From Achromobacter sp. B7 (lineage in GTDB: Bacteria; Pseudomonadota; Gammaproteobacteria; Burkholderiales; Burkholderiaceae_B): DNA of 64,000 bases. The notes below the pieces were generated by a model that had not been told where the DNA came from, did not search any database, and saw nothing but the letters and a program-made list of their open reading frames with translations. A program made the position numbers and the translations under genes. Shown here one piece after another: positions 1 through 64,000 of this stretch (its first letter is position 1; the number at the start of each line of letters is the position of its first letter). The stretch spans positions 496,001 to 560,000 of the forward strand of contig NZ_CP032084.1 in assembly GCF_003600685.1 (NCBI RefSeq). The letters are read 5' to 3'.

Positions 1-245
1 GTTTGCGGGATCGGGTAACGATGTCGACGCGGGCGGTCATGGCAGCTTATCCGTGAATTGAGTCTGTCTCCGATTTTACGCACTTATGCGAAGATTCGAT
101 ACGTTCCCTTAGCCACTCTTGGGTGTAGTCAGCACTTTATGCACAATAAACGACACGGCCGCCGTTTTGCTGTCGGCCTTTTGGCCGACGGACGGGTCGC
201 GGGATCTGGCGCTGGGTCTGGCGCGCGCCTTCGTCGCGGGCGGGC
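1..245. other. Left flank, no gene supported
   Basis: No complete gene is supported here. A plus-strand frame open from the window edge stops at 59-61 and could be the last 19 codons of a gene entering from the left. An ATG on the minus strand at 40-38 could equally be the start of a gene leaving to the left, but no ribosome binding site precedes it. The rest is the leader of pilD. I cannot choose between the two readings. Confidence 0.3.
172..189. repeat. Perfect 7-bp inverted repeat with TTTT loop upstream of pilD
   Basis: GTCGGCC-TTTT-GGCCGAC, ending about 57 bases before the pilD start. It has no run of T after the stem, so it is not a clear terminator. It may close the upstream transcript or fold in the pilD leader. 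Confidence 0.4.
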
Positions 246-1109
246 ATGAACGTGCTGCGACACGCTTTCGATATTCCCTTGGGCGCCTTCATTGCGCTGG
301 CCGCGTTGGCGGGCTTGTTCGTCGGCAATTGGCTGACCGTGCTGACCTATCGGCTGCCTCGCATGATGGAACGCGAATGGCAGGCGCAATGCCTGGACGC
401 GGTGGGCCGGGCGCGACCCGACAGCCCCGACGGTCTGTTCCATCCGGCATCGCATTGCCCTGCCTGCAACGCGCCGGTGCGTGGCTGGCGGCGGCTGCCG
501 GTGTTGGGCTGGCTCTTGCTGCGGGGCCGCTGCGCCGCGTGCGATGCCGTGATTGCGTGGCGCTACCCCGCCATTGAATTGCTGACCTGCCTGGTGTTCG
601 CCGCCTGCGCCTGGCGCTACGGCGCCACGCCCGTCGCCTTGTGCGCCATGGGCTTGTCGGCCATGCTGATCGCCTTGGGCTGGATCGATTTTGAAACCAC
701 GCTGCTGCCTGATGTGCTGACGCAGCCGCTGGTCTGGGCCGGCCTGCTCGTCAACCTGTTCGGCACCTTCACCACCTTGCCGCTGGCGGTGATCGGCGCG
801 GTGGCCGGCTATGTGTTCCTGTGGGTTATCTTCCATCTGTTCCGGCTGCTGACCGGGCGCGAAGGCATGGGCTATGGCGACTTCAAATTGCTGGCCGCGC
901 TGGGCGCCTGGTTTGGCGCCGAGTCGCTGCCGATGCTGTTGCTGGCGGCCTCGTTGGTGGGCGTGTTGATCGGCGGCGCGCTCACGCTCAGCGGTCGCGC
1001 GGGCCGGGGGCAGCCGCTGCCTTTCGGACCCTACCTGGCATTGGCCGGTATCGTGATGTTGCTGTTGGGTGGCGACGAGGGCTTGTGGTTGTTGATGCGC
1101 CAGGCGTGA
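246..1109 (+). CDS. pilD: Prepilin peptidase / N-methyltransferase (A24 family)
   Basis: This inner-membrane aspartic protease cleaves the leader of type IV prepilins or type II secretion pseudopilins and methylates the new N-terminus. The 287-residue length is normal. A cytoplasmic zinc-type loop has two CxxC pairs (C71/C74 and C96/C99), followed by the two catalytic aspartates of the family, D148 in GWID and D212 in the GYGDFK signature. Several hydrophobic segments fill the rest. It is followed by coaE after 23 bases, the common pilD-coaE arrangement. No pilin or secretion genes are visible in the window, so the substrate system cannot be named from here. Confidence 0.95.
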   Translation: MNVLRHAFDIPLGAFIALAALAGLFVGNWLTVLTYRLPRMMEREWQAQCLDAVGRARPDSPDGLFHPASHCPACNAPVRGWRRLPVLGWLLLRGRCAACDAVIAWRYPAIELLTCLVFAACAWRYGATPVALCAMGLSAMLIALGWIDFETTLLPDVLTQPLVWAGLLVNLFGTFTTLPLAVIGAVAGYVFLWVIFHLFRLLTGREGMGYGDFKLLAALGAWFGAESLPMLLLAASLVGVLIGGALTLSGRAGRGQPLPFGPYLALAGIVMLLLGGDEGLWLLMRQA

Positions 1110-1132
1110 GCCGGCGGGAAAGGATAGGCATC

Positions 1133-1750
1133 ATGTTCAAGATTGGGCTGACGGGCGGCATCGGGTCGGGCAAGTCCCGCGTGGCCGACATGCTGGCGGA
1201 CTGGGGCGCAACGCTGGTCGACACCGATGAAATCGCGCGCGCGCTGACCGCCGCGAATGGCGCGGCCATGCCCGCCATCGCGACCGAGTTCGGCGCCGAT
1301 GCGTTGACCCCGGACGGTGCGCTGAACCGCGACTGGATGCGCGAGCGCGCCTTCGCCGACCCCGCCGTGCGGCAGCGGCTTGAAGCCGTGCTGCATCCCA
1401 TCATCTCCGAAGAAACACGGCGCCAGGCGGCGGCCGCGACCGGATCGTATCTGGTCTTTGTGGTGCCGCTTTTGGTGGAGTCCTTACAGCGGTGGCGCGG
1501 GCGCGTTGACCGCATCTGCGTGGTGGACTGCGACCCCGACACACAGGTGGCTCGCGTGCAGGCTCGCAGCGGGCTGACGGAGCCCGCCATCAGGCGTATT
1601 ATGGCGGCACAGGCTGCGCGGCAAGTCCGCCTGGAGTCCGCTGACGACGTCATCATCAACGACGGCGCCACAACACCCGAGCAATTGCGCGCGCAGGCAA
1701 AGACCTTGCATGACCGCTGGCTTGCGCTGGCGACCACCCAGGGCCGGTAA
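1133..1750 (+). CDS. coaE: Dephospho-CoA kinase
   Basis: This enzyme catalyses the last step of coenzyme A synthesis, the ATP-dependent phosphorylation of the 3'-hydroxyl of dephospho-CoA in the cytosol. The P-loop GGIGSGKS occupies residues 8-15, and the DTDEIAR segment that follows is the usual substrate-binding region. Length is 205 residues, as expected. The frame is open further upstream, but the ATG at 1133 is preceded by GGAAAGG at suitable spacing and begins with the family N-terminus MFKIGLTGG, which decides the start. It is probably co-transcribed with pilD and zapD. Confidence 0.95.
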   Translation: MFKIGLTGGIGSGKSRVADMLADWGATLVDTDEIARALTAANGAAMPAIATEFGADALTPDGALNRDWMRERAFADPAVRQRLEAVLHPIISEETRRQAAAATGSYLVFVVPLLVESLQRWRGRVDRICVVDCDPDTQVARVQARSGLTEPAIRRIMAAQAARQVRLESADDVIINDGATTPEQLRAQAKTLHDRWLALATTQGR

Positions 1751-1819
1751 GCGCAAGCGGGCCGGCACCCTTCCACATCCCGGCCGGCTGGCTGACCACT
1801 GATGGGCCTGTAAAAAAGC

Positions 1820-2572
1820 GTGATTGTTTACGAATACCCCTTCAATGAGCGCATCCGCGCCTACCTGCGATTGGAATACCTGTTCGACAGGTTGTTCTTC
1901 TTTGCTCAGGCAGGGGATTCACGCCAACATCAGGTTGCCGTTACTTCTCTTTTCGATTTGCTTGACGCCTGCGAACGCACGGACGTGAAAGGCGCCGTGC
2001 TGCAAGACCTTGAACGCCAGCGCATGGCGCTGGTGGGTCTGCGCGATCACCCCGGCGTGGCGCAGGATGCGCTGGAAGCCATGTTGCGCGAACTGGAAAA
2101 AGTGGCCACGGCATTGGCCGCGCCCGGCAAGACCGGCCAGTCGCTGCGCGAAAACGAATGGTTGACCAGCCTGCGCGGTCGCTTGTCCGTGCCGGGCAGC
2201 GCCACGCAGGTCGACATGCCGTCGTACTTTGCCTGGCAGAACAAATCCGAAGCCGCCCGCCTTGCGGACCTTCAGGCCTGGATCTCACCGTTTCTTGCCC
2301 TGTACGACGGGCTGACGATGGCGTTGCGGCTGCTGCGCGAGTCCGGCCGCAAGACCGACATCGTGGCCGAGCAGGGCGCCTACCAGCAGATGCTGGGCGG
2401 CAAGCAGTTTCATCTGCTGCGCGTGTGGGTCGACCCCGAGCAAGGCGTATTCCCCGAGATCAGCGCCAATAAGTACATGATCTGGATACGTTTTTCCACG
2501 CAAGACGGCGAATTCAAGCCCCAGCAGGTGGCCCGCGACGTCGCCTTCCAGATGACGTTGTGCAGCTCGTAG
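1820..2572 (+). CDS. zapD: Cell division protein ZapD
   Basis: ZapD (formerly YacF, DUF1342) binds and bundles FtsZ filaments at the Z ring. The N-terminus IVYEYPFNERIRAYLRLE is the typical opening of the family, and the 250-residue length fits. The start is a GTG at 1820, since the conserved N-terminus begins there. In many beta- and gammaproteobacteria yacG lies next to coaE and zapD; it is not present here. The gene ends 137 bases before the efflux operon. Confidence 0.93.
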   Translation: MIVYEYPFNERIRAYLRLEYLFDRLFFFAQAGDSRQHQVAVTSLFDLLDACERTDVKGAVLQDLERQRMALVGLRDHPGVAQDALEAMLRELEKVATALAAPGKTGQSLRENEWLTSLRGRLSVPGSATQVDMPSYFAWQNKSEAARLADLQAWISPFLALYDGLTMALRLLRESGRKTDIVAEQGAYQQMLGGKQFHLLRVWVDPEQGVFPEISANKYMIWIRFSTQDGEFKPQQVARDVAFQMTLCSS

Positions 2573-2709
2573 GCTGCTGCCTTGCCCGCCCACGGCCGCC
2601 GCAAGGCTGATTCTTGTTGCGGCCAGTTTCAACTGGCGCCCGCGATGCGCGAAACGGAACCCGACTAGTAGACAATACGGCTTTCTGCATTAGTGCCGGA
2701 ACCGTTTCC

Positions 2710-3984
2710 ATGTCCGAAAGTCGTCCTGTTTCCCCACCGTCCCGCTGGACCCGCCGCCGCATTGGCGGCTTGGTCGTGTTGCTGCTGGTGGTTGCCGGTA
2801 TTGCCTGGCTGGTGCTGCGGCCCTCTGCCAAGCAGGGCGGTCCGGCCGGCGCGCGAGGCCCGGGCGGCGGCCGGCCCCCCGCGGCCGCGATGGCCAATCT
2901 GCCCGTCCCGGTGCGCATCGCCACCGCCACCAAGCAGGACATCGACATCTATCTGAAGTCCCTGGGCACCGTCACCGCGTACAACACGGTCACGGTGCGC
3001 AGCCGCGTCAGCGGCGAACTGGTCGACGTGAAATTCCAGGAAGGCCAGCAAGTGAAGGCCGGCGATGTGCTGGCGCAAGTCGACCCGCGCGCCTTCCAGG
3101 TGGCGCTGGACCAGGCGCGCGGCACGCAGATGCAGAATCTGGCCCAGCTTGAAAACGCGCGGCGCGACCTGCAACGCTATCAAGCCCTGTTCAAGCAGGA
3201 CTCCATCGCCAAGCAGCAGGTCGACACCCAGGCCGCGCTGGTGCGCCAATACGAAGGCACCGTCAAAAGCGACCAGGCCAACGTGGACAACGCCAAGTTG
3301 CAGCTGGATTACGCCCGCATCACCGCGCCCATCAGCGGCCGGCTGGGCCTGCGCCAGGTGGACCGGGGCAATCTGGTGTCCAGCTCCGATACCAATGGGC
3401 TGGTTGTCATTACCCAGACCCAGCCCATCTCCGTCGTCTTCACGCTGCCGGAAACCCAGCTGCCCGAAGTGCGTGGCGAAATCGCGGCCGGCCGAACCTT
3501 GGCCGTTGACGCGTACGACCGCGCCGACACGCGCCGTATCGCCACCGGCGTGCTGGAAACGCTGGACAACCAGATCGACGTCACCACCGGCACCTTGAAA
3601 CTGAAGGCCAAGTTTGAAAACGCGGACGACGCGCTGTTCCCGAACCAGTTCGTCAACGTGCGCCTGCACGTGCTGACGCGCAAGGACGTCACCGCCGTCC
3701 CCACGGCCGCCATCCAGCAAGGCTCGGCCGGCGCCTTTGTGTTCCTGGTGCAGCCGGACAACACCATCGCCGTGCGCCAGGTCAAGCTGGGCGCCATCAA
3801 CAACGGCATGGTCGCCGTGAACGAAGGGCTGCAACCGGGCGACCGCGTCGTCACCGAAGGCACCGACCGCCTGCGCGCCGGGGCCAAGGTTGAAATCGTG
3901 GGCGGCGCCGAAGTCATTCCCGCCACCCGCGACAAGACGCTGGGCGCGGGCGCCCCTGCCGGCACCACGCCGCCGTCCAAATAA
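2710..3984 (+). CDS. mdtA: RND efflux periplasmic adaptor (MdtA type)
   Basis: This is the membrane-fusion subunit linking the two RND pumps to the outer-membrane channel. The 424 residues start with a short cytoplasmic tail, one membrane anchor at about 19-37, a Gly/Pro-rich linker, then a lipoyl-type half-motif (RSRVSGELVDVKFQEGQQVK), a coiled-coil hairpin rich in Gln and Ala, the second lipoyl half and a beta-barrel domain. The frame is open upstream to 2614, but the ATG at 2710 gives the standard N-terminus MSESRPVSPP. Its ribosome binding site is weak. It is followed after 12 bases by the first pump gene, so it is the first gene of a four-gene operon. Confidence 0.93.
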   Translation: MSESRPVSPPSRWTRRRIGGLVVLLLVVAGIAWLVLRPSAKQGGPAGARGPGGGRPPAAAMANLPVPVRIATATKQDIDIYLKSLGTVTAYNTVTVRSRVSGELVDVKFQEGQQVKAGDVLAQVDPRAFQVALDQARGTQMQNLAQLENARRDLQRYQALFKQDSIAKQQVDTQAALVRQYEGTVKSDQANVDNAKLQLDYARITAPISGRLGLRQVDRGNLVSSSDTNGLVVITQTQPISVVFTLPETQLPEVRGEIAAGRTLAVDAYDRADTRRIATGVLETLDNQIDVTTGTLKLKAKFENADDALFPNQFVNVRLHVLTRKDVTAVPTAAIQQGSAGAFVFLVQPDNTIAVRQVKLGAINNGMVAVNEGLQPGDRVVTEGTDRLRAGAKVEIVGGAEVIPATRDKTLGAGAPAGTTPPSK

Positions 3985-3996
3985 GCCGAGCGCATC

Positions 3997-6900
3997 GTGA
4001 GTCCGTCGCGTCTGTTCATCCTGCGCCCCGTCGCCACCACGCTGGCGATGGTGGCCATCCTGATTGCCGGCTTCATCGCCTACCGCATGTTGCCCGTGTC
4101 GGCGCTGCCCGAGGTGGACTACCCGACGATCCAGGTGGTGACGCTGTACCCCGGGGCCAGCCCCGACGTGATGACCTCGCTGGTCACGTCCCCGCTGGAA
4201 CGGCAGTTTGGGCAGATGCCGGGCTTGAACCAGATGTCGTCCACCAGTTCGGGCGGCGCGTCGGTCATCACCATGCAGTTCAACCTGACCTTGCCACTGG
4301 ACGTGGCCGAGCAGCAGGTGCAGGCCGCCATCAACGCGGCATCCAACCTGCTGCCCAGCGACCTGCCGGTGCCACCCACGTACAACAAGGTCAACCCCGC
4401 CGATGCCGCCGTGCTGACGCTGGCGATCACATCGCCCACCATGCCCTTGCCGCAGGTGCGCGACCTGGTCGACACGCGGGTGGCGCAGAAGCTGTCGCAG
4501 ATTCCCGGCGTGGGCCTGGTCAGCGTGGCGGGCGGGCAGCGCCCGGCCGTGCGCGTGCAGGTCAACCCGCAGGCGCTGGCCGCCAACGGCTTGGCCATGT
4601 CCGACCTGCGCACCGCCATCGTGGGCGCCAACGTCAATCAGCCCAAGGGCAACCTGGACGGCCCGCTGCGTTCCACCACCATCAACGCCAATGACCAGCT
4701 GAAGTCGCCCACCGACTACAACGACCTGATCATCGCCTACAAGAACAACGCGCCGCTGCGCCTGTCCGACGTGGCGCGCGCGGTCGAAGGCGCCGAAGAC
4801 ACGCGCCAGGCCGCATGGGCCGGCGACAAGCCCGCCATCCTGTTGAACATCCAGCGCCAGCCCGGCGCCAATGTGATCGACGTGGTCAACCGCATCCAGA
4901 CACTGTTGCCGCAGCTGCGCGCCGCGCTGCCGGCCACGCTGGATGTCACCGTGGTGTCCGACCGCACGCAGACCATCCGCGATTCCGTCGAAGACGTGAA
5001 GTTTGAAATGCTGCTGGCCGTGGGGCTGGTGGTGATGGTGACCTTCGTGTTCCTGCGCAGCCTGACCGCCACGCTGATCCCCAGCGTCGTGGTGCCGCTG
5101 TCGCTGGTGGGCACGTTCGGCATCATGTACCTGGCCGGGTTCTCCATCAACAACCTGACGCTGATGGCGCTGACGATCGCCACCGGCTTCGTGGTGGACG
5201 ACGCCATCGTCATGATCGAGAACATCGCGCGCCACATCGAAGAAGGCGAAACGCCGATGCAGGCGGCGCTCAAGGGGGCCTCGCAGATCGGGTTCACGCT
5301 GATCTCGCTGACGTTCTCGCTGATCGCCGTGCTGATTCCGCTGTTGTTCATGACCGAAGTCGTGGGCCGGCTGTTCCGCGAATTCGCCATCACGCTGGCG
5401 GTGTCCATCCTGATTTCACTGGTGGTGTCGCTGACTCTGACGCCGATGATGTGCGCACGCTTGCTGCGCGCGGAATCGGAACAGAAGCACGGGCGTTTTC
5501 ACACCGCCACCGGCAACTTCATTGACCGCGTCATCGCCGGCTATGACCGGATGCTGCAAGTGGTGCTGCGCCATCAGCCGCTGACCTTGCTGGTGGCGCT
5601 GGGCACGTTCGCGCTGACCGTGGTGCTGTACATGGTGGTGCCCAAGGGCTTTTTCCCGCAGCAGGACACCGGGCTGATCCAGGCCATCACGCAGGCGCCG
5701 CAATCCATTTCGTTTCCGGCCATGGCCGAACGCCAGCAGGCCGCCGCGCGGCTGGTGCTGCAAGATCCGGACGTGCAGGCCGTGTCCTCGTTCATCGGTG
5801 TCGACGGCAGCAACGCCACGCTTAGCGCCGGCCGCATGCAGATTTCCCTAAAGCCGCAAGCCGAGCGCAGCGGCGATTTGCGCACGGTGATGGCGCGCTT
5901 GCAGGAATCGCTGGGCAAGCAGGACGGCCTGACCGTCTACATGCAGCCCGTGCAGGACCTGACCATCGAAGACCGCGTCAGCCGCACGCAATATCAGATG
6001 ACGCTGTCCAACCCCGACCTGAAGGTGCTGAGCGAATGGACGCCCAAGCTGGTGGATCGGCTGCGCCAGGTGCCGGGCCTGAAGGACGTAACGGATGACT
6101 TGCAGGACGACGGCTTGCAGACCTGGGTCGAGATCGACCGCGATGCGGCCTCGCGCCTGGGCATTACCGCCGCCGTCATCGACGAAGCGCTGTACGACGC
6201 CTTCGGCCAGCGCCTGATCTCCACGATCTTCACGCAATCGAACCAGTACCGCGTGGTGCTGGAAGTGCAGCCACAGTTCCAGATGAACCCGTCCGCGCTG
6301 GGGCAGATCCATGTGCCCACGGCCGCGGGCACGCAGGTGCCGCTGTCGTCCGTGGCGCACATCACCGAAGGGCGTACGGTGCTTGCCGTGAACCGGCTGG
6401 ACCAGTTCCCGATGGTCACGGTGTCGTTCAACCTGGCGCCGGGCGCGTCCTTGTCCAACGCGGTCGAAGCCATCACCGCCGCCGAAGCCGAGATCGGCAT
6501 GCCCGCCGGGGTCGAGACCCGCTTCCAGGGCGCCGCGCTGGCGTTCCAGAATTCGCTGACCAGCACGTTGTGGCTGATCCTGGCCGCCGTGGTCACCATG
6601 TACATCGTGCTGGGCGTGCTGTACGAAAGCTACATCCATCCCATCACCATCCTGTCGACCTTGCCGTCCGCCGGCGTGGGCGCCTTGCTGGCGCTGTTGA
6701 TCAGCGGCACCGAGCTGGACATGATCGGCATCATCGGCATCATCCTGCTCATCGGCATCGTGAAAAAGAACGCCATCATGATGATCGACTTCGCGCTGGA
6801 CGCCGAGCGTAAGCGCGGCCTGAGCCCGCGCGCCGCCATCCATGAAGCCGCGCTGCTGCGCTTCCGGCCCATCTTGATGACCACGCTTGCCGCCCTGTTC

Positions 6901-7095
6901 GGCGCCTTGCCGCTGATGCTGTCTTCGGGCACCGGCGCGGAATTGCGCCAGCCGCTGGGCCTGGTGATGGTGGGCGGCCTGCTGCTCAGCCAGGTGCTGA
7001 CGCTGTTCACCACGCCCGTCATCTATTTGATGTTCGACCGCCTGTCGCGCCGCTGGCGTGGCGTGCGCGCGCCCGCCGCCGGGGACGCGTCATGA
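3997..7095 (+). CDS. mdtB: RND multidrug efflux pump, MdtB type
   Basis: A proton-driven inner-membrane drug exporter of the HAE1 family with 1032 residues and the usual twelve-segment layout of two large periplasmic loops. The N-terminus [19 protein letters not shown], the internal FFPQQDTG motif and the second-half stretch [15 protein letters not shown] are all hallmarks. The start is GTG at 3997. It is one of two consecutive pump genes; in E. coli MdtB and MdtC form a mixed trimer, and the same is likely here. It overlaps the next gene by four bases. Confidence 0.93.
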
Positions 7096-10000
7096 TCATG
7101 TCGGCGCCCTTCATCGTCCGGCCGGTAGCGACCACGTTGCTTAGCGTGGCGGTTGTGATGGCGGGGCTGCTGGCGTTTTTCCTGTTGCCGGTGGCGCCCT
7201 TGCCGCAGGTGGATATCCCCACGATTTCGGTGTCGGCCAGCCTGCCCGGCGCCAGCCCCGAGACCATGGCATCCAGCGTGGCCACGCCACTTGAGCGGTC
7301 GCTGGGCAGCATCGCGGGCGTGACTGAAATGACGTCGAGCAGCTCGCAGGGGTCTACCCGCGTGACGCTGCAATTTGATTTGTCGCGCGATATCAACGGC
7401 GCGGCGCGCGACGTGCAGGCCGCCATCAACGCGGCGCGTTCGTTGCTGCCTTCCGGCTTGCGCAGCAATCCCACGTATCACAAGTCCAACCCGTCGGACG
7501 CGCCCATCATGACCTTGGCGCTGACGTCCGACACGCTGGGCCAGGGCCAGCTGTACGACATCGCCTCCACCATCGTGGCGCAGAAGCTGGCGCAGGTGGA
7601 CGGCGTGGGCGAAGTCACCGTGGGGGGCAGTTCGCTGCCGGCCGTGCGCGTCACGGTGCTGCCCGGCGCGCTGGCCAATCGCGGCGTGTCGCTGGACCAG
7701 CTGCGCAGCACGCTGGCCAACGCCAACTCGAACCGCCCCAAGGGCGTGCTGGAAAACGACCGCTACCACTGGCAGATCATGGTCAGCGACCAGCTCAGCC
7801 GCGCCGAGCAATATCGGCCGCTGATCGTGGCCTGGAAAGACGGCGCGCCGGTGCGCGTGTCGGATGTGGCCAAGGTCGAGGATTCCGTCGAAGACCTGTA
7901 TCAGACCGGCTTCTACAACGACCGCAAGGCCATCCTGATGATCGTGCGTCGGCAGGCCGACGCCAACATCATCGAAGCCGTGAACGCCGTGCGCGCGCAG
8001 CTGCCCGTGTTGCAGGCGCTGATGCCGGCCGACGTGAACATGACGGTCGCGCAAGACCGCACGCCCAGCATCCGCGCGTCGCTGCACGAAGCCGAACTCA
8101 CGCTGATCATCGCCGTGGGCTTGGTGGTGCTGGTGGTGCTGCTGTTCCTGCGCCGCTGGCGCGCGGCCATCATCCCCAGCGTGGCCGTGCCGGTATCGCT
8201 GATCGGCACGTTCTGCATCATGTATATGTGCGGCTTCACGCTGAACACCATTTCGCTGATGGCGCTGATCGTGGCTACCGGCTTTGTGGTGGACGACGCC
8301 ATCGTGGTGCTGGAAAACATCATGCGGCATGTCGAGAACGGCATGTCGCCCATGCGCGCGGCGCTGCGCGGGTCGCGCGAAGTGGGCTTCACGGTGCTGT
8401 CCATGAGCCTGTCGCTGGTGGCGGTGTTCATCCCCATCCTGCTGATGGGCGGCGTGGTGGGGCGGCTGTTCCGCGAATTCGCCGTCACGCTGTCGGCCGC
8501 CATCATGGTGTCGCTGGTGGTGTCGTTGACGTTGACGCCCATGATGTGCGCGCGGCTGTTGCGTCCCGAGCCCAAGGACGCCAAGCCGCCCGGACGGCTC
8601 GCGCGCTGGTCCGAACGCGGCTTTGAAGCCATGCTGGACGGCTATCGCCGCAGCCTGCGTTGGGCGCTGGCGCATGGGCGCCTGATGATGCTGACGCTGG
8701 CCGTGGCCGTGGGCCTGAACGTGTACCTGTACATGGCGGTGCCCAAGGGCTTTTTCCCACAACAGGATACGGGCCAGCTGCTGGGCTTTTTCCGGGTCGA
8801 CCAGGGCACCTCGTTCCAGGCCACCGTTCCCAAGCTGGACGCGCTGCGCAAGGTGGTGCTGGCGGACCCGGCGGTGCAAAGCATGACGGGGTACGCCGGC
8901 GGGCGCGGCGGCAGCAACAGCAGCTTCATGCAGATCCAGCTCAAGCCGCTGGAAGAGCGCAAGGTGTCGGCCGATGTGGTCATCAACCGGCTGCGCGGCA
9001 AACTGCAAAACATGCCGGGCGCGCGCATGTTCCTGGTGTCGCAGCAGGACATCCGCATCGGTGGGCGTCAGAGCCAGGGCTCGTACGACTACACGCTGAT
9101 GTCGGGCGACCTGCAATTGCTGCGCACCTGGATGCCCAAGGTGCAGCAGGCGATGGCGAAGATTCCTGAAATCACGGACGTGGATACCGATGTCGAGGAC
9201 AAGGGCCGCCAGATCAACCTGGTGATCGACCGCGAGGCCGCAACGCGGCTGGGCGTCAGCATGTCCACGATATCCACGGTGCTGAACAATTCGTTCAGCC
9301 AGCGGCAGGTGTCGGTGATGTACGGGCCGCTGAACCAGTACCACGTGGTGCTGGGGCTGGAGCCCAGGTTTGCCGAAGACATTGAATCCCTCAAGCAGGT
9401 GGAAGTCATCACGTCGACCGGCGCGCGCGTGCCGCTGCTGGCGTTTGCAAGCCTGGAAAACGGCAACGCGCCACTCAGCGTGCAGCACCAGGGTTTGTTC
9501 GTGGCGGACACGGTGTCGTTCAGCCTGGCGCCCGGCGTGTCGCTGGGTCAGGCCACCGCAGCCATCGATGCGGCCGTGGCGCGCATCGGCTTGCCGTCGG
9601 ACCAGATCCAGGCGGGCTTCCAGGGCACCGCCGCCGCTTTGCAGCAAACGCTGGCGCAGCAGCCGTGGCTGATCCTGGCGGCGCTGGTCACGATGTATAT
9701 CGTGCTGGGCATTTTGTACGAGAGCTTCGTGCATCCGCTGACGATCCTGTCCACCTTGCCGTCCGCCGGGCTGGGCGCGTTGCTGGCGCTGTTGCTGGTG
9801 CGGCAGGACTTCACGCTGATTGCGCTGATCGGCGTGTTCCTGTTGATCGGCATCGTGAAAAAGAACGCCATCATGATGGTGGACTTTGCGCTGGAAGCGC
9901 AGCGCGTGCAGGGCATGGCGCCGCGTGAAGCGATCTTCCAGGCGTGCGTGACGCGCTTTCGCCCCATCATGATGACGACCATGGCCGCCATCTTCGGCGC

Positions 10001-10205
10001 GCTGCCGCTGGTGCTGGCAACCGGCGCGGGCGTCGAGATGCGCCAGCCGCTGGGCATCACCATCGTGGGCGGCCTGGTCCTCAGCCAGATCCTGACGCTG
10101 TACACCACCCCCGTGGTCTATCTTTACCTGGACCGTTTTCGCCTGTGGGCATCGCGCTGGCGCGCCCGGCGAAATGACGCCCCTGCTTCCATAGAACCTA
10201 CATGA
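7092..10205 (+). CDS. mdtC: RND multidrug efflux pump, MdtC type
   Basis: The second RND pump subunit, 1037 residues, is similar to its upstream neighbour across the whole length ([19 protein letters not shown] start, [23 protein letters not shown]). It starts at the ATGA overlap with mdtB and itself overlaps the channel gene by ATGA at 10202-10205, so translation of mdtB, mdtC and the channel is coupled. It presumably assembles with MdtB into a heterotrimer. Substrates cannot be read from sequence; MdtABC pumps typically handle bile salts, novobiocin and other amphiphiles. Confidence 0.93.
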
Positions 10206-11716
10206 TCCGACCCAAGCCGTTTGCCGCATCCTTCCTACCCCGCAGCGCCGTCACGCTGGCGCTGTGCGCGCTGCTTGGCGCGTGCGCGGTCGGCCCTGAT
10301 TACCAACGCCCCGCGCTGGATGTGGGCGCGTCCTACAAGGAAGGGCAGGGGCAAGAGCAGGTAGACGGCTGGAAGCGGGCGGAACCGCGTGACGTGGCCG
10401 ACCGTGGCAAGTGGTGGCAGGTGTATGGCGACGACACGTTGAATTCGCTGGTCGAGCGCTTGAACACGTCGAACCAGACCATTGCCCAGGCCGAGGCCAA
10501 CTACCGTCAGGCGCTGGGCCTGGTGCGCGCCGCGCGCGCGGGCTTCTATCCCACCGTGGGCGCCAGCGCCGGCATGTCGCGCGCGGGCGTCGGCACGGGC
10601 TCGTCATCGTCGTCAGGCAATGGCAGCAATGTGTCGAACCAGTATTCCGTGACGGGTAGCGTCAGCTGGGAACTGGACGTGTGGGGACGCGTGCGCCGCA
10701 GCACGGAATCGTCCGAGGCCAGCGCGGCGGCCAGCCTGGCGGACTTGGCCGCCACGCGCCTGAGCGCGCAGGCGGCGCTGGTGCAGACCTATCTGCAACT
10801 GCGCGTGCTGGACGAACAGAAACGTTTGCTGGACGCTACCGTGGCGGCGTATGAAAAGTCGCTGCAACTGACGCAAAACCGCTATGAAGTGGGCGTGGCG
10901 GGGCAGGCCGACATCGCCGTGGCGCGCACGCAGGTGGAAAGCACGCGCGCCCAGTCGATTGACCTGGACTGGCAGCGCGGCCAGTACGAGCACGCCATCG
11001 CCGTGTTGATGGGGCAGGCCCCGTCGCAGTTCAGCCTGCCGCCGGCGGTATTTGCCTTGCAACTGCCGCAGATTCCGGTGGGGCTGCCGTCCGAACTGCT
11101 TGAGCGGCGGCCGGACATCGCCGCCGCCGAACGTCGCGCGGCCGCGGCCAATGCGCAGATCGGCGTGGCCGAGGCCGCGTGGTTCCCCTCGCTGATCCTG
11201 TCGGCCGACGGCGGCTTTCGCAACGGCCAGTTCGCCGACCTGCTGACGGCGCCCGCGCGCTTCTGGTCGTTGGGCCCGGCGTTGGCGCTGACCCTGTTCG
11301 ATGGCGGCGCGCGCGCCGCACAAGTCGAACAGGCGCGCGCCGCCTACGACTCGCAAGCGGCGGCCTATCGCCAAGCGGCGTTGGTGGGCCTGCGCGAAGT
11401 TGAGGACTATCTGATCCAGCTGCGCGTCATGGAAAACGAACAGACCGTGCAACGCCGCGCGCTGGAGTCCGCGCGCGAGTCGTTGCGCCTGATCCAGAAC
11501 CAGTACAAGGCCGGCCTGGTGGACTATCTGAGCGTGGCGGTGGTGGACGCCACCGCGCTTAACAGCGAGCGCAATGCGCTAAGCCTGTTGGGCACGCGCC
11601 TGGTGGCCAGCGTGAATTTGATTGTGGCGTTGGGTGGGGGGTGGGATGGCCTGCCGGCGGTGCAGCAGGCCGACGCGGCGCCAGCGCCCGCTTCGACGAC
11701 GGCCCCCGTGAACTGA
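10202..11716 (+). CDS. Outer-membrane efflux channel lipoprotein (OprM/NodT family)
   Basis: This is the TolC-like outer-membrane duct of the efflux system. A lipoprotein signal peptide ends in the lipobox LLGAC with C28 as the acylation site, followed by AVGPDYQRP, the characteristic start of the mature OprM/NodT family. The 504 residues contain the duplicated alpha-helical barrel repeats ([20 protein letters not shown] and [20 protein letters not shown]). E. coli mdtABC borrows TolC, whereas this operon brings its own channel. It ends 12 bases from the convergent TetR gene. Confidence 0.93.
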
Positions 11717-11728
11717 GCGCGCAGCCGT

Positions 11729-12394
11729 TCACACGACGGGTTCGCCGGACGCCGCGCTGCTTTGGCGGCGCGCTTCCAATGTCGATAACGCTTCGGCATT
11801 GAGCTCATCCGGAAAGCTGTGCGCGACCAGGTATTCCAGCGCTTTGTCGATGCGCGCCCAGCCTTCAGGCTCATGCAGCGGCAAGCCTAAAAAGTGCGTG
11901 GCGGTTTTGGCGCGCAATGTCAGGTAGACCGCCCCGGCCAGTATCACGCCCGCTACGGCGGGCACGTCTACGTCAGGCGCAAGTTCGTCAACGCGCTCGA
12001 TGAATCCGCGCGCGGCATTTTCGCGGCGTTCGGCAAGCGTTGCGGTGACGTCGTTCTGTTCGATCAGCTCCCAGCGCCGCACCTCGCGCAAGGTTTCATT
12101 GCCTGATAGCGTTTCAATCTGCGCGCGCAGCATCGTCAGAATCAGATCGGCCGGCGTGCGCTGGCTGGATTCCTCCGTGGTCAACAAGCCGGGGTTGCGT
12201 GTCCAGAAATCTTGTTCTTTCATCCACGCCAGCAGCAGGCCCGACATGCCGTCAAAGTAGCGGTAGATGAGTTCTTTGCTGACGCCTGCGCGCTTGGCGA
12301 TGGCGTTGATGCCGACTCCGCCCATGCCTGTTTCCAGGATCTGGGCTTCAAGGGCTTGGAGTATTTGGCGCTCGGTATTCGCACGGCGGGACAT
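11729..12394 (-). CDS. TetR/AcrR family transcriptional regulator
   Basis: A one-component repressor with an N-terminal helix-turn-helix at about residues 25-47 (GINAIAKRAGVSKELIYRYF) and a ligand domain in the rest. The frame is open to 12445, but the ATG at 12394 is preceded by AAGGAA at good spacing, which fixes a 221-residue protein. It is convergent with the efflux operon, not divergent from it, so it does not share that promoter. It may still control the pump in trans, as TetR proteins beside RND operons often do; that link is inference. Confidence 0.88.
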   Translation of the reverse strand: MSRRANTERQILQALEAQILETGMGGVGINAIAKRAGVSKELIYRYFDGMSGLLLAWMKEQDFWTRNPGLLTTEESSQRTPADLILTMLRAQIETLSGNETLREVRRWELIEQNDVTATLAERRENAARGFIERVDELAPDVDVPAVAGVILAGAVYLTLRAKTATHFLGLPLHEPEGWARIDKALEYLVAHSFPDELNAEALSTLEARRQSSAASGEPVV

Positions 12395-12535
12395 GACAGG
12401 TTCCTTCATGACGAGAGAGCTGTCGTGGCCCGCCACGCGGGGCACCCGGCTATCAGGACCGGAGCGGCGCCGGACGAGCCGGCGGCGGGGCCGATAAGAC
12501 TTACATCTTGCCAGACTTCCGGCCCCGCAGGGTAG

Positions 12536-13498
12536 TTAGATCACGCCACGTATACCCGCGATGCCGTGCGCACCATGACGTAGTGCGTGCGACACGGTGG
12601 CGGTGGACTGGCCGCCCAGCGCGAATACGGGTATGCCCGCGTCGCGATTGCCCGCCACAAAGCCTTCCCAGCCGAGCGTCGCGGCGCCAGGGTGGCTGGG
12701 CGTGTCCAGCACGGGACCCAGCACGGCAAAGTCGGCGCCGATTTCACGGGCGTGGACGACTTGCGCGTTGTCGTGCGCGGACACGCCAACCAGCGCGCCG
12801 GCCGGCAATTCGGGCCGTGCGTGCAAGCGGGCGGCATCCGCAGTGCGCAGGTGTACGCCGTCGGCTTCTTTCCACCATGCGGCGGGGTGCGCGCTGTTGA
12901 CCAGCACACGCGCGCCGGCGGCGCGGCAGCGCTTGATCACTTGCTGAAAAACTTCATGCAGCGATGCTGCACCGGCGCCATCGGGCCATTGCGGTTCACG
13001 CAGTTGCACGAGCTTCACGCCACGCGCAAGCGCTGCGTCCAGCCGGCCCAGGAACGCGGCCACGCCCGCACGCGAGCCGATCGAGCTGATGCCATAAGTA
13101 GTGGGCAGTTGCAGCCAGCGCAGCGGCGGCAGCGTGGCGGGCAGCAAGTCGCCGACCGATGCCGCGTTGGCCGGGTCCACCCATTCCAGGCGCTGGTTTT
13201 CCAGTCCTTGCGGTTCGCCTTCCCAGGCGGTGACGTGGCAGAACGCCAGGCGCACCGTGGTGTGGGGGTAGACATGCACATAGGTCACCCACGGGCGCGA
13301 CTGCGTCACGCGGATGCCCAGCTCTTCCTGCAATTCGCGGGCCAGCGCTTGCAGCACCGTTTCGCCGGGTTCCAGCTTGCCGCCCGGCAGCTCCCACCAG
13401 CCCGACCAGGGCTTGCCCTCGGGCCGCTGGCCCAAGAGCAGCATGCCGTCGGGACGCAGGATCAGGCCCGCTGCAACGTCAACGATCTTTTCAGACAT
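12536..13498 (-). CDS. MutT-type Nudix hydrolase fused to a ThiE-like domain
   Basis: A two-domain protein of 320 residues. The N-terminal Nudix domain has a complete Nudix box at about 39-61 ([18 protein letters not shown] then QEEL), and residues ahead of it match the 8-oxo-dGTP diphosphatase MutT. From about residue 140 the protein is a TIM-barrel of the thiamine phosphate synthase superfamily ([32 protein letters not shown]). This fusion is known in proteobacteria, but the function of the ThiE-like half is unsettled. The start at 13498 is set by the family N-terminus [11 protein letters not shown] and overlaps the end of the ATPase gene by eight bases. A separate, canonical thiE lies at 48.7 kb. 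Confidence 0.9.
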
Positions 13499-14357
13499 GG
13501 CGGGCCGCCCAATCGCGCGCGAACTGATAGGCCACGCGGCCCGAACGCGATCCGCGTTCAATCGTCCATTGCAGCGCCTCGGTGCGCGAGGGCTCGATGT
13601 GCGCCTCCGGGCAGCCCAGCTCGCGCAGCCAGTGGTAGACGATGTCCAGGTAGTCATCCTGCTTGAACGGATAGAACGACAGCCACAGCCCGAAGCGTTC
13701 CGACAGCGAGATCTTTTCCTCGACGGTTTCGCCGGGGTGGATTTCGCCATCGGGCTGATGCTTGGCCTGAAGGTTTTCGCTCATGTATTCGGGCATCAGA
13801 TGACGCCGGTTCGACGTGGCGTAGATCAGCACGTTGTCGCCCGAGGCCGACACCGAGCCGTCCAGCACCGACTTCAACGCCTTGTAGCCGGGCTCGCCTT
13901 CTTCAAACGACAGGTCGTCGCAGAAGACGATGAAGCGTTCGGGGCGCGGCGCGACCAGTTCGACGATGTCGGCCAGGTCGCCCAGGTCGGACTTGTCCAC
14001 TTCGATCAGGCGCAGGCCCTGGTCGCCGTACGCCGCCAGCATCGCCTTGACCAGCGAACTCTTGCCGGTGCCGCGCGCGCCGGTCATCAGCACGTTGTTG
14101 GCCGGCTTGTTCGCCAGGAACTGCTGCGTGTTGCGGTCGATGGTGGCCTTCTGGCGCTCGATGTGCTGAAGGTCCTGCATGTCGATGCGCGCCACGTGGC
14201 GCACCGCATCGAGCCAACCGCGCGAGCCGCGCTTGCGCCAACGGAACGCGTGCGCGCTCCAGTCGATCTCGGGCGTGGCCGGCGGCAGAAAGGCCTCAAG
14301 CTGCGCCAACACGCGCTCGGCGCGCTGGATAAGGGTGGTGAACTCGCTAGCGCTCAT
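13491..14357 (-). CDS. DUF815 family ATP-binding protein
   Basis: An AAA-type ATPase of the DUF815 family, 288 residues, of unknown biological role. Walker A is GARGTGKSS at residues 93-101 and Walker B is FIVFCDD at about 142-148, followed by a sensor-like YATSNRRHL segment. Both nucleotide-binding motifs look intact. It sits between argJ and the MutT-ThiE fusion on the same strand, ends by overlapping the latter, and begins six bases after argJ ends, so all three are likely one transcript. Confidence 0.88.
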
Positions 14358-14363
14358 GGCCGA

Positions 14364-15590
14364 TCACGAACGGTAGTCGGCGTTGATGGACACGTATTCG
14401 TGCGAGAAGTCGCAGGTGTAGACGGTGTCAGACACCTGGCCCCGACCCAGCGCGATGCGCACCAGGATTTCGGCCTGCTTCATCACGCGCTGGCCATCGG
14501 CTTCCTGGTAGTCGGGGTTGCGGCCGCCGTTCTTGGCCACCAGCACATCGTCCAGCCACAGGCGGATGTTTGACACGTCCAGGTCGTCGATACCGGCGTA
14601 GCCCACGGCCGCCAGGATGCGGCCCAGGTTGGGGTCCGACGCGAAGAACGCGGTCTTGACCAGCGGCGAATGCGCCACGGCGTAAGCCACCTTCAGCGCT
14701 TCTTCGGTGGTGCCGGCCTCTTCGACGCGGATGGTCATGAACTTGGTGGCGCCTTCGGCGTCACGCACGATCTTGGTGGCCAGCTCCAGCGCGGCGGCGG
14801 TCAGCGCGTCGCGCACGGCGGCGTAGGCGGCGTCTGATTCGCTGTTGACGTTCACGCCCGATTTGCCGGTGGCGGCGATGATGAAGGAATCGTTGGTGGA
14901 CGTGTCGCCGTCAACCGTGATGCGGTTGAACGACGCGTCGGCGATTTCACCGGCCAGCTTGCGCAGCAGCGGCTGGGCAATGCCGGCATCGGTGGCCAGG
15001 AAGCTGAGCATGGTCGCCATATTGGGGCGGATCATGCCGGCGCCCTTGCTGATGCCGGTGAAGGTGACGGTTTTGCCGTCGATCCGCACCTTGGTCGACG
15101 AGATCTTGGGCAGCGTGTCGGTCGTCATGATGCCGTGCGCGGCGCTGGACCAGTGGTCGGCGCCCAGGTTGGCGATGGCGCCCGGCAGGCCGGCGACCAG
15201 GCGGTCCAGCGGCAGGGGCTCAAGGATGACGCCGGTGGAGAACGGCAGGACTTCGGCGGCGGGCACGCCCAGCAGCTTGCCCAGCGCTTCGCAGGTGTCC
15301 TGCGCTTTCTTCAAGCCTTCTTCGCCCGTGCCGGCGTTGGCGTTGCCGGTGTTGATGACCAGCGCGCTGATGGGGCCGCCGGCGGCCAGGTGGGCCTGGC
15401 AGACCTGCACCGGGGCGGCGCAGAAGCGGTTGCGCGTGAACACGCCCGCCACGCTGGTGCCTTCGGCCAGGCGGAACACGGTCAGGTCACGTCGGTTGGC
15501 TTTGCGGATGCCGGCCTCGGTGACGCCGATTTCAACACCGGCTACAGGAAAAATTTCGGACTCGGAGGGGATCTGCAAATTAACGGCCAT
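14364..15590 (-). CDS. argJ: Bifunctional ornithine acetyltransferase / N-acetylglutamate synthase
   Basis: ArgJ recycles the acetyl group between N-acetylornithine and glutamate in arginine synthesis. The 408-residue precursor carries the autocleavage site in [13 protein letters not shown], where T193 becomes the N-terminal nucleophile of the beta chain. The N-terminal VIEIG-like segment, the oxyanion-hole TG motif (LPFSTGVI) and the C-terminal Y-S end also fit. The leader has AAGAGA before the ATG. A terminator-like hairpin at 15617-15640 separates it from the upstream membrane-protein gene, so argJ probably has its own promoter in the short gap. Confidence 0.95.
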
Positions 15591-15616
15591 GACTTCGTCT
15601 CTTGAGTAGGCAGGAC

Positions 15617-15640
15617 AAAATCGCCGCCGGTAAGGCGGCG
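15617..15640 (-). terminator. Candidate intrinsic terminator between the membrane-protein gene and argJ
   Basis: Read on the minus strand, CGCCGCC-TTACC-GGCGGCG makes a perfect 7-bp GC stem followed by ATTTT. It lies about 100 bases downstream of the minus-strand gene ending at 15737 and just ahead of argJ. The T run is short, so strength is uncertain. Confidence 0.55.
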
Positions 15641-15736
15641 CGCGGGGGGAAAGCTTCGTATTATCCCACCGGTTTGCGGCAGGGGTTTGTCAGGCGGCGG
15701 CCGGTGGGGCAGGGTGGCCCCTGGCGGGCAAGGCGG

Positions 15737-16777
15737 TCAGGGGGCCATCCGCATGGCCGCCACGTCCAGCACGCCGGCCTGGCGGTTGGTCAGCACGCTG
15801 CGCACCGTGCCGTCGGGCGCTTGCAGCACCGAGTTGCCGGCGTCGACGTCTTCACCCCCATTGCGGCGCGCCGAGCGCCCGCGCGACGGCGAAAACAACA
15901 GGTCGCCTGCTTGCGCGCCGGGCAGGCGCGGGTTGGCGGCCAGCACGCGGGTGCCGGGCGGGTAGGTCATGGCGCCCAGCGTGGTCTCGCGCGCCAGCAG
16001 GCCTTCAAAATCCAGCAGGCGGCGCTGGCTGTCCAGCCGCATGTCCACCTTCAGCAAGGGCAGTTGGCGCAACGTCACCGCGTCGCTGCCCTCGGTACGC
16101 AGCAACCAGCGCGGCGAGTTGGCGCCCGCGTCGGGCGGCGTGCCGCGCGCGGCCTCGTCCACTTTCAACCAGGCGCCCGGCGGCACCGGCTGCTGGTCCA
16201 GGGTATTGCCCACCGCCAGATGGCAGCTGGCAAAGCGCGGCTGGCCGCCTTGCAACACGAATTCCAGCCGATGTCCGTGCGCGCACAGCCAGCCTTCCTG
16301 CGCCTGGTCGCGGGCAATTTCCACGGACAGGGTTTCGGGTTGCTTGGGCGTGGCGGCGTAGCGGAACAGGCGGGTGGCGGACACGCCCAGGATGGCGGCG
16401 GGTTGCGCGTCGGGGAAAACGGCGCGGTCGAACGAGGCCATTTCCCCCGGCCGAGTCAGGCTGAGCACGGTGCCGGCGGGCATGTCCACGCCGGACAGGC
16501 GCGTGGCGTGGGCCAGCGTTGTCTTGCGGCCTGCGTCGGCCTCGGCGTCGCGGTGGGCGGCAAACCACAGGCTGAACTGCTGATAAGGAAAGATGGCGCC
16601 GACCAGCGCAAGAATGGTCATCAGCGTCGTGCCGATGCGTCGGTGGTCGCCCAGCCACAGCCGCGCGCTGGGCGTGGTCGCCAGCACGGCCAGCCAGGTC
16701 AGCAAGGTCGCCAGGCAGGCCAGCGACGCCGCCATCAGCACATAGAAATTACCGCCAGGAAGGGAAACCGGAATCAT
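15737..16777 (-). CDS. Inner-membrane protein with large extracytoplasmic domain, unknown function
   Basis: I do not recognise this 346-residue protein. Two hydrophobic segments near the N-terminus (about 12-33 and 52-70) are followed by a long soluble region of about 270 residues, so it is probably anchored by a membrane hairpin. The region has no catalytic motif I can name; the stretch ending FEGLLARETTLGAMTYPPGT and the VLQAPDGTVRSVLTN tail look like beta-structured domains. The ATG at 16777 has no clear ribosome binding site, and the in-frame ATG at 16735 is an alternative. It stands alone between argJ and the MarR gene. It is real coding by its length and third-position GC pattern; function is open. 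Confidence 0.72.
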   Translation of the reverse strand: MIPVSLPGGNFYVLMAASLACLATLLTWLAVLATTPSARLWLGDHRRIGTTLMTILALVGAIFPYQQFSLWFAAHRDAEADAGRKTTLAHATRLSGVDMPAGTVLSLTRPGEMASFDRAVFPDAQPAAILGVSATRLFRYAATPKQPETLSVEIARDQAQEGWLCAHGHRLEFVLQGGQPRFASCHLAVGNTLDQQPVPPGAWLKVDEAARGTPPDAGANSPRWLLRTEGSDAVTLRQLPLLKVDMRLDSQRRLLDFEGLLARETTLGAMTYPPGTRVLAANPRLPGAQAGDLLFSPSRGRSARRNGGEDVDAGNSVLQAPDGTVRSVLTNRQAGVLDVAAMRMAP

Positions 16778-16838
16778 GGCGGCAATTATGCGCCAAACCG
16801 GGGTCGGTTTTCAGCGCTGGCGGGGGGCAAAGCGTGGC

Positions 16839-17333
16839 TTATGGCTTGGCGGATTCCGAGCGGGTGGCCACCACTTGCAGCTTCAGTTCGCCCAGCGCCT
16901 GGAACAGCGCGTTGCGGGTGGACTCGGGCAGGTCGCCAAACATGGACTTGACCCAGGTTTCATGGGCGCGCGCCATGCGGGCAAAGCTTTTCTTGCCCTG
17001 GGGCGTGAGCTTGATGAGCGAACTGCGGCGGTCGGACTCGACCTTGGTGCGCACCACCAGCCCTTCCTTTTCAAGCTGGTCGGTAATGCCGGTGATATTG
17101 CCGTTGGTGACCATCATGTGCCGCGAGAGCTCGCCCATCTTCATGCCCTTGGGCGCGCGTTGCAATTGCGCCATCAGGTCAAAGCGGGGCAGGGTGGTGT
17201 CGAACTCGTTACGCAGGCGGCTGCGGATCTCGCTTTCGACGAGGTTGGCGCAGGTGAGCATGCGCAGCCAGAGGCGCAACGCATGGTGGTCGTCGGGCGC
17301 GGCGCGGGATTCGAGATCAGGAGCGTCAGTCAT
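16839..17333 (-). CDS. MarR family transcriptional regulator, probable aryl-CoA-responsive repressor
   Basis: A winged-helix regulator of 164 residues with the MarR core (MGELSRHMMVTNGNITGITD as recognition region, VESDRRSSLIKLTPQGK as wing). The frame is open to a TTG at 17357, but the ATG at 17333 is preceded by AAGAA at usable spacing. It is divergent from the importer operon, and a 20-bp palindrome at 17482-17501 lies between them. The same palindrome recurs at the promoter of the CoA pathway at 29.5 kb. MarR proteins of this kind repress aromatic CoA pathways and respond to the CoA thioester (AbmR of 2-aminobenzoate degradation is the close functional parallel), so I infer that role here. 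Confidence 0.88.
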   Translation of the reverse strand: MTDAPDLESRAAPDDHHALRLWLRMLTCANLVESEIRSRLRNEFDTTLPRFDLMAQLQRAPKGMKMGELSRHMMVTNGNITGITDQLEKEGLVVRTKVESDRRSSLIKLTPQGKKSFARMARAHETWVKSMFGDLPESTRNALFQALGELKLQVVATRSESAKP

Positions 17334-17481
17334 CGGCGTTTTCTTGAGGTTCGGCAAGATGTCGGGTACTGTCGCGCGTGCGCCGTACCCAGCGTGTCGT
17401 CGAAGTGGTCATCGTTGATGGGGGGCTGGTAAACCCGCGGTAGAAACCCCGCTGGTAAAAACCCTAGTCTTGTTTTGAAGA

Positions 17482-17501
17482 ATACTTTAAACCTAAACTA
17501 T
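17482..17501. promoter_or_regulatory. Putative MarR operator, copy 1 (importer promoter)
   Basis: ATACTTTAAACCTAAACTAT, an imperfect palindrome in the MarR-importer divergent gap. It matches copy 2 at 29552-29571 in 17 of 20 bases. TTGAAG just upstream and TATGAA at its right end are promoter-like, so a bound repressor would block transcription of the importer. Confidence 0.65.
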
Positions 17502-17601
17502 GAACCGCGCCAGCTTTCCCTATGCCGCGCGCAGAAGTCATTCGAATCGCACCCTCAATAAGAACACCCTCTGCGCGGGCTCGCGCACGGAGCACACCAC
17601 C

Positions 17602-18765
17602 ATGCGTTTGATCACTTCCCTTATCGCCGCCGCCGCGCTGGTTCCGGCCGTGGCCATGGCCGACGCCGTCAAGGTCGGCATCGCCAACGATATCTCCGGC
17701 CCGTTCTCGGCGCTGGGCGCCGAAGCGCGCGATGGCTTCAACCTGGCCATCAAGCAACTGGGCAGCAAGCTGGGCGGCCAGCCCGCCGAATTCGTGCAGA
17801 CCGACATGGGCGGCAATCCCGACCAGGCCCGCCAATTGGTCACGCGTTATATCCAGCGCGAAAAAATCGATTTCTTCACCGGCCCGATCGGCTCGAACGT
17901 GGCGCTGGCCGTCGGCCCCGCCCTGTTCGCCGCCAAGGTGCCGTACCTGTCGAACAACCCGGGCCCCAGCCAGTTCGCCGGCGCCCAGTGCAATAACTAC
18001 TGGTTCGGCACGTCGTACCAGAACGACGCCTTCCACGAAGCCGCCGGCAAGGTCGCCGCCGACCGAGGCTTCAAGAAAATGTTCATCATGGCCCCCGACT
18101 ATCCGGCGGGCAAGGACGCGTTGACGGGCTTCAAGCGCGGCTACAAGACCGCCCCGGGCGACGAGGTCTACACCAAGCTGGGCCAGATCGACTACGCCGC
18201 CGAGATCGCGCAGATTCGCGCCGCCAAGCCGGACGCCGTCTACATCTTCCTGCCGGGCGGCATGGGCATCAACTTCGTCAAGCAGTTCGTGTCGGCCGGC
18301 CTGTCGCAAAGCGTCAAGCTGATCGGCCCGGGCTTCTCGGCTGACGAAGACGTGATCCAGGCCGTGGGCGAACCCATGCTGGGCATGTACAACACCGCCC
18401 AGTGGGCGCATGACCTGGACGTGCCGCAGAACAAGGCGTTCGTGGACGCCTTCCGCAAGGAATACAACGGCCGTTACCCGTCGGTTTACGCCGCCCAGGC
18501 GTACGACGTGATCATGGCCATGGACGCCGCCGTCAAGCAGGCCGGCGGCAAGGCCTCGGATCGCGCGGCCGTCATCGCCGCCCTGGAAAAGGCCGACTAC
18601 CCGTCGGTGCGCGGCAGCTTCACCTACGGCAAGAACCACTATCCGATCCAGGCCTATTACCTGCGCGTCGTCGACAAGGACGGCAGCGGCCGCATCACCA
18701 ACAAGCTGGTCGGCAAGGTGTTCGACAAGTACCAGGACGTCTACGTCGGCGAGTGCAAGCTCTGA
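17602..18765 (+). CDS. ABC transporter substrate-binding protein, branched-chain amino acid type
   Basis: A periplasmic receptor of 387 residues with a signal peptide (MRLITSLIAAAALVPAVAMA, cut near residue 20-22) and the LivJ-type start VKVGIANDISGPFSALG. The frame is open to 17500, but the ATG at 17602 has GGAG upstream and a clean signal peptide. The sequence continues with QLVTRYIQREKIDFFTGPIG, typical of receptors in this family that bind aromatic acids. It is the first gene of a five-gene importer. The shared operator with the CoA pathway suggests the ligand is the pathway's aromatic acid, probably 2-aminobenzoate. A paralogue without its own permeases lies at 38.8 kb. Confidence 0.9.
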   Translation: MRLITSLIAAAALVPAVAMADAVKVGIANDISGPFSALGAEARDGFNLAIKQLGSKLGGQPAEFVQTDMGGNPDQARQLVTRYIQREKIDFFTGPIGSNVALAVGPALFAAKVPYLSNNPGPSQFAGAQCNNYWFGTSYQNDAFHEAAGKVAADRGFKKMFIMAPDYPAGKDALTGFKRGYKTAPGDEVYTKLGQIDYAAEIAQIRAAKPDAVYIFLPGGMGINFVKQFVSAGLSQSVKLIGPGFSADEDVIQAVGEPMLGMYNTAQWAHDLDVPQNKAFVDAFRKEYNGRYPSVYAAQAYDVIMAMDAAVKQAGGKASDRAAVIAALEKADYPSVRGSFTYGKNHYPIQAYYLRVVDKDGSGRITNKLVGKVFDKYQDVYVGECKL

Positions 18766-18896
18766 GGTAAGACGCCCAAGCGCGCGTCAGCCGTGGTTTC
18801 CGGCCCAGCCGGACGCGGCCGGCGCGCGCCGCCGTCCCATGTAGGTTTGAATCGCACGCGCACCGCTATCCAGGCGCGCGGCAGGGGGAAGTGTTC

Positions 18897-19817
18897 ATGA
18901 CGTTTACGCTGATCGTCGAGCAATTGCTGAACGGTCTGCAGTTTGGGTTGATGTTGTTTTTGATCGCGGCCGGGCTGACCCTGGTTTTCGGCATCATGGA
19001 CATCATGAATCTGGCTCACGGCTCGCTCTACATGGCCGGCGCCTATGTCGCCGCCGAGACCATGCAGCGCACAGGTTCATTCACCGCCGCCGTCCTGGTG
19101 GCGGCCGTCGCCACCGGCCTGGTCGGCGTGGTGCTGGAACTGACGCTTATCCGCCGCCTTGCGCTGCGCGACCATCTGGCCCAGGTGCTGGGCACCTACG
19201 CCGTCATCCTTATCGCCAATGACCTGGTCAAGATGATCTGGGGTCCGGCGCCCGTCATGCTGAACATGCCGGCTGTGTTGTCAGGTCCGGTGCGGCTGCT
19301 GCCCGACCTGCTGTACCCGGCCTATCGGCTGATGATCATCGTGTTCGGCGTGGCCGCCGCCGCAGGGCTGTACTGGTTCGTGACGCGCACCCGCGCCGGC
19401 GTGCTGGTGCGGGCCGGCGCGTCCAATCGCCAGATGGCCACGCTGATGGGCGTGCGCGTGCCCTTGCTGTTCCTGGGCGTGTTCGTGCTGGGCGCCATGC
19501 TGGCCGCCGTGGCCGGCGCGTTGCTGGGGCCGATCACGTCGGTGCAGGTCGGCATGGGCGAAGAAATCCTGATCCTGGTGCTGGTGTGCATCGTCATCGG
19601 CGGCATCGGATCGATTCGTGGCGCGTTTGTCGGCGCCTTGCTGGTGGGCATGGTCGACACGGCGGGGCGGGCCTTCCTGCCCATGTTGCTGCGCCAGGTC
19701 TTTTCGCCCGCTGTCGCGTCCAGTGTCGGTCCGACGCTGGCCGCCATCGCCATCTACGTATTGATGGCGGCCGTGCTGGTGTTCCGGCCCTCGGGCCTCT
19801 TTCCGGCGCGGGGTTGA
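18897..19817 (+). CDS. ABC transporter permease, LivH type
   Basis: The first inner-membrane permease of the importer, 306 residues, with about eight hydrophobic helices and the LivH-type motifs GLQFGLMLFLIAAGLTLVFG and MDIMNLAHGSLYMAGAY. The ATG at 18897 is chosen over the GTG at 18891 because a strong AGGGGGAA site sits at correct spacing from the ATG. The stop overlaps the next ATG by one base (TGATG), showing translational coupling within the operon. Confidence 0.92.
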   Translation: MTFTLIVEQLLNGLQFGLMLFLIAAGLTLVFGIMDIMNLAHGSLYMAGAYVAAETMQRTGSFTAAVLVAAVATGLVGVVLELTLIRRLALRDHLAQVLGTYAVILIANDLVKMIWGPAPVMLNMPAVLSGPVRLLPDLLYPAYRLMIIVFGVAAAAGLYWFVTRTRAGVLVRAGASNRQMATLMGVRVPLLFLGVFVLGAMLAAVAGALLGPITSVQVGMGEEILILVLVCIVIGGIGSIRGAFVGALLVGMVDTAGRAFLPMLLRQVFSPAVASSVGPTLAAIAIYVLMAAVLVFRPSGLFPARG

Positions 19818-20782
19818 TGATGAAAAGCACAATCTGGACGGTGGTCCTGTTGTTGGCGCTGGCGGCATTCCCGCTGGTCGCGCCCGCACTGGGCCTGGAT
19901 TTCTACATTTCGTTCGTGCGCCGCGTGCTGATCTACGCCCTGGCCGCGACCAGCCTGAACCTGATCCTGGGTTACGGCGGCATGGTGGCGCTGGGCCACG
20001 CGGCCTTCTTTGGCGCGGGCGCCTACGCCGTGGGCATCCTGGCGATGTCGGGCGTTACATCGGCGTTTATCGTCTGGCCGGTGGCGATGCTGCTGGCGGC
20101 CGTGCTGGCCGCGATCACGGGGGCGATCTCGCTGCGCACGCGTGGCGTCTACTTCATCATGATCACGCTGGCGTTCGCGCAGATGCTGTTCTATATCTTC
20201 ATTTCGCTGCGCCAGTACGGCGGGGAAGACGGGCTGAACCTGCCCGGCTATTCCACCTTGCCGGGCATCGACCTGGCTAATGACGTCAGCTTCTATTACC
20301 TGGTGCTGGTGCTGTTTGCGCTGCTGATGTGGGTGTTCAGCCGCGTGGTGTCGTCGCGCTTTGGCACCGCCTTGCAGGGCATTCGCGAAAACGAATCGCG
20401 CATGGAATCCATGGGCTATCCCGTCTACCGCATCAAGCTGGTGGCGTTCACGCTCAGCGGCGCGGCGGCGGGCCTGGCGGGCGCGCTGCTGGCCAATCAC
20501 AACCTGTTCATTTCTCCCAGCCTGATGCATTGGACGCAGTCGGCCAACCTGCTGATCATGGTGCTGGTGGGCGGCATCGGGCTGCGCTGGGGCGGTGTGG
20601 CCGGCGCGGTCGTGATGCTGACGCTGGAAGAAGTGCTGCGCTTGTGGACGGAATACTGGCACCTGCCGCTGGGCGTGTTGCTGCTGTGCGTGGTGTTCGG
20701 CGCCCCGCGCGGTCTGGTGGGCCTGTTCGGCCCGATGTTCGGCGGACGCGCCGCTGCCCAATCCGGCAAGGTGGGATCATGA
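19817..20782 (+). CDS. ABC transporter permease, LivM type
   Basis: The second permease, 321 residues, with a hydrophobic N-terminus and the LivM signature SLNLILGYGGMVALGHAAFFGAGAYA shortened here to its core GYGGMVALGHAAFFGAGAYA. It forms the transmembrane channel with the LivH-type partner. Two adjacent ATG codons (19817 and 19820) are possible starts. It overlaps the ATPase gene by ATGA at 20779-20782. Confidence 0.92.
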   Translation: MMKSTIWTVVLLLALAAFPLVAPALGLDFYISFVRRVLIYALAATSLNLILGYGGMVALGHAAFFGAGAYAVGILAMSGVTSAFIVWPVAMLLAAVLAAITGAISLRTRGVYFIMITLAFAQMLFYIFISLRQYGGEDGLNLPGYSTLPGIDLANDVSFYYLVLVLFALLMWVFSRVVSSRFGTALQGIRENESRMESMGYPVYRIKLVAFTLSGAAAGLAGALLANHNLFISPSLMHWTQSANLLIMVLVGGIGLRWGGVAGAVVMLTLEEVLRLWTEYWHLPLGVLLLCVVFGAPRGLVGLFGPMFGGRAAAQSGKVGS

Positions 20783-21570
20783 GCCTGTCATCCATTGTCC
20801 AGACCCCCTCGGCAAATACGCCCGCCTTGCAAGCCACCGGCCTGGTGCGCCGCTTTGGTGCGCTGGTGGCCACCGACAATGTGTCGCTGTCCTTGAATCC
20901 GGGTGAGATCCACGCCTTGATCGGCCCCAACGGCGCCGGCAAGTCCACGTTGATCCATCTGTTGTCCGGCACCTTGGCGGCCGACTCGGGCACGCTGACG
21001 GTCGGCGGACGCGACGTGACCGGCCTGAACGCGCACCAGCGGGTGGCGGCCGGTTTGTCCCGGTCATACCAGATCACCAATATCTTCAAGCAGTCCAACG
21101 TGTTGGACAACCTGGTCCTGGCGGTGCAGGCGCACGCCGGCAGCAGCTTCCGGTTCTGGAAGCCGCGCGCCGCCGAGGCTGCGCTGTACGAACAGGCGCG
21201 CGAGCTGGCGCGTGAATGCGCCATCGACGCCAGCCTGCTGGACCGCCCGGCCGGCACCCTGCCGCACGGCGAACAGCGCAAGGTGGAATTCGCGCTGGCG
21301 CTGGCCGCGCGTCCCAGTGTGCTGTTGCTGGACGAGCCCATGGCCGGCATGGGGCCGGACGAAACCGTCCGCCTGACCGAACTGATCGAAAGCCTGCGCG
21401 GCCGGGCCGCCATGCTGCTGGTCGAACACGACATGCAGGCGGTGTTCCGCCTGGCCGACCGTTTGTCGGTGCTGGTGTATGGCCGCGTCATCGCCACCGG
21501 CACCCCCGACGACATCCGCGCCAATCCCGAAGTGCGCCAAGCCTACCTGGGCGACGAGGAGACCGCATGA
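20779..21570 (+). CDS. ABC transporter ATP-binding protein, LivG type
   Basis: One of the two ATPases of the importer, 263 residues. Walker A is GPNGAGKST, the signature region is LPHGEQRKVEFALALA (LPHGEQ variant usual for LivG) and Walker B is VLLLDEPMAGMGPDE, followed by the H-loop LLVEHDMQAVF. The SYQITNIFKQSNVLDNL segment is characteristic of LivG. The ATG at 20779 overlaps the permease stop. It ends in an ATGA overlap with the LivF-type gene. Confidence 0.93.
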   Translation: MSLSSIVQTPSANTPALQATGLVRRFGALVATDNVSLSLNPGEIHALIGPNGAGKSTLIHLLSGTLAADSGTLTVGGRDVTGLNAHQRVAAGLSRSYQITNIFKQSNVLDNLVLAVQAHAGSSFRFWKPRAAEAALYEQARELARECAIDASLLDRPAGTLPHGEQRKVEFALALAARPSVLLLDEPMAGMGPDETVRLTELIESLRGRAAMLLVEHDMQAVFRLADRLSVLVYGRVIATGTPDDIRANPEVRQAYLGDEETA

Positions 21571-22274
21571 TGCTGACCATTGAATCGGCCAAGAGCGGCT
21601 ACGGCGCCAGCCAGGTGCTGTTCGGCGTGGACCTGCAAATTGGCGCGGGGCAGGTGGTGACGCTGCTGGGCCGCAACGGCATGGGCAAGACCACGCTGCT
21701 GCGCACCCTGTTTGGCCAGTTACCGCTGCGCGGCGGCAAGATTCACTTTGCGGGCCAGGACATCAGCGGCTGGAGCACGGACCGTATCGCGCGGGCCGGC
21801 GTGGCCATCGTGCCGGAAGGTCGCCAGTGCTTTCCGAACCTGAGCGTGCGCGAACACCTGACCGCTTTCGTGGCGGGCCGCAACCCCGACATTACGGACC
21901 CGTGGACGCCCGACCGCGTCTTCGACCTGTTCCCCCGCCTGCGCGAACGCGCCCGCAACATGGGCAACCAGTTGTCGGGCGGCGAACAGCAGATGCTGGC
22001 TATCGGCCGGGCGCTGGTGACCAATCCGCGCCTCTTGATCCTGGACGAAGCCACCGAAGGGCTGGCCCCCAAGATCCGCGAAGAGATCTGGCATTGCCTG
22101 GCGCGTCTGCGCGAAGCCGGGCAGACCATCCTGGTCATCGATAAATATGTCGAAAGGTTGCTCAGCCTGGCGGATCAGCACGTCATCCTGGAACGCGGCA
22201 AAGTGGTCTGGACGGGCGACTCCCCCGCGCTGGACGCCGACCGTGGCCTATGGGAACGCTATCTGGGCGTGTAG
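21567..22274 (+). CDS. ABC transporter ATP-binding protein, LivF type
   Basis: The second ATPase, 235 residues, with Walker A GRNGMGKTT, the signature LSGGEQQMLAIGRAL and Walker B LLILDEATEGLAPKI. The VPEGRQCFPNLSVREHL stretch is typical of LivF. It is the last gene of the importer operon; 252 noncoding bases follow before siaA. Two consecutive ATG codons at 21567 and 21570 are possible starts. Confidence 0.93.
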   Translation: MMLTIESAKSGYGASQVLFGVDLQIGAGQVVTLLGRNGMGKTTLLRTLFGQLPLRGGKIHFAGQDISGWSTDRIARAGVAIVPEGRQCFPNLSVREHLTAFVAGRNPDITDPWTPDRVFDLFPRLRERARNMGNQLSGGEQQMLAIGRALVTNPRLLILDEATEGLAPKIREEIWHCLARLREAGQTILVIDKYVERLLSLADQHVILERGKVVWTGDSPALDADRGLWERYLGV

Positions 22275-22526
22275 TAATAAAGCTGCACAGGGGCGGGTGA
22301 GCGGAAAAATAATAAGAAAAAAGTAGGAAATAAAACGCAATAAACCGCCATTTTCATTGCTGCGTTGAAACACAAGGTGTCTGGCTCGAATCCAGACGTT
22401 TGCAGCTGTTTCAAAAGCCCCCGCTGTTCTCTACACTTGTCGCGCCTGTCCCCATCGCGTGTGCTTGCCGACTGGGTACGCACGTGACGCACGTTATGTC
22501 TTATCAAGTTGTCAGGAAGACTTCGC
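22275..22526. other. Noncoding gap between importer operon and siaA
   Basis: This gap starts with an A-rich stretch (about 22300-22345), unusual for this GC-rich window and suited to a promoter UP element. It then holds a hairpin GTCTGG-CTCGAAT-CCAGAC at 22379-22397 and an outer AACGCA/TGCGTT pair around 22334-22366. The siaA ribosome site AGGAAGA ends the gap. No open frame of interest. Confidence 0.4.
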
Positions 22527-24515
22527 ATGGCGAAATGGGGTTTGCGCAAAAAATCATTGATGGCGCTGTTGCTGGCGTGCGTGGTCGCCTTGGCGCCTGC
22601 CGCCGTCATCGGTTGGTTGGTGCTGGACGGCGTCCGGGACCACTTCGGACGCGCCTTCGCCGATAACTTCACGCAGCTGAACCGGCAACGCATCCTGGCG
22701 CCGGTGTCGCGCGAACTGGCCTTGTCCTTGCGGCTGGCCGACAGCGAAGTCACTCGCCGCTGGCTGCGCAACGAAAACGATCCCGCCGCCCGCGAGCTGT
22801 TCTTTCGCGAGGCCGACGGCTATCGGCGCGACTTGCTTGGGCGCGCCTACTTTATCGCCAGCGCCGCCTCCGGCAACTACTACTTCAACGACGACCAGCC
22901 GCTGTCCGAGGCGCCGCGCTATACGCTCAGCCCCTCGGCAGCGGACGACGGCTGGTTCTACGCCACGCTGAAGTCGCCGGCCAAGTACAACATCAACGTC
23001 AACCCGGACCTGAAGCTCAAGACCACCAAGGTCTGGATCAACGCGCAGGTGCGCGACGGCGACAAGGTGGTGGGGCTGACCGGTGCGGGGCTGGATGTGG
23101 GCGGCTTCCTGCGCGAATTCGTCAACAGCGGCCAACCTGGCGTTACGCCGATCATCGTTGACGAAGACGGCGCCATCCAGGCGCACATGGACCCCACGCT
23201 GATCGCCTATAACTCGGGCGCGGGCGGCGGCGCGGCGGACCGCGGGCGGGTGTTCAGCCTGCTGGACGCGGGGCCGGGCCGGGAAGAATTGCGCGCGGCC
23301 ATGCATGCCGCGCAGGCGGACCCGCAATCGGTGCAGACGGCCTGGGTGGTCATGGACGGCGCGCGCCAGCTGGTGTCGGTGGCGTATATGCCCGAACTGC
23401 ACTGGCACGTGCTCACCCTGGTGGACCTGGGCGCCGCGCGCGTGCTGGACACCGACTGGCTGTGGCCGGCCGCCATCGGCCTGGTGGTGCTGTTCGCCGC
23501 CATGCTGCTGTGCTTTGGCTACGCCATTGAACGCCTGATGCTGCGCCCCTTGCGACGCTTGCAGCAATCGGCACGCGCCATCGCCGACGGCAGTTACGAC
23601 GTGCGCCTGCCGCCGGGCGGCCAGGACGAAATCGGCGACCTCAGCCGCGCGTTCGGCGTCATGGCCGACAAGGTCCGCCAGCACACGGCCGAACTGGAAA
23701 GCAAGGTGCGCGAGCGCACCTCTGCCCTGGAAGACGCCAACCGCGCCATGGCGGCCGCGCACAAGAAGATCGGCGATTCCATCGACTACGCCAGCCTGAT
23801 CCAGCGCGCCATCCTGCCCGACCGCCAGATGACGCAATCGCTGGGCGCGCACCACTTCGTGCTGTGGAAGCCGCGCGATGTGGTCGGCGGCGACTTCTAC
23901 GTGTTCCGTTCCGATGGCGCCAACTGCCTGTTGGGCATCATGGATTGCGCGGGCCACGGCGTGCCGGGCGCGCTGATGACGATGCTGGCGCGCGCCGCGA
24001 TCGATCTGGCGATTACCGAGGTCGGCCCCAGCGACCCGGCCGGGGTGCTGACCCGCACCGACGGCGCCATCCGCGCGATGCTTGCGGATGCGCAATTGCC
24101 GCGCGCGCTGGCCACGAATACCGATGCGGGGCTGGTATATATTGACCGCCAATCCGCGCGCCTGCGCTATGCCGGCGCGAAGATCAGCCTGTACGCCAGC
24201 GATGGCGAGACCCTGCGCGAAATCCAGGGCGGCAAGCGCGCGCTGGGCGACAAGCGGGTGGGCGTCTATGAAAACATCGACGTGCCGCTGCAATCCGGCT
24301 GGACGTATTACCTGGCCACCGACGGCTTCCTGGACCAGGCCGGCGGCGAGCACGGATTCGGTTTCGGCAACACGCGTTTCGCGGAAATGCTCAAGAGACA
24401 CGCGCGGCAGCCGTTAACCGAGCAAGCAGCCGCGTTTTCGCAGGCGCTGGCGCAGTACCAGGGTGGCCGTCCCCAACGTGACGACATCACCCTGCTGTCT
24501 TTCCGTTTCGAATAA
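22527..24515 (+). CDS. siaA: SiaA, membrane-anchored PPM-type protein phosphatase with HAMP domain
   Basis: In Pseudomonas aeruginosa SiaA removes the phosphate from SiaC and so switches on the diguanylate cyclase SiaD. This 662-residue protein has the same plan: a membrane helix at about 10-32, an extracytoplasmic Cache-like sensor domain, a second helix near 312-336, a HAMP segment, a short coiled coil and a C-terminal PPM/SpoIIE phosphatase. Metal-binding residues are present: D456 in VVGGDF, D473 in GIMDCAGHG and the terminal DDITLL. The ATG at 22527 has AGGAAGA at good spacing; an upstream in-frame start at 22509 lacks one. First gene of the sia operon. Confidence 0.92.
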   Translation: MAKWGLRKKSLMALLLACVVALAPAAVIGWLVLDGVRDHFGRAFADNFTQLNRQRILAPVSRELALSLRLADSEVTRRWLRNENDPAARELFFREADGYRRDLLGRAYFIASAASGNYYFNDDQPLSEAPRYTLSPSAADDGWFYATLKSPAKYNINVNPDLKLKTTKVWINAQVRDGDKVVGLTGAGLDVGGFLREFVNSGQPGVTPIIVDEDGAIQAHMDPTLIAYNSGAGGGAADRGRVFSLLDAGPGREELRAAMHAAQADPQSVQTAWVVMDGARQLVSVAYMPELHWHVLTLVDLGAARVLDTDWLWPAAIGLVVLFAAMLLCFGYAIERLMLRPLRRLQQSARAIADGSYDVRLPPGGQDEIGDLSRAFGVMADKVRQHTAELESKVRERTSALEDANRAMAAAHKKIGDSIDYASLIQRAILPDRQMTQSLGAHHFVLWKPRDVVGGDFYVFRSDGANCLLGIMDCAGHGVPGALMTMLARAAIDLAITEVGPSDPAGVLTRTDGAIRAMLADAQLPRALATNTDAGLVYIDRQSARLRYAGAKISLYASDGETLREIQGGKRALGDKRVGVYENIDVPLQSGWTYYLATDGFLDQAGGEHGFGFGNTRFAEMLKRHARQPLTEQAAAFSQALAQYQGGRPQRDDITLLSFRFE

Positions 24516-24539
24516 ACGTTATCAGGGCGGTAACCCCCT

Positions 24540-25079
24540 ATGAATGCCTCCGATCTCTACGCGTTGGGCGAACGGTTCAACCAGAACCGGACCCTGCTTT
24601 GCTTTAACGGGCCGATCTCCCGCAGCCTGATCGAGGAAATCGGCAATGCGCTCAAGAATTACCTGAACGCGGAACATGCGCGGCCGGCCGAAGCCATGGA
24701 CGTCTTTTCGGTCTATATCGAAATGATCCAGAACATCCGCCAATACGCCACCGCCAATGGCGATGCCGAAGCCTGCGCCACGGTGGTCATAGGCCGCCGC
24801 GACGAAAGCCGCTACGTGGTGTCGGCGGGCAACAGGGTCAAGGCCGAGGACGGCCACGCGCTGGTTGCGCGCATCCGCGAACTGGCCGCGCTGGACAAGG
24901 CGGCGCTCAAGGCCGAATACAAGGCGCAGCTGCACAAGCCGCGCGCCCAGGGCGTGGCCTCGGGCGCGGGCCTGGGCCTGATCGATATTGCGCGGCGCGC
25001 CGGCGCTCCGCTGGAAGCCAGCCTGACGCCCACGGCGGGCGAGGGCGTTGCGTTCTTCAGCCTTAGCGTTGTGATCTGA
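24540..25079 (+). CDS. siaB: SiaB, protein kinase of the SiaABCD pathway
   Basis: SiaB phosphorylates SiaC and so opposes SiaA. The 179 residues form a GHKL-type ATPase fold: the N-box is visible in YIEMIQNIRQYA and a glycine-rich lid in ASGAGLGLIDIARRAG. The start MNASDLYALGERFNQ is the family N-terminus. It lies 24 bases after siaA and 40 before siaC, in the order known from P. aeruginosa. Confidence 0.9.
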   Translation: MNASDLYALGERFNQNRTLLCFNGPISRSLIEEIGNALKNYLNAEHARPAEAMDVFSVYIEMIQNIRQYATANGDAEACATVVIGRRDESRYVVSAGNRVKAEDGHALVARIRELAALDKAALKAEYKAQLHKPRAQGVASGAGLGLIDIARRAGAPLEASLTPTAGEGVAFFSLSVVI

Positions 25080-25119
25080 AGGCTACGCGCGCAGCCAAGA
25101 ATCATTTTCGGAGTATCTG

Positions 25120-25497
25120 ATGAAAGACCTGAACATTCCCGGGACGCAGTCCACGCCCGCCATCACCGCCGACGCCGCTGCCGGCGTGCTGGCGATGCGC
25201 GGCGACTCCTACCCCGAGAATTCGTTTGAATTGTTCGGCCCGGTCATTGAATGGGTCGAAGCCTATCTGCTGGGCACGACGGCCCCGTTGCGCCTGGAAC
25301 TGGAGCTGCTGTACCTGAACACCAGCAGCATCAAGTCCGTCATGGACATCTTCGACCTGCTGGAAGCGGCCCATTGCAAGGGCCAGCCGGTCAGCGTGAC
25401 CTGGTTCTACGACAAGCGCAACGAGCGTGTCGGCGAGCTGGCCGAGGAATTCAAGGAAGACTGCACCTTTCCGTTTTCGGTGGTTGGCCGCGAATGA
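25120..25497 (+). CDS. siaC: SiaC, phosphorylation-controlled partner of SiaD
   Basis: SiaC (DUF1987) in its unphosphorylated form binds and activates the cyclase SiaD. The 125 residues keep the family motif YLNTSSIKS, and the threonine in it is T68, the same number as the phosphosite known in P. aeruginosa SiaC. This agreement supports a working SiaA/SiaB switch. The stop overlaps the siaD start as ATGA (25494-25497), so SiaC and SiaD are translationally coupled. Confidence 0.92.
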   Translation: MKDLNIPGTQSTPAITADAAAGVLAMRGDSYPENSFELFGPVIEWVEAYLLGTTAPLRLELELLYLNTSSIKSVMDIFDLLEAAHCKGQPVSVTWFYDKRNERVGELAEEFKEDCTFPFSVVGRE

Positions 25498-26294
25498 AAC
25501 CGGGCGCCGCCGAGCTGGATCGCCGCATCGCCGAACTGCTGGCGGACCCTGCCCATACCGGCCACCCGCTGCGCGAGGCGCTTGAAGCGCTGTGGCGGCA
25601 CACGGCCGAACAGATGGCGCGCATCGAACGCGTGACGCAGTTGTCGGACGCGTACCAATCGATGGCGCACGAGCGCGAGCTGGGCCTGTGCGACCAGTTC
25701 GACCGCCAACTGCGCCGATTGACGCGCATTGCCCGCATTTCCGATCACTACCAGAACATGATGCGGGACTTGAACACCGCGCTGGAGGAAACGTCCAGCC
25801 GCGATCCGCTGACGGGCCTGCTGAACCGGCGCGCGCTGATGGACATGATCAAGCAGGAAGTGGGCCGCGCCTCGCGCAGCAACGAGAGCTTCGTGGTTGC
25901 CATGCTGGATGTGGACCACTTCAAGGCGGTCAACGACCGCTATGGGCACGAAACCGGCGACCGCGCGCTGGTTGAACTGGCCGGGGTGCTGCGCGAAAGC
26001 CTGCGCACCGGTGATCTATGCGGACGTTGGGGCGGCGAAGAATTCCTGGTGATGCTGCCCAACACGCAACCCGAAGCCGCCCAAGGCGTCATGGACAGGC
26101 TGGTCGGCGCGGTGCGCGGGCTGGCGGTGGCGGCGGGCGAGCACGACGTATTGAGGCTGACGGTCAGCATCGGCATGGCGCACTACCAATCCGGAGAAAC
26201 CTTTTCCGAAACGCTAAGCCGAGCGGACCAGGCGCTGTATCTGGCCAAGCAGGACGGACGCGATCGCGTCGCCCTTGGTTTTCCAAAGCGCTGA
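25494..26294 (+). CDS. siaD: SiaD, GGDEF-domain diguanylate cyclase
   Basis: SiaD makes cyclic di-GMP from two GTP and controls aggregation and biofilm formation in P. aeruginosa. The 266-residue protein has a helical N-terminal stalk (about 1-90) that is the SiaC-binding part in the known homologue, then a GGDEF domain starting at SRDPLTGLLNRRAL. The active-site motif is GGEEF (residues 180-184), and the product-inhibition site RxxD is present as R171-T-G-D174. All features predict an active, feedback-inhibited cyclase. The ATG at 25494 overlaps siaC. Confidence 0.92.
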   Translation: MKPGAAELDRRIAELLADPAHTGHPLREALEALWRHTAEQMARIERVTQLSDAYQSMAHERELGLCDQFDRQLRRLTRIARISDHYQNMMRDLNTALEETSSRDPLTGLLNRRALMDMIKQEVGRASRSNESFVVAMLDVDHFKAVNDRYGHETGDRALVELAGVLRESLRTGDLCGRWGGEEFLVMLPNTQPEAAQGVMDRLVGAVRGLAVAAGEHDVLRLTVSIGMAHYQSGETFSETLSRADQALYLAKQDGRDRVALGFPKR

Positions 26295-26333
26295 ATGAAA
26301 CCGGAACTGCTGTTTTCCGGTATGGAGCCCCTT

Positions 26334-28910
26334 ATGCTTGACACTCATCAGGCAAGCGTTTCAAGCGCGGGCCCCCAGGGCGCCGCGTGGCATACCCAGA
26401 ATTACCTGGCGTCGATGGATCGGGCGCTGTTGCTGTTCGACTTTGACGCCGATGGCGCGCTATTGAAGGCCAACGCCAATTTCCTGGCGGCGGTTGGCTA
26501 TACCCGCGAAGAGGCGCTGACGCTGCGCCACGACATGCTGTGCGACAGCATGGATGAAGGCAAGGGCATCGCCAGCGGCGAACGCATCTGGACGCGCTTG
26601 CGTCGGGGCGAACATTTTTCCGGCACGTGTCGCTACCGCATGAAGGACGGCGGCAGCCTGTGGATCGAAGCCACGTACCTGCCTTTGCCCGACGAGGACG
26701 GCGCCATCACGCGCGTGTCGGTGGTGTCGCGCAAGTCGATTGCCGACGCGGAACGGCAGGAAGAGATTCGCTTGCTGCTGCTGGGCATCAACGAAACGGG
26801 CAACGCGGTGGCGGTGTCCGGTTGCGATGGCCGCATCGTCTACGTGAACGACGGCTTTCAGCGCATGCTGGGCTTTGCGCGCGGCGCCGCGCTGCATCAG
26901 GAACTGGGCGAGTTGCTGGCGGGCGGACGCCCGGACGGCGGCACGCGCGAAGAACTGGACCGCCGCATCGCTTGCCGCGAAGGCTTCCATAAAGACGTGC
27001 TGGTCTATGACCGCTGCGGCAAGCCGTTGTGGGTGTCGGTCATGGCCAACTCGGTCTTCGATGACCGTGGCACGCTGGTCAACATCGTGGATGTGCTGAC
27101 CGACATTACGCCCACCAAGGTGCACGAGGTGCTGCAACGCCGCGTGCTGCAAGCCATGGTGAACGAGGCGTCGGTGGTCGAGGTCATGAACATGGTGTGC
27201 CGCGAGGTCGAGCGCCTGGCGCCCGAAGTGGCGGCGACGGTGTTGCGGGTGGACGATACGGGGCATCTGCGCCCGCTGGCGTCGCCGAGCATGCCGGACG
27301 CCTACTCCAGCGCGCTGGACGGGGTGAAGATTGGTCCGAATGTGGGCGCCTGCGGCACGTCGGCGTTCCTGGGTCGGCCGGTCATCGTGCCGGACATCGC
27401 GACGGACCCGCTGTGGGACGACTACCGCCATCTGCCGCTGCCTGAAGACATCAAGGCATGCTGGTCGTCGCCCATCAAGTCCAGCGATGGCCGGGTGATC
27501 GGTACGTTCGGCTTTTACTTCCGCGAACGCCGCCTGCCGGACGATTTTCATCATCGGCTGGTGGATGTGTGTGTGTATCTGTGCGCGCTGGCGCTGGAAC
27601 GCGAGGAAGCGCGCGCCCGGATTCGTCAGTTGGCGTTCTATGACGAGCTGACGGGCTTGCCGAACCGCAATCTGTTGCTGGCGCAGGCCGAGCAGGCGAT
27701 TGCGCGGGCGGAGCCGGAACGCAAGCGGGTGGCGGTGTTGTTCCTGGACCTGGATCGGTTCAAGCAGGTGAACGATACGCTGGGACATCCCATCGGCGAT
27801 GCGTTGCTGCGGGATGTGGCGCAGCGTTTGCGCCGGCTGGCGCGGGCGTCGGACATCGTGGGCCGCTTGTCGGGCGACGAGTTTGTGATGCTGATGCCGG
27901 ACTTCGAGCATGGCCGTCTGACGGCGGCGGCGGAACATGTCCTGGTGGCGTTGGCCCAGCCGTTTTCGGTGGGCGGCGTGACGTTGAATCCGTCGGTCAG
28001 TATCGGGATCAGCGTGTTCCCGGAGAACGGCCGCGATATGGATACGTTGCTGCGCCATGCGGACATGGCGATGTATCAGGCGAAGACGGCGGGGCGGAAC
28101 CGCATTTCTTTCTTCAGCGCGGAAATGAACCGTCAGGCGCAAGAACGTCTGGCGCTGGAAGCGGCGTTGCGAGATGCGTTGGAAGCGAAGGCGTTGCGGC
28201 TGCATTATCAACCGCAGGTGGGGTTGAAGAACGGCAGTCTGTATGGAATTGAGGCGTTGGCGCGATGGCGCCATCCGACGTTGGGCGATATTTCGCCGGC
28301 GCGGTTTGTGCCGTTGGCCGAGGAATGCGGGCTGATCGGCGACCTGGGGGACTGGGCGCTGCGCGAGGCGTGTTCGCAGTTGGCGATCTGGCGCAATAAC
28401 GGTTTGCGGGTGCCGTCGGTGTCGGTGAACTTGTCGGCCACGAATTTCCATAATCTGAATCTGCCGCGGATGATTGCGGCGACGTTGGCGGAATTTGGGC
28501 TGGCGCCGGCGGATCTGATGCTTGAGATCACGGAAGGGGTGGTGCTGGATGCCACGGCCGGGACGCTGCGCACGATTGCGGAGCTGCATCGCCTGGGGGT
28601 GCGGCTGTCGATGGATGACTTCGGAACCGGGTATTCCAGCCTGGGGCACTTGCGGCGGCTGATCGTCGATGAGCTGAAACTGGATCGCAGCTTTGTGCAG
28701 GGGCTGGAAAGCGATGATGCGGCGCGGGCGTTGACCAGTGCGGTGATACGGATTGGTGAAAGCTTGAGCCTGCCTGTGGTGGCTGAAGGCGTCGAGAATG
28801 AAGAGCAGCGACGGTTTTTGATCGAGCAGGGGTGCGCGGCGGGGCAGGGGTTTTTGTTTTCGCCACCGTTGCCGGCGGGGGAGTTGGAGGAGTGGTTGCG
28901 GGGGAGGTAG
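26334..28910 (+). CDS. PAS-PAS-GAF-GGDEF-EAL c-di-GMP signalling protein
   Basis: A soluble multidomain protein of 858 residues with two N-terminal PAS-like domains (about 20-140 and 145-260), a GAF domain (about 270-430), a GGDEF domain with the variant motif SGDEF (about residue 513) and an EAL domain. EAL residues needed for phosphodiesterase activity are visible: EAL in YGIEALARW, N in SVNLSATNF, E in MLEITEG, DD in MDDFGTGYSSL, K in DELKLDRSFV and E in VAEGVE. So it probably breaks down c-di-GMP; the SGDEF half may be weak, regulatory or active. The ATG at 26334 has GGAG six bases before it; an in-frame ATG at 26295 directly after the siaD stop is the alternative. It is the fifth gene of the sia operon by spacing. 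Confidence 0.88.
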   Translation: MLDTHQASVSSAGPQGAAWHTQNYLASMDRALLLFDFDADGALLKANANFLAAVGYTREEALTLRHDMLCDSMDEGKGIASGERIWTRLRRGEHFSGTCRYRMKDGGSLWIEATYLPLPDEDGAITRVSVVSRKSIADAERQEEIRLLLLGINETGNAVAVSGCDGRIVYVNDGFQRMLGFARGAALHQELGELLAGGRPDGGTREELDRRIACREGFHKDVLVYDRCGKPLWVSVMANSVFDDRGTLVNIVDVLTDITPTKVHEVLQRRVLQAMVNEASVVEVMNMVCREVERLAPEVAATVLRVDDTGHLRPLASPSMPDAYSSALDGVKIGPNVGACGTSAFLGRPVIVPDIATDPLWDDYRHLPLPEDIKACWSSPIKSSDGRVIGTFGFYFRERRLPDDFHHRLVDVCVYLCALALEREEARARIRQLAFYDELTGLPNRNLLLAQAEQAIARAEPERKRVAVLFLDLDRFKQVNDTLGHPIGDALLRDVAQRLRRLARASDIVGRLSGDEFVMLMPDFEHGRLTAAAEHVLVALAQPFSVGGVTLNPSVSIGISVFPENGRDMDTLLRHADMAMYQAKTAGRNRISFFSAEMNRQAQERLALEAALRDALEAKALRLHYQPQVGLKNGSLYGIEALARWRHPTLGDISPARFVPLAEECGLIGDLGDWALREACSQLAIWRNNGLRVPSVSVNLSATNFHNLNLPRMIAATLAEFGLAPADLMLEITEGVVLDATAGTLRTIAELHRLGVRLSMDDFGTGYSSLGHLRRLIVDELKLDRSFVQGLESDDAARALTSAVIRIGESLSLPVVAEGVENEEQRRFLIEQGCAAGQGFLFSPPLPAGELEEWLRGR

Positions 28911-28960
28911 GTGGCTGTTTTGGGTTGGCGTTCTAGGGGCGGGTGTTGGGTTCTTTTGAC

Positions 28961-29123
28961 GCCCGGCGCGGCGACGGCACGGGGCGGCGGGTCAACGATT
29001 GCGGTCCGGAGCCTTCGCTCCGGACTGCCCCGTCGTCATCCTCGTTGTCGCCTGCGGCGACTGCCTTCGGATTCCCTCGGGCTTATCGACTCCCCACCGC
29101 CCCGTGCCGCCGCCGCGCCGGGC
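28961..29123. repeat. Inverted-repeat element with 30-bp arms and nested hairpins
   Basis: The left arm 28961-28990 and right arm 29094-29123 are reverse complements in 28 of 30 bases. Between them lie two perfect hairpins: GTCCGGAGC-CTTC-GCTCCGGAC (29004-29025) and GTCGCC-TGC-GGCGAC (29047-29061). No coding sequence fits. It resembles a REP/BIME-type or small nonautonomous intergenic element, but could also be a structured RNA. Confidence 0.6.
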
Positions 29124-29225
29124 TGCGATCGGGCATTGTGATCGGTCGCTGGGGCGGGTGGGGTTCTTGAGGGTTTAGCCACGGGTGGGGTGGGGCGGAA
29201 GGTCTTGCGGGGCCCGCCCCAGGCC

Positions 29226-29245
29226 GGCCGCGCGGGCGGCCTTTT
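29226..29245 (+). terminator. Candidate terminator downstream of the sia/GGDEF-EAL operon
   Basis: GGCCGC-GCGG-GCGGCC, a 6-bp GC stem followed by TTTT. It lies 315 bases after the last stop codon, so it is a candidate only. It would also insulate the CoA-pathway promoter from upstream transcription. Confidence 0.45.
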
Positions 29246-29325
29246 GGGGCTTACGCGCTTTTGTGCGTCGGTGGGGGGCGCTCTCGCGCTTTTCGGGGCG
29301 GGTCTTGCGTGCGTTGGCGCGCTGG

Positions 29326-29402
29326 CTCTGGCTCTCGTTCTCTGCTTCTCTCCCCTGCCTCTCTCCCCTGCTTCTTTTCTCTGCTTCTATTCCTTTCTTT
29401 CA
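29326..29402 (+). repeat. Pyrimidine-rich tract with 13-base direct repeat
   Basis: About 77 bases almost wholly of C and T on the plus strand, including two copies of CTCTCCCCTGC at 29348-29358 and 29361-29371. Strong strand bias like this can form triplex or other non-B DNA. It sits about 125 bases upstream of the pathway promoter. Confidence 0.5.
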
Positions 29403-29527
29403 ATTTGCCTTGCTGGCTCCGCGCGGCGGGTGCGGCACTATTTTGTGGTCCGTGCGGTTTGTCTTTTTTGCGGTGACGTTCGTTGCCGTGTCCCTTTTTT
29501 CTGGTTTTCCTAATAGCTTTCCCGCAT

Positions 29528-29556
29528 TTGCGCACCCCTCACTTCAGGTATATATT
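29528..29556 (+). promoter_or_regulatory. Putative sigma-70 promoter of the CoA pathway operon
   Basis: TTGCGC at 29528-29533 and TATATT at 29551-29556, separated by exactly 17 bases. The leader from here to the first ATG is about 80 bases. The operator at 29552-29571 overlaps the -10 box. Confidence 0.6.
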
Positions 29557-29571
29557 TCAAGCCTAAACTAT
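29552..29571. promoter_or_regulatory. Putative MarR operator, copy 2 (CoA pathway promoter)
   Basis: ATATTTCAAGCCTAAACTAT; 14 of 20 bases agree with its own reverse complement, and 17 of 20 agree with copy 1 at 17482-17501. It overlaps the -10 box, the position expected for a repressor site. Confidence 0.68.
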
Positions 29572-29644
29572 CCAGACCTAAATATCCGCGGCGCCCCGCT
29601 CCGATACACGAGCGACTGTCGCGTACCTCGGAGCGTATACGGCA

Positions 29645-31992
29645 ATGAAAATAGTCTGCATCGGCGGCGGTCCCGCCGGCCTGTATTTTGGTCTGCTCAT
29701 GAAGTTGCAGAACCCCGCTAACGAAGTGACGGTCATCGAACGTAATCGTCCGTATGACACCTTTGGATGGGGCGTGGTGTTTTCGGATGCCACCATGCAG
29801 AACTTGCGTGAAGCCGATCCCGTGTCCGCTCAGACCATTGGCGATGCGTTCAACCATTGGGATGACATCGACATCCATTTCAAGGGCCGCAGCATCCGCA
29901 GCAGCGGGCACGGTTTTATCGGGATTGGGCGCAAGAAGCTGTTGAACATCTTGCAGGCGCGTTGCGAGGATGTGGGCGTGAAGCTGGTGTTCGAGAACTT
30001 TGTTCAGGACGATCAGGCCATTGCCCGCGAGTACGACGCGGACCTGGTGATTGCGTCGGACGGTATCAACAGCCAGATCCGTACGCGCTACGCGGATACG
30101 TTCCACCCGGATATTGACCAGCGTCGTTGCCGCTTTGTGTGGCTGGGCACGAAGAAGGTGTTTGATGCGTTCACGTTTGCGTTCGTGCAGACGGAACACG
30201 GCTGGTTCCAGGCGCATGCCTATCGTTACGAAGATGGCATGTCGACGTTTATTGTCGAGACGCCTGAAGAGACGTGGCAGGCGGCGGGCATTGAGCAGAT
30301 GAGCCAGGAAGAGGGCATTGCGTACTGCGAAAAGCTGTTTGCGCCCTGGCTGGATGGCAATGCGCTGATCAGCAATGCGTCGCACCTGCGTGGCTCGGCG
30401 ATCTGGATTCGTTTCCCGCGGGTGATCTGCAACACCTGGGTGCACTGGAATACGCTGGAGACGGCGCGCGGTCAGCGTCGGGTGCCGGTTGTGCTGATGG
30501 GCGATGCGGCGCACACGGCGCACTTTTCCATTGGCTCGGGCACCAAGCTGGCGCTTGAGGATTCCATCGAGCTGGCGCGCTGCCTGAGCGGCGCCGAGGG
30601 CAGCGTCGAGGCGGGGCTGAAGCACTATGAAGAGGTGCGCAGCGTCGAGGTGCTGAAGATTCAGAACGCGGCGCGCAATTCCACCGAGTGGTTCGAGAAC
30701 GTTGAGCGTTACGCCGAACTGGAGCCGGAGCAGTTTGCGTATTCGTTGCTGACGCGTTCGCAGCGCATCTCGCATGAAAACCTGCGCTTGCGTGATCCGG
30801 CGTGGTTGGAAGGGTTTGAGCGCTGGATTGCGGAACGTGCCGGTGCGCCGGCGGCGCCGGGTCAGCGTCCGGCCATTCCGATGCTGACGCCGTATCAGGT
30901 GCGCGGCGTGCGCTTGAAGAATCGCATTCTGGTGTCGCCGATGGCGATGTATTCGTGCACGGACGGCGTGCCGGGTGATTTTCATCTGGTGCACCTGGGG
31001 GCGCGCGCCATGGGCGGCGCGGGGCTGGTCATGGTTGAGATGACGTGCGTGTCGCCGGATGGGCGCATCACGCCGGGGTGCCCGGGCCTGTGGAACGACG
31101 AGCAGACGCAGGCGTTCAAGCGCATTGTGGATTTCGTGCATGGCAATAGCGATGCGCGGATCGGTGTGCAGCTGGGCCATGCGGGCCGCAAGGGGTCAAC
31201 GCAGCTGGGCTGGCAGAAGATCGATCACCCGTTGGCGGAAGGGAATTGGCCGTTGCTGTCGGCCTCGGCGCTGCCGTACATCGAAGGGGTGTCGCAGACG
31301 CCGCGCGCGATGACGCGTGCCGACATGGACGATGCGCGCGACAACTTTGTGGCGGCGGCTCGGCGCGCGCAAGCGGCCGGTTTCGATTGGCTGGAGCTGC
31401 ACTGCGCGCACGGCTACCTGCTGTCCAGTTTCATTTCGCCGCTGACGAACCATCGGGACGACGAGTACGGCGGCAGCCTGGAAAACCGCTTGCGCTTCCC
31501 GTTGGAGGTCTTCAAGGCGGTGCGCGAGGTGTGGCCGCAGGACAAGCCGATGTCGGTGCGGATTTCGGCCAGCGATTGGGTGGAAGGCGGCATCACCGCC
31601 GACGACGCGGTGGAGATCGCGCGCCATTTCAAGGCGGCGGGCGCCGACATGATCGATTGCTCGTCCGGTCAGGTCAGCAAGGAAGAGAAGCCGGTTTACG
31701 GCCGCATGTTCCAGACGCCGTTCGCGGATCGCGTGCGCAACGAGGCGGGCATTCCCACCATCGCGGTGGGCGCCATTTTCGAAGCGGACCATGCCAACGG
31801 CATCATCGCGTCGGGCCGGGCGGACCTGTGCGCGTTGGCGCGTCCCCATCTGGCCGATGCCTCGTGGACGCTGCGTGAAGCGGCGCGCGTGGGCTATCGC
31901 GATGTGGCCTGGCCCAGCCAGTACTTTGCGGGCAAGCGCCAGCTGGAAACCAACTTCGAACGCGCTGCCGCGATGGCGCAACTGGATATCAA

Positions 31993-31996
<4 letters not shown>
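29645..31996 (+). CDS. 2-aminobenzoyl-CoA monooxygenase/reductase (or salicylyl-CoA 5-hydroxylase)
   Basis: A 783-residue fusion flavoprotein. The N-terminal half is an FAD monooxygenase ([15 protein letters not shown] at the start, [18 protein letters not shown] in the second FAD motif). From about residue 416 it is an Old Yellow Enzyme-type FMN reductase ([52 protein letters not shown]). This architecture is known from the Azoarcus enzyme that hydroxylates and then reduces 2-aminobenzoyl-CoA, breaking aromaticity without a dioxygenase. Automatic pipelines often name it salicylyl-CoA 5-hydroxylase. The beta-oxidation genes that follow and the lack of a gentisate dioxygenase favour the aminobenzoate role. 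First gene of a seven-gene operon. Confidence 0.88.
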
Positions 31997-32784
<788 letters not shown>

Positions 32785-32825
32785 GCCGGCGCCCCATCAA
32801 CCCCTGGATAACGAACGGAGACACC

Positions 32826-33683
32826 ATGAGCAAGCAGTCCGAAGAGCACACCATGAAGCACCACAAGCGTCCGCTGGCCGGCTATCAGGCGCAGACGTTT
32901 CTGTGGGAGGTGTCGGCCGACGGCAAGATCGGCACGGTCACGCTGAACCGGCCCGAACGCAAGAACCCGTTGACGTTCGATTCGTACGCCGAACTGCGCG
33001 ACCTGTTCCGTTCGCTGGTGTATGCCACCGACGTGAAGGTCGTGGTGGTGACGGGCGCGGGCGGCAACTTCTGCTCGGGTGGCGATGTGCACGAGATTAT
33101 CGGGCCGCTGACCAAGATGAGCATGCCCGAGCTGCTGGACTTCACCCGCATGACGGGCGACCTGGTCAAGGCGATGCGCGCCTGCCCGCAGCCCATCGTG
33201 GCGGCGGTGGATGGGGTGTGCGCGGGTGCGGGCGCCATGGTGGCGCTGGCCGCCGATATGCGTTTGGGCACGCCGGCCGCGCGCACGGCGTTCCTGTTCA
33301 CCCGCGTGGGTTTGGCGGGCGCCGACATGGGCGCGTGCACCTTGCTGCCGCGCATGATCGGCCAGGGCCGCGCATCCGAATTGCTGTACACCGGCCGCGC
33401 CATGACGGCAGACGAGGGCGCCAGCTGGGGTTTCTTCAACGCGCTGCATGATTCGGCCAAGCTGGCCGAAGCCGCGCAGACGCTGGCCGCGCAACTGGCC
33501 GCCGGCCCGACGTTCGCGCATGGCGTCACCAAGAAGTTGCTGCATCAGGAATGGAACATGGGCGTGGACGAGGCCATCGAGGCTGAAGCCGAGGCCCAGG
33601 CCATCTGCATGCAGACGCGGGACTTCCATCGCGCCTACGAGGCCTTCGTGGCCAAGCAAAAGCCGGTCTTCGAGGGGAACTGA
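32826..33683 (+). CDS. Enoyl-CoA hydratase/isomerase family protein
   Basis: A crotonase-fold protein of 285 residues. The oxyanion-hole segments are [11 protein letters not shown] and [17 protein letters not shown], and the stretch [15 protein letters not shown] matches the second active-site region. The ATG at 32826 has GGAG at good spacing; the frame is open further upstream but overlaps the SDR gene. It likely hydrates or isomerises the ring enoyl-CoA after the monooxygenase/reductase step. It ends in a one-base overlap with the dehydrogenase gene. Confidence 0.88.
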
Positions 33684-34855
33684 TGATGCGTGACGCAAGC
33701 TGGCTGGACTGGCCTTTTTTTGACGATGCGCACCGCAAGCTGGCGCACGAGGTGGACGCCTGGTGCGAGGCGTCGCTGGGCGACGTTGACCATCACGACG
33801 CGGACGCCGCGTGCAAGAAGCTGGTCAAGGCCATGGGCCAGGCCGGCTGGTTGCGCTACGCGGTGGCGGGCGGCCCGGGCGGTGCCTGGGGCGGCGCGCT
33901 GCCGGAAGTCGATTCGCGCGCCGTGTGCATCCTGCGCGAAACGTTTGCGCGCCACGAAGGCTTGGCGGATTTTGCCTTTGCGATGCAAGGGCTGGGCAGC
34001 GGCGCCATCTCGTTGATGGGCTCGGACGAATTGCGCCAACGCTACCTGCCGCGCGTGGCGCGGGGCGAAGCCATTGCCGCCTTTGCGCTGTCGGAACCCG
34101 ATGCCGGTTCCGACGTGGCCGCGCTGGCCTGCGAAGCCAGGCAGGACGGCGATCATTACGTACTGAACGGCACCAAGACGTGGATCTCGAACGGCGGCAT
34201 CGCGGATTTCTACGTGGTGTTTGCCCGCACCGGCGAGGCCCCGGGCGCGCGCGGTATCAGTGCCTTCGTGGTGGATGCCGACACGCCGGGGTTTGACGTC
34301 AGCGAACGCATCGAACTGATCGCGCCGCACCCGCTGGCCACGATCACGTTCGACAACTGCCGCGTGCCGGCCTCGCATCGTTTGGGCGATGCGGGCCAGG
34401 GCTTCAAGCTGGCCATGATGACGCTGGATATTTTCCGCGCCTCGGTGGCGGCGGCCGCGCTGGGGTTCGCGCGCCGCGCGCTGGACGAAGGCCTGGCGCG
34501 CGCCAAGTCGCGCCGCATGTTCGGCCAGACGCTGGCCGACCTGCAACTGACGCAAGCCGCGCTGGGCGACATGGCGACCGCCATCGACGCCTCGGCGTTG
34601 CTGACGTATCGCGCCGCGTGGATGCGCGACGTGCAAAAGCTGCGCACCACGCGCGAAGCCGCGATGGCCAAGATGACGGCCACGGAATCGGCGCAGACCG
34701 TGATCGACCGCGCCTTGCAGATGTTTGGCGGCGCGGGCGTGGTATCGGGGATGCCGGTGGAGAAGCTTTACAGGGAAATCAGAGCGCTGCGTATTTACGA
34801 AGGCGCCACCGAAGTGCAGAAGTTGATCATTGCCCGTGAATTGTTGAAGTCGTAA
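33683..34855 (+). CDS. Acyl-CoA dehydrogenase
   Basis: An FAD-dependent acyl-CoA dehydrogenase of 390 residues. The flavin and substrate motifs [14 protein letters not shown] and [15 protein letters not shown] are clear, and the C-terminus has [11 protein letters not shown] and the catalytic-base region [10 protein letters not shown]. It starts at ATG 33683 overlapping the hydratase stop (a second ATG follows at 33686). In this operon it should desaturate an alicyclic CoA intermediate. A 72-base gap separates it from the ligase. Confidence 0.9.
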
Positions 34856-34927
34856 GGGGCCATCGAGCCCTCGCCTTCCAGCAAGAAAAAACCACACCGC
34901 ACCGCATCGCACATCAAGGGGAATTTC

Positions 34928-36568
34928 ATGGAAGTATCCGCCCACATCGACACCTTTGCCCGGGACAATCTACCCCCGGGCGATCAATGGCCCGAGTTCC
35001 TGCTTGATGGCCCCGACGTGGCCTACCCCAAGCGGTTCAATTGCGCTGTTGAACTGGTGGATGCCATGGCCGATCGCGGCTTTGGCGATCGCGTTGCGCT
35101 GCGCTGGCGCGACGGCGACAAGCAAGCCACGATGAGCTATCGCGAGCTGGCCGCGCTGACCAACCGCATTGCGCGCGTGCTGACCGAGGACATGGGCCTC
35201 GCGCCCGGCAATCGTCTGCTGCTGCGCGGACCGAACAACCCGATGATGGCGGCGGCCTGGCTGGCCGCGATCAAGGCGGGGCTGGTGACGGTGCCGACGA
35301 TGCCGCTGCTGCGCGCCAAGGAACTCAAGCAGATCATTGAAAAGGCGCAGATCCAGGCGGTGCTGTGCGATGCACGCCTGAAGGAAGAAGCGCAGTTCTG
35401 CGCACAGCCCGACCACGAGCATCATTGCCCGCAGCTGACGCAGGTCATGTTTTTCAATGACGCCGCGCCCGATGCGCTGGACGCGCTGGCCGCCACCAAG
35501 CCCGACGATTTCACCGCTTGCGATACCGCCGCCGACGACGTGTGCCTGATCGCCTTTACCAGCGGCACCACGGGCTCGCCCAAGGGCTGCATGCACTTTC
35601 ATCGCGACGTGCTGGCGATGTGCGACCTGTTCCCCAAGCATGTGATCAAGCCCGGCCCCGACGATATCTTCTGCGGCACGCCGCCGCTGGCCTTCACGTT
35701 TGGCCTGGGCGGGCTGCTGTGCTTTCCCCTGCGCGTGGGCGCCAGTACGGTGCTGGCGGAAAAGCTGTCGCCGGAAAGCCTGCTTGAACTGATCCAGGAC
35801 TTCCGCGCCACCATCGTTTTCACCGCGCCCACGTTCTACCGCCAGATGGCCGCGCTGGTCGGCAAGTTTGATTTGTCGTCGCTGAAGAAAAGCGTGTCGG
35901 CGGGCGAAGCGTTGCCGGACGCCACGCGTCAGTTGTGGAAGCAGGCCAGCGGCATCGAAATGATCGATGGCATCGGCGGCACCGAAATGATCCATGTGTT
36001 CGTGTCCAGCCCGCCCGAGGCCGTCAAGCGCGGCGCCATCGGCAAGGTGGTGCCGGGCTATGTGGCGCAAGTGGTGGACGACGATATGAAGCCGGTGCCC
36101 AACGGCACGGTCGGCCGACTGGCCATCAAAGGCCCCACCGGCTGCCGCTACCTGGCCGACGAGCGCCAGCGCCGGTTTGTACAGCAGGGCTGGAACCTGC
36201 CGGGCGACACGTTCATGCAGGACGATGACGGCTATCTGTACTATCAGGCGCGCAACGACGACATGATCGTCTCGGCCGGCTACAACATCGCCGGGCCGGA
36301 AGTGGAAGACGCGCTGCTGCGCCACGAAGCCGTGGCCGAGTGCGGCGTGGTCGGCGCGCAGGACGACGAGCGCGGCCAGTTGGTCAAGGCGTTTGTGGTG
36401 CTCAAGCCCGGCTACACGGCCAGCGATGCGTTGGTGGCCGACATGCAGGCGTTCGTAAAGGCCAGCATCGCCCCGTACAAATATCCGCGCGCCATTGAAT
36501 TCGTGACCGCATTGCCCCGTACCGAAACCGGCAAGCTGCAACGCTTTGCGCTGCGCAAGATGGCTTGA
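34928..36568 (+). CDS. 2-aminobenzoate-CoA ligase (benzoate-CoA ligase family)
   Basis: An ANL-superfamily AMP-forming aryl-CoA ligase of 546 residues that should activate the aromatic acid in the first step of the pathway. The AMP-binding P-loop is IAFTSGTTGSPKGCMHF, followed by FCGTPPLAFTFGLGGLLCFP, GIGGTEMIHVFVS and the C-terminal hinge and catalytic lysine region PRTETGKLQRFALRK. The N-terminus DNLPPGDQWPEFLLDGP is like 2-aminobenzoate-CoA ligases of Azoarcus and relatives. Its location after the monooxygenase and beta-oxidation genes supports that substrate; benzoate or salicylate remain possible. Confidence 0.88.
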   Translation: MEVSAHIDTFARDNLPPGDQWPEFLLDGPDVAYPKRFNCAVELVDAMADRGFGDRVALRWRDGDKQATMSYRELAALTNRIARVLTEDMGLAPGNRLLLRGPNNPMMAAAWLAAIKAGLVTVPTMPLLRAKELKQIIEKAQIQAVLCDARLKEEAQFCAQPDHEHHCPQLTQVMFFNDAAPDALDALAATKPDDFTACDTAADDVCLIAFTSGTTGSPKGCMHFHRDVLAMCDLFPKHVIKPGPDDIFCGTPPLAFTFGLGGLLCFPLRVGASTVLAEKLSPESLLELIQDFRATIVFTAPTFYRQMAALVGKFDLSSLKKSVSAGEALPDATRQLWKQASGIEMIDGIGGTEMIHVFVSSPPEAVKRGAIGKVVPGYVAQVVDDDMKPVPNGTVGRLAIKGPTGCRYLADERQRRFVQQGWNLPGDTFMQDDDGYLYYQARNDDMIVSAGYNIAGPEVEDALLRHEAVAECGVVGAQDDERGQLVKAFVVLKPGYTASDALVADMQAFVKASIAPYKYPRAIEFVTALPRTETGKLQRFALRKMA

Positions 36569-36579
36569 ACGCGAAGTCG

Positions 36580-36619
36580 GGAAATCAGGAAATCAGGAAA
36601 TCAGAAACTCAGGAACTCA
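36580..36619 (+). repeat. 8-bp tandem repeat forming the thioesterase leader
   Basis: Five consecutive 8-base units, three perfect GGAAATCA followed by GAAACTCA and GGAACTCA. The last unit supplies the GGAA ribosome-binding sequence six bases before the ATG at 36622. The array lies between the ligase stop and the thioesterase start. Confidence 0.75.
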
Positions 36620-36621
36620 TC

Positions 36622-37047
36622 ATGGCCGCAGCATTCACCAGCCAGGTAGAAGTCCGCTTTCGTCATTGCGACCCGGCGGGCATTGTGTTCTACCCCCGCT
36701 ATTTTGAAATGATCAATGACTTTGTCGAAGAATGGTTCGACAAGGGCATGGGCCTGCCTTTCCATGCCCTGCATGTGGACCGGCATATCGGCACGCCCAT
36801 GGCGTCGGTGACGTGCGATTTCAGCGCGCCCAGCCGCTGGCATGAACGCCTGCGCCAAACGCTGGAAGTCCAGCGTATCGGCGGCGCGTCGTTCAAGGCG
36901 CTGGTGCGCTTTGAAGGGCCGGACGGACAGTTGCGCTTGTCGGCCACGCTGACGATCGTGACGGTGGATTTACGGACGATGAAGTCCATGCCCATGCCTG
37001 CCGACCTGCGGGAACGCATGCAGGCTTATCTGGTTCCCGCGGCCTGA
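36622..37047 (+). CDS. Acyl-CoA thioesterase, 4-hydroxybenzoyl-CoA thioesterase type
   Basis: A small hot-dog-fold thioesterase of 141 residues with the family motif RHCDPAGIVFYPRYFEM, whose aspartate is the catalytic residue. It probably frees CoA from dead-end or accumulated aryl-CoA, a common companion of aryl-CoA ligases. The frame is open upstream to a TTG at 36565, but the ATG at 36622 follows a ribosome site inside the 8-bp repeat array. Part of the CoA pathway operon. Confidence 0.87.
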   Translation: MAAAFTSQVEVRFRHCDPAGIVFYPRYFEMINDFVEEWFDKGMGLPFHALHVDRHIGTPMASVTCDFSAPSRWHERLRQTLEVQRIGGASFKALVRFEGPDGQLRLSATLTIVTVDLRTMKSMPMPADLRERMQAYLVPAA

Positions 37048-37097
37048 CGCCGCGAGACCACCCAGTCGTTTGTTTTTTATAAATAGGATGAGACGTT

Positions 37098-37505
37098 ATG
37101 AAGATTCTGCAACCGCCGGATTGGATGGCGCCCCGGGGCTATTCGAATGGTGTGCTTACCGAAATGACGGTGGGCAGCAAGCTCGTGTTCGTGGGCGGGC
37201 AGGTGGGGTGGAATGGGCAGCAGCAATTCGAATCGGATGATCTGGCGGACCAGGTCCGCCAGACGCTGTCGAACATTGTCGCCATCCTGGCCGAAGGCGG
37301 CGCCAAGCCCGAACACATCGTGCGCATGACGTGGTACGTCACCGACAAGGAGGCCTATGTGGCGGCGTATCCGGCCATCGGCAAGCACTACCGCGAGTTC
37401 ATCGGCCGGCACTTTCCGGCGATGACGGCGGTGGAAGTGGCGGACCTGGTCGAGGACCGCGCCAAGGTTGAAATCGAAGTGACGGCGGTGGTGCCCGCTG
37501 CCTGA
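37098..37505 (+). CDS. RidA-family protein lacking the deaminase arginine
   Basis: A Rid/YjgF-fold protein of 135 residues, recognisable from SKLVFVGGQVGWN, DQVRQTLSNIVAILAEGGAK and the C-terminal VEIEVTAVVP. In active RidA the motif FPARS carries the arginine needed for imine deamination; here the same place reads FPAMT, with M109. So imine hydrolysis of the classic type is unlikely, and the protein belongs with the Rid groups that lack arginine. RidA-like genes also occur in described 2-aminobenzoate clusters. AGGA lies before the ATG. Last gene of the operon, convergent with the AraC gene. Confidence 0.87.
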   Translation: MKILQPPDWMAPRGYSNGVLTEMTVGSKLVFVGGQVGWNGQQQFESDDLADQVRQTLSNIVAILAEGGAKPEHIVRMTWYVTDKEAYVAAYPAIGKHYREFIGRHFPAMTAVEVADLVEDRAKVEIEVTAVVPAA

Positions 37506-37554
37506 GCCGGTGCCAAGGGCGGCTTGATTCCGGCGCTTTGCCCCGGGCCGCGTT

Positions 37555-38541
37555 CTACCCTTGCCCACGCCGCGTCTCGCGCGGCAGTTCGCCAAACCGT
37601 TCCCGGTAATACTCCGAGAACCTTCCCAAGTGCCCAAAGCCCACGCCCAGCGCCACGTCGGTGACGCTGGCGTGGGCGTCTGTCTTGAGCTTTTGTCGCG
37701 CCGTGTCCAGCCGCAACGCGCGCAGCGCAATCATGGGCGTGGTATCCCGGTGTTCCTGAAACAAGCGGGTCAGCGCGGTAGCGCTGGCGCCGGCGTGGCG
37801 GGCGATGTCGGTCAAGGTCAGCGGGGCCGACAGGTGCTCGCGCATATACGATTCCGCCAGCGTCAGGCGGCGCGGCAAGCGGGGCGACTGGCCCGCGTGC
37901 GACTGCCAGCTGTTGGGCTGGTTGTACAGCAGGTGCAGCACCAGCGTGTCTTCCAGGTGTTCCAGCCATGCCGAGGGCGGGCGCAGGGCGCCGTCATCCA
38001 GCGTGGGCAGCAGGTGAATCATGCTGGTGACCATGCTGCGCCAGGCCGCGCCCACGGGGTTGTCCAGGCGCAGCGCGGGGCTGAAGTCCAGCGGCAGGGT
38101 GGCGGCCTCGCCAAAGGCGCGGCGGCCGATGGCTTCGAGCTTGCCGCGCGGAATCTTCAACAGCAGCTGCTCGCAGCCGGCCTCCCAGTGCAGGCGTAGC
38201 GGGCGGTTCGGTGCGATGACGGCGGCGCAATCGGGGTGGGCGTCCACGCAGTCGTCGCCGCATTCAATGCGCGCGCGGCCGCGCAGCGGCACCTGCACCA
38301 GCATGAAATCCTGCAAGCGGTCGGGCTCAATATGCACTTCGGCGCCGTAGCGCAACGTACAGACCGTCAGCGCGCCAAACCGGCCCCGGTTCAGCTCGGC
38401 GTCCACGCGGCCGCCCTTCCAGGTCAGCCGGTGTTCCTTCAGCGCTTCGGACACGCGCGTGCGTGTCTCGTCCTGTTGCGTGGAGCTGAACACGCGGCGC
38501 TTGAATAGCGGCGCAAGTTCTCGTCGTGACCAGCCGTGCAT
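37555..38541 (-). CDS. AraC family transcriptional regulator
   Basis: A 328-residue activator with an N-terminal AraC-type sensing domain and C-terminal double helix-turn-helix (LTLTDIARHAGASATALTRLFQ and SVTDVALGVGFGHLGRFSEYYRERFGE read as its two parts). The N-terminal half is like the AraC_binding_2 domain of regulators of aromatic dioxygenase operons. It is divergent from the Rieske cluster starting at 38819, so it is the likely activator of that cluster. A short perfect palindrome, ACGGGA-ACGC-TCCCGT, lies 14 bases upstream of its start. Confidence 0.88.
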   Translation of the reverse strand: MHGWSRRELAPLFKRRVFSSTQQDETRTRVSEALKEHRLTWKGGRVDAELNRGRFGALTVCTLRYGAEVHIEPDRLQDFMLVQVPLRGRARIECGDDCVDAHPDCAAVIAPNRPLRLHWEAGCEQLLLKIPRGKLEAIGRRAFGEAATLPLDFSPALRLDNPVGAAWRSMVTSMIHLLPTLDDGALRPPSAWLEHLEDTLVLHLLYNQPNSWQSHAGQSPRLPRRLTLAESYMREHLSAPLTLTDIARHAGASATALTRLFQEHRDTTPMIALRALRLDTARQKLKTDAHASVTDVALGVGFGHLGRFSEYYRERFGELPRETRRGQG

Positions 38542-38818
38542 GGAAGCCTCCGGAACGGGAACGCTCCCGTATCTGGGGCCAGAATAAATTAATCGGCCAG
38601 GGTTTGGAATTAAGTGAATCCCGGATAAGGCTGGGCGGAAACGGATAGAGCGGCGCGCCCGGGCGGCATACGCTAGCCCAAGCTCTCTTGCGGGTATTGG
38701 AGGGCGTCGTCACGGCGCGTAAGCTTGGCGACTTCGATCGGCGGCATGCGTGTACCGACGGCAGACGGGATCTGTCAGCTTTGCGCCAGCGTGGCTGGCG
38801 GCGAAAACGGGGTAGCCC
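38542..38818. promoter_or_regulatory. Divergent control region between AraC gene and Rieske cluster
   Basis: 277 noncoding bases. The palindrome ACGGGA-ACGC-TCCCGT is at 38555-38570. A relatively AT-rich patch with TTAAT (38589-38593) and ATTAA (38609-38613) follows and may hold promoter or activator sites. I cannot assign individual boxes with confidence. Confidence 0.4.
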
Positions 38819-39997
38819 ATGATTCAACATCTTTGGAGCCGGCGCGCGCTGGCGGCGCTGGTCTGTATGTCCGCCATGGCAAGCGCCGGGGCGGCCGACA
38901 AGGTCAAGGTGGGGTTGCTGACGACGTTGTCCGGGCCAGGGTCGGCGCTGGGCAATGAGATCCGCGACGGCTTCAATCTGGCGCTGCAACATACCGGTGG
39001 CAAGCTGGGCGGCCTGCCTGCCGAGGTCATCGTGGCCGATGACCAGCAGAAGGCGGACGCAGGCCGCCAGGCGGTGGAACGCCTGCTCAAGCGCGACCGC
39101 GTGGATGTCATGACGGGCATCGTGTTCTCGAACGTGCTGCTGCCGGTGATGCCCGCCATCTTGCAATCGAACACGGTGTACCTCAGCACCAACACGGGCC
39201 CCGAGAACTACGCGGGCGCCGGCTGCAACCCCAACTTTTTCGCGGTGGCCTGGCAGAACGAGGACATCCCCGCCGCCATGGGCAAGTACGCCATGGACCA
39301 GGGCTATAAGCGCGTGGCGCTGATTGCGCCCGACTACCCGGGCGGCCGCGAATCGCTCAACGGCTTCAAGCGTCTGTACAAGGGCGGGCTGTCCGAGGAG
39401 ATCTACACGCAGCTGGGCCAATTGGACTACGGCGTAGAGATTACCCGGCTGCGCGCCAGCAAGCCCGACGCGGTGTTTTTCTTTTTGCCTGGCGGCATGG
39501 GCGTGAACTTCATCAAGCAATTCAACGGCGCGGGCCTGTCCAAGGACATCGCGCTATTGGCGCCCGGTTTCTCGGGTGACGAAGACACCATCGCGGCGGT
39601 GGGCGCGCCGATTGTGGGCATGCGCAACACGTCGCAGTGGGCCGCCGACCTGGACAACCCGGCCAACCGGAAATTCGTCGAAGACTTCAAGAAGACCTAC
39701 AAGCGCACGCCCACGCTGTATGCCTCGCAGGGCTATGACGCGGCCATGCTGCTGGACAGCGCCGTGCGGCAAACGGGCGGCAAGCTGGACGCCGACGCGC
39801 TGCGCCCGGCGCTGCGGCGCGCGGATTTCAAATCGGTGCGAGGCGACTTCAAGTTCAACCGCAACCAATACCCCATCCAGAACTACTACCTGCGCGTCGT
39901 TGAGGCGGGCGCGGACGGCAAGCTGGCCAACAAGCTGTCGGGCACGGTGCTGACGCAGTACCAGGACCCGTTCGCCGCCGCCTGCCAGATGAAATAG
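38819..39997 (+). CDS. Orphan ABC substrate-binding protein, branched-chain amino acid type
   Basis: A periplasmic receptor of 392 residues with signal peptide (about 1-25) and the LivJ-type start KVKVGLLTTLSGPGSALGNE. It resembles the receptor at 17.6 kb along its whole length: both have GGMG(I/V)NF(I/V)KQF, PGFS(A/G)DED and YPIQ(A/N)YYLRVV. No permease or ATPase follows; the cluster goes straight to catabolic enzymes. It may use the membrane parts of the 18.9-22.3 kb importer, which is an inference. First gene of the second aromatic cluster. Confidence 0.9.
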   Translation: MIQHLWSRRALAALVCMSAMASAGAADKVKVGLLTTLSGPGSALGNEIRDGFNLALQHTGGKLGGLPAEVIVADDQQKADAGRQAVERLLKRDRVDVMTGIVFSNVLLPVMPAILQSNTVYLSTNTGPENYAGAGCNPNFFAVAWQNEDIPAAMGKYAMDQGYKRVALIAPDYPGGRESLNGFKRLYKGGLSEEIYTQLGQLDYGVEITRLRASKPDAVFFFLPGGMGVNFIKQFNGAGLSKDIALLAPGFSGDEDTIAAVGAPIVGMRNTSQWAADLDNPANRKFVEDFKKTYKRTPTLYASQGYDAAMLLDSAVRQTGGKLDADALRPALRRADFKSVRGDFKFNRNQYPIQNYYLRVVEAGADGKLANKLSGTVLTQYQDPFAAACQMK

Positions 39998-40052
39998 GCG
40001 CCGGCCGCCACGGCAATCGCGCCGCGGGCACGTTGCAACACAGGAGAACCGC

Positions 40053-41297
40053 ATGACCCCATCCATCACGACGCGCGAGGTGACCGTTCCCTCGCACGAC
40101 GGCAAGACCTTCAGCGCCTATCTGGCCGTGCCCGCCTCGGGCCACGGCCCCGGGCTGGTGCTGTGCCAGGAAATCTTCGGCGTGAACGACTTCATGCGCC
40201 GGGCCGCGCAGCTGCTGGCCGAAGAGGGCTATGTGGTGCTGGTGCCCGACCTGTTCTGGCGCCAGCAGCCCGGCATTGAACTGACCGACGGCCCGGCCGA
40301 CATGCCGCGCGCGTTCGAGCTGTATCAGGGCTTTGACGTCGAGCAGGGCTTGAAAGACATTGCCGCCACCATCACCCTGCTGCGCGACTTGCCCGAGCAG
40401 CAGGGCGGCGTCGGCGTGCTGGGCTATTGCCTGGGCGGCAAGCTGGCCTATCTGGCCGCCTGCCGCACCGATGTGGACGTGGCCGTGGGGTATTACGGCG
40501 TGGGCATCGAAGACAGCCTGGACGAAGCCGTCAACCTGCGCGGCCGCCTGGTGCTGCACATTGCCGAGCAGGACGGTTTCTGTCCGCCCGCCGCGCGCCA
40601 GCGCATCCTGGACGCGCTGGGCGGCAAGCCCGGCGTCGAGCTGTACGTGTACCCGGGCATGGACCACGCTTTTGCGCGCACGGGCGGCGATCACTACGAC
40701 AAGCCCGCCGCGTTGATGGCGCACCAGCGCAGCATGGCCGCGCTGCAACGCGCCATCGGCCCCGAGTTCGATTATTCGTACTTGTGGGACAAGCACTGCG
40801 AATACGAATTCGGCACGCGCGACGTGGCCGCCACGATGGCGACGATGGTGGCCGAACCCTACGTGAACCACATCCCCACCATGACGGGCGGCGTGGGCCA
40901 CAAGGAACTGTCGCGTTTCTACCAGCACCATTTCGTCAACGGCAACCCGCCCGACACGCGCCTGATTCCGCTGTCGCGCACCGTGGGCGCCACCCAGATC
41001 GTGGACGAACTGCTGTTCTGCTTCACGCACACCACCGAGATCGACTGGATGCTGCCCGGCGTGCCGCCCACCGGCCGCACCGTGGAAATTCCGCTGCTTG
41101 CCGTGGTGAAGTTCCGGGGCGACAAGCTCTATCACGAGCACATCTATTGGGACCAGGCCAGCGTGCTGGTGCAGGTGGGCCTGCTGGACCCCACCGGCTT
41201 GCCGGTGGCGGGCCGCGAGACCGCCGCCAAGTTGCTGGATGAAACCCTGCCGTCCAACACGCTGATGGCGCGTTGGAAAGACAGCGAGAACAAGTAG
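40053..41297 (+). CDS. Dienelactone hydrolase fused to an NTF2/SnoaL-like domain
   Basis: A 414-residue two-domain protein. The N-terminal alpha/beta-hydrolase (about 1-230) is of the dienelactone hydrolase type: cysteine nucleophile in LGYCLGGKLAY, aspartate in IAEQDGFC and histidine in GMDHAFAR. The C-terminal part (about 240-414) looks like an NTF2/SnoaL-type alpha+beta barrel (FYQHHFVNGNPPDTRLIPL, HEHIYWDQASVLVQVG). Dienelactone hydrolases open lactones formed from substituted catechols; the tail domain's job is unknown. AGGAGAA precedes the ATG. It is followed 9 bases later by the dioxygenase alpha gene. Confidence 0.87.
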   Translation: MTPSITTREVTVPSHDGKTFSAYLAVPASGHGPGLVLCQEIFGVNDFMRRAAQLLAEEGYVVLVPDLFWRQQPGIELTDGPADMPRAFELYQGFDVEQGLKDIAATITLLRDLPEQQGGVGVLGYCLGGKLAYLAACRTDVDVAVGYYGVGIEDSLDEAVNLRGRLVLHIAEQDGFCPPAARQRILDALGGKPGVELYVYPGMDHAFARTGGDHYDKPAALMAHQRSMAALQRAIGPEFDYSYLWDKHCEYEFGTRDVAATMATMVAEPYVNHIPTMTGGVGHKELSRFYQHHFVNGNPPDTRLIPLSRTVGATQIVDELLFCFTHTTEIDWMLPGVPPTGRTVEIPLLAVVKFRGDKLYHEHIYWDQASVLVQVGLLDPTGLPVAGRETAAKLLDETLPSNTLMARWKDSENK

Positions 41298-41306
41298 GAG
41301 CGCCTG

Positions 41307-42650
41307 ATGTCTTACACCGACCAACAACTGTCCGAGATGGTGCGCGGCGACAGCGTGCACCGAGGCGTCTACACCGATCCGGCCATCTTCGACCTGGAGA
41401 TGCAACGCATCTACGGCCGCGCCTGGATCTACGTGGGCCATGAAAGCCAGGTGCCCAAGACGGGCGACTATCACACCACCCGCGTGGGCGATCAGGACGT
41501 GCTGATGGTGCGCGCGTCCGATGGCCGCGTGCACGTGCTGTACAACCGCTGCCCGCACAAGGGCGCCAAGGTGGTGGCGGACGGCGAGGGCTGCGTGGGC
41601 AAGTTCTTTCGCTGCCCGTACCACGCCTGGACGTTCAAGCTGGACGGCAGCCATCTGGGCGTGCCGCTCAAGCAGGGCCTGGAAGGTACGTCGTATGACC
41701 CCACCGACCCGGCGTTCTCGATGCGCCGCCTGGCGCGCGTGGAAAGCTATCGCGGCTTCGTGTTCGCCAGCCAGGCCAAGGAAGGCCCGGCGCTGGTCGA
41801 CTTCCTGGGCGGCGTGCGCTCGTCCATCGACAACCTGTGCGACCGCTCGCCGGTGGGCGAGGTGGAAGTGGCCGGCGGCATTTTCCGCGTGATGCAGCGG
41901 TCGAACTGGAAGGTGTTCTACGAAAACCTGCATGACACGATGCACGCCCGCGTCACGCACGAATCGTCCTACGCGGCGGCGCGCGACGAGGCCAAGGAAA
42001 TGGGCGAAATGCCGCTTGAGCTGCACATCATGGACGGCAACGGCGAGCCCTACGAATTCTGGGAAAAGCTGGAGCTGCGCGCCTACGACAACGGCCACGG
42101 CTATATGGAAGGCATCTTCAACCCCGGCGCCGCCGAACGCGATCCGGTGTCGCGCGCGCACTTCGACACGCTGAGCGCCGCGTATGGTGAAGACCGCGCG
42201 CGTGAAATCCTGGGCATGAACCGCCACAACACCGTCATCTACGGCAGCGGCTCGCCTCACACGGTGTTCCAGCAATTTCGCGTGATTCGCCCCATCGCCG
42301 TGGACCGTACGCTGATCGAAATCCAGACGTTCCGCTGCAAGGGCGCGCCCGACGGCGTCTTCAAGCGCGCGATGCTGTACGCCAACGTCATCAATTCGCC
42401 GTCGTCCAACGTCATGCCCGACGACATCGAGCTCTACAACCGCTGTCAGGAAGGCAACGCCACGCGCGGCGGCGAATGGGTCAGCATGCACCGCTATCAC
42501 GGTAGCGACCGCAGCGACGCGGACGGCATGGTGTCCGTCAACGGCACCAGCGAACTGCCCATGCGCAACCAGTTCCGCGCGTGGAAGACCTACATGGAAG
42601 CCGGCGCGGCGTCGCACGCGCCCGCCACGGGAGAAGGCGCATGCTGCTAG
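41307..42650 (+). CDS. Rieske aromatic ring-hydroxylating dioxygenase, alpha subunit
   Basis: The catalytic large subunit, 447 residues. The Rieske [2Fe-2S] ligands are in NRCPHKGAKV (CxH) and FRCPYHAW (CxxH), and the mononuclear iron ligands in HDTMHARVTH (DxxHxxxxH). The long helical insert after it is typical of benzoate/anthranilate/salicylate-type enzymes. The substrate cannot be read from sequence. No ferredoxin or reductase gene is in the cluster, so electrons must come from components encoded elsewhere. It overlaps the beta gene by ten bases. Confidence 0.92.
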   Translation: MSYTDQQLSEMVRGDSVHRGVYTDPAIFDLEMQRIYGRAWIYVGHESQVPKTGDYHTTRVGDQDVLMVRASDGRVHVLYNRCPHKGAKVVADGEGCVGKFFRCPYHAWTFKLDGSHLGVPLKQGLEGTSYDPTDPAFSMRRLARVESYRGFVFASQAKEGPALVDFLGGVRSSIDNLCDRSPVGEVEVAGGIFRVMQRSNWKVFYENLHDTMHARVTHESSYAAARDEAKEMGEMPLELHIMDGNGEPYEFWEKLELRAYDNGHGYMEGIFNPGAAERDPVSRAHFDTLSAAYGEDRAREILGMNRHNTVIYGSGSPHTVFQQFRVIRPIAVDRTLIEIQTFRCKGAPDGVFKRAMLYANVINSPSSNVMPDDIELYNRCQEGNATRGGEWVSMHRYHGSDRSDADGMVSVNGTSELPMRNQFRAWKTYMEAGAASHAPATGEGACC

Positions 42651-43174
42651 ACCTGGATTTCGATGTCGGCACGGCCGACCTGTCGCCCGCCGAGGTGCCC
42701 GCCGATGCGTATCACCGCATCGCGCAGTTCCTGTATCGCGAGGCCCGGCTGCTGGACGAGCGCCGCTACGACGACTGGCAGGCGCTGTGGACGCAGGACG
42801 GTATGTACTGGATGCCGCGCGTGCACGGGCAGCAAAGCCCGTACGACCATATCTCGCTGTTCTGGGAAGACCGCATGCTGCGCGACGTGCGCATCCGGCG
42901 GCTGGAGCATCCGCGCAACTGGTCGCAGCAGCCGCCCACGCGCAGCGTGCGGCTGGTGGGCGGGGTGCAGGTGGAAGGCGTGGACGCGGGCGGCAACCTG
43001 GTGGTGCATTCCGCGTTCCAGATGACCGAATGGCGCAAGCGCCAGCCGCGCCAGCTGGCGGGCCGCTACACGCACAAGCTGGCCGCCGAAGGCGACAGCT
43101 GGCGCATCCGCATGAAGCGCGTGGACCTGGTCAATTGCGACGACGTGCACGATGTGTTCGAGGTGTTCGTGTGA
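42641..43174 (+). CDS. Ring-hydroxylating dioxygenase, beta subunit
   Basis: The small subunit, 177 residues, of the NTF2-like fold used by dioxygenase beta chains (RIAQFLYREARLLDERRYDD, LFWEDRMLRDVRIRRLEHP, YTHKLAAEGDSWRIRMKRVD). The ATG at 42641 is chosen because GGGAGAAGG lies just before it, and it starts inside the end of the alpha gene. With the alpha subunit it should form the usual alpha3beta3 oxygenase. Confidence 0.9.
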   Translation: MLLDLDFDVGTADLSPAEVPADAYHRIAQFLYREARLLDERRYDDWQALWTQDGMYWMPRVHGQQSPYDHISLFWEDRMLRDVRIRRLEHPRNWSQQPPTRSVRLVGGVQVEGVDAGGNLVVHSAFQMTEWRKRQPRQLAGRYTHKLAAEGDSWRIRMKRVDLVNCDDVHDVFEVFV

Positions 43175-43782
43175 TGTTGGCGGATACCGCGGTGCTGGCG
43201 CTGCACTACCAGAACGACGTGCTGCATCCCGACGGCAAGATCCGCGTCGGGCTGGATGCGGACAATGGCGCGCGCCAGCGCCTGCTCGATAACGCGGCGG
43301 CGCTGCTGGACGGTGCGCGCGCGCGATCGTTGCCCATCGTGCACGTGCGCATTGCGTTTCGTCCGGACTACGCCGACCTGCTGCCCAACTGCGCCATCTT
43401 TCGCAACGTGGCGTCCATTGGCGCGGTGCCAGAGGGCCAGTGGGGCAGCGAGTTCTACGACGGGCTGCAACCCGTGGCGGCAAGCCCGCGCGAGTTCGTG
43501 GTGAAGCACACCCGCATCAGCGCCTTCTACGGCACGCCGCTAGAGGAAACGCTGCGCGTGATCGGCGCGCGCCGGCTGGTGGTGGCCGGCGTGGCCACGC
43601 ATTCGGTGGTGGAAGGCACGGTGCGCCACGCCGCCGATATCGGTTTTGAGGTGATGGTGGCCGAGGACGCGTGCGCGTCCGCCGACCTGTCCGTGCATGA
43701 GGCCTCGCTGGCCAGCATGCGGCTGATTGCGCAAACGGGTTCGGTGGCGCAAGCGATGCGCTGGGCAGCCGCGCCGCATTGA
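43174..43782 (+). CDS. Isochorismatase-family cysteine hydrolase, noncanonical active site
   Basis: A 202-residue isochorismatase-fold protein. The lysine of the usual triad is present in VVKHTRISAFYG (K111), but the N-terminal catalytic aspartate position of the family motif (normally DxQND) reads ALHYQND with H11, and the nucleophilic cysteine position reads ATHSVVEGT with V145. So the canonical amidase chemistry is not expected. ATG at 43174 overlaps the beta-subunit stop, indicating coupling. It lies between the dioxygenase and the SDR gene and is probably a pathway enzyme with changed chemistry or a binding protein. Confidence 0.82.
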   Translation: MLADTAVLALHYQNDVLHPDGKIRVGLDADNGARQRLLDNAAALLDGARARSLPIVHVRIAFRPDYADLLPNCAIFRNVASIGAVPEGQWGSEFYDGLQPVAASPREFVVKHTRISAFYGTPLEETLRVIGARRLVVAGVATHSVVEGTVRHAADIGFEVMVAEDACASADLSVHEASLASMRLIAQTGSVAQAMRWAAAPH

Positions 43783-43795
43783 TCAAGGATTCTTC

Positions 43796-44602
43796 ATGGA
43801 CTTTTCAGGCTTTCCCGGCTTGGCCGGCAAGACCGCCATCATCACCGGCAGCACGCAGGGCCTGGGCGCGGACATCGCGCGCGGCCTGGCGGCGGCGGGC
43901 GCCAACGTGGTGCTGGTGGGGCGCAACGCACCGGCCGGCCAGGCACTGGCGCAAGAACTGGACGGGCGCGCGCTGTATTGCGAAACCGACATTGGCGAGG
44001 ATGCGCAGATTCAGCGCTGCATCGACGCCGCGTTGGCGCGCTTTGGCCGGCTGGACATTCTGGTGAACAACGCCTGCCAGTACGCCGACCGCGGGCTGGC
44101 GTCATCGCGCGACGAATGGCACGCCACGCTGGACACCAACCTGGTGTCCGCCGCCATCTTCACGCAGCTGGCCGCGCCGCATTTGCCGCGCGGGGGCGTG
44201 GTGGTCAACATGGGCAGCACGGGCGGCAAGTTCGGCGCGGCCGGGCGCGCGCTGTATCCGGCGTCCAAGGCGGCCATGTTGCAAATCACCAAGAACTTCG
44301 CGGTGGAATTGGCGCCGGCCGGCGTGCGCGTGCTGGCGGTGTCGCCGGCGTGGACGTGGTCGCCGTCCGTTGAACAGCTGTCGGGCGGATCGCGCCAGGC
44401 GGCGGACGCCGTGGGGGCGCATTTTCATCCGCTGGGCCGGGTGGGGTCGGGCGACGAAATTGCCGCCGCCGTGTGCTTCGCTTGCTCGGACGCGGCCTCG
44501 TGGATGACGGGTGTGGACATCCCGGTGGACGGCGGCTTTTCCATCCTGGGCCCCGACCGTGGCATTTCGCCGCGCGTGTGGTTCAAGGAACTGGCACCCT
44601 GA
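43796..44602 (+). CDS. SDR family oxidoreductase, possible cis-diol dehydrogenase
   Basis: A short-chain dehydrogenase of 268 residues with the cofactor motif TGSTQGLG, NNAC at the NNAG position, the serine region NMGSTGG and the YPASK catalytic pair. The ATG at 43796 has AAGGA six bases before it. In Rieske clusters the SDR usually rearomatises the cis-dihydrodiol made by the dioxygenase; this is the likely role here. Last gene of the cluster, convergent with the FapA-like gene 15 bases away. Confidence 0.87.
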   Translation: MDFSGFPGLAGKTAIITGSTQGLGADIARGLAAAGANVVLVGRNAPAGQALAQELDGRALYCETDIGEDAQIQRCIDAALARFGRLDILVNNACQYADRGLASSRDEWHATLDTNLVSAAIFTQLAAPHLPRGGVVVNMGSTGGKFGAAGRALYPASKAAMLQITKNFAVELAPAGVRVLAVSPAWTWSPSVEQLSGGSRQAADAVGAHFHPLGRVGSGDEIAAAVCFACSDAASWMTGVDIPVDGGFSILGPDRGISPRVWFKELAP

Positions 44603-44617
44603 GCCGGCCGAGCCGAG

Positions 44618-46396
44618 CTAGCGGATAACGATCTCGCCTTCTTCCAGACCGGCCTTGCCGCCCACCTGGTCTTCCAGGAATTCCTGCACCTTGTTGCCCA
44701 GCTGAATCTTCGCGCCGCTGCAAAAGCGGCGGGTGGCGGTGACGGTGGCGGTGTGCAGCGGTTGCAGGTCGCGCACGAGTTGCCCCTCTTCCTCGTCCAG
44801 GGCGATCAAGTCGCCGCTGAGTTTGACGTGGGTGTTGCGCGCGCGCTCGACCACGTCGCCCGGGGCGCGTTGCGGATTGGCCTGCAAGAACATCAGCAGC
44901 TGTTCCAGCTTGGCCTTTTCCTCGTTCATCTTCAGGCGCTTGCGCGTCAACGCGGAACGCTTGATGTCGGCGTGCGGGTCCAGCCCGGCTTGGACCAGGG
45001 TGGGGATGCCCGACGGTGAACCGATGGTGCCGGCGCGCACGGCGTTCAGCGCGCGGATCTGGCCGCCGGTGATGGCGCTTTGCTGCGTGTTGGGCGGCCC
45101 GACGTGGACGCTGCCGCCCGCCGCGATGCTGCTCTGGCGGATCTCGCGTTCCACTTCGACGTCCTGCCCGGCGCTGATGATCGCGTTTTCGATGAACTTG
45201 GCGCGCAGCATGCCGCCACAGACGATGTGAGCGGTGCGCGCGGTGGCGGACGGGTCCTGCAAGGCTTCCGCCATGCCGATGATGCCGCCCTTGACCGTGA
45301 CGCTGCCACCGGCTTCCACCAGGGCCGCTTCGATGGTGCCGTTGACCACGACGTCGCCCGTCACGCGTACTTCCATCGTGGCGGCGATGTCGCCGCGCAC
45401 TTGCAGCGAGCCTTCAAAGGTGATGTTGCCGGTGGACAGGTTGACGGCGTCCACCTCGACCATCGGGTTCACCTGCACGCCGTGGCTGATCAAGGTGGGC
45501 GTGCCCGCAATGGTGGCGCGCAGCAGCAGCGGATCTTCTGGGTCCACCTCGACGCCGGACAGGTCCCGGGAGAACGGGGTGTCGGGCAGTTCATCCGGCA
45601 AGGCCGGTTCGCCCAGCACGGTGACGCCGTCCACGCCGGGCAGCGGCGGTATGCGGCGCATCAAGGGCGTGCCGGGCGATACCAGCAGCAGGCTGCCCAG
45701 GTCGCGGTAGTCCACCTGCGCCAACTCATCGATTTCCTGCGCGCGCGGTTTCAGGCGGTCCAGCAGGCTTTCGAAGCGGGTGGGGGTGCCGCGCGTGGGC
45801 GGCGTGCCCTGGGCGATGACCACGGTTTCACGCGTGCCCTTTTCAACGGCCTCGGCCAGCGCCTGGTCGAGCACGCCGTGCACGATGCCGCGGTCGGCCA
45901 CGGCCTGGCGCAGCGTGTCCAGCGTGACCGGCTTGCCGCCCTTGGGCGGGTGCAGCGTCAGCAGCGCGGTCATGCGGTTGGGGTCCAGTTCCAGCTCGAA
46001 CGCGCCGTCCACCACCATGCCCACCGGGAATTGGACCGGTTCGGTGGCGGTGCGGCAGCGGTCGATAAAGGCCAGCACGGCGTGGTTGTCCAGCGCTTCG
46101 GCGCCCCAGCCGTTGGCGACGGCGGCGGCGGTCAGCGTGTCCCAGCTGGGGATGTCGGTATTGAAGGGCGGGGCGGGTTCGGCTTCGACGGCCAGGTCGG
46201 CGTCGGCCTGCTGCGCATCGGCGTCGCCGTCGTCGGAGGCGGAGCGCGAGTCGGACGCGGCGTCTGGACCGGCGCCGGCAGAGGATTGGGCGGGGTCTTG
46301 GGCAGAGGGGGCCTGGCGTGGGGGCGGCGTGTAGATTGCCGTCAGGACGTTGGTGCTGGCTTCCAGCACCAGCTGGAGCGTGTTTTCTGCGTCCAT
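44618..46396 (-). CDS. FapA family protein (DUF342, polymerisation/beta-helix domain)
   Basis: A 592-residue protein of the DUF342/FapA family. It has an acidic, Ala/Asp-rich segment near residues 40-75, a central region, and a right-handed beta-helix-like repeat (NLSTGNITFEGSLQVRGDI, VRVTGDVVVNGTIEAALVEA, AGGSVTVKGGIIG) followed by a coiled coil with many Glu and Lys. Family members have been linked to flagellar or envelope assembly; here the role is unknown and no flagellar genes are nearby. The ATG at 46396 has GGAGAGG at good spacing, which decides against the in-frame ATG at 46435. Confidence 0.85.
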   Translation of the reverse strand: MDAENTLQLVLEASTNVLTAIYTPPPRQAPSAQDPAQSSAGAGPDAASDSRSASDDGDADAQQADADLAVEAEPAPPFNTDIPSWDTLTAAAVANGWGAEALDNHAVLAFIDRCRTATEPVQFPVGMVVDGAFELELDPNRMTALLTLHPPKGGKPVTLDTLRQAVADRGIVHGVLDQALAEAVEKGTRETVVIAQGTPPTRGTPTRFESLLDRLKPRAQEIDELAQVDYRDLGSLLLVSPGTPLMRRIPPLPGVDGVTVLGEPALPDELPDTPFSRDLSGVEVDPEDPLLLRATIAGTPTLISHGVQVNPMVEVDAVNLSTGNITFEGSLQVRGDIAATMEVRVTGDVVVNGTIEAALVEAGGSVTVKGGIIGMAEALQDPSATARTAHIVCGGMLRAKFIENAIISAGQDVEVEREIRQSSIAAGGSVHVGPPNTQQSAITGGQIRALNAVRAGTIGSPSGIPTLVQAGLDPHADIKRSALTRKRLKMNEEKAKLEQLLMFLQANPQRAPGDVVERARNTHVKLSGDLIALDEEEGQLVRDLQPLHTATVTATRRFCSGAKIQLGNKVQEFLEDQVGGKAGLEEGEIVIR

Positions 46397-46631
46397 CTTT
46401 GCCTCTCCGTGCCTGGCACGATCGGCCAGGTTCATTCATTTGGAAAATAATCGAAATATTACGACATATTGAGCTTCGCGTCCGCCGTATGTCCTAGGTA
46501 TGTCCCCCAGGTTCCCAGCGGGCGCATCCTCGGGCAAGGGACTAGGGCGTAGGGCCTAGCGACAAACCGGGTCGACCGCCGCAGCATAGGGGCTCGCCAA
46601 CGCGTCTTTGGACGCCGCCGGAGCCCCAACC

Positions 46632-47381
46632 ATGGACCCTCGACACCGACCCATTCCGCTGGCCTTCAACGCCTTTGTGGCACGTGCGGGCGGCATGGCG
46701 GTGCTGATGGCGATTGCGTTGGGCGCTCTGGCGCTGGCGCCCTCGCGCCCCGCGCAGGCTGCCGAGATCTACCGCTACAAGGACCCCTACGGCGTCTGGC
46801 GCGCCATGAAGGTGCCGACCGGCTATGCCAAGCATTACAAGCGGGCGCAGACGCGGACGGCGTGGCGGGGCAACGGCATGAAGGTCTGTCTGGACTGCGC
46901 GCCGCAAGCCGGCGACGGCGCCCGCCTGGCCGCGCTGGCGCCGACATCACGCGCGCTGCGCTGGGGCGAGGCCATGCCTACCGCGCACGATGGCCTGATC
47001 GAAAGGGCCGCCCAGGACTCGGGCGTGGACCGCGCCTTGCTGACGGCGGTCATTGCGATTGAATCGGGTTTTCGCAGCGATGCGCGTTCGCCCAAGGGCG
47101 CGCTGGGCTTGATGCAGCTGATGCCCGCGACGGCGGCGTCGGTGCTGGCGGTGGACGATATCGAGCGCGCCCTGGTGGACCCGGCAACGAATGTGCGGGC
47201 GGGCTCGCGCCATCTGCGTCGGCTGATCGACCAGTATCCCGGCCGGCTCGATCTGGCGCTGGCGGCGTACAACGCGGGGGAAGGGGCGGTGCGCAAATAC
47301 GATGCGGTGCCGCCGTATGCCGAAACGCAGGCGTATGTGCGGGACGTGACGGCCCTGTACGAGCACTACAAAACGCCCTGA
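46632..47381 (+). CDS. Lytic transglycosylase (SLT domain)
   Basis: A peptidoglycan-cleaving enzyme of 249 residues. An N-terminal hydrophobic segment (GGMAVLMAIALGALALA) acts as signal sequence or anchor, followed by a short DUF4124-like stretch (EIYRYKDPYGVWRAM) and a C-terminal SLT domain. The catalytic glutamate is in AVIAIESGFRSDARSPKGA, followed by LGLMQLMPATA and AAYNAGEGAVRKY. The start at 46632 has GGAG upstream; the TTG at 46608 is a weaker choice. It is divergent from the FapA-like gene across 235 bases. Confidence 0.88.
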   Translation: MDPRHRPIPLAFNAFVARAGGMAVLMAIALGALALAPSRPAQAAEIYRYKDPYGVWRAMKVPTGYAKHYKRAQTRTAWRGNGMKVCLDCAPQAGDGARLAALAPTSRALRWGEAMPTAHDGLIERAAQDSGVDRALLTAVIAIESGFRSDARSPKGALGLMQLMPATAASVLAVDDIERALVDPATNVRAGSRHLRRLIDQYPGRLDLALAAYNAGEGAVRKYDAVPPYAETQAYVRDVTALYEHYKTP

Positions 47382-47383
47382 AC

Positions 47384-47415
47384 AAAAACCGGCGCCAGGC
47401 TTGCCGCCCGGCGCC
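47384..47415 (-). terminator. Intrinsic terminator of hemL
   Basis: Read on the minus strand, GGCGCCGGGC-GGCAA-GCCTGGCGCC makes a 10-bp stem with one G-T pair, followed by GGTTTTT. It lies 16 bases after the hemL stop. This is the best terminator in the window. Confidence 0.82.
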
Positions 47416-47431
47416 CGTGCCGCCCGGATGC

Positions 47432-48709
47432 CTAGATGGCGGCGAAGACCTTTTCAGCGATATCCAGCGTGGACTGGATCACCGCGTCGTCGTGCGTGGC
47501 CGACACGAAGCCCGCTTCGAATGCCGACGGCGCGAAGTGCACGCCGTGATCCAGCATGGCGTGAAAGAAGCGGTTGAACGCGGCGGTATCGCATTGCGAG
47601 ACTTCGGCGAACGACGTCGGGATCGTGTTGCTGAAGTAAATGCCGAACATGCCGCCCACCGAGTCGGCCGAAAACGCCAGGCCGGCGGCGCGAGCGCGTT
47701 CTTGCAGCCCCTGGGCCAGCTTTGCGGTTTGCGCGGCCAGCTTGTCATAGAAGCCGGGCGCGGCAATCAAACGCAGCGTGGCCAGGCCGGCGGCCACGGC
47801 CACCGGGTTGCCCGACAGCGTGCCCGCCTGGTAGACGCCGCCCAGCGGGGCGATGTGCTTCATGACGTCGGCGCTGCCGCCGAAGGCGCCCACCGGCATG
47901 CCGCCGCCGATCACCTTGGCCAGCGTGGTGATGTCCGGCTTGACGCCGGTCAGCCCCTGCACGCCTTGCGGACCCACGCGGAAACCCGTCATCACTTCGT
48001 CAAAGATCAGCAGCGCGCCGTGCTGGGTGCAAACTTCGCGCAGCCCTTCCAGGAAGCCGGGCGCGGGCTTGATCAGGTTCATGTTGCCGGCAACCGGCTC
48101 GACGATGATGCAGGCGATGTCGGCGCCGTGCTGGGCGAAGGCTTCGCGCACGGCATCCAGGTTGTTGTATTCCAGGGTCAGCGTGTGCGACACGAATTCC
48201 GGCGGCACCCCGGCCGAGCTGGGGTTGCCGAAGGTCAGCAGGCCCGAACCGGCCTTGACCAACAGGCTGTCGGAGTGCCCGTGATAGCAGCCTTCGAACT
48301 TCACGATCTTGGCGCGGCCGGTGGCGCCGCGCGCCAGCCGGATGGCCGTCATGGTGGCTTCGGTGCCGGAGCTGACCAGGCGCACCTGTTCCAGCGAGGG
48401 CAGGCGCGAGATCAGCACTTCGGCCAGATCGATTTCGGCTTCGGTGGGGGCGCCGAACGACAAGCCGTTGACGGCCGCTTCCTGCACCGCGCGCACCACT
48501 TCGGGGTGCGAATGGCCCAGGATGGCGGGGCCCCAAGAACCCACGTAATCGATGTACTGCTTGTCGTCCGCGTCCCACACGTACGGCCCTTGCGCGCGCT
48601 TGATGAAGCGCGGCGTGCCGCCCACGGAGCGGAAGGCGCGCACGGGCGAGTTGACGCCGCCGGGGATGCTGCGGCAGGCGCGATCGAAAAGCTGTTCGTT
48701 ACGGGACAT
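47432..48709 (-). CDS. hemL: Glutamate-1-semialdehyde 2,1-aminomutase
   Basis: HemL converts glutamate-1-semialdehyde to 5-aminolevulinate in the C5 route to heme. The 425 residues include the family N-terminus [15 protein letters not shown], the substrate loop [29 protein letters not shown] and the PLP-lysine region [18 protein letters not shown]. The ATG at 48709 gives [11 protein letters not shown]; a TTG three codons upstream is possible but weaker. It follows thiE after five bases and ends at a strong terminator. Confidence 0.95.
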
Positions 48710-48714
48710 GGCGT

Positions 48715-49380
48715 TCAAGGCTTGCGAAGAGGGTTGGCGGAATAGGGCGCGGAGCAGGCCACCGCGGCGGCACGGATGCTGGGCGCTTCGAAAAGGGCGG
48801 TGATGACGGCGATGGCGTCGGCGCCGGCCTGAGCCACCAGCGGCGCGTTGTCGGGCGTGATGCCGCCGATGGCGACCACGGCGGGCCGGGGCGCGTCGCG
48901 CTCGTCGACGAGGCGGCGCGCTTCGGTCAGCACCGACAGCGGCGCGCGCACGGTGTCCGGCTTGACGGTGGACGCGAACATGGCGCCAAAGGCGATGTAG
49001 TCGGCGCCGGCGTCCAGCAGTTCGCGGGCGCGGGTCAGGTCGTCGTAGCTGGAGCCGCCCAGAATCAGGTCGGGGCCGGCTTCGGCGCGGATGTGCGCCA
49101 GGCTTTCGTCGTCGCGGCCGACGTGCGCGCCGTCGGCGCCCACGTCAAGCGCCAGGCGCCAGTCGTCGTTGATCAGGAACACCACGCCAAGCTCGCGGCA
49201 CAGCGGCGCCAGGGCGCGCGCTTGCGCCGCACGCACGGCGTCGGGCACGTTCTTGCGGCGCAATTGCAGGGAGCGCATGCCGCCCTCAGCGGCCTTGCGC
49301 ACGGCTTGCAGCAGGCGGTCGGTGTCGTCCCATTCGGGCGTCACGCCGTACAGGCCGGAAGGAAAGCGCAGGGGTTTCAT
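48715..49380 (-). CDS. thiE: Thiamine phosphate synthase
   Basis: ThiE joins HMP pyrophosphate and thiazole phosphate to make thiamine phosphate. The 221-residue TIM barrel has the typical [46 protein letters not shown] and AIGGI segments. The start at 49380 overlaps the thiD stop as ATGA on the minus strand, indicating coupled translation. A second, diverged ThiE-like domain is fused to the Nudix protein at 12.5 kb. Confidence 0.93.
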
Positions 49381-50279
49381 TGCGGTTGGATCCGGTTGGG
49401 AATGCGCCGGCCCATGCCCGGCAGGAAGCTGGCGGCCACCGAGGCATCGGCATGCGCCAGGCCCTGGCGCACGGCTTCCGGCATGTCCAGCCCGCGCGCC
49501 AGCATGGCGGTGATGGCCGTGGCGGCCAGGCCGCCGGCGTCGCCGTTGCGGTCGGGCGGGGTCTGCCAGGGCCAGGTGTGGGTCTGGCCGCTGGGGCCGA
49601 GCAGCACGTTGGCGAAGTGGCCGGGCCGCTGCGGGCTGCCCAGCACCAACACCCACTGCGCGCCGGCCGCCACCAGGGCGTGCATGGGGGACGGGGCGTC
49701 CCCGATATCGATGTCGCCGTCGGCGTGCCACTGGGCCAGCCGCAGGTGTTCGATGACAAGCAGATTCGTCTGCGGCAGCACCAGCTCCAGCGTCGCGGCC
49801 AGGAGGTCGTCGGCGTCGTCTTCATCGGCGGCGTCGGCGGGCAGCGGGGCGCGCTGGCCCAGGTGCAACACCAGCGGCACCTGGCTGTAGTCAGCGGCCA
49901 CCTGCGCGGCCACGCTTGCCGTTTCCGCGGTGTATAGTCCGCCCACCTTGATGGCCTGCACGGACATATCTTCCAGCAGGCAGCGTGCCTGGTCGTCCAG
50001 CAGGTCGGGCGAAACGGGATGGATTTCTTCGATGCCGGCAGTGTCCTGCACAGTCAGTGCGGTCACGGCCGCCAGGCCATGACAGCCCAGGCGGGCGCAG
50101 GTAACGGCGTCCGCGGGCAGGCCGTCCGATCCCGAGGGATCAAACGGGCCGAAGACCAAAACGAGAGGGGGGGTAACGGGGGCCACGTGGACAGCGCTTG
50201 AGCTTTGAGCGGAGTACCCGGACTCATTTTGAGGTGAATCAGGGGAACCCCTATTGGGTTTCGGTAAGATTGTCCCCAT
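49377..50279 (-). CDS. thiD: Hydroxymethylpyrimidine/phosphomethylpyrimidine kinase
   Basis: A ThiD-type kinase that phosphorylates HMP and HMP-phosphate for thiamine synthesis. The core is recognisable from LVFGPFDPSGSDGLPADAVT near the N-terminus, AVTALTVQDTAG, AIKVGGLYTAETA and GDAGGLAATAITAMLARGL (the anion-hole Gly-rich segment). The C-terminal half is more divergent than usual. The start is unsure: ATG at 50279 gives a 300-residue protein with a low-complexity leader, while GTG at 50186 would begin just before the conserved core; neither has a good ribosome site. No thiamine-pyrophosphate riboswitch is visible upstream. Confidence 0.83.
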   Translation of the reverse strand: MGTILPKPNRGSPDSPQNESGYSAQSSSAVHVAPVTPPLVLVFGPFDPSGSDGLPADAVTCARLGCHGLAAVTALTVQDTAGIEEIHPVSPDLLDDQARCLLEDMSVQAIKVGGLYTAETASVAAQVAADYSQVPLVLHLGQRAPLPADAADEDDADDLLAATLELVLPQTNLLVIEHLRLAQWHADGDIDIGDAPSPMHALVAAGAQWVLVLGSPQRPGHFANVLLGPSGQTHTWPWQTPPDRNGDAGGLAATAITAMLARGLDMPEAVRQGLAHADASVAASFLPGMGRRIPNRIQPQ

Positions 50280-50348
50280 TCTAATGGAAGCCCCCCACCT
50301 TTGCCCCGCCACGGGGAACCGGGTCGGGAATTGATGTAAGAGAGAACT

Positions 50349-50513
50349 ATGCGTACTTGGATGTGTCTGATTTGCGGCTGGGTCTATGACGAAGAGGCCG
50401 GCCTCCCCGACGAAGGTATCGCGCCCGGCACCCGCTGGGAAGACGTGCCGCCGAACTGGGTCTGTCCCGAATGCGGCGCCCGCAAAGAGGATTTCGAATT
50501 GATGGAAATCTGA
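50349..50513 (+). CDS. Rubredoxin
   Basis: A small iron electron carrier of 54 residues. The four cysteine ligands are in MCLICGWVYDEEAG (CxxCG) and WVCPECGARKEDF (CPxCG), with the conserved spacer GTRWEDVPPNW between them. AGAG lies before the ATG. It is divergent from thiD and followed by yqgE after about 150 bases. The partner reductase and oxidase are not in the window. Confidence 0.95.
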   Translation: MRTWMCLICGWVYDEEAGLPDEGIAPGTRWEDVPPNWVCPECGARKEDFELMEI

Positions 50514-50661
50514 ACCCGACCCGCTGACCCATTCCGCCAGGGCTCGTAAGATGGGGCATCGCCCCATCCAACGCAACCGACGACGGTCTGCCGACAGGCA
50601 AGATGGCCACGCCGCCGTGTGCCACGTCGACGGTTCTTTCAGACTACCCAAAGGGGTTGCC

Positions 50662-51249
50662 ATGACGGAAAAACACCACGAATCCGCCACCACGCAGGCG
50701 GCCAACTTTGCCAACCAGTTCCTGATCGCCATGCCCGGCATGGTCGAGGGCAGCCTGGCCGGCTCGGTCATCTACGTGTGCGAACACACCGAGCGCGGCG
50801 CGCTGGGGCTGGTCATCAACCGGCCTACGGACCTGACGCTGGGCACCTTGTTCGAGCGCATCGAACTGACGCTTGAAATCGGCCCCGTCAAAGACACGCT
50901 GGTTTATTTCGGCGGCCCGGTCCAGACCGACCGCGGCTTCGTGCTGCACGCGCCCGCCGGCGACTACAGCTCCAGCATCAAGATGGGCGCCATGGCGCTG
51001 ACCACCTCGCGCGACGTGCTGCAAGCCGTGGCCGACGGCAACGGCCCCGAACGCATGCTGGTCACGCTGGGTTATGCCGGCTGGGGCGCGGGGCAGCTGG
51101 AAAGCGAGATGGGCCAGAACGCGTGGCTCAATGTCGGCGCCGACGATCACATCATCTTCGACGTACCCGCCGAAGACCGCTACCCGGCCGCGCTCAAGCT
51201 GCTGGGCATCGATCCGGTCATGCTGGCGGGCGATGCGGGCCATGCCTGA
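50662..51249 (+). CDS. yqgE: YqgE/AlgH family protein (UPF0301)
   Basis: A DUF179 protein of 195 residues of unclear function, conserved beside ruvX. Family motifs are FLIAMPGM, GALGLVINRPTDLTLG, VYFGGPVQTDRGFVLH and LGYAGWGAGQLESEM. The ATG at 50662 follows AAGGGG at good spacing; the frame is open upstream to 50551 without a matching family N-terminus. It overlaps ruvX by eight bases. Confidence 0.93.
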   Translation: MTEKHHESATTQAANFANQFLIAMPGMVEGSLAGSVIYVCEHTERGALGLVINRPTDLTLGTLFERIELTLEIGPVKDTLVYFGGPVQTDRGFVLHAPAGDYSSSIKMGAMALTTSRDVLQAVADGNGPERMLVTLGYAGWGAGQLESEMGQNAWLNVGADDHIIFDVPAEDRYPAALKLLGIDPVMLAGDAGHA

Positions 51250-51643
51250 AGAAACACTGCTTGGTTTTGACTTCGGCGAAAAAAAGATCGGCATCGCCAT
51301 CGGCAACACGCTGACGCGCCAGGCGCGCCCGCTGGAAATCATCTTCAGTGAAATCCGCGATGCGCGCTTTGGCCGCATCGCGGCGCTGTTGCAGGAATGG
51401 CAGCCGCACCGTGTGGTGGTAGGGCTGGCGCTTGACGCCGATGGCGGCGAACAACCCGCCACCGCGCGCTGCCGCCGCTTCGCCAACCAACTGCACGGCC
51501 GCTTCGGCATCGCCGTTGAACTGGTCGACGAACGCGGTTCCAGCATGGAAGCGCAGCGGCTGCTGGGCACGCACGCCGCCGACGACGCGATGGCAGCGGC
51601 TGTTATCCTGCAACGATATCTGGATACCCTGCCAGCGCCGTGA
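51242..51643 (+). CDS. ruvX: Holliday junction resolvase-like protein RuvX/YqgF
   Basis: A RNase H-fold nuclease of 133 residues involved in RNA processing (16S rRNA maturation in E. coli) or recombination. The first catalytic aspartate lies in LLGFDFGEKKIGIAIG, with VVVGLALDADG and VELVDERGSSMEAQ giving the other active-site regions. The start at 51242 is inside the end of yqgE, the usual coupling of this pair. In related genomes pyrR often follows; here the PyrB-like gene follows directly. Confidence 0.93.
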   Translation: MPEETLLGFDFGEKKIGIAIGNTLTRQARPLEIIFSEIRDARFGRIAALLQEWQPHRVVVGLALDADGGEQPATARCRRFANQLHGRFGIAVELVDERGSSMEAQRLLGTHAADDAMAAAVILQRYLDTLPAP

Positions 51644-51665
51644 TACGCGCGGCCCGGCTTCTTCT

Positions 51666-52667
51666 ATGCTCAATCCGCAACTTGATCGCCGCGGCGAACT
51701 CATCCATCTGCTGACAACGGAAGGGCTGCCCAAGCGCCACGTCCAGCGCTTGCTTGACGATGCGCGCGGCTATGCCCGGTCGGCAGAGACGGCGCCGACG
51801 CCCTCCGTGCCCGTCTCCCCCACGTCGTTCTCCGCCACATCGTTCTCTCCCACGCCCTTCTCCCCCACGTCCGACGCCATCGTCGCGCCATGTCCCGTGT
51901 TCCTGTCCCTGGCTGACGACCGCGAGGCGTATGCCGCCTGCGCGACGCGCCTGTCCCTGCTGCCCGTGGTCCTGGACGCGCAAGCCGTGGACCCGCACGC
52001 CGGCGATCCCCTGGCGCAGACCGTGGCCGGTTTGCAGCCGGGCGTGCTGGTATTGCGCCACGCGGCCAGTGGCGCGGCGCATTGCGCCGCCGCGCATGCC
52101 GCGCCGGGACTGCGCATTCTTAATGCCGGCGATGGATCGCATGCCGACCCCTTGCCTGCCCTGGCGCTGGTGCAGGCGATGCTGAACGCAAGGCAGGACC
52201 TGACCAACCTGGCCGTGACGCTGGTGGGCGACGTGCGCCATTGCGGCGTGGCGCGTTCCGTCATCCACGCCATGACCACGCTGGGCGTGCCCGAAGTGCG
52301 CGTGGTCGCGCCGCGCACCTTGCTGCCGGAAGGCTTGCCGCAGTTGGGCGTGCGCGAATGCGGCAGCCTGTACGAAGGCTTGCTGGACGCCGACGTCATC
52401 ATCGTCTTGCCGTTGAAGGTTGAGCAGATCAGCGGCGCGCTGCTGCCGTCCGCGCGCGAATACGCACATGGCTACGGCCTGACGCCCGCCGCGCTTGCCG
52501 CCGCCAAACCCGATGCGCTGCTGTTGCCCGTGGGCGCATTGACGCCGGGCGTGGAAGTGGACGGCGACGTGGCCGCCAGCCTGCCGCCCGTGCAGGCGCA
52601 GTTGGCGGACCTGGAACAGCATCTGCGCCTGGCCGCGTTGAGCCTGCTGGCCGGAGACGCGCCATGA
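51666..52667 (+). CDS. Degenerate aspartate carbamoyltransferase-like protein (PyrB pseudo-enzyme)
   Basis: A 333-residue protein in the place of pyrB. The N-terminus (MLNPQLDRRGELIHLLTTEG), the middle (LVGDVRHCGVARSVIHAMTT) and the late LLPSAREYAHGYGLTP still match PyrB. The catalytic motifs do not: the carbamoyl-phosphate loop STRTR is missing, with only SLADDR at 81-86; HPTQ has become HADPLP (159-164); HPGP has become LPVGALTPG (287-295). A Pro/Ser linker (about 43-70) encoded by a 15-bp repeat fills the region before the lost loop. The frame is fully open and overlaps pyrC by ATGA, so it is probably made. It is likely inactive as an enzyme; a structural role with PyrC' is possible. Pipelines may call it pyrB. 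Confidence 0.8.
   Translation: MLNPQLDRRGELIHLLTTEGLPKRHVQRLLDDARGYARSAETAPTPSVPVSPTSFSATSFSPTPFSPTSDAIVAPCPVFLSLADDREAYAACATRLSLLPVVLDAQAVDPHAGDPLAQTVAGLQPGVLVLRHAASGAAHCAAAHAAPGLRILNAGDGSHADPLPALALVQAMLNARQDLTNLAVTLVGDVRHCGVARSVIHAMTTLGVPEVRVVAPRTLLPEGLPQLGVRECGSLYEGLLDADVIIVLPLKVEQISGALLPSAREYAHGYGLTPAALAAAKPDALLLPVGALTPGVEVDGDVAASLPPVQAQLADLEQHLRLAALSLLAGDAP
51819..51872 (+). repeat. 15-bp in-frame minisatellite inside the PyrB-like gene
   Basis: Three full and one partial 15-base units starting at 51819, 51834, 51849 and 51864, coding PTSFS-ATSFS-PTPFS-PTS. The unit length keeps the reading frame, so copy number could vary without frameshift. Confidence 0.75.
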
Positions 52668-54010
52668 GGCTGCATATCGCCAACGGCCGCCTGATCGATC
52701 CCGCCAATGCGGTGGACGGGCGGCACGATCTTTACCTTGCCGACGGCCATGTCGTCGCGGTGGGCACCGCGCCCGACGGCTTCCAGGCCGACCGTGTATT
52801 CGATGCGCAGGGCTTGGCCGTGTTGCCCGGCCTGGTCGACTTGTCGGCCAGGGTCGCGCAGCCTGGCCACGCGACCGGTCTGGCCTTCGCGCCCGCCGAA
52901 TTGCGCGCGGCATTGGCAGGCGGCGTGACGCGCCTGGTGATGCCGCCGGATGCCGACGCCGCGCCGGACGAACCGGGCAAGGTCGACGCGCTGATGCGCC
53001 AACAGGAAGCCGGCCACCCGCGCATCTACCCGCTGGGCGCGATGACGGTTGGGCTGGCGGGCCAGACGCTGACGGAGATGGGCTTGCTAGCCCAGGCCGG
53101 TTGCGTGGCGTTCGCACAGGGCGAACATGGCATCGCGGATACCCGTGTGCTGTGGGGCGCGATGCGTTATGCCAGCGGGCTGGGCCACACGCTGTGGCTG
53201 CGCCCGCAAGACCCGTGGTTGGCGCCGCGCGCCGTGGTTGCCGGGGGCGCCTATGCCGAACGGCTGGGGCTGGAAGGCCTGGCGCCGCAAGCGGAAACGA
53301 TTGCGCTGAATACGATTTTTGAATTGCAGCGGGCAACGGGCGCGCGCGTGCACCTGACGCGGTTGTCCACGGCGGCGGGCTTGGCGCTGCTGCGCGCGGC
53401 CAAGCGCGAGGGGCTGGCGGTGACGGCGGACGTGTCGGTTCACAACCTGCACCTGACCGACGTGGACATCGGATTCTTCGACACGCACTACCACCTGCAA
53501 CCGCCGCTGCGCGGCCAGCGTGACCGCGACGCCATCCAGGCGGCGTTGGCCGACGGCCTGGTTGCGGCGCTGTGTTCGGACCACACGCCCGTGGACACGC
53601 TGGGCAAGGCGGCGCCGTTCGCGTCGTCCACGCCAGGGGCAACGGCGTTGGAGCTGTTGCTGTCCTTGACCTTGAAATGGGCGCGCGACCATCGTGTGCC
53701 GCTGGCCGACGCGCTGGCGCGCGTCACATCCGGCCCCGGCGCCGTGTTGAACAGCCTGGAGAATAGCCGGACGGTCGGCTCGGCATTTGCCCCGGCAGTC
53801 GGCTCAGCAAGCAGCGCGGCGCGGGCCGGGCAACTGGGCGTGGGTGCGCCCGCCGATGCTTGCGTGGTGGACCTGGACGCCGAATGGCTGGTGACGCCGT
53901 CGGCGCTGCAAAGCCGCAGCCCGCACACGCCGTTCGCGGGTATGATGCTGCCCGGTCGGGTACGCGCCACCGTGGTCGGTGGCCAACTGGCCTGGGAGAC
54001 TTCAGTTTGA
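52664..54010 (+). CDS. pyrC: Dihydroorotase-like protein (PyrC', probably noncatalytic)
   Basis: A 448-residue amidohydrolase-fold protein of the dihydroorotase class that accompanies PyrB in pseudomonads and many betaproteobacteria. The metal-binding HxH that should follow PGLVDL is replaced by SAR (61-63), and HVxHLS reads VHLTRLS, so catalysis is not expected. It keeps TDVDIGFFDTHYHLQPPLRG and the SDHTP segment. In Pseudomonas such PyrC' is inactive but holds the aspartate carbamoyltransferase complex together. Here the neighbouring PyrB is itself degenerate. Overlaps the PyrB-like gene by ATGA and plsC by TTGA. The working PyrB and PyrC must be encoded elsewhere. Confidence 0.85.
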   Translation: MRLHIANGRLIDPANAVDGRHDLYLADGHVVAVGTAPDGFQADRVFDAQGLAVLPGLVDLSARVAQPGHATGLAFAPAELRAALAGGVTRLVMPPDADAAPDEPGKVDALMRQQEAGHPRIYPLGAMTVGLAGQTLTEMGLLAQAGCVAFAQGEHGIADTRVLWGAMRYASGLGHTLWLRPQDPWLAPRAVVAGGAYAERLGLEGLAPQAETIALNTIFELQRATGARVHLTRLSTAAGLALLRAAKREGLAVTADVSVHNLHLTDVDIGFFDTHYHLQPPLRGQRDRDAIQAALADGLVAALCSDHTPVDTLGKAAPFASSTPGATALELLLSLTLKWARDHRVPLADALARVTSGPGAVLNSLENSRTVGSAFAPAVGSASSAARAGQLGVGAPADACVVDLDAEWLVTPSALQSRSPHTPFAGMMLPGRVRATVVGGQLAWETSV

Positions 54011-54747
54011 AGCTGCTGCGCTTTGTCTTACGGCTGGCCCTGGTGCTGCCGCTGATTGTCTATGGCCTGGTGTGCGTGGGCCTTGTCTACCCCTTCATCC
54101 GCCCCGCGACGCGCGCCTGGCTGAACCGTTCATGGTCTCGCGCGTTGATGGCCGTCTGTGGCCTGAAGGTCGCTTTCAAGGGCGAACCCCGCATGACCGG
54201 GCCCGTGCTGCTGGTGGCCAACCATGTGTCGTGGATCGATATCTTCGTCCTGAATTCCGCGCGCCCCACCTCGTTCGTCGCCAAAAGCGAGATCCGCAAA
54301 TGGCCGGTGATCGGCTGGCTGGTGGCGGGCGCCGGCACCTTGTTCATCGAACGCGGCCAACGGCACGCGGTGCACGCGATGGGCGAGGCCATGCAGGCCC
54401 GGTTCAAGCTGGGCGATGCGGTGGGGCTGTTTCCCGAAGGCACCACGACCGAAGGCTTCGACCTGCTTCCATTTCATGCCAGCCTGTTCGAACCGGCGCG
54501 TTCGGCGGCCGTTGAGATCCAGCCGGTGGCGCTGCGCTTCCTGCGCCACGGCAAGCGCGACGGCTTTGCCGCCTTTGTTGGCGAAGAAAGCCTGGTGGCC
54601 AATCTTTGGCGCGTGTTGGGCGCGACGGGGCTGGCCGTTGAAGTGGTGTTCCTGCCGCCGCTGGCGGCGCGGCATCCGGATGGCAGCCTGCCCACGCGGC
54701 TGGAGCTGTCGCATCAGGCTCGCGACGCAATCCTGGGCGTGTTGTAA
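54007..54747 (+). CDS. plsC: 1-acyl-sn-glycerol-3-phosphate acyltransferase
   Basis: A membrane acyltransferase of phospholipid synthesis, 246 residues. After an N-terminal membrane helix the family motifs appear in order: NHVSWID (HX4D), the FIERG segment (TLFIERGQRHAV) and FPEGTTTEG. The start is a TTG at 54007 overlapping the pyrC' stop, with GGGAG at proper spacing; no ATG fits the conserved N-terminus. It is last in the yqgE-to-plsC run and convergent with the LysR gene. Confidence 0.88.
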   Translation: MKLLRFVLRLALVLPLIVYGLVCVGLVYPFIRPATRAWLNRSWSRALMAVCGLKVAFKGEPRMTGPVLLVANHVSWIDIFVLNSARPTSFVAKSEIRKWPVIGWLVAGAGTLFIERGQRHAVHAMGEAMQARFKLGDAVGLFPEGTTTEGFDLLPFHASLFEPARSAAVEIQPVALRFLRHGKRDGFAAFVGEESLVANLWRVLGATGLAVEVVFLPPLAARHPDGSLPTRLELSHQARDAILGVL

Positions 54748-54774
54748 CGCCCGCGCCCGACCCACCGGCGGGCT

Positions 54775-55665
54775 TCAGATGCCGCCGGAAAACTCGCAGC
54801 AACTCTCGGCCAGCTCGGCCACGCTTTCACAAAACGCCACGTCCGCGTCACGGCGGAACATCGCGCTGTAGACCGATTGCGGCGGCGCGGTGCTGGTGCG
54901 CGCAATCACCAGCTGCTTCTTGCTGACCATGTCCGCAAAGTAATCGCGCGGCAGGCAGCTGACGCCAAAGCCGGCGGCGGTCAGCCCCGCCATTGCGATC
55001 AGGCTGTTGATCGTGAAGATATTGCTGTCGGGCGTGTGCGGCCGCAGCCACCCGTCGTAAATCATGTTCAAGCCCGATTCGCGGCTTTGCCGCAGCAGCG
55101 GCAGGCGCGCGATGTCGGCGGGCGTGTAGACGCGGCTGGCGTCGATCAGGTCGGGGCTGCCCATCCACGCGAATTCCAGCCGCTGTAGCGCCACCACCTG
55201 CAAGTTGGGTTCCGCGAATTCCCCATGCAGGAACGCCATGTCCAGCTGCCCGGCCTGCAAGCGCTTGAGCAGGTCGGCGCCCAGGTCGATGTGCGGCTCA
55301 AGCGTGATGCGCGGATAGTGCGCGCGCAGCAGGCGGATCAGCGCGGGCAGCCACGTCATCGCCGTGATCTCGGTGATGCCGAAGCGAAACGTTCCGGTCA
55401 GCGTGTGCTGGCCCTTCAAACGCACCAGCAAGCGGTCGCGATGCCCCAGCATTTCTTCGGCCAGCGCATAGACCTCGTGCCCGCGCGCCGTCAATTCCGC
55501 GCGGTGGCCCGAGCGGTCGAACAGCGCCACGTCGAAGTCCGCCTCCAGTTCCTGGATGCGCTTGGTGATGGCCGATTGCGTGGTGTGCAGCTTTTGCGCC
55601 GATGCCGAAAACGTGCCCAGCCGCACGGTCCAGTACAGCGCCTCGATCTGCTTGAAGGTCAGCAT
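54775..55665 (-). CDS. LysR family transcriptional regulator
   Basis: A LysR-type regulator of 296 residues with an N-terminal winged helix (FKQIEALYWTVRLGTFSASA, TTQSAITKRIQELEADF) and a periplasmic-binding-like effector domain. It is divergent from the RraA-like/aminotransferase/transporter operon, and a TATAT-N11-ATATA site lies 58 bases upstream of its start. It therefore probably controls that operon and itself in response to the imported compound. Confidence 0.92.
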   Translation of the reverse strand: MLTFKQIEALYWTVRLGTFSASAQKLHTTQSAITKRIQELEADFDVALFDRSGHRAELTARGHEVYALAEEMLGHRDRLLVRLKGQHTLTGTFRFGITEITAMTWLPALIRLLRAHYPRITLEPHIDLGADLLKRLQAGQLDMAFLHGEFAEPNLQVVALQRLEFAWMGSPDLIDASRVYTPADIARLPLLRQSRESGLNMIYDGWLRPHTPDSNIFTINSLIAMAGLTAAGFGVSCLPRDYFADMVSKKQLVIARTSTAPPQSVYSAMFRRDADVAFCESVAELAESCCEFSGGI

Positions 55666-55698
55666 GCCGAGCCCTGAGCAAGGGTGATGTTCATTCCG

Positions 55699-55757
55699 AA
55701 ATTTCCGCCTAGGGCTAACCCGTATATTCTTAAAAGCGATATAGATCGTGGAAATTT
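55699..55757. promoter_or_regulatory. Outer inverted repeat around the LysR box
   Basis: AAATTTCC at 55699-55706 and GGAAATTT at 55750-55757 are exact reverse complements. They flank the TATAT-N11-ATATA site almost symmetrically. They may be secondary LysR contact sites. Confidence 0.45.
55723..55743. promoter_or_regulatory. LysR-type binding site TATAT-N11-ATATA
   Basis: A perfect 5-base dyad with an 11-base spacer, the classic T-N11-A form of LysR recognition sites, in the divergent gap between the regulator and its likely target operon. Confidence 0.72.
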
Positions 55758-55881
55758 AATCCCTTTTTCTGAAAACGAAAAGCTCGCAACATGCGATCTG
55801 AACCCACCCCGACCGCCGGCATCCCGGAGCCTTACCCCCCTTGCCACCGGCGGCTTTCGATAGAGGACGTTGCAGATCGTC

Positions 55882-56556
55882 ATGGCTCAGATTCTTACCG
55901 GCGCACGCCAATTGCCGGCTTCCCCCGTTGCTCCCGCCGCCGTACTCCAAGCCCTGGCCGGCATCGTCACGCCGCACCTTAGCGACAACCTGGCGCGCCG
56001 CGAAGGCATCTCGGGCCTGCACCGCTACAACCGCGGCGGCAAGCTTGTTGGCACTGCCTTGACCGTCAAGACCCGCCCGGGCGACAACCTGATGATCTAC
56101 AAGGCCATGATGCAGATCCAGCCCGGCCACGTGCTGGTGGTGGATGCGGGCGGCGACTTGTCCAACGCCGTGCTGGGCGAAATCATGAAGCGCTATTTGC
56201 AGCTGCACGGCTGCGCCGGCGTGGTGGTCGACGGCGCGATCCGCGACGTGGCCGCGTTCGAGGCCGACAGCTTTCCCTGCTATGCGCGCGGCCACATCCA
56301 TCGTGGCCCGTACAAAGACGGCCCGGGCGAAGTCAACGTGCCCGTGTCGATCGGCGGCCAGGTCATCCAACCCGGCGACATCCTGGTGGGCGACGAAGAC
56401 GGCCTGGTCAGCTTTCCCGCGTCCGACGCGCAAAGCCTGATCGAGGCCGCGCACGCGCACGCCGCCAAGGAAGAACGCATCATGGCCGAGATCGCCAAGG
56501 GCGATAAGACGCAAAGCTGGATGCAGGCCGCGTTTGCCGCCAAGGGGCTGGCATGA
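55882..56556 (+). CDS. RraA-like / HMG-CHA aldolase family protein
   Basis: A 224-residue protein of the RraA fold. The catalytic Arg-Asp pair of the class II HMG/CHA aldolases is present as R121-D122 in VVVDGAIRDVAAFEAD, and the VVDAGGDLSNAVLGEIM segment matches the substrate pocket, so it is more likely an aldolase or oxaloacetate decarboxylase than an RNase E inhibitor. Such enzymes cleave 4-hydroxy-2-oxo diacids to pyruvate. The start is uncertain: ATG 55882 is used, TTG 55870 is possible; neither has a strong ribosome site. It overlaps the aminotransferase gene by ATGA, so the two are coupled. Confidence 0.85.
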   Translation: MAQILTGARQLPASPVAPAAVLQALAGIVTPHLSDNLARREGISGLHRYNRGGKLVGTALTVKTRPGDNLMIYKAMMQIQPGHVLVVDAGGDLSNAVLGEIMKRYLQLHGCAGVVVDGAIRDVAAFEADSFPCYARGHIHRGPYKDGPGEVNVPVSIGGQVIQPGDILVGDEDGLVSFPASDAQSLIEAAHAHAAKEERIMAEIAKGDKTQSWMQAAFAAKGLA

Positions 56557-57770
56557 ACGCCGCCGACACCGCCTTCCTGGCTGACCGCGCCCTGGCCATC
56601 AAGCCATCGCCCAGCATGGCCGCCAAGACGCGCGTGGATCAACTGCGCGCGCAGGGCCGCGACATCGTCGACTTCACGGTCGGTGAGCCGGACCTGCCCA
56701 CGCCCGCGCACATCGTGCAGGCTGGCATCGACGCGCTGAACAGCGGCGACATCCGCTACACCGCGTCAGTCGGCGCCAAGCCGCTGCTGGAAGCGGTGCG
56801 CGCCAAGTTCCAGCGCGAGAACGGCCTGGACTACGGCCTGGACGAACTGATCGTGGGCGTGGGCGCCAAGCAGCTCATCTTCACGGCGCTGGCCGCCTCC
56901 GTGCAGGCCGGCGACGAAGTCATCATCCCCGCGCCGTACTGGGTGTCGTACCCGGACATGGTGCTGGTCAACGACGGCAAGCCGGTGGTGGTCGCCTGCC
57001 CCGAAGCCGACGGCTTCAAGCTGACGCCGCAAGCGCTGGAACAAGCCATCACGCCACGTACGAAGTGGCTGCTGCTGAACACCCCCAGCAACCCCACCGG
57101 CGCGATGTACAGCGAAGCGGAGCTGCAAGCGCTGGGCGAGGTGCTGACGCGCCATCCCCACGTGTGGTTGCTGACCGACGAAATCTACGAACACCTGGCG
57201 TATGGCGATGCGCGCCATGCCTCGCCGGCGGCCGTGGTGCCGGCGCTGGCGGGCCGCACGCTGACCATCAACGGCGTGTCCAAGGCCTATGCGATGACGG
57301 GTTGGCGCCTGGGTTACGCGGGCGGTCCCAAGCCGCTGATCCGCGCCATGGCCACGCTGATCTCGCAAAGCACCAGCTGCGTCAGCGCCATCAGCCAGGC
57401 GGCCGCCCGCGTGGCCTTGACCGCAGACCAGCGCTGCGTCACCGACGCCGCCGCCATCTTCCATGCGCGGCGAGACCGCATCGCGTCTTTGCTGAACGCC
57501 GTGCCCGGTATACGTTGCCCGCAACCGCAGGGCGCGTTCTACGTCTATCCGTCGGTGGAAGGCTTGCTGGGCAAGCGCACGCCCGGCGGCCGCGTGCTGC
57601 AAACCGATTTGGACGTGGTGATGTATCTGCTGGATGACGCGGGTGTCGCCGTGCTGGACGGCGCGGCCTATGGCTTGTCGCCGTACCTGCGCCTGAGCTT
57701 TGCCACATCGATGGAAAACATCGAAGAAGGATGCCGCCGCATCGCCCAGGCTTGCGCGGCGCTGGATTGA
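56553..57770 (+). CDS. Aspartate-type PLP aminotransferase (class I/II)
   Basis: A fold-type I aminotransferase of 405 residues, with the N-terminus FTVGEPDLPTPAHI, the region NTPSNPTGAMYSE, the PLP aspartate in LLTDEIYEHLAYGDA and the PLP-lysine in INGVSKAYAMTGWRLGYAGG. It resembles aspartate/prephenate aminotransferases. Coupled to the aldolase-like gene upstream and followed 30 bases later by an amino acid importer, it would convert an imported amino acid into a 2-oxo acid that the aldolase could cleave. Confidence 0.9.
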   Translation: MNAADTAFLADRALAIKPSPSMAAKTRVDQLRAQGRDIVDFTVGEPDLPTPAHIVQAGIDALNSGDIRYTASVGAKPLLEAVRAKFQRENGLDYGLDELIVGVGAKQLIFTALAASVQAGDEVIIPAPYWVSYPDMVLVNDGKPVVVACPEADGFKLTPQALEQAITPRTKWLLLNTPSNPTGAMYSEAELQALGEVLTRHPHVWLLTDEIYEHLAYGDARHASPAAVVPALAGRTLTINGVSKAYAMTGWRLGYAGGPKPLIRAMATLISQSTSCVSAISQAAARVALTADQRCVTDAAAIFHARRDRIASLLNAVPGIRCPQPQGAFYVYPSVEGLLGKRTPGGRVLQTDLDVVMYLLDDAGVAVLDGAAYGLSPYLRLSFATSMENIEEGCRRIAQACAALD

Positions 57771-57800
57771 CCTACATACCGATACTCAAGGGGAATATTC

Positions 57801-58628
57801 ATGAAGACCACCATCGCCAGCCTTCTTGCCGCCGTGGGCGTTGCCGCCACGCTGGCGCCCGCCGCGCACGCGGACACGTTGCAGGACATCAAGGCGCGCG
57901 GCAAATTCATTTGCGGCACCATGGGCACCGCCGAGCCCTTCAGCTTTCAGGACCCCAAGACCCGTGCCGTGGTCGGCTATGAAGTCGATATGTGCCAGGC
58001 GGTGGCCGACAGCCTGGGCGTACCGCTGGAGCTCAAGCTGATCGCCGTTGAGGCCCGCATCCCCGAACTGATCGCGGGTCGCGTCGATGTGGTGGCGGCC
58101 AACCTGGGCTGGAGCCCCGAACGCGCGCAGCAGATCGATTATTCGCACCAGCATTTCGTCAGCCTGCAAAAGATCCTGGCCCGCGATTCCGAGAAAGACC
58201 TGAAGGCGCCCGCCGACCTGGCCGGCAAGCGCGTCAGCGCCGTGCGCGGCTCGTCGTCCGAGCAAGGCGCTCGCAAGAACATCCCCAACGTGGACCCCGT
58301 GACGTTCAAGGACCCCAGCGGCGCGTTCCTGGCCTTGCAGCAAGGCAAGGTCAGCGGCTTTGTCGGGTCTGAGCTAATGCTGGTCAAGCTTCAGCATCAG
58401 GCGGCCACCAGCGCCGTGCCAGTCAAGATTCTGGAGCCGGCGCTGTTCGTCGAGCCCTGGGGCATGGGCGTACGCAAGGGCGACACGGCGATGTTGAACC
58501 AGGTCAACAAGGTGCTGGACGGCATGGAGGCATCTGGCCAGGCCGGTAAGGTGTTCGACAAGTGGTTCGGCGCCGGCACGCAGTTCAACATGAAGCGCGA
58601 CTTCCGCATCGAAGCCATCAAGGGTTGA
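57801..58628 (+). CDS. Polar amino acid ABC transporter substrate-binding protein
   Basis: A periplasmic receptor of 275 residues with signal peptide (about 1-24, ending PAAHA) and the SBP type 3 pattern (FICGTMGTAEPFSFQDPK, GYEVDMCQAVADSLG, ELIAGRVDVVAANLGWSPER). It should bind a polar or acidic amino acid. It is the first of four transporter genes on the same strand after the aminotransferase. Confidence 0.9.
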   Translation: MKTTIASLLAAVGVAATLAPAAHADTLQDIKARGKFICGTMGTAEPFSFQDPKTRAVVGYEVDMCQAVADSLGVPLELKLIAVEARIPELIAGRVDVVAANLGWSPERAQQIDYSHQHFVSLQKILARDSEKDLKAPADLAGKRVSAVRGSSSEQGARKNIPNVDPVTFKDPSGAFLALQQGKVSGFVGSELMLVKLQHQAATSAVPVKILEPALFVEPWGMGVRKGDTAMLNQVNKVLDGMEASGQAGKVFDKWFGAGTQFNMKRDFRIEAIKG

Positions 58629-58656
58629 TGCGCGACGCGCGCCGGAGCCTGTCTCG

Positions 58657-59358
58657 ATGCATTACGTTTTCGACTTCAACGCCATTTTCCAGGGCGAGTA
58701 TCCAACGTGGCTGTGGAGGGGATTCGTCACCACCCTGGCGCTGGCGGGGCTGTCCTGGGTGCTGGCGTTCGGCGTGGGCAGCCTGTTGGCGGTGATCCGC
58801 CTGACGGGCTCGCCCGTGGCCAACGCGGTGATCGCCACCTATGTGGCGTTTCATCGCAACGTGCCCATGCTGGTGCACATCCTGTTCTGGTACTTCGGCG
58901 TGCCGGCGCTGCTGCCGCAAGGGGCCAGCGACTGGCTCAACAGCCACGGCAGTGAATTCATCATGTCGTGCATCGCCATCGCGCTGGTGATGTCGGCCTA
59001 CATCTGCGAAGACCTGCGCAGCGCCGTGCGCGGCATTGCGCCGGGGCAGGTCGAGGCCGCGCGAGCGCTGGGCCTGGGCTTTCTGCGCACCATGCGCTGC
59101 GTGGTGCTGCCGCAGGCGTTTCGCATCGCCATTCCGCCGCTGCTGAACCAGACGCTGCTGTTGTTGAAGAACACCAGCCTGGCGATGGCGATCGGGGTGA
59201 CGGAGCTGACGGCGGCCGGGCGCGAAATCGAGAACTACACGTTCCGCACGTTCGAGGCCTATGCGGTGGTGACGGTGATTTATCTGGTGCTGTCGTTCCT
59301 CATCATGGGTGGCGGCGCGATCTTGCAACGACGGTATCGTCCGCTGGGGGCGCGCTGA
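58657..59358 (+). CDS. Amino acid ABC transporter permease
   Basis: A permease of the HisM/GltJ type, 233 residues, with five hydrophobic helices and the EAA loop in GIAPGQVEAARALGLGFLRTM followed by VVLPQAFRIAIPPLLNQTL. The gap to the binding-protein gene is 28 bases. The next permease starts right after its stop (TGATATG). Confidence 0.9.
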   Translation: MHYVFDFNAIFQGEYPTWLWRGFVTTLALAGLSWVLAFGVGSLLAVIRLTGSPVANAVIATYVAFHRNVPMLVHILFWYFGVPALLPQGASDWLNSHGSEFIMSCIAIALVMSAYICEDLRSAVRGIAPGQVEAARALGLGFLRTMRCVVLPQAFRIAIPPLLNQTLLLLKNTSLAMAIGVTELTAAGREIENYTFRTFEAYAVVTVIYLVLSFLIMGGGAILQRRYRPLGAR

Positions 59359-59359
59359 T

Positions 59360-60076
59360 ATGTGGGACATCCTGAAAGACAACTGGCTGCTGCTACTGAT
59401 CGGGCAGTATCCGCACGGCCCGGTCGGCGGCCTGGTCGCCACGCTGGGCCTGGCGGCGATCAGCCTGGCGTTGGCGCTGCCTTGCGGCGTGCTGCTGGCG
59501 CTGGGCCGGATCAGCCCCTACCGGATCTTCTACTGGCCGTCGTCGGCCGTGGTGTATCTGGTGCGCGGGCTGCCGCTGCTGATGTTTATTTTCTGGGCAT
59601 ACTTTTTTGTGCCGCTCATCATCGGCCGGCCCGTGGCGGGCACGACCACGATGGTGGTTGCGCTGGTGTGCTACGAAAGCGCGTACCTGGCCGAGATCAT
59701 CCGCGCCGGCATCCAGGCGTTGCCGCCCGGACAGCAAGAGGCCAGCCGGGCGCTGGGCCTGTCGTATATGCAGACGATGCGGCGCGTGATCCTGCCGCAG
59801 GCGCTCTACAACATGCTGCCCAGCATGCTGAGCCAGTTCGTCTCGACGGTGAAGGAAACGTCGCTGGCCTACGTCATCAGCGTGCAGGAGCTGACCTACG
59901 CCGCCAACCAGATCAACAGCGTGTTGCTGACCAAGCCGTTTGAAGTGTTCGGCTTGCTGGCGATGACCTATTTTGTTTTGAATTTTGGCCTGAGTTCCTT
60001 GGTGCACCTGACCGAACGACGTATCGGCAGACGGCGCGCCGGGCTGGGGGCCGCCCCTAAAGTGGTGCCGACATGA
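59360..60076 (+). CDS. Amino acid ABC transporter permease
   Basis: The second permease of the polar amino acid importer, 238 residues, with the EAA loop in [21 protein letters not shown] and [18 protein letters not shown]. The ATG at 59360 lies just after the previous stop. It overlaps the ATPase gene by ATGA at 60073-60076. Confidence 0.9.
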
Positions 60077-60798
60077 TCCGATTTTCACAAGTGCAGAAGT
60101 GGTATGGCGATTACCAGGCGCTGGCCGACGTGACCGAAGAGGTCAGGCAGGGCGAAGTCGTCGTGGTGTGCGGGCCGTCAGGGTCGGGTAAATCCACCTT
60201 GATCCGCACCATCAATCGGCTGGAACCCATCCAGAAGGGCCTCATTGAAGTGAACGGGCAGGACATCTACGGGCCGAAGGTGCACCTGGACCAGCTGCGC
60301 AGCCACATCGGCTTCGTGTTCCAGCAGTTCAACCTGTTCCCGCATCTGTCCGTGCTGGAAAACCTGATGCTGGCGCCGCTGCAATTGAAACGCGCGCGGC
60401 GTCCCGAAGCGCGCGAGCGGGCGCTGCAATTGCTGGAACGCGTGGGCCTGTCGCACAAGGCAGAGGCGTATCCCGCCCAGTTGTCGGGCGGTCAGCAGCA
60501 ACGCGTGGCGATTGCGCGCGCCTTGGCAATGAACCCGCCGGTGATGTTGTTTGACGAGCCGACCAGCGCGCTGGACCCCGAGATGGTGGGCGAGGTGCTA
60601 CAGGTGATGAAGGGCCTGGCCAAGGACGGGATGACGATGGTGTGCGTGACGCACGAAATGGGTTTCGCGCGTGAAGTGGCGGACCGCGTGTGGTTCATGG
60701 ACGCCGGGCGCATCGTGGAAACGGGCACGCCCGACGCGTTCTTCAGCCGGCCCGCAACGGTGCGGGCACAGAAGTTCCTGGCCGAAATCCGTCACTGA
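60073..60798 (+). CDS. Amino acid ABC transporter ATP-binding protein (GlnQ type)
   Basis: The ATPase of the importer, 241 residues, with Walker [10 protein letters not shown], the signature [15 protein letters not shown], Walker [15 protein letters not shown] and the H-loop [14 protein letters not shown], all typical of GlnQ/GltL. It is the last gene of the LysR-controlled operon and is convergent with apaH. Confidence 0.94.
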
Positions 60799-60811
60799 GC
60801 GCGTGACGGGG

Positions 60812-61645
60812 TCAGTCCGACAGCGGGTTCTGGAATTGCGAGCACTTGACCTGGACCAGCTTGCGGTCTTGCAGACGCAAGGCCGTCAGCGCGCCGCCCC
60901 AGACGCAGCCCGTGTCCAGGCAGATCACGTCGGGGCGCTGTAGCAGGCCCAGCGTGGACCAGTGGCCGAACACGGTTGTGATGTCGCGCGTGGCGCGATT
61001 GGGCACGTCAAACCAGGGCACCAGGTTGGGTGGCCACGCGCCGGGGGCCACCTTGGTGGCAAATTCCATGTGGCCGTTGGGCGTGCACAGGCGGATACGC
61101 GTCAGCGCGTTGATGATGACCCGCATCCGCTTGCCGCCCTTGTGGTCTTCTTTCCACGTGGCCGGCTCGTTGCCGTACATCTTTTGCAGCGCCTTGTGCC
61201 AGTTCGGGCCGCGCAGCGCGTCCTGCACTTCGCCGGCCAGTGACAGGGTCTTGGCCACGTCCCACTTGGCCAGCGTACCGGCGTGCACCAGCAGATGGCC
61301 CTGTTCAAAATGGGCCAGGGGGCGAAAGCGCAACCAGTTGATGAGTTCGGCGGCGTCGGGCGCGCGCAGGATCGGGTCCAGCGTGTCGGACTTGGACGGC
61401 TTGCGCACGCCGGCCGCGGCGGCCAGCAGGTGCAGGTCATGGTTGCCCAGCACCGAGGTGGCGCGGTCGCCCAGGTCGATGATGCGGCGCAGGGTTTCCA
61501 GCGATTGCGGCCCCCGGTTGACCAGGTCGCCCGCGAACCAGAAGCGCGAACGGGGGTCTCCGACCAGGTCGGGATGGGCCAGCAAGCGGTCCAGCGGCGA
61601 GCAGCACCCCTGCACGTCGCCGATCATCCAGATACTGCCGTTCAT
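60812..61645 (-). CDS. apaH: Bis(5'-nucleosyl)-tetraphosphatase, symmetrical
   Basis: ApaH hydrolyses diadenosine tetraphosphate to two ADP and removes Np4N caps from RNA. The 277 residues show the metallophosphatase motifs [18 protein letters not shown] and a later HAG segment ([12 protein letters not shown]), with FGHWSTLGL near the end. The ATG at 61645 gives the family N-terminus [13 protein letters not shown]. It overlaps the end of lptG by four bases. Confidence 0.94.
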
Positions 61646-62820
61646 GCGGGACTCTTGCTCCAGGGCCAGCGTTGTTGGACCACGCGCGTGATCGTGTGGC
61701 GGTATTCCATGTAGCTCATCGCGCCCAAGGCCAGGGCCATGGCACCGATGTTCGGACCCAGCGCTGTCAGCCATGACGGCCATTTGCCCAGCATGCCGAC
61801 GTTAAGCGCCAGCTGGTTCAGCATGAAGAAGCCCACGCCCAGCAGGATGCCGATGAACACTTTGGCGCCCACGCCGCCACGGCGGGTTTGCATCAGGCCG
61901 ATAGGCGCGGCAATGGTGATCATCACCAGCAGCGTGAACGGATACGCCAGTTTGCGCCACAGGGCCACCACCTGTCGACCATATTGCAGCTGGTTGTCGC
62001 GCAAGTACTGCACGTAGTCCAGCAGCGTGACGATGGACATGCGTTCGGGCGTCAGCACGCGGGCCAGCAGGCGTTCGGCGCTAAGCGTGGTGTCCACCGT
62101 GCGCTCGGGCACCTTGGCGACCGAGGCGGGCGGGTTCTTGGGTTGGCGCGCGTTGGCCAGTGCTTCGGCCGCGTCGTCGTCCAGGCGGGTTTCCGACACG
62201 TCTTTCAGCACCAGGTCGCCATGCGCGAACAGGCCGGTGGGCGCCGTGGACAGCACGGTCAGCGTCTGGTCTTTCTTGAATTCGTAAAGGGTGATGCCGG
62301 CCACCTGGCCGTCGCCCTTGAGTTCGGCGATGTTGATGATGCGCATGCCGCCGTTGGCGGTGGGTTCCTTGAACCAGTAGCCGCTTTTCAGGCGGTCGCC
62401 GCCGGCCTTGCCGCGAAACATCAGGTTGGCTTCGCCGCTTTTGATCTCGGCCCAGGGCGTGACGTATTCGGACAACAGGGCGGCGCCGATCATCAGCGGG
62501 ATGGTCACCACCCACAGCATGCGCAACAGCCGCATGCCGCTGACGCCCGAGACGCGCAGGATGACCAGTTCGTTGCGCTGGGCCAGGCCGGCCAGCGCCA
62601 GGATCGCGCCGATCAACAGGCCGATGGGCAGCAGATCGTACAGGCGGGTGGGTATGGCCAGCGCCTGCATGTAGAGCAGGGCCATCATGGAGAACTTGTC
62701 GCCCACGTTGTCCAGGTCGTCTACCAGCGCGAAGAATGTGAAAAGGCCGAGCAGGGCCATAAGGACCACTGCACAAGAGCGATAGATTTCGCGGGCCAGG
62801 TAGCGACGGGCGGTACGCAT
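61642..62820 (-). CDS. lptG: LPS export ABC transporter permease LptG
   Basis: LptG is one of the two inner-membrane permeases that pull lipopolysaccharide out of the membrane. The 392 residues have six hydrophobic helices (three at each end) around a periplasmic jellyroll. Family motifs are [32 protein letters not shown] and the C-terminal [19 protein letters not shown]. The partner lptF, usually next to lptG, is not adjacent here; mtgA is. The start at 62820 ([13 protein letters not shown]) is most likely; an in-frame GTG at 62865 would add 15 residues. Confidence 0.9.
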
Positions 62821-62916
62821 GAAAATGTGGGGAAGCGCTAAACGTGAAAGCTTAACAAATCCCACCGCCCAGGGTGCGAAGTGCGCGTAGCGGGCGGCGG
62901 GTTCGGGAGGTCAGGA

Positions 62917-62932
62917 GACGCAAGAATGCGTC
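62917..62932. repeat. Short inverted repeat downstream of mtgA
   Basis: GACGCA-AGAA-TGCGTC, a perfect 6-base stem 20 bases after the mtgA stop (minus strand). No T run follows, so termination is doubtful. Confidence 0.35.
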
Positions 62933-62951
62933 ACGGGGACGTCAAGGCGGA

Positions 62952-63677
62952 TCAGGGGATGTCCACCATCTGCATCCGGCGGGTCAGTACCCCCACGCGG
63001 GAGTTCAGGTAATTGGAATTGCGGCGGGTGTCGTAGAAGCGTGGGTTGGGCAGCATGGCGGCCAGCCGCGCGGACTGGCTGGCGCTGAGGTTGGCGGCCG
63101 ACGTATTGAAATAGTGCTGCGCGGCGGCTTGTGCACCAAAGACGCCCACGCCCCACTCGGCCACGTTCAGATACAGCTCAAGAATGCGTTCCTTGCTCAT
63201 GACGTGTTCGATCATGTAGGCCAGGACCAGTTCCTGCCCTTTGCGGATGTAACTGCGCGAACTGGACAGGAACATATTCTTGGCCAGCTGCTGCGTAATG
63301 GTGGAGCCGCCGCGCATCTTGCTGCGGCCGGCTTCTTCCTGGCGCTGGTTGTATTCCCAGGCCTTGCGGATGGCGTCCCATTCGATGCCGTCGTGTTCGG
63401 TGAACTTGGAATCCTCGGACGCCACCACCGCGCGCTTGAGGTTGCGGCTGATCTTGTCGTAGGGGACCCATTCGTATTTCAGCTGGAAGGCGGGGTTGCC
63501 TTCGCGCAGGCGCGAGCGTTCTTCGCGCATGATCGCGCTGCTGCCGGGATCGCGGTAGTTGTACCAGACCACCTGCGAGAACAGCCAGAATTGGTACAAC
63601 AGCACCGCGCACACCAGCGCCATCAGCACGCCGGTGATGATCCGGAACCAGGATCGGCCCTGCTTGCGCGTCGCCAT
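62952..63677 (-). CDS. mtgA: Monofunctional biosynthetic peptidoglycan transglycosylase
   Basis: MtgA polymerises glycan strands from lipid II at the periplasmic face of the inner membrane. The 241 residues have an N-terminal anchor (about 10-32) and the GT51 motifs in order: VVASEDSKFTEHDGIEWDA with the catalytic glutamate in EDSKF, the second motif GGSTITQQLAKNMFLSS, and RKGQELVLAYMIEHVMSKERI followed by ELYLNVAEWG. It starts five bases after aroE ends, so the two are probably co-transcribed. Confidence 0.94.
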   Translation of the reverse strand: MATRKQGRSWFRIITGVLMALVCAVLLYQFWLFSQVVWYNYRDPGSSAIMREERSRLREGNPAFQLKYEWVPYDKISRNLKRAVVASEDSKFTEHDGIEWDAIRKAWEYNQRQEEAGRSKMRGGSTITQQLAKNMFLSSSRSYIRKGQELVLAYMIEHVMSKERILELYLNVAEWGVGVFGAQAAAQHYFNTSAANLSASQSARLAAMLPNPRFYDTRRNSNYLNSRVGVLTRRMQMVDIP

Positions 63678-63682
63678 GCCGC

Positions 63683-64000
63683 TTAGTGTCCGGCCGCCAG
63701 GGCCTCGCGCAGCGCGGCCAGCACCGGCGCCGGGTCGGGGCGCACGCCATGCCAGATCAGAAAGCTCTCGGCGGCCTGGCCCACCAGCATGCCCAGGCCG
63801 TCGGCCGTCAAGCTGGCCCCGTCGGCCTCGGCCTGCTTCATGAAGGCAGTGGGCTTGGCGCCGTACATCATGTCGTAGGCGGCGGCGCCCGGCGCGTACA
63901 AGCCGGGCGGCAGGTCCGGCGCGGCATCCTGCAAGCCGCTGGCCGTGGCATTGATGACCAGGTTCCAGCCGCCGGGCCGCGCGGCGTCGGTCAAGCCGCC
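63683..64000 (-). CDS. aroE: Shikimate dehydrogenase, C-terminal part (cut by window edge)
   Basis: The C-terminal 105 or so residues of AroE, which reduces 3-dehydroshikimate to shikimate with NADPH. Visible motifs are NLVINATASGL, the YDMMYGAKPTAFMKQA block and GLGMLVGQAAESFLIWHGV. The frame stays open to the window edge, so the start lies beyond 64000. It precedes mtgA in the same transcript. Confidence 0.93.
   Translation of the reverse strand, partial: GGLTDAARPGGWNLVINATASGLQDAAPDLPPGLYAPGAAAYDMMYGAKPTAFMKQAEADGASLTADGLGMLVGQAAESFLIWHGVRPDPAPVLAALREALAAGH

Follow-up and report, generated by a model that had tools for sequence, protein, structure and literature searches.

The 64,000-nucleotide stretch of Achromobacter sp. 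B7 DNA analysed here (the window) carries two similar 20-bp palindromes about 12 kb apart, one before an ABC importer and the other before an apparent operon for CoA-dependent anthranilate (2-aminobenzoate) breakdown. Do they mark a single regulon? The original prediction, made from the letters alone, was of one regulon split by 12 kb, and comparative genomics supports it through the sites, their conservation and their linkage to a neighbouring marR gene. The features concerned are as follows.

16839-17330, minus strand: marR, 163 aa, the proposed repressor ("AbmR", a label coined here); Pfam MarR, 1.7e-12.
17482-17501, plus strand: predicted operator site 1, ATACTTTAAACCTAAACTAT, in the importer promoter region within the marR-importer gap.
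17602-18765, plus strand: ABC importer of the branched-chain-amino-acid type, periplasmic binding protein; Pfam Peripla_BP_6, 3.6e-76; best PDB match by sequence 4evq, E 5.4e-51.
18897-19817, plus strand: importer permease 1, a positional assignment; in relatives its gene is co-linear with that for the binding protein.
19820-20782 (start approximate), plus strand: importer permease 2, assigned by position; co-linear in relatives.
20779-21570, plus strand: importer ATPase 1, identified from its position and by reading; co-linear in relatives.
21567-22274, plus strand: importer ATPase 2, identified from its position and by reading; co-linear in relatives.
29552-29571, plus strand: predicted operator site 2, ATATTTCAAGCCTAAACTAT, in the abm promoter region.
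29645-31996, plus strand: abmA, 2-aminobenzoyl-CoA monooxygenase/reductase-type (FAD monooxygenase and OYE domains); NCBIfam PRK08255, 1433 bits against a cut-off of 1078; C-terminal Oxidored_FMN.
31993-32784, plus strand: SDR dehydrogenase; Pfam adh_short, 2.4e-60.
32865-33683 (start approximate), plus strand: enoyl-CoA hydratase family protein; NCBIfam PRK08258, 499.6 bits against 330.
33683-34855, plus strand: acyl-CoA dehydrogenase; Pfam Acyl-CoA_dh_1, 1.6e-44.
34928-36568, plus strand: 2-aminobenzoate-CoA ligase-type AMP-binding enzyme; best PDB sequence match 4wv3, an anthranilate-CoA ligase, E 3.7e-80.
36622-37047 (start approximate), plus strand: 4HBT-family thioesterase; Pfam 4HBT_2, 1.1e-12.

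Judged by sequence, the gene set of the abm pathway is present in one cluster: abmA, which combines an FAD monooxygenase domain with an OYE domain, and a gene for a 2-aminobenzoate-CoA ligase. PRK08255, the family that abmA matches, is that of the bifunctional salicylyl-CoA 5-hydroxylase/oxidoreductase. For the ligase, benzoate-CoA ligases score close behind 4wv3.

Both 20-mers lie exactly where the original prediction placed them and agree at 17 of 20 positions, as it had said. It had described only the second as a partial palindrome; its figure of 14/20 is correct for that copy, but the first matches its own reverse complement equally well. At up to three mismatches, the consensus occurs in the window only at these two sites, and not once in 100 shuffles. 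The statement that there is no third copy thus holds within the window. The 6.24-Mb genome as a whole contradicts it, with three matches in total that include a copy with three mismatches at C1:4698967, upstream of the glutaryl-CoA dehydrogenase gene gcdH. With so few matches to the specific consensus, the many scattered copies that had been named as evidence against the prediction were not found. By contrast, the claim of a promoter overlapping site 2 is weak: TTGCGC-17-TATATT does exist (29528-29533 and 29551-29556), but the -35 element agrees with TTGACA at only three of six positions, and a consensus scan revealed no sigma-70-like promoter at either site. A loose version of the palindrome is too unspecific to be useful, giving 209 matches in this genome versus 213 in the control and hence no excess, and a plasmid search using the promoter region as the query returned no matches. 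A position weight matrix (PWM) yielded further candidates scoring 10-14 in the same genome, at C1:3413259, 2402138, 1441082 and 3165797.

A match of at least 17 positions between the marR-importer and abm gaps arose in 3 of 1000 shuffles of both gaps, and is by itself only moderately unlikely; the pair is convincing because it is conserved. Site 1 is present at no more than one mismatch in all 43 Achromobacter genomes, and site 2 in 41 of the 43, the two misses being incomplete assemblies. Mean column identity is 0.996 across site 1 versus 0.70 and 0.66 in its flanks (28 named loci), and 0.998 across site 2 versus 0.67 and 0.79 (29 loci upstream of abmA). Both sites are kept even where the loci are unlinked, lying 1.31 Mb apart in genome G001 and 5.49 Mb apart in G015 (contig coordinates). 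Over the 43 congeners, the specific consensus has 148 matches, versus 24 for the reversed-pattern control.

The sites, their conservation, their positions before the targets and their linkage to marR are computed results; that this MarR binds them, that it represses and does not activate, which ligand it senses and what the importer carries are inferred. Very probably, a single MarR-type repressor (16839-17330) has both palindromes as its operators and controls the importer, abm, gcdH and, in genomes that have it, an MFS transporter. Without substrate, a MarR dimer would occupy WTAnTTTAnnnnTAAAnTAW-like palindromes in the promoters of the divergent ABC importer, of the abm operon (CoA-dependent degradation of anthranilate), of gcdH and, where present, of the MFS transporter. 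Once anthranilate is taken up and activated, the ligand, most likely anthraniloyl-CoA or else anthranilate, would free the repressor from its sites, and the genes would be expressed together.

The protein itself has the features expected of the family. Its MarR domain scores 47.5 bits (Pfam cut-off 24.6), its DNA-recognition stretch is invariant or nearly so among 20 aligned sequences, and, as is typical of MarR genes, a palindromic operator candidate lies in its own or the divergent promoter, in the marR-importer or the marR-abmA gap. An AF2 model (pLDDT 84.6) has the MarR fold, with 3boq, HucR, PecS and MftR as best matches; as far as model and fold search can tell, it is an ordinary MarR fold that does not discriminate the ligand. 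By sequence, the PDB matches include 3boq (E 4.4e-22), 7kfo, which is IadR (E 1.7e-7), 6c28, labelled CouR (E 5.4e-7), and 5cyv (E 3.1e-6).

It is quite possible, if not quite probable, that the ligand is free anthranilate, kynurenine or another tryptophan/indole metabolite, and that the regulon serves wider tryptophan or auxin catabolism; such a reading is compatible with the regulon and differs in the ligand alone. In several relatives, an alpha/beta hydrolase gene lies between marR and site 1; its product matches the kynurenine formamidase 4e11 (E 1.3e-16), with a lipase and esterases scoring better. The accessible text of PMC9613470 further describes Variovorax IadR as binding free IAA, and iad loci, highly prevalent in Achromobacter, as ending in anthranilate. 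On the other hand, the sites stand before CoA-pathway genes (the ligase operon and gcdH), and CouR and FerC, in comparable pathways, respond to CoA thioesters according to the portions available of PMC4737184 and PMC5487221. Neither precedent settles the ligand of this MarR.

The site before gcdH extends the regulon proposed here beyond the importer and abm. It is found in 42 of 43 Achromobacter genomes (loci L144, L149 and L152 among them). In chosen genomes of other genera, the region upstream of gcdH scores at least 10 in 13 of 30, whereas the frequency of scores of 10-18 away from operators would predict about 0.13, and 12 of these 13 sites lie at -39 to -49 although their sequences differ. 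A fourth site precedes an aromatic-acid-type MFS transporter gene in all 18 genomes that carry it. Importantly, the PWM was built without the gcdH and MFS sites. The regulon thus appears, from the genome comparison, to be larger than the importer and abm of the original prediction, taking in gcdH and, where present, the MFS transporter. These two sites could instead have arisen by chance or serve a paralogous regulator that recognises a similar box, leaving importer and abm as the whole regulon. The Achromobacter gcdH copies are indeed three mismatches from the first pattern, 16 of the 30 gcdH genes of other genera score below 5, and a LysR-like gene was noted by reading about 2 kb from gcdH; nevertheless, the near-complete retention in Achromobacter, the constant position in other genera and the MFS count make this unlikely. 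A further palindrome, ATTCTTTATGCTTAAACTTT (C1:2533998, score 18.7), lies upstream of a TctC/Bug binding protein gene and is conserved in 27/27 Achromobacter genomes in which the gene was found. As a member of the regulon it is doubtful and was not counted; it is part of a longer ATTCTT...AAGAAT palindrome. All 43 Achromobacter genomes have the MFS transporter or the Bug-type protein behind a related palindrome, and only two have both.

The inclusion of gcdH hints at where the anthranilate pathway leads. Tentatively, the ring-opened C7 product may proceed via glutaryl-CoA, or a homologue, to crotonyl-CoA, with an interchangeable uptake arm, both of which the operator map would then reveal. The gcdH link is a regulatory one only; the formation of glutaryl-CoA would require removal of the ring keto group. 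Even so, the co-regulation makes the lower anthraniloyl-CoA pathway a concrete, testable proposal.

The importer is distant in this lineage because siaABCD and a GGDEF-EAL gene stand between it and abm. The neighbours of marR are argJ, the importer and abm. Of 15 named importer-bearing loci in Bordetella, seven have abmA in view, and there it comes after the importer with no intervening siaABCD. In related genera, all 23 named loci examined have marR and abmA facing away from each other and a palindrome scoring at least 18 in the gap, many of these sites belonging to the PWM training set; in one of them (L086) the palindrome is next to marR rather than abmA. The 12-kb split is therefore secondary. 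Outside the training set, the marR-abmA gap contains TTAGTTTAAACTTAAAATAA or its complement in 4/4 genomes of g64, whose MarR is only 50-54% identical. In g46 (marR 44-49% identical), seven of eight genomes have a palindrome before marR itself, at a distance of about 150 bp.

Among 250 genomes searched (marR at E<=1e-30, abmA at E<=1e-200), marR is present in 131 of the 133 with abmA and in 36 of the 117 without. For 12 of these 36 the locus was fetched, and 11 have no palindrome scoring at least 14 in the 9-18 kb around marR, so that marR must serve a different or more ancient function there. In genomes of other genera than Achromobacter, an excess of the palindrome over its reversed control is confined to those bearing marR: 413 versus 105 with both genes (n=102) and 396 versus 104 with marR alone (n=36), as opposed to 227 versus 284 with neither (n=81) and 1 versus 6 with abm only (n=2). 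The marR-only figure is weakened because the excess in the AT-rich genera g46 and g47 (50 versus 2 in G217, 72 versus 14 in G169) may be compositional. A global regulon in these two genera was considered and set aside: in 17 of 27 full-length loci the site is inside an open frame of at least 120 aa, and a compositional effect is as likely. It should also be noted that in g26, g28 and g53 the highest score upstream of abm is only -0.4 to 7.4 (9/9 regions), and that one of the two abm copies of G178 has no palindrome. The palindrome might be the operator of another regulator, for instance the AraC-family one encoded at 37555-38541 or some unlinked protein, with MarR as a bystander, which would suit the retention of marR in abm-less genomes and the siteless loci there, but this is very improbable in view of the divergent order in all 23 loci, the palindromes before marR in g46, the restriction of the excess to marR-bearing genomes and the binding of such inverted repeats by MarR dimers, as given in the accessible part of PMC5487221.

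Taken together, a pair of motifs found by eye becomes a regulon extending across the genus, for which the operator is defined, a repressor is proposed and targets of four kinds are known from their sites. Among the matches listed, titles and opening parts of abstracts in the open-licence literature name no regulator of the abm pathway for Achromobacter, Bordetella or their relatives. In Azoarcus/Aromatoleum evansii, Bordetella petrii (Bpet0549-0554) and Arthrobacter Rue61a, the CoA pathway likewise pairs a CoA ligase with a 2-aminobenzoyl-CoA monooxygenase/reductase; the available text of PMC2572626 and PMC3534580 names no MarR regulator for these systems, only PaaX-related regulators of quinaldine degradation in Arthrobacter, and mentions no glutaryl-CoA link, the word "glutaryl" being absent from that of PMC3534580. 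CouR of Rhodococcus jostii RHA1 and FerC are, as proposed here, MarR repressors of a CoA-activated aromatic acid pathway, and CouR uses one inverted-repeat box at four promoters, one of them common to divergent genes (PMC4737184 and PMC5487221, in the parts available). However, their pathways degrade hydroxycinnamate or ferulate rather than anthranilate, the CouR box is cATTGA-n5-TCAATg as against WTAnTTTAn4TAAAnTAW, and the CouR PDB chains resemble this MarR only at the level of the family. IadR/IacR, similarly, is a MarR repressor of an indole-derived aromatic pathway (PMC9613470, in its accessible text), but its target genes differ, the MarR described here lies outside any iad/iac locus, and 3boq (E 4.4e-22) is a far closer match than 7kfo (E 1.7e-7). 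The iad genes act upstream of anthranilate and this regulon downstream; because iad loci, which are prevalent in Achromobacter, convert auxin to anthranilate according to the same portions of PMC9613470, auxin consumption may have this regulon as its lower half.

Both 20-mers lie exactly where the original prediction placed them and share 17 of 20 positions, and the 14 of 20 self-complementarity ascribed to site 2 is correct and holds equally for site 1. The features concerned are as follows.

16839..17330 (-): marR, the proposed repressor gene
17482..17501: site 1, between marR and the importer
17602..22274: ABC importer genes
22509..28910: siaABCD-like genes (SpoIIE phosphatase, DUF6272, SiaC, GGDEF) and a gene for a PAS-GAF-GGDEF-EAL protein, between the importer and the abm operon
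29552..29571: site 2, upstream of abmA (2-aminobenzoyl-CoA monooxygenase/reductase type)
29577..29585: a second CCTAAA half-site, starting 15 bases after site 2's own (CCTAAATAT)
29645..37047: abm operon
37555..41297: right after the abm operon, genes for an AraC-family regulator, a branched-chain-type binding protein and a dienelactone-hydrolase-like protein

With our site-scoring matrix (PWM), sites 1 and 2 score 36.3 and 33.9 and everything else in the window at most -3.8, both sites being in the training set. Shuffling the two gaps 1000 times gave an agreement of 17/20 or better in 3 cases; taken alone, the match is evidence of modest weight. The claim that there is no third copy holds for the window, which has no further match at ≤3 mismatches, but not for the genome: the genome-wide search that had been proposed gives three consensus matches in the 6,236,552-base single contig, the third at C1:4698967. 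The extra half-site beside site 2, mostly kept in the genus alignment, is possibly a weaker second repressor contact.

Across 43 Achromobacter genomes the consensus gives 148 matches versus 24 for a reversed-pattern control. A count by eye finds site 1 in 43/43 and site 2 in 41/43, the misses being G028 (78% complete) and G033 (57% complete). Column identity is 0.996 in site 1 (28 named loci) and 0.998 in site 2 (29 loci upstream of abmA), versus 0.66–0.79 in the flanks, and the marR of named Achromobacter loci is 92–100% identical to the window's (82% in A. aestuarii). Where both sites lie on one large contig they are mostly 11.9–12.9 kb apart; in G001 they are separated by 1.31 Mb and in G015 by 5.49 Mb in contig coordinates, both with unaltered operators.

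The third match begins 59 bases ahead of a 397-aa gene. Among PDB sequences its product is matched best by glutaryl-CoA dehydrogenase (3eom, E 7.9e-222). This gcdH site occurs in 42/43 Achromobacter genomes (38 at ≤3 mismatches of the first pattern; G005, G019, G029 and G034 through a second pattern; G028 the sole miss), and the adjoining gcdH start was verified in all 42. Among 30 genomes of 18 other genera, picked from those with abmA and marR and all carrying gcdH, 13 have a site scoring ≥10 within 300 bases of the gene, twelve of them starting at -39 to -49 and that of G165 at -126; of the remaining 17 regions, one scores 5.6 and sixteen below 5. About 0.13 chance hits are expected from the density of 10–18 scores outside operators, a background that is mostly coding and thus less AT-rich than promoters. 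The presence of gcdH in the proposed regulon suggests a pathway ending in glutaryl-CoA, a route that would require removal of the ring oxygen.

A palindrome also lies ahead of two further transport genes, the MFS one counting as a fourth site and the Bug one as a doubtful case. The MFS transporter, 450 aa long and of the aromatic acid/H+ symport type (293 bits to TIGR00895, under the cut-off of 418.55), is encoded in 18/43 Achromobacter genomes (E≤1e-100), the window's own not among them, with a palindrome scoring 21–28 located 56–161 bases upstream in 18/18 (L209–L226). A TctC/Bug-type binding protein gene is found in 27/43 (E≤1e-140), with a palindrome scoring 17–25 upstream in 27/27, among them the one at G000:C1:2533998 (L232, L265). 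The two genes are nearly mutually exclusive (both in 2 genomes, neither in 0 of 43; Fisher p 5.8e-10, ancestry uncorrected), and the MFS bearers are scattered over several places of an abmA tree of 29 genomes; it is as if each were dispensable, but never both together. The MFS operator copy persists beside pstB in G012, G013 and G030 (L227, L228, L229), genomes in which the search at E≤1e-100 gave no MFS gene; the G012 copy is identical to working-looking ones elsewhere, and the other two are each one further base off.

Of 250 family genomes, 167 carry marR (E≤1e-30), 133 abmA (E≤1e-200) and 131 both. In the 221 genomes outside Achromobacter, palindrome versus control counts are 413:105 with both genes (102 genomes), 396:104 with marR alone (36), 227:284 with neither (81) and 1:6 with abmA alone (2). 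The marR-only excess is inflated by AT-rich genera and may reflect composition. In the AT-rich genera g46 and g47 (G217, G169, G147 and others) the palindrome is much commoner than its control, e.g. 50 versus 2; 17 of 27 sites inspected there fall within open frames, and ATAGTTTACATTTAAGCTAT-like palindromes lie about 150 bases ahead of marR itself in 7/8 g46 genomes.

From the 36 marR-bearing genomes without abmA, 12 loci were fetched. One, G155, retains the importer, the alpha/beta hydrolase and two operators; an abmA reading frame also begins there, although no abmA was detected at E≤1e-200. None of the other 11 holds a sequence scoring ≥14; therefore marR outlives abm in places, and at such loci it has to be either a paralogue or a gene with a different role. 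The DNA-recognition stretch of MarR is invariant or nearly so across 20 aligned sequences. In genus g64 (MarR 50–54% identical) a palindrome scoring 34.4 occupies the marR-abmA gap in 4/4 genomes; in g67, a site scoring 23.2 precedes abmA in 3/4, and the fourth, G178, carries two abm copies, one with a 15.9 site and the other with none. For g26, g28 and g53, the top-scoring candidates ahead of abmA reach only -0.4 to 7.4 (9/9 regions), all starting 59–86 bases before the gene and 12–16/20 palindromic.

Among 80 named loci surveyed for arrangement, site 1 is exact in 15/15 Bordetella loci with the importer; abmA is in view in seven of these, all with a second palindrome copy (1–2 mismatches) upstream of it and without siaABCD in between. 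The importer-abm cluster is tighter in some Bordetella than in the window, and siaABCD lies downstream of the importer in Achromobacter, B. hinzii and some other Bordetella. In Pusillimonas/Candidimonas/Alcaligenaceae-type loci, marR faces abmA with a palindrome of PWM ≥18 between them in 23/23 named loci, a count that overlaps the training set and includes L086, whose sole palindrome adjoins marR. Set against the layouts in these relatives, the 12-kb gap, read in the original prediction as splitting one MarR regulon, is an interruption specific to the lineage.

Between marR and abmA, beside the palindrome, at least L084 (8699–9826) encodes a DUF2817 protein (Pfam), and L089 and L097 hold genes that look similar. 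The binding protein encoded after the abm operon is ~50% identical to the importer's; the PWM scan found no matching operator in 37555–41297.

Conserved sequence of promoter-like character surrounds the operators (CTTGTTTTG before site 1, CATTTGC and GTATATATTTCAAG around site 2), a placement as would be expected for a repressor; scanning for consensus sigma-70 promoters gave no hit at either site. A marR divergent from a catabolic operon, with the operator between, is the usual MarR repressor layout as outlined in PMC5487221. The genes for AbmA, an SDR, a hydratase, an acyl-CoA dehydrogenase, a ligase and a thioesterase match the aerobic CoA route for anthranilate. By analogy with CouR and FerC, this MarR may respond to anthraniloyl-CoA. 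In L036 (9099–9986), L058, L059, L072, L076 and G155, marR and site 1 are separated by an alpha/beta hydrolase gene with an HGGYW motif, which is missing from the window's corresponding gap (17331–17481). Its product is weakly similar to kynurenine formamidase 4e11 (E 1.3e-16), with a lipase and esterases matching better; given this likeness, a ligand from the tryptophan side is possible.

Among the open-licence papers listed by our literature searches, no title or opening abstract gave an earlier description of this regulon. CouR and FerC are described in PMC4737184 and PMC5487221 as MarR regulators of CoA-dependent pathways with CoA-thioester ligands, although the window's MarR shows no close relationship to CouR in sequence comparison. 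MarR repressor regulons of CoA-dependent aromatic pathways are a known kind of system, of which this regulon would be a further example.
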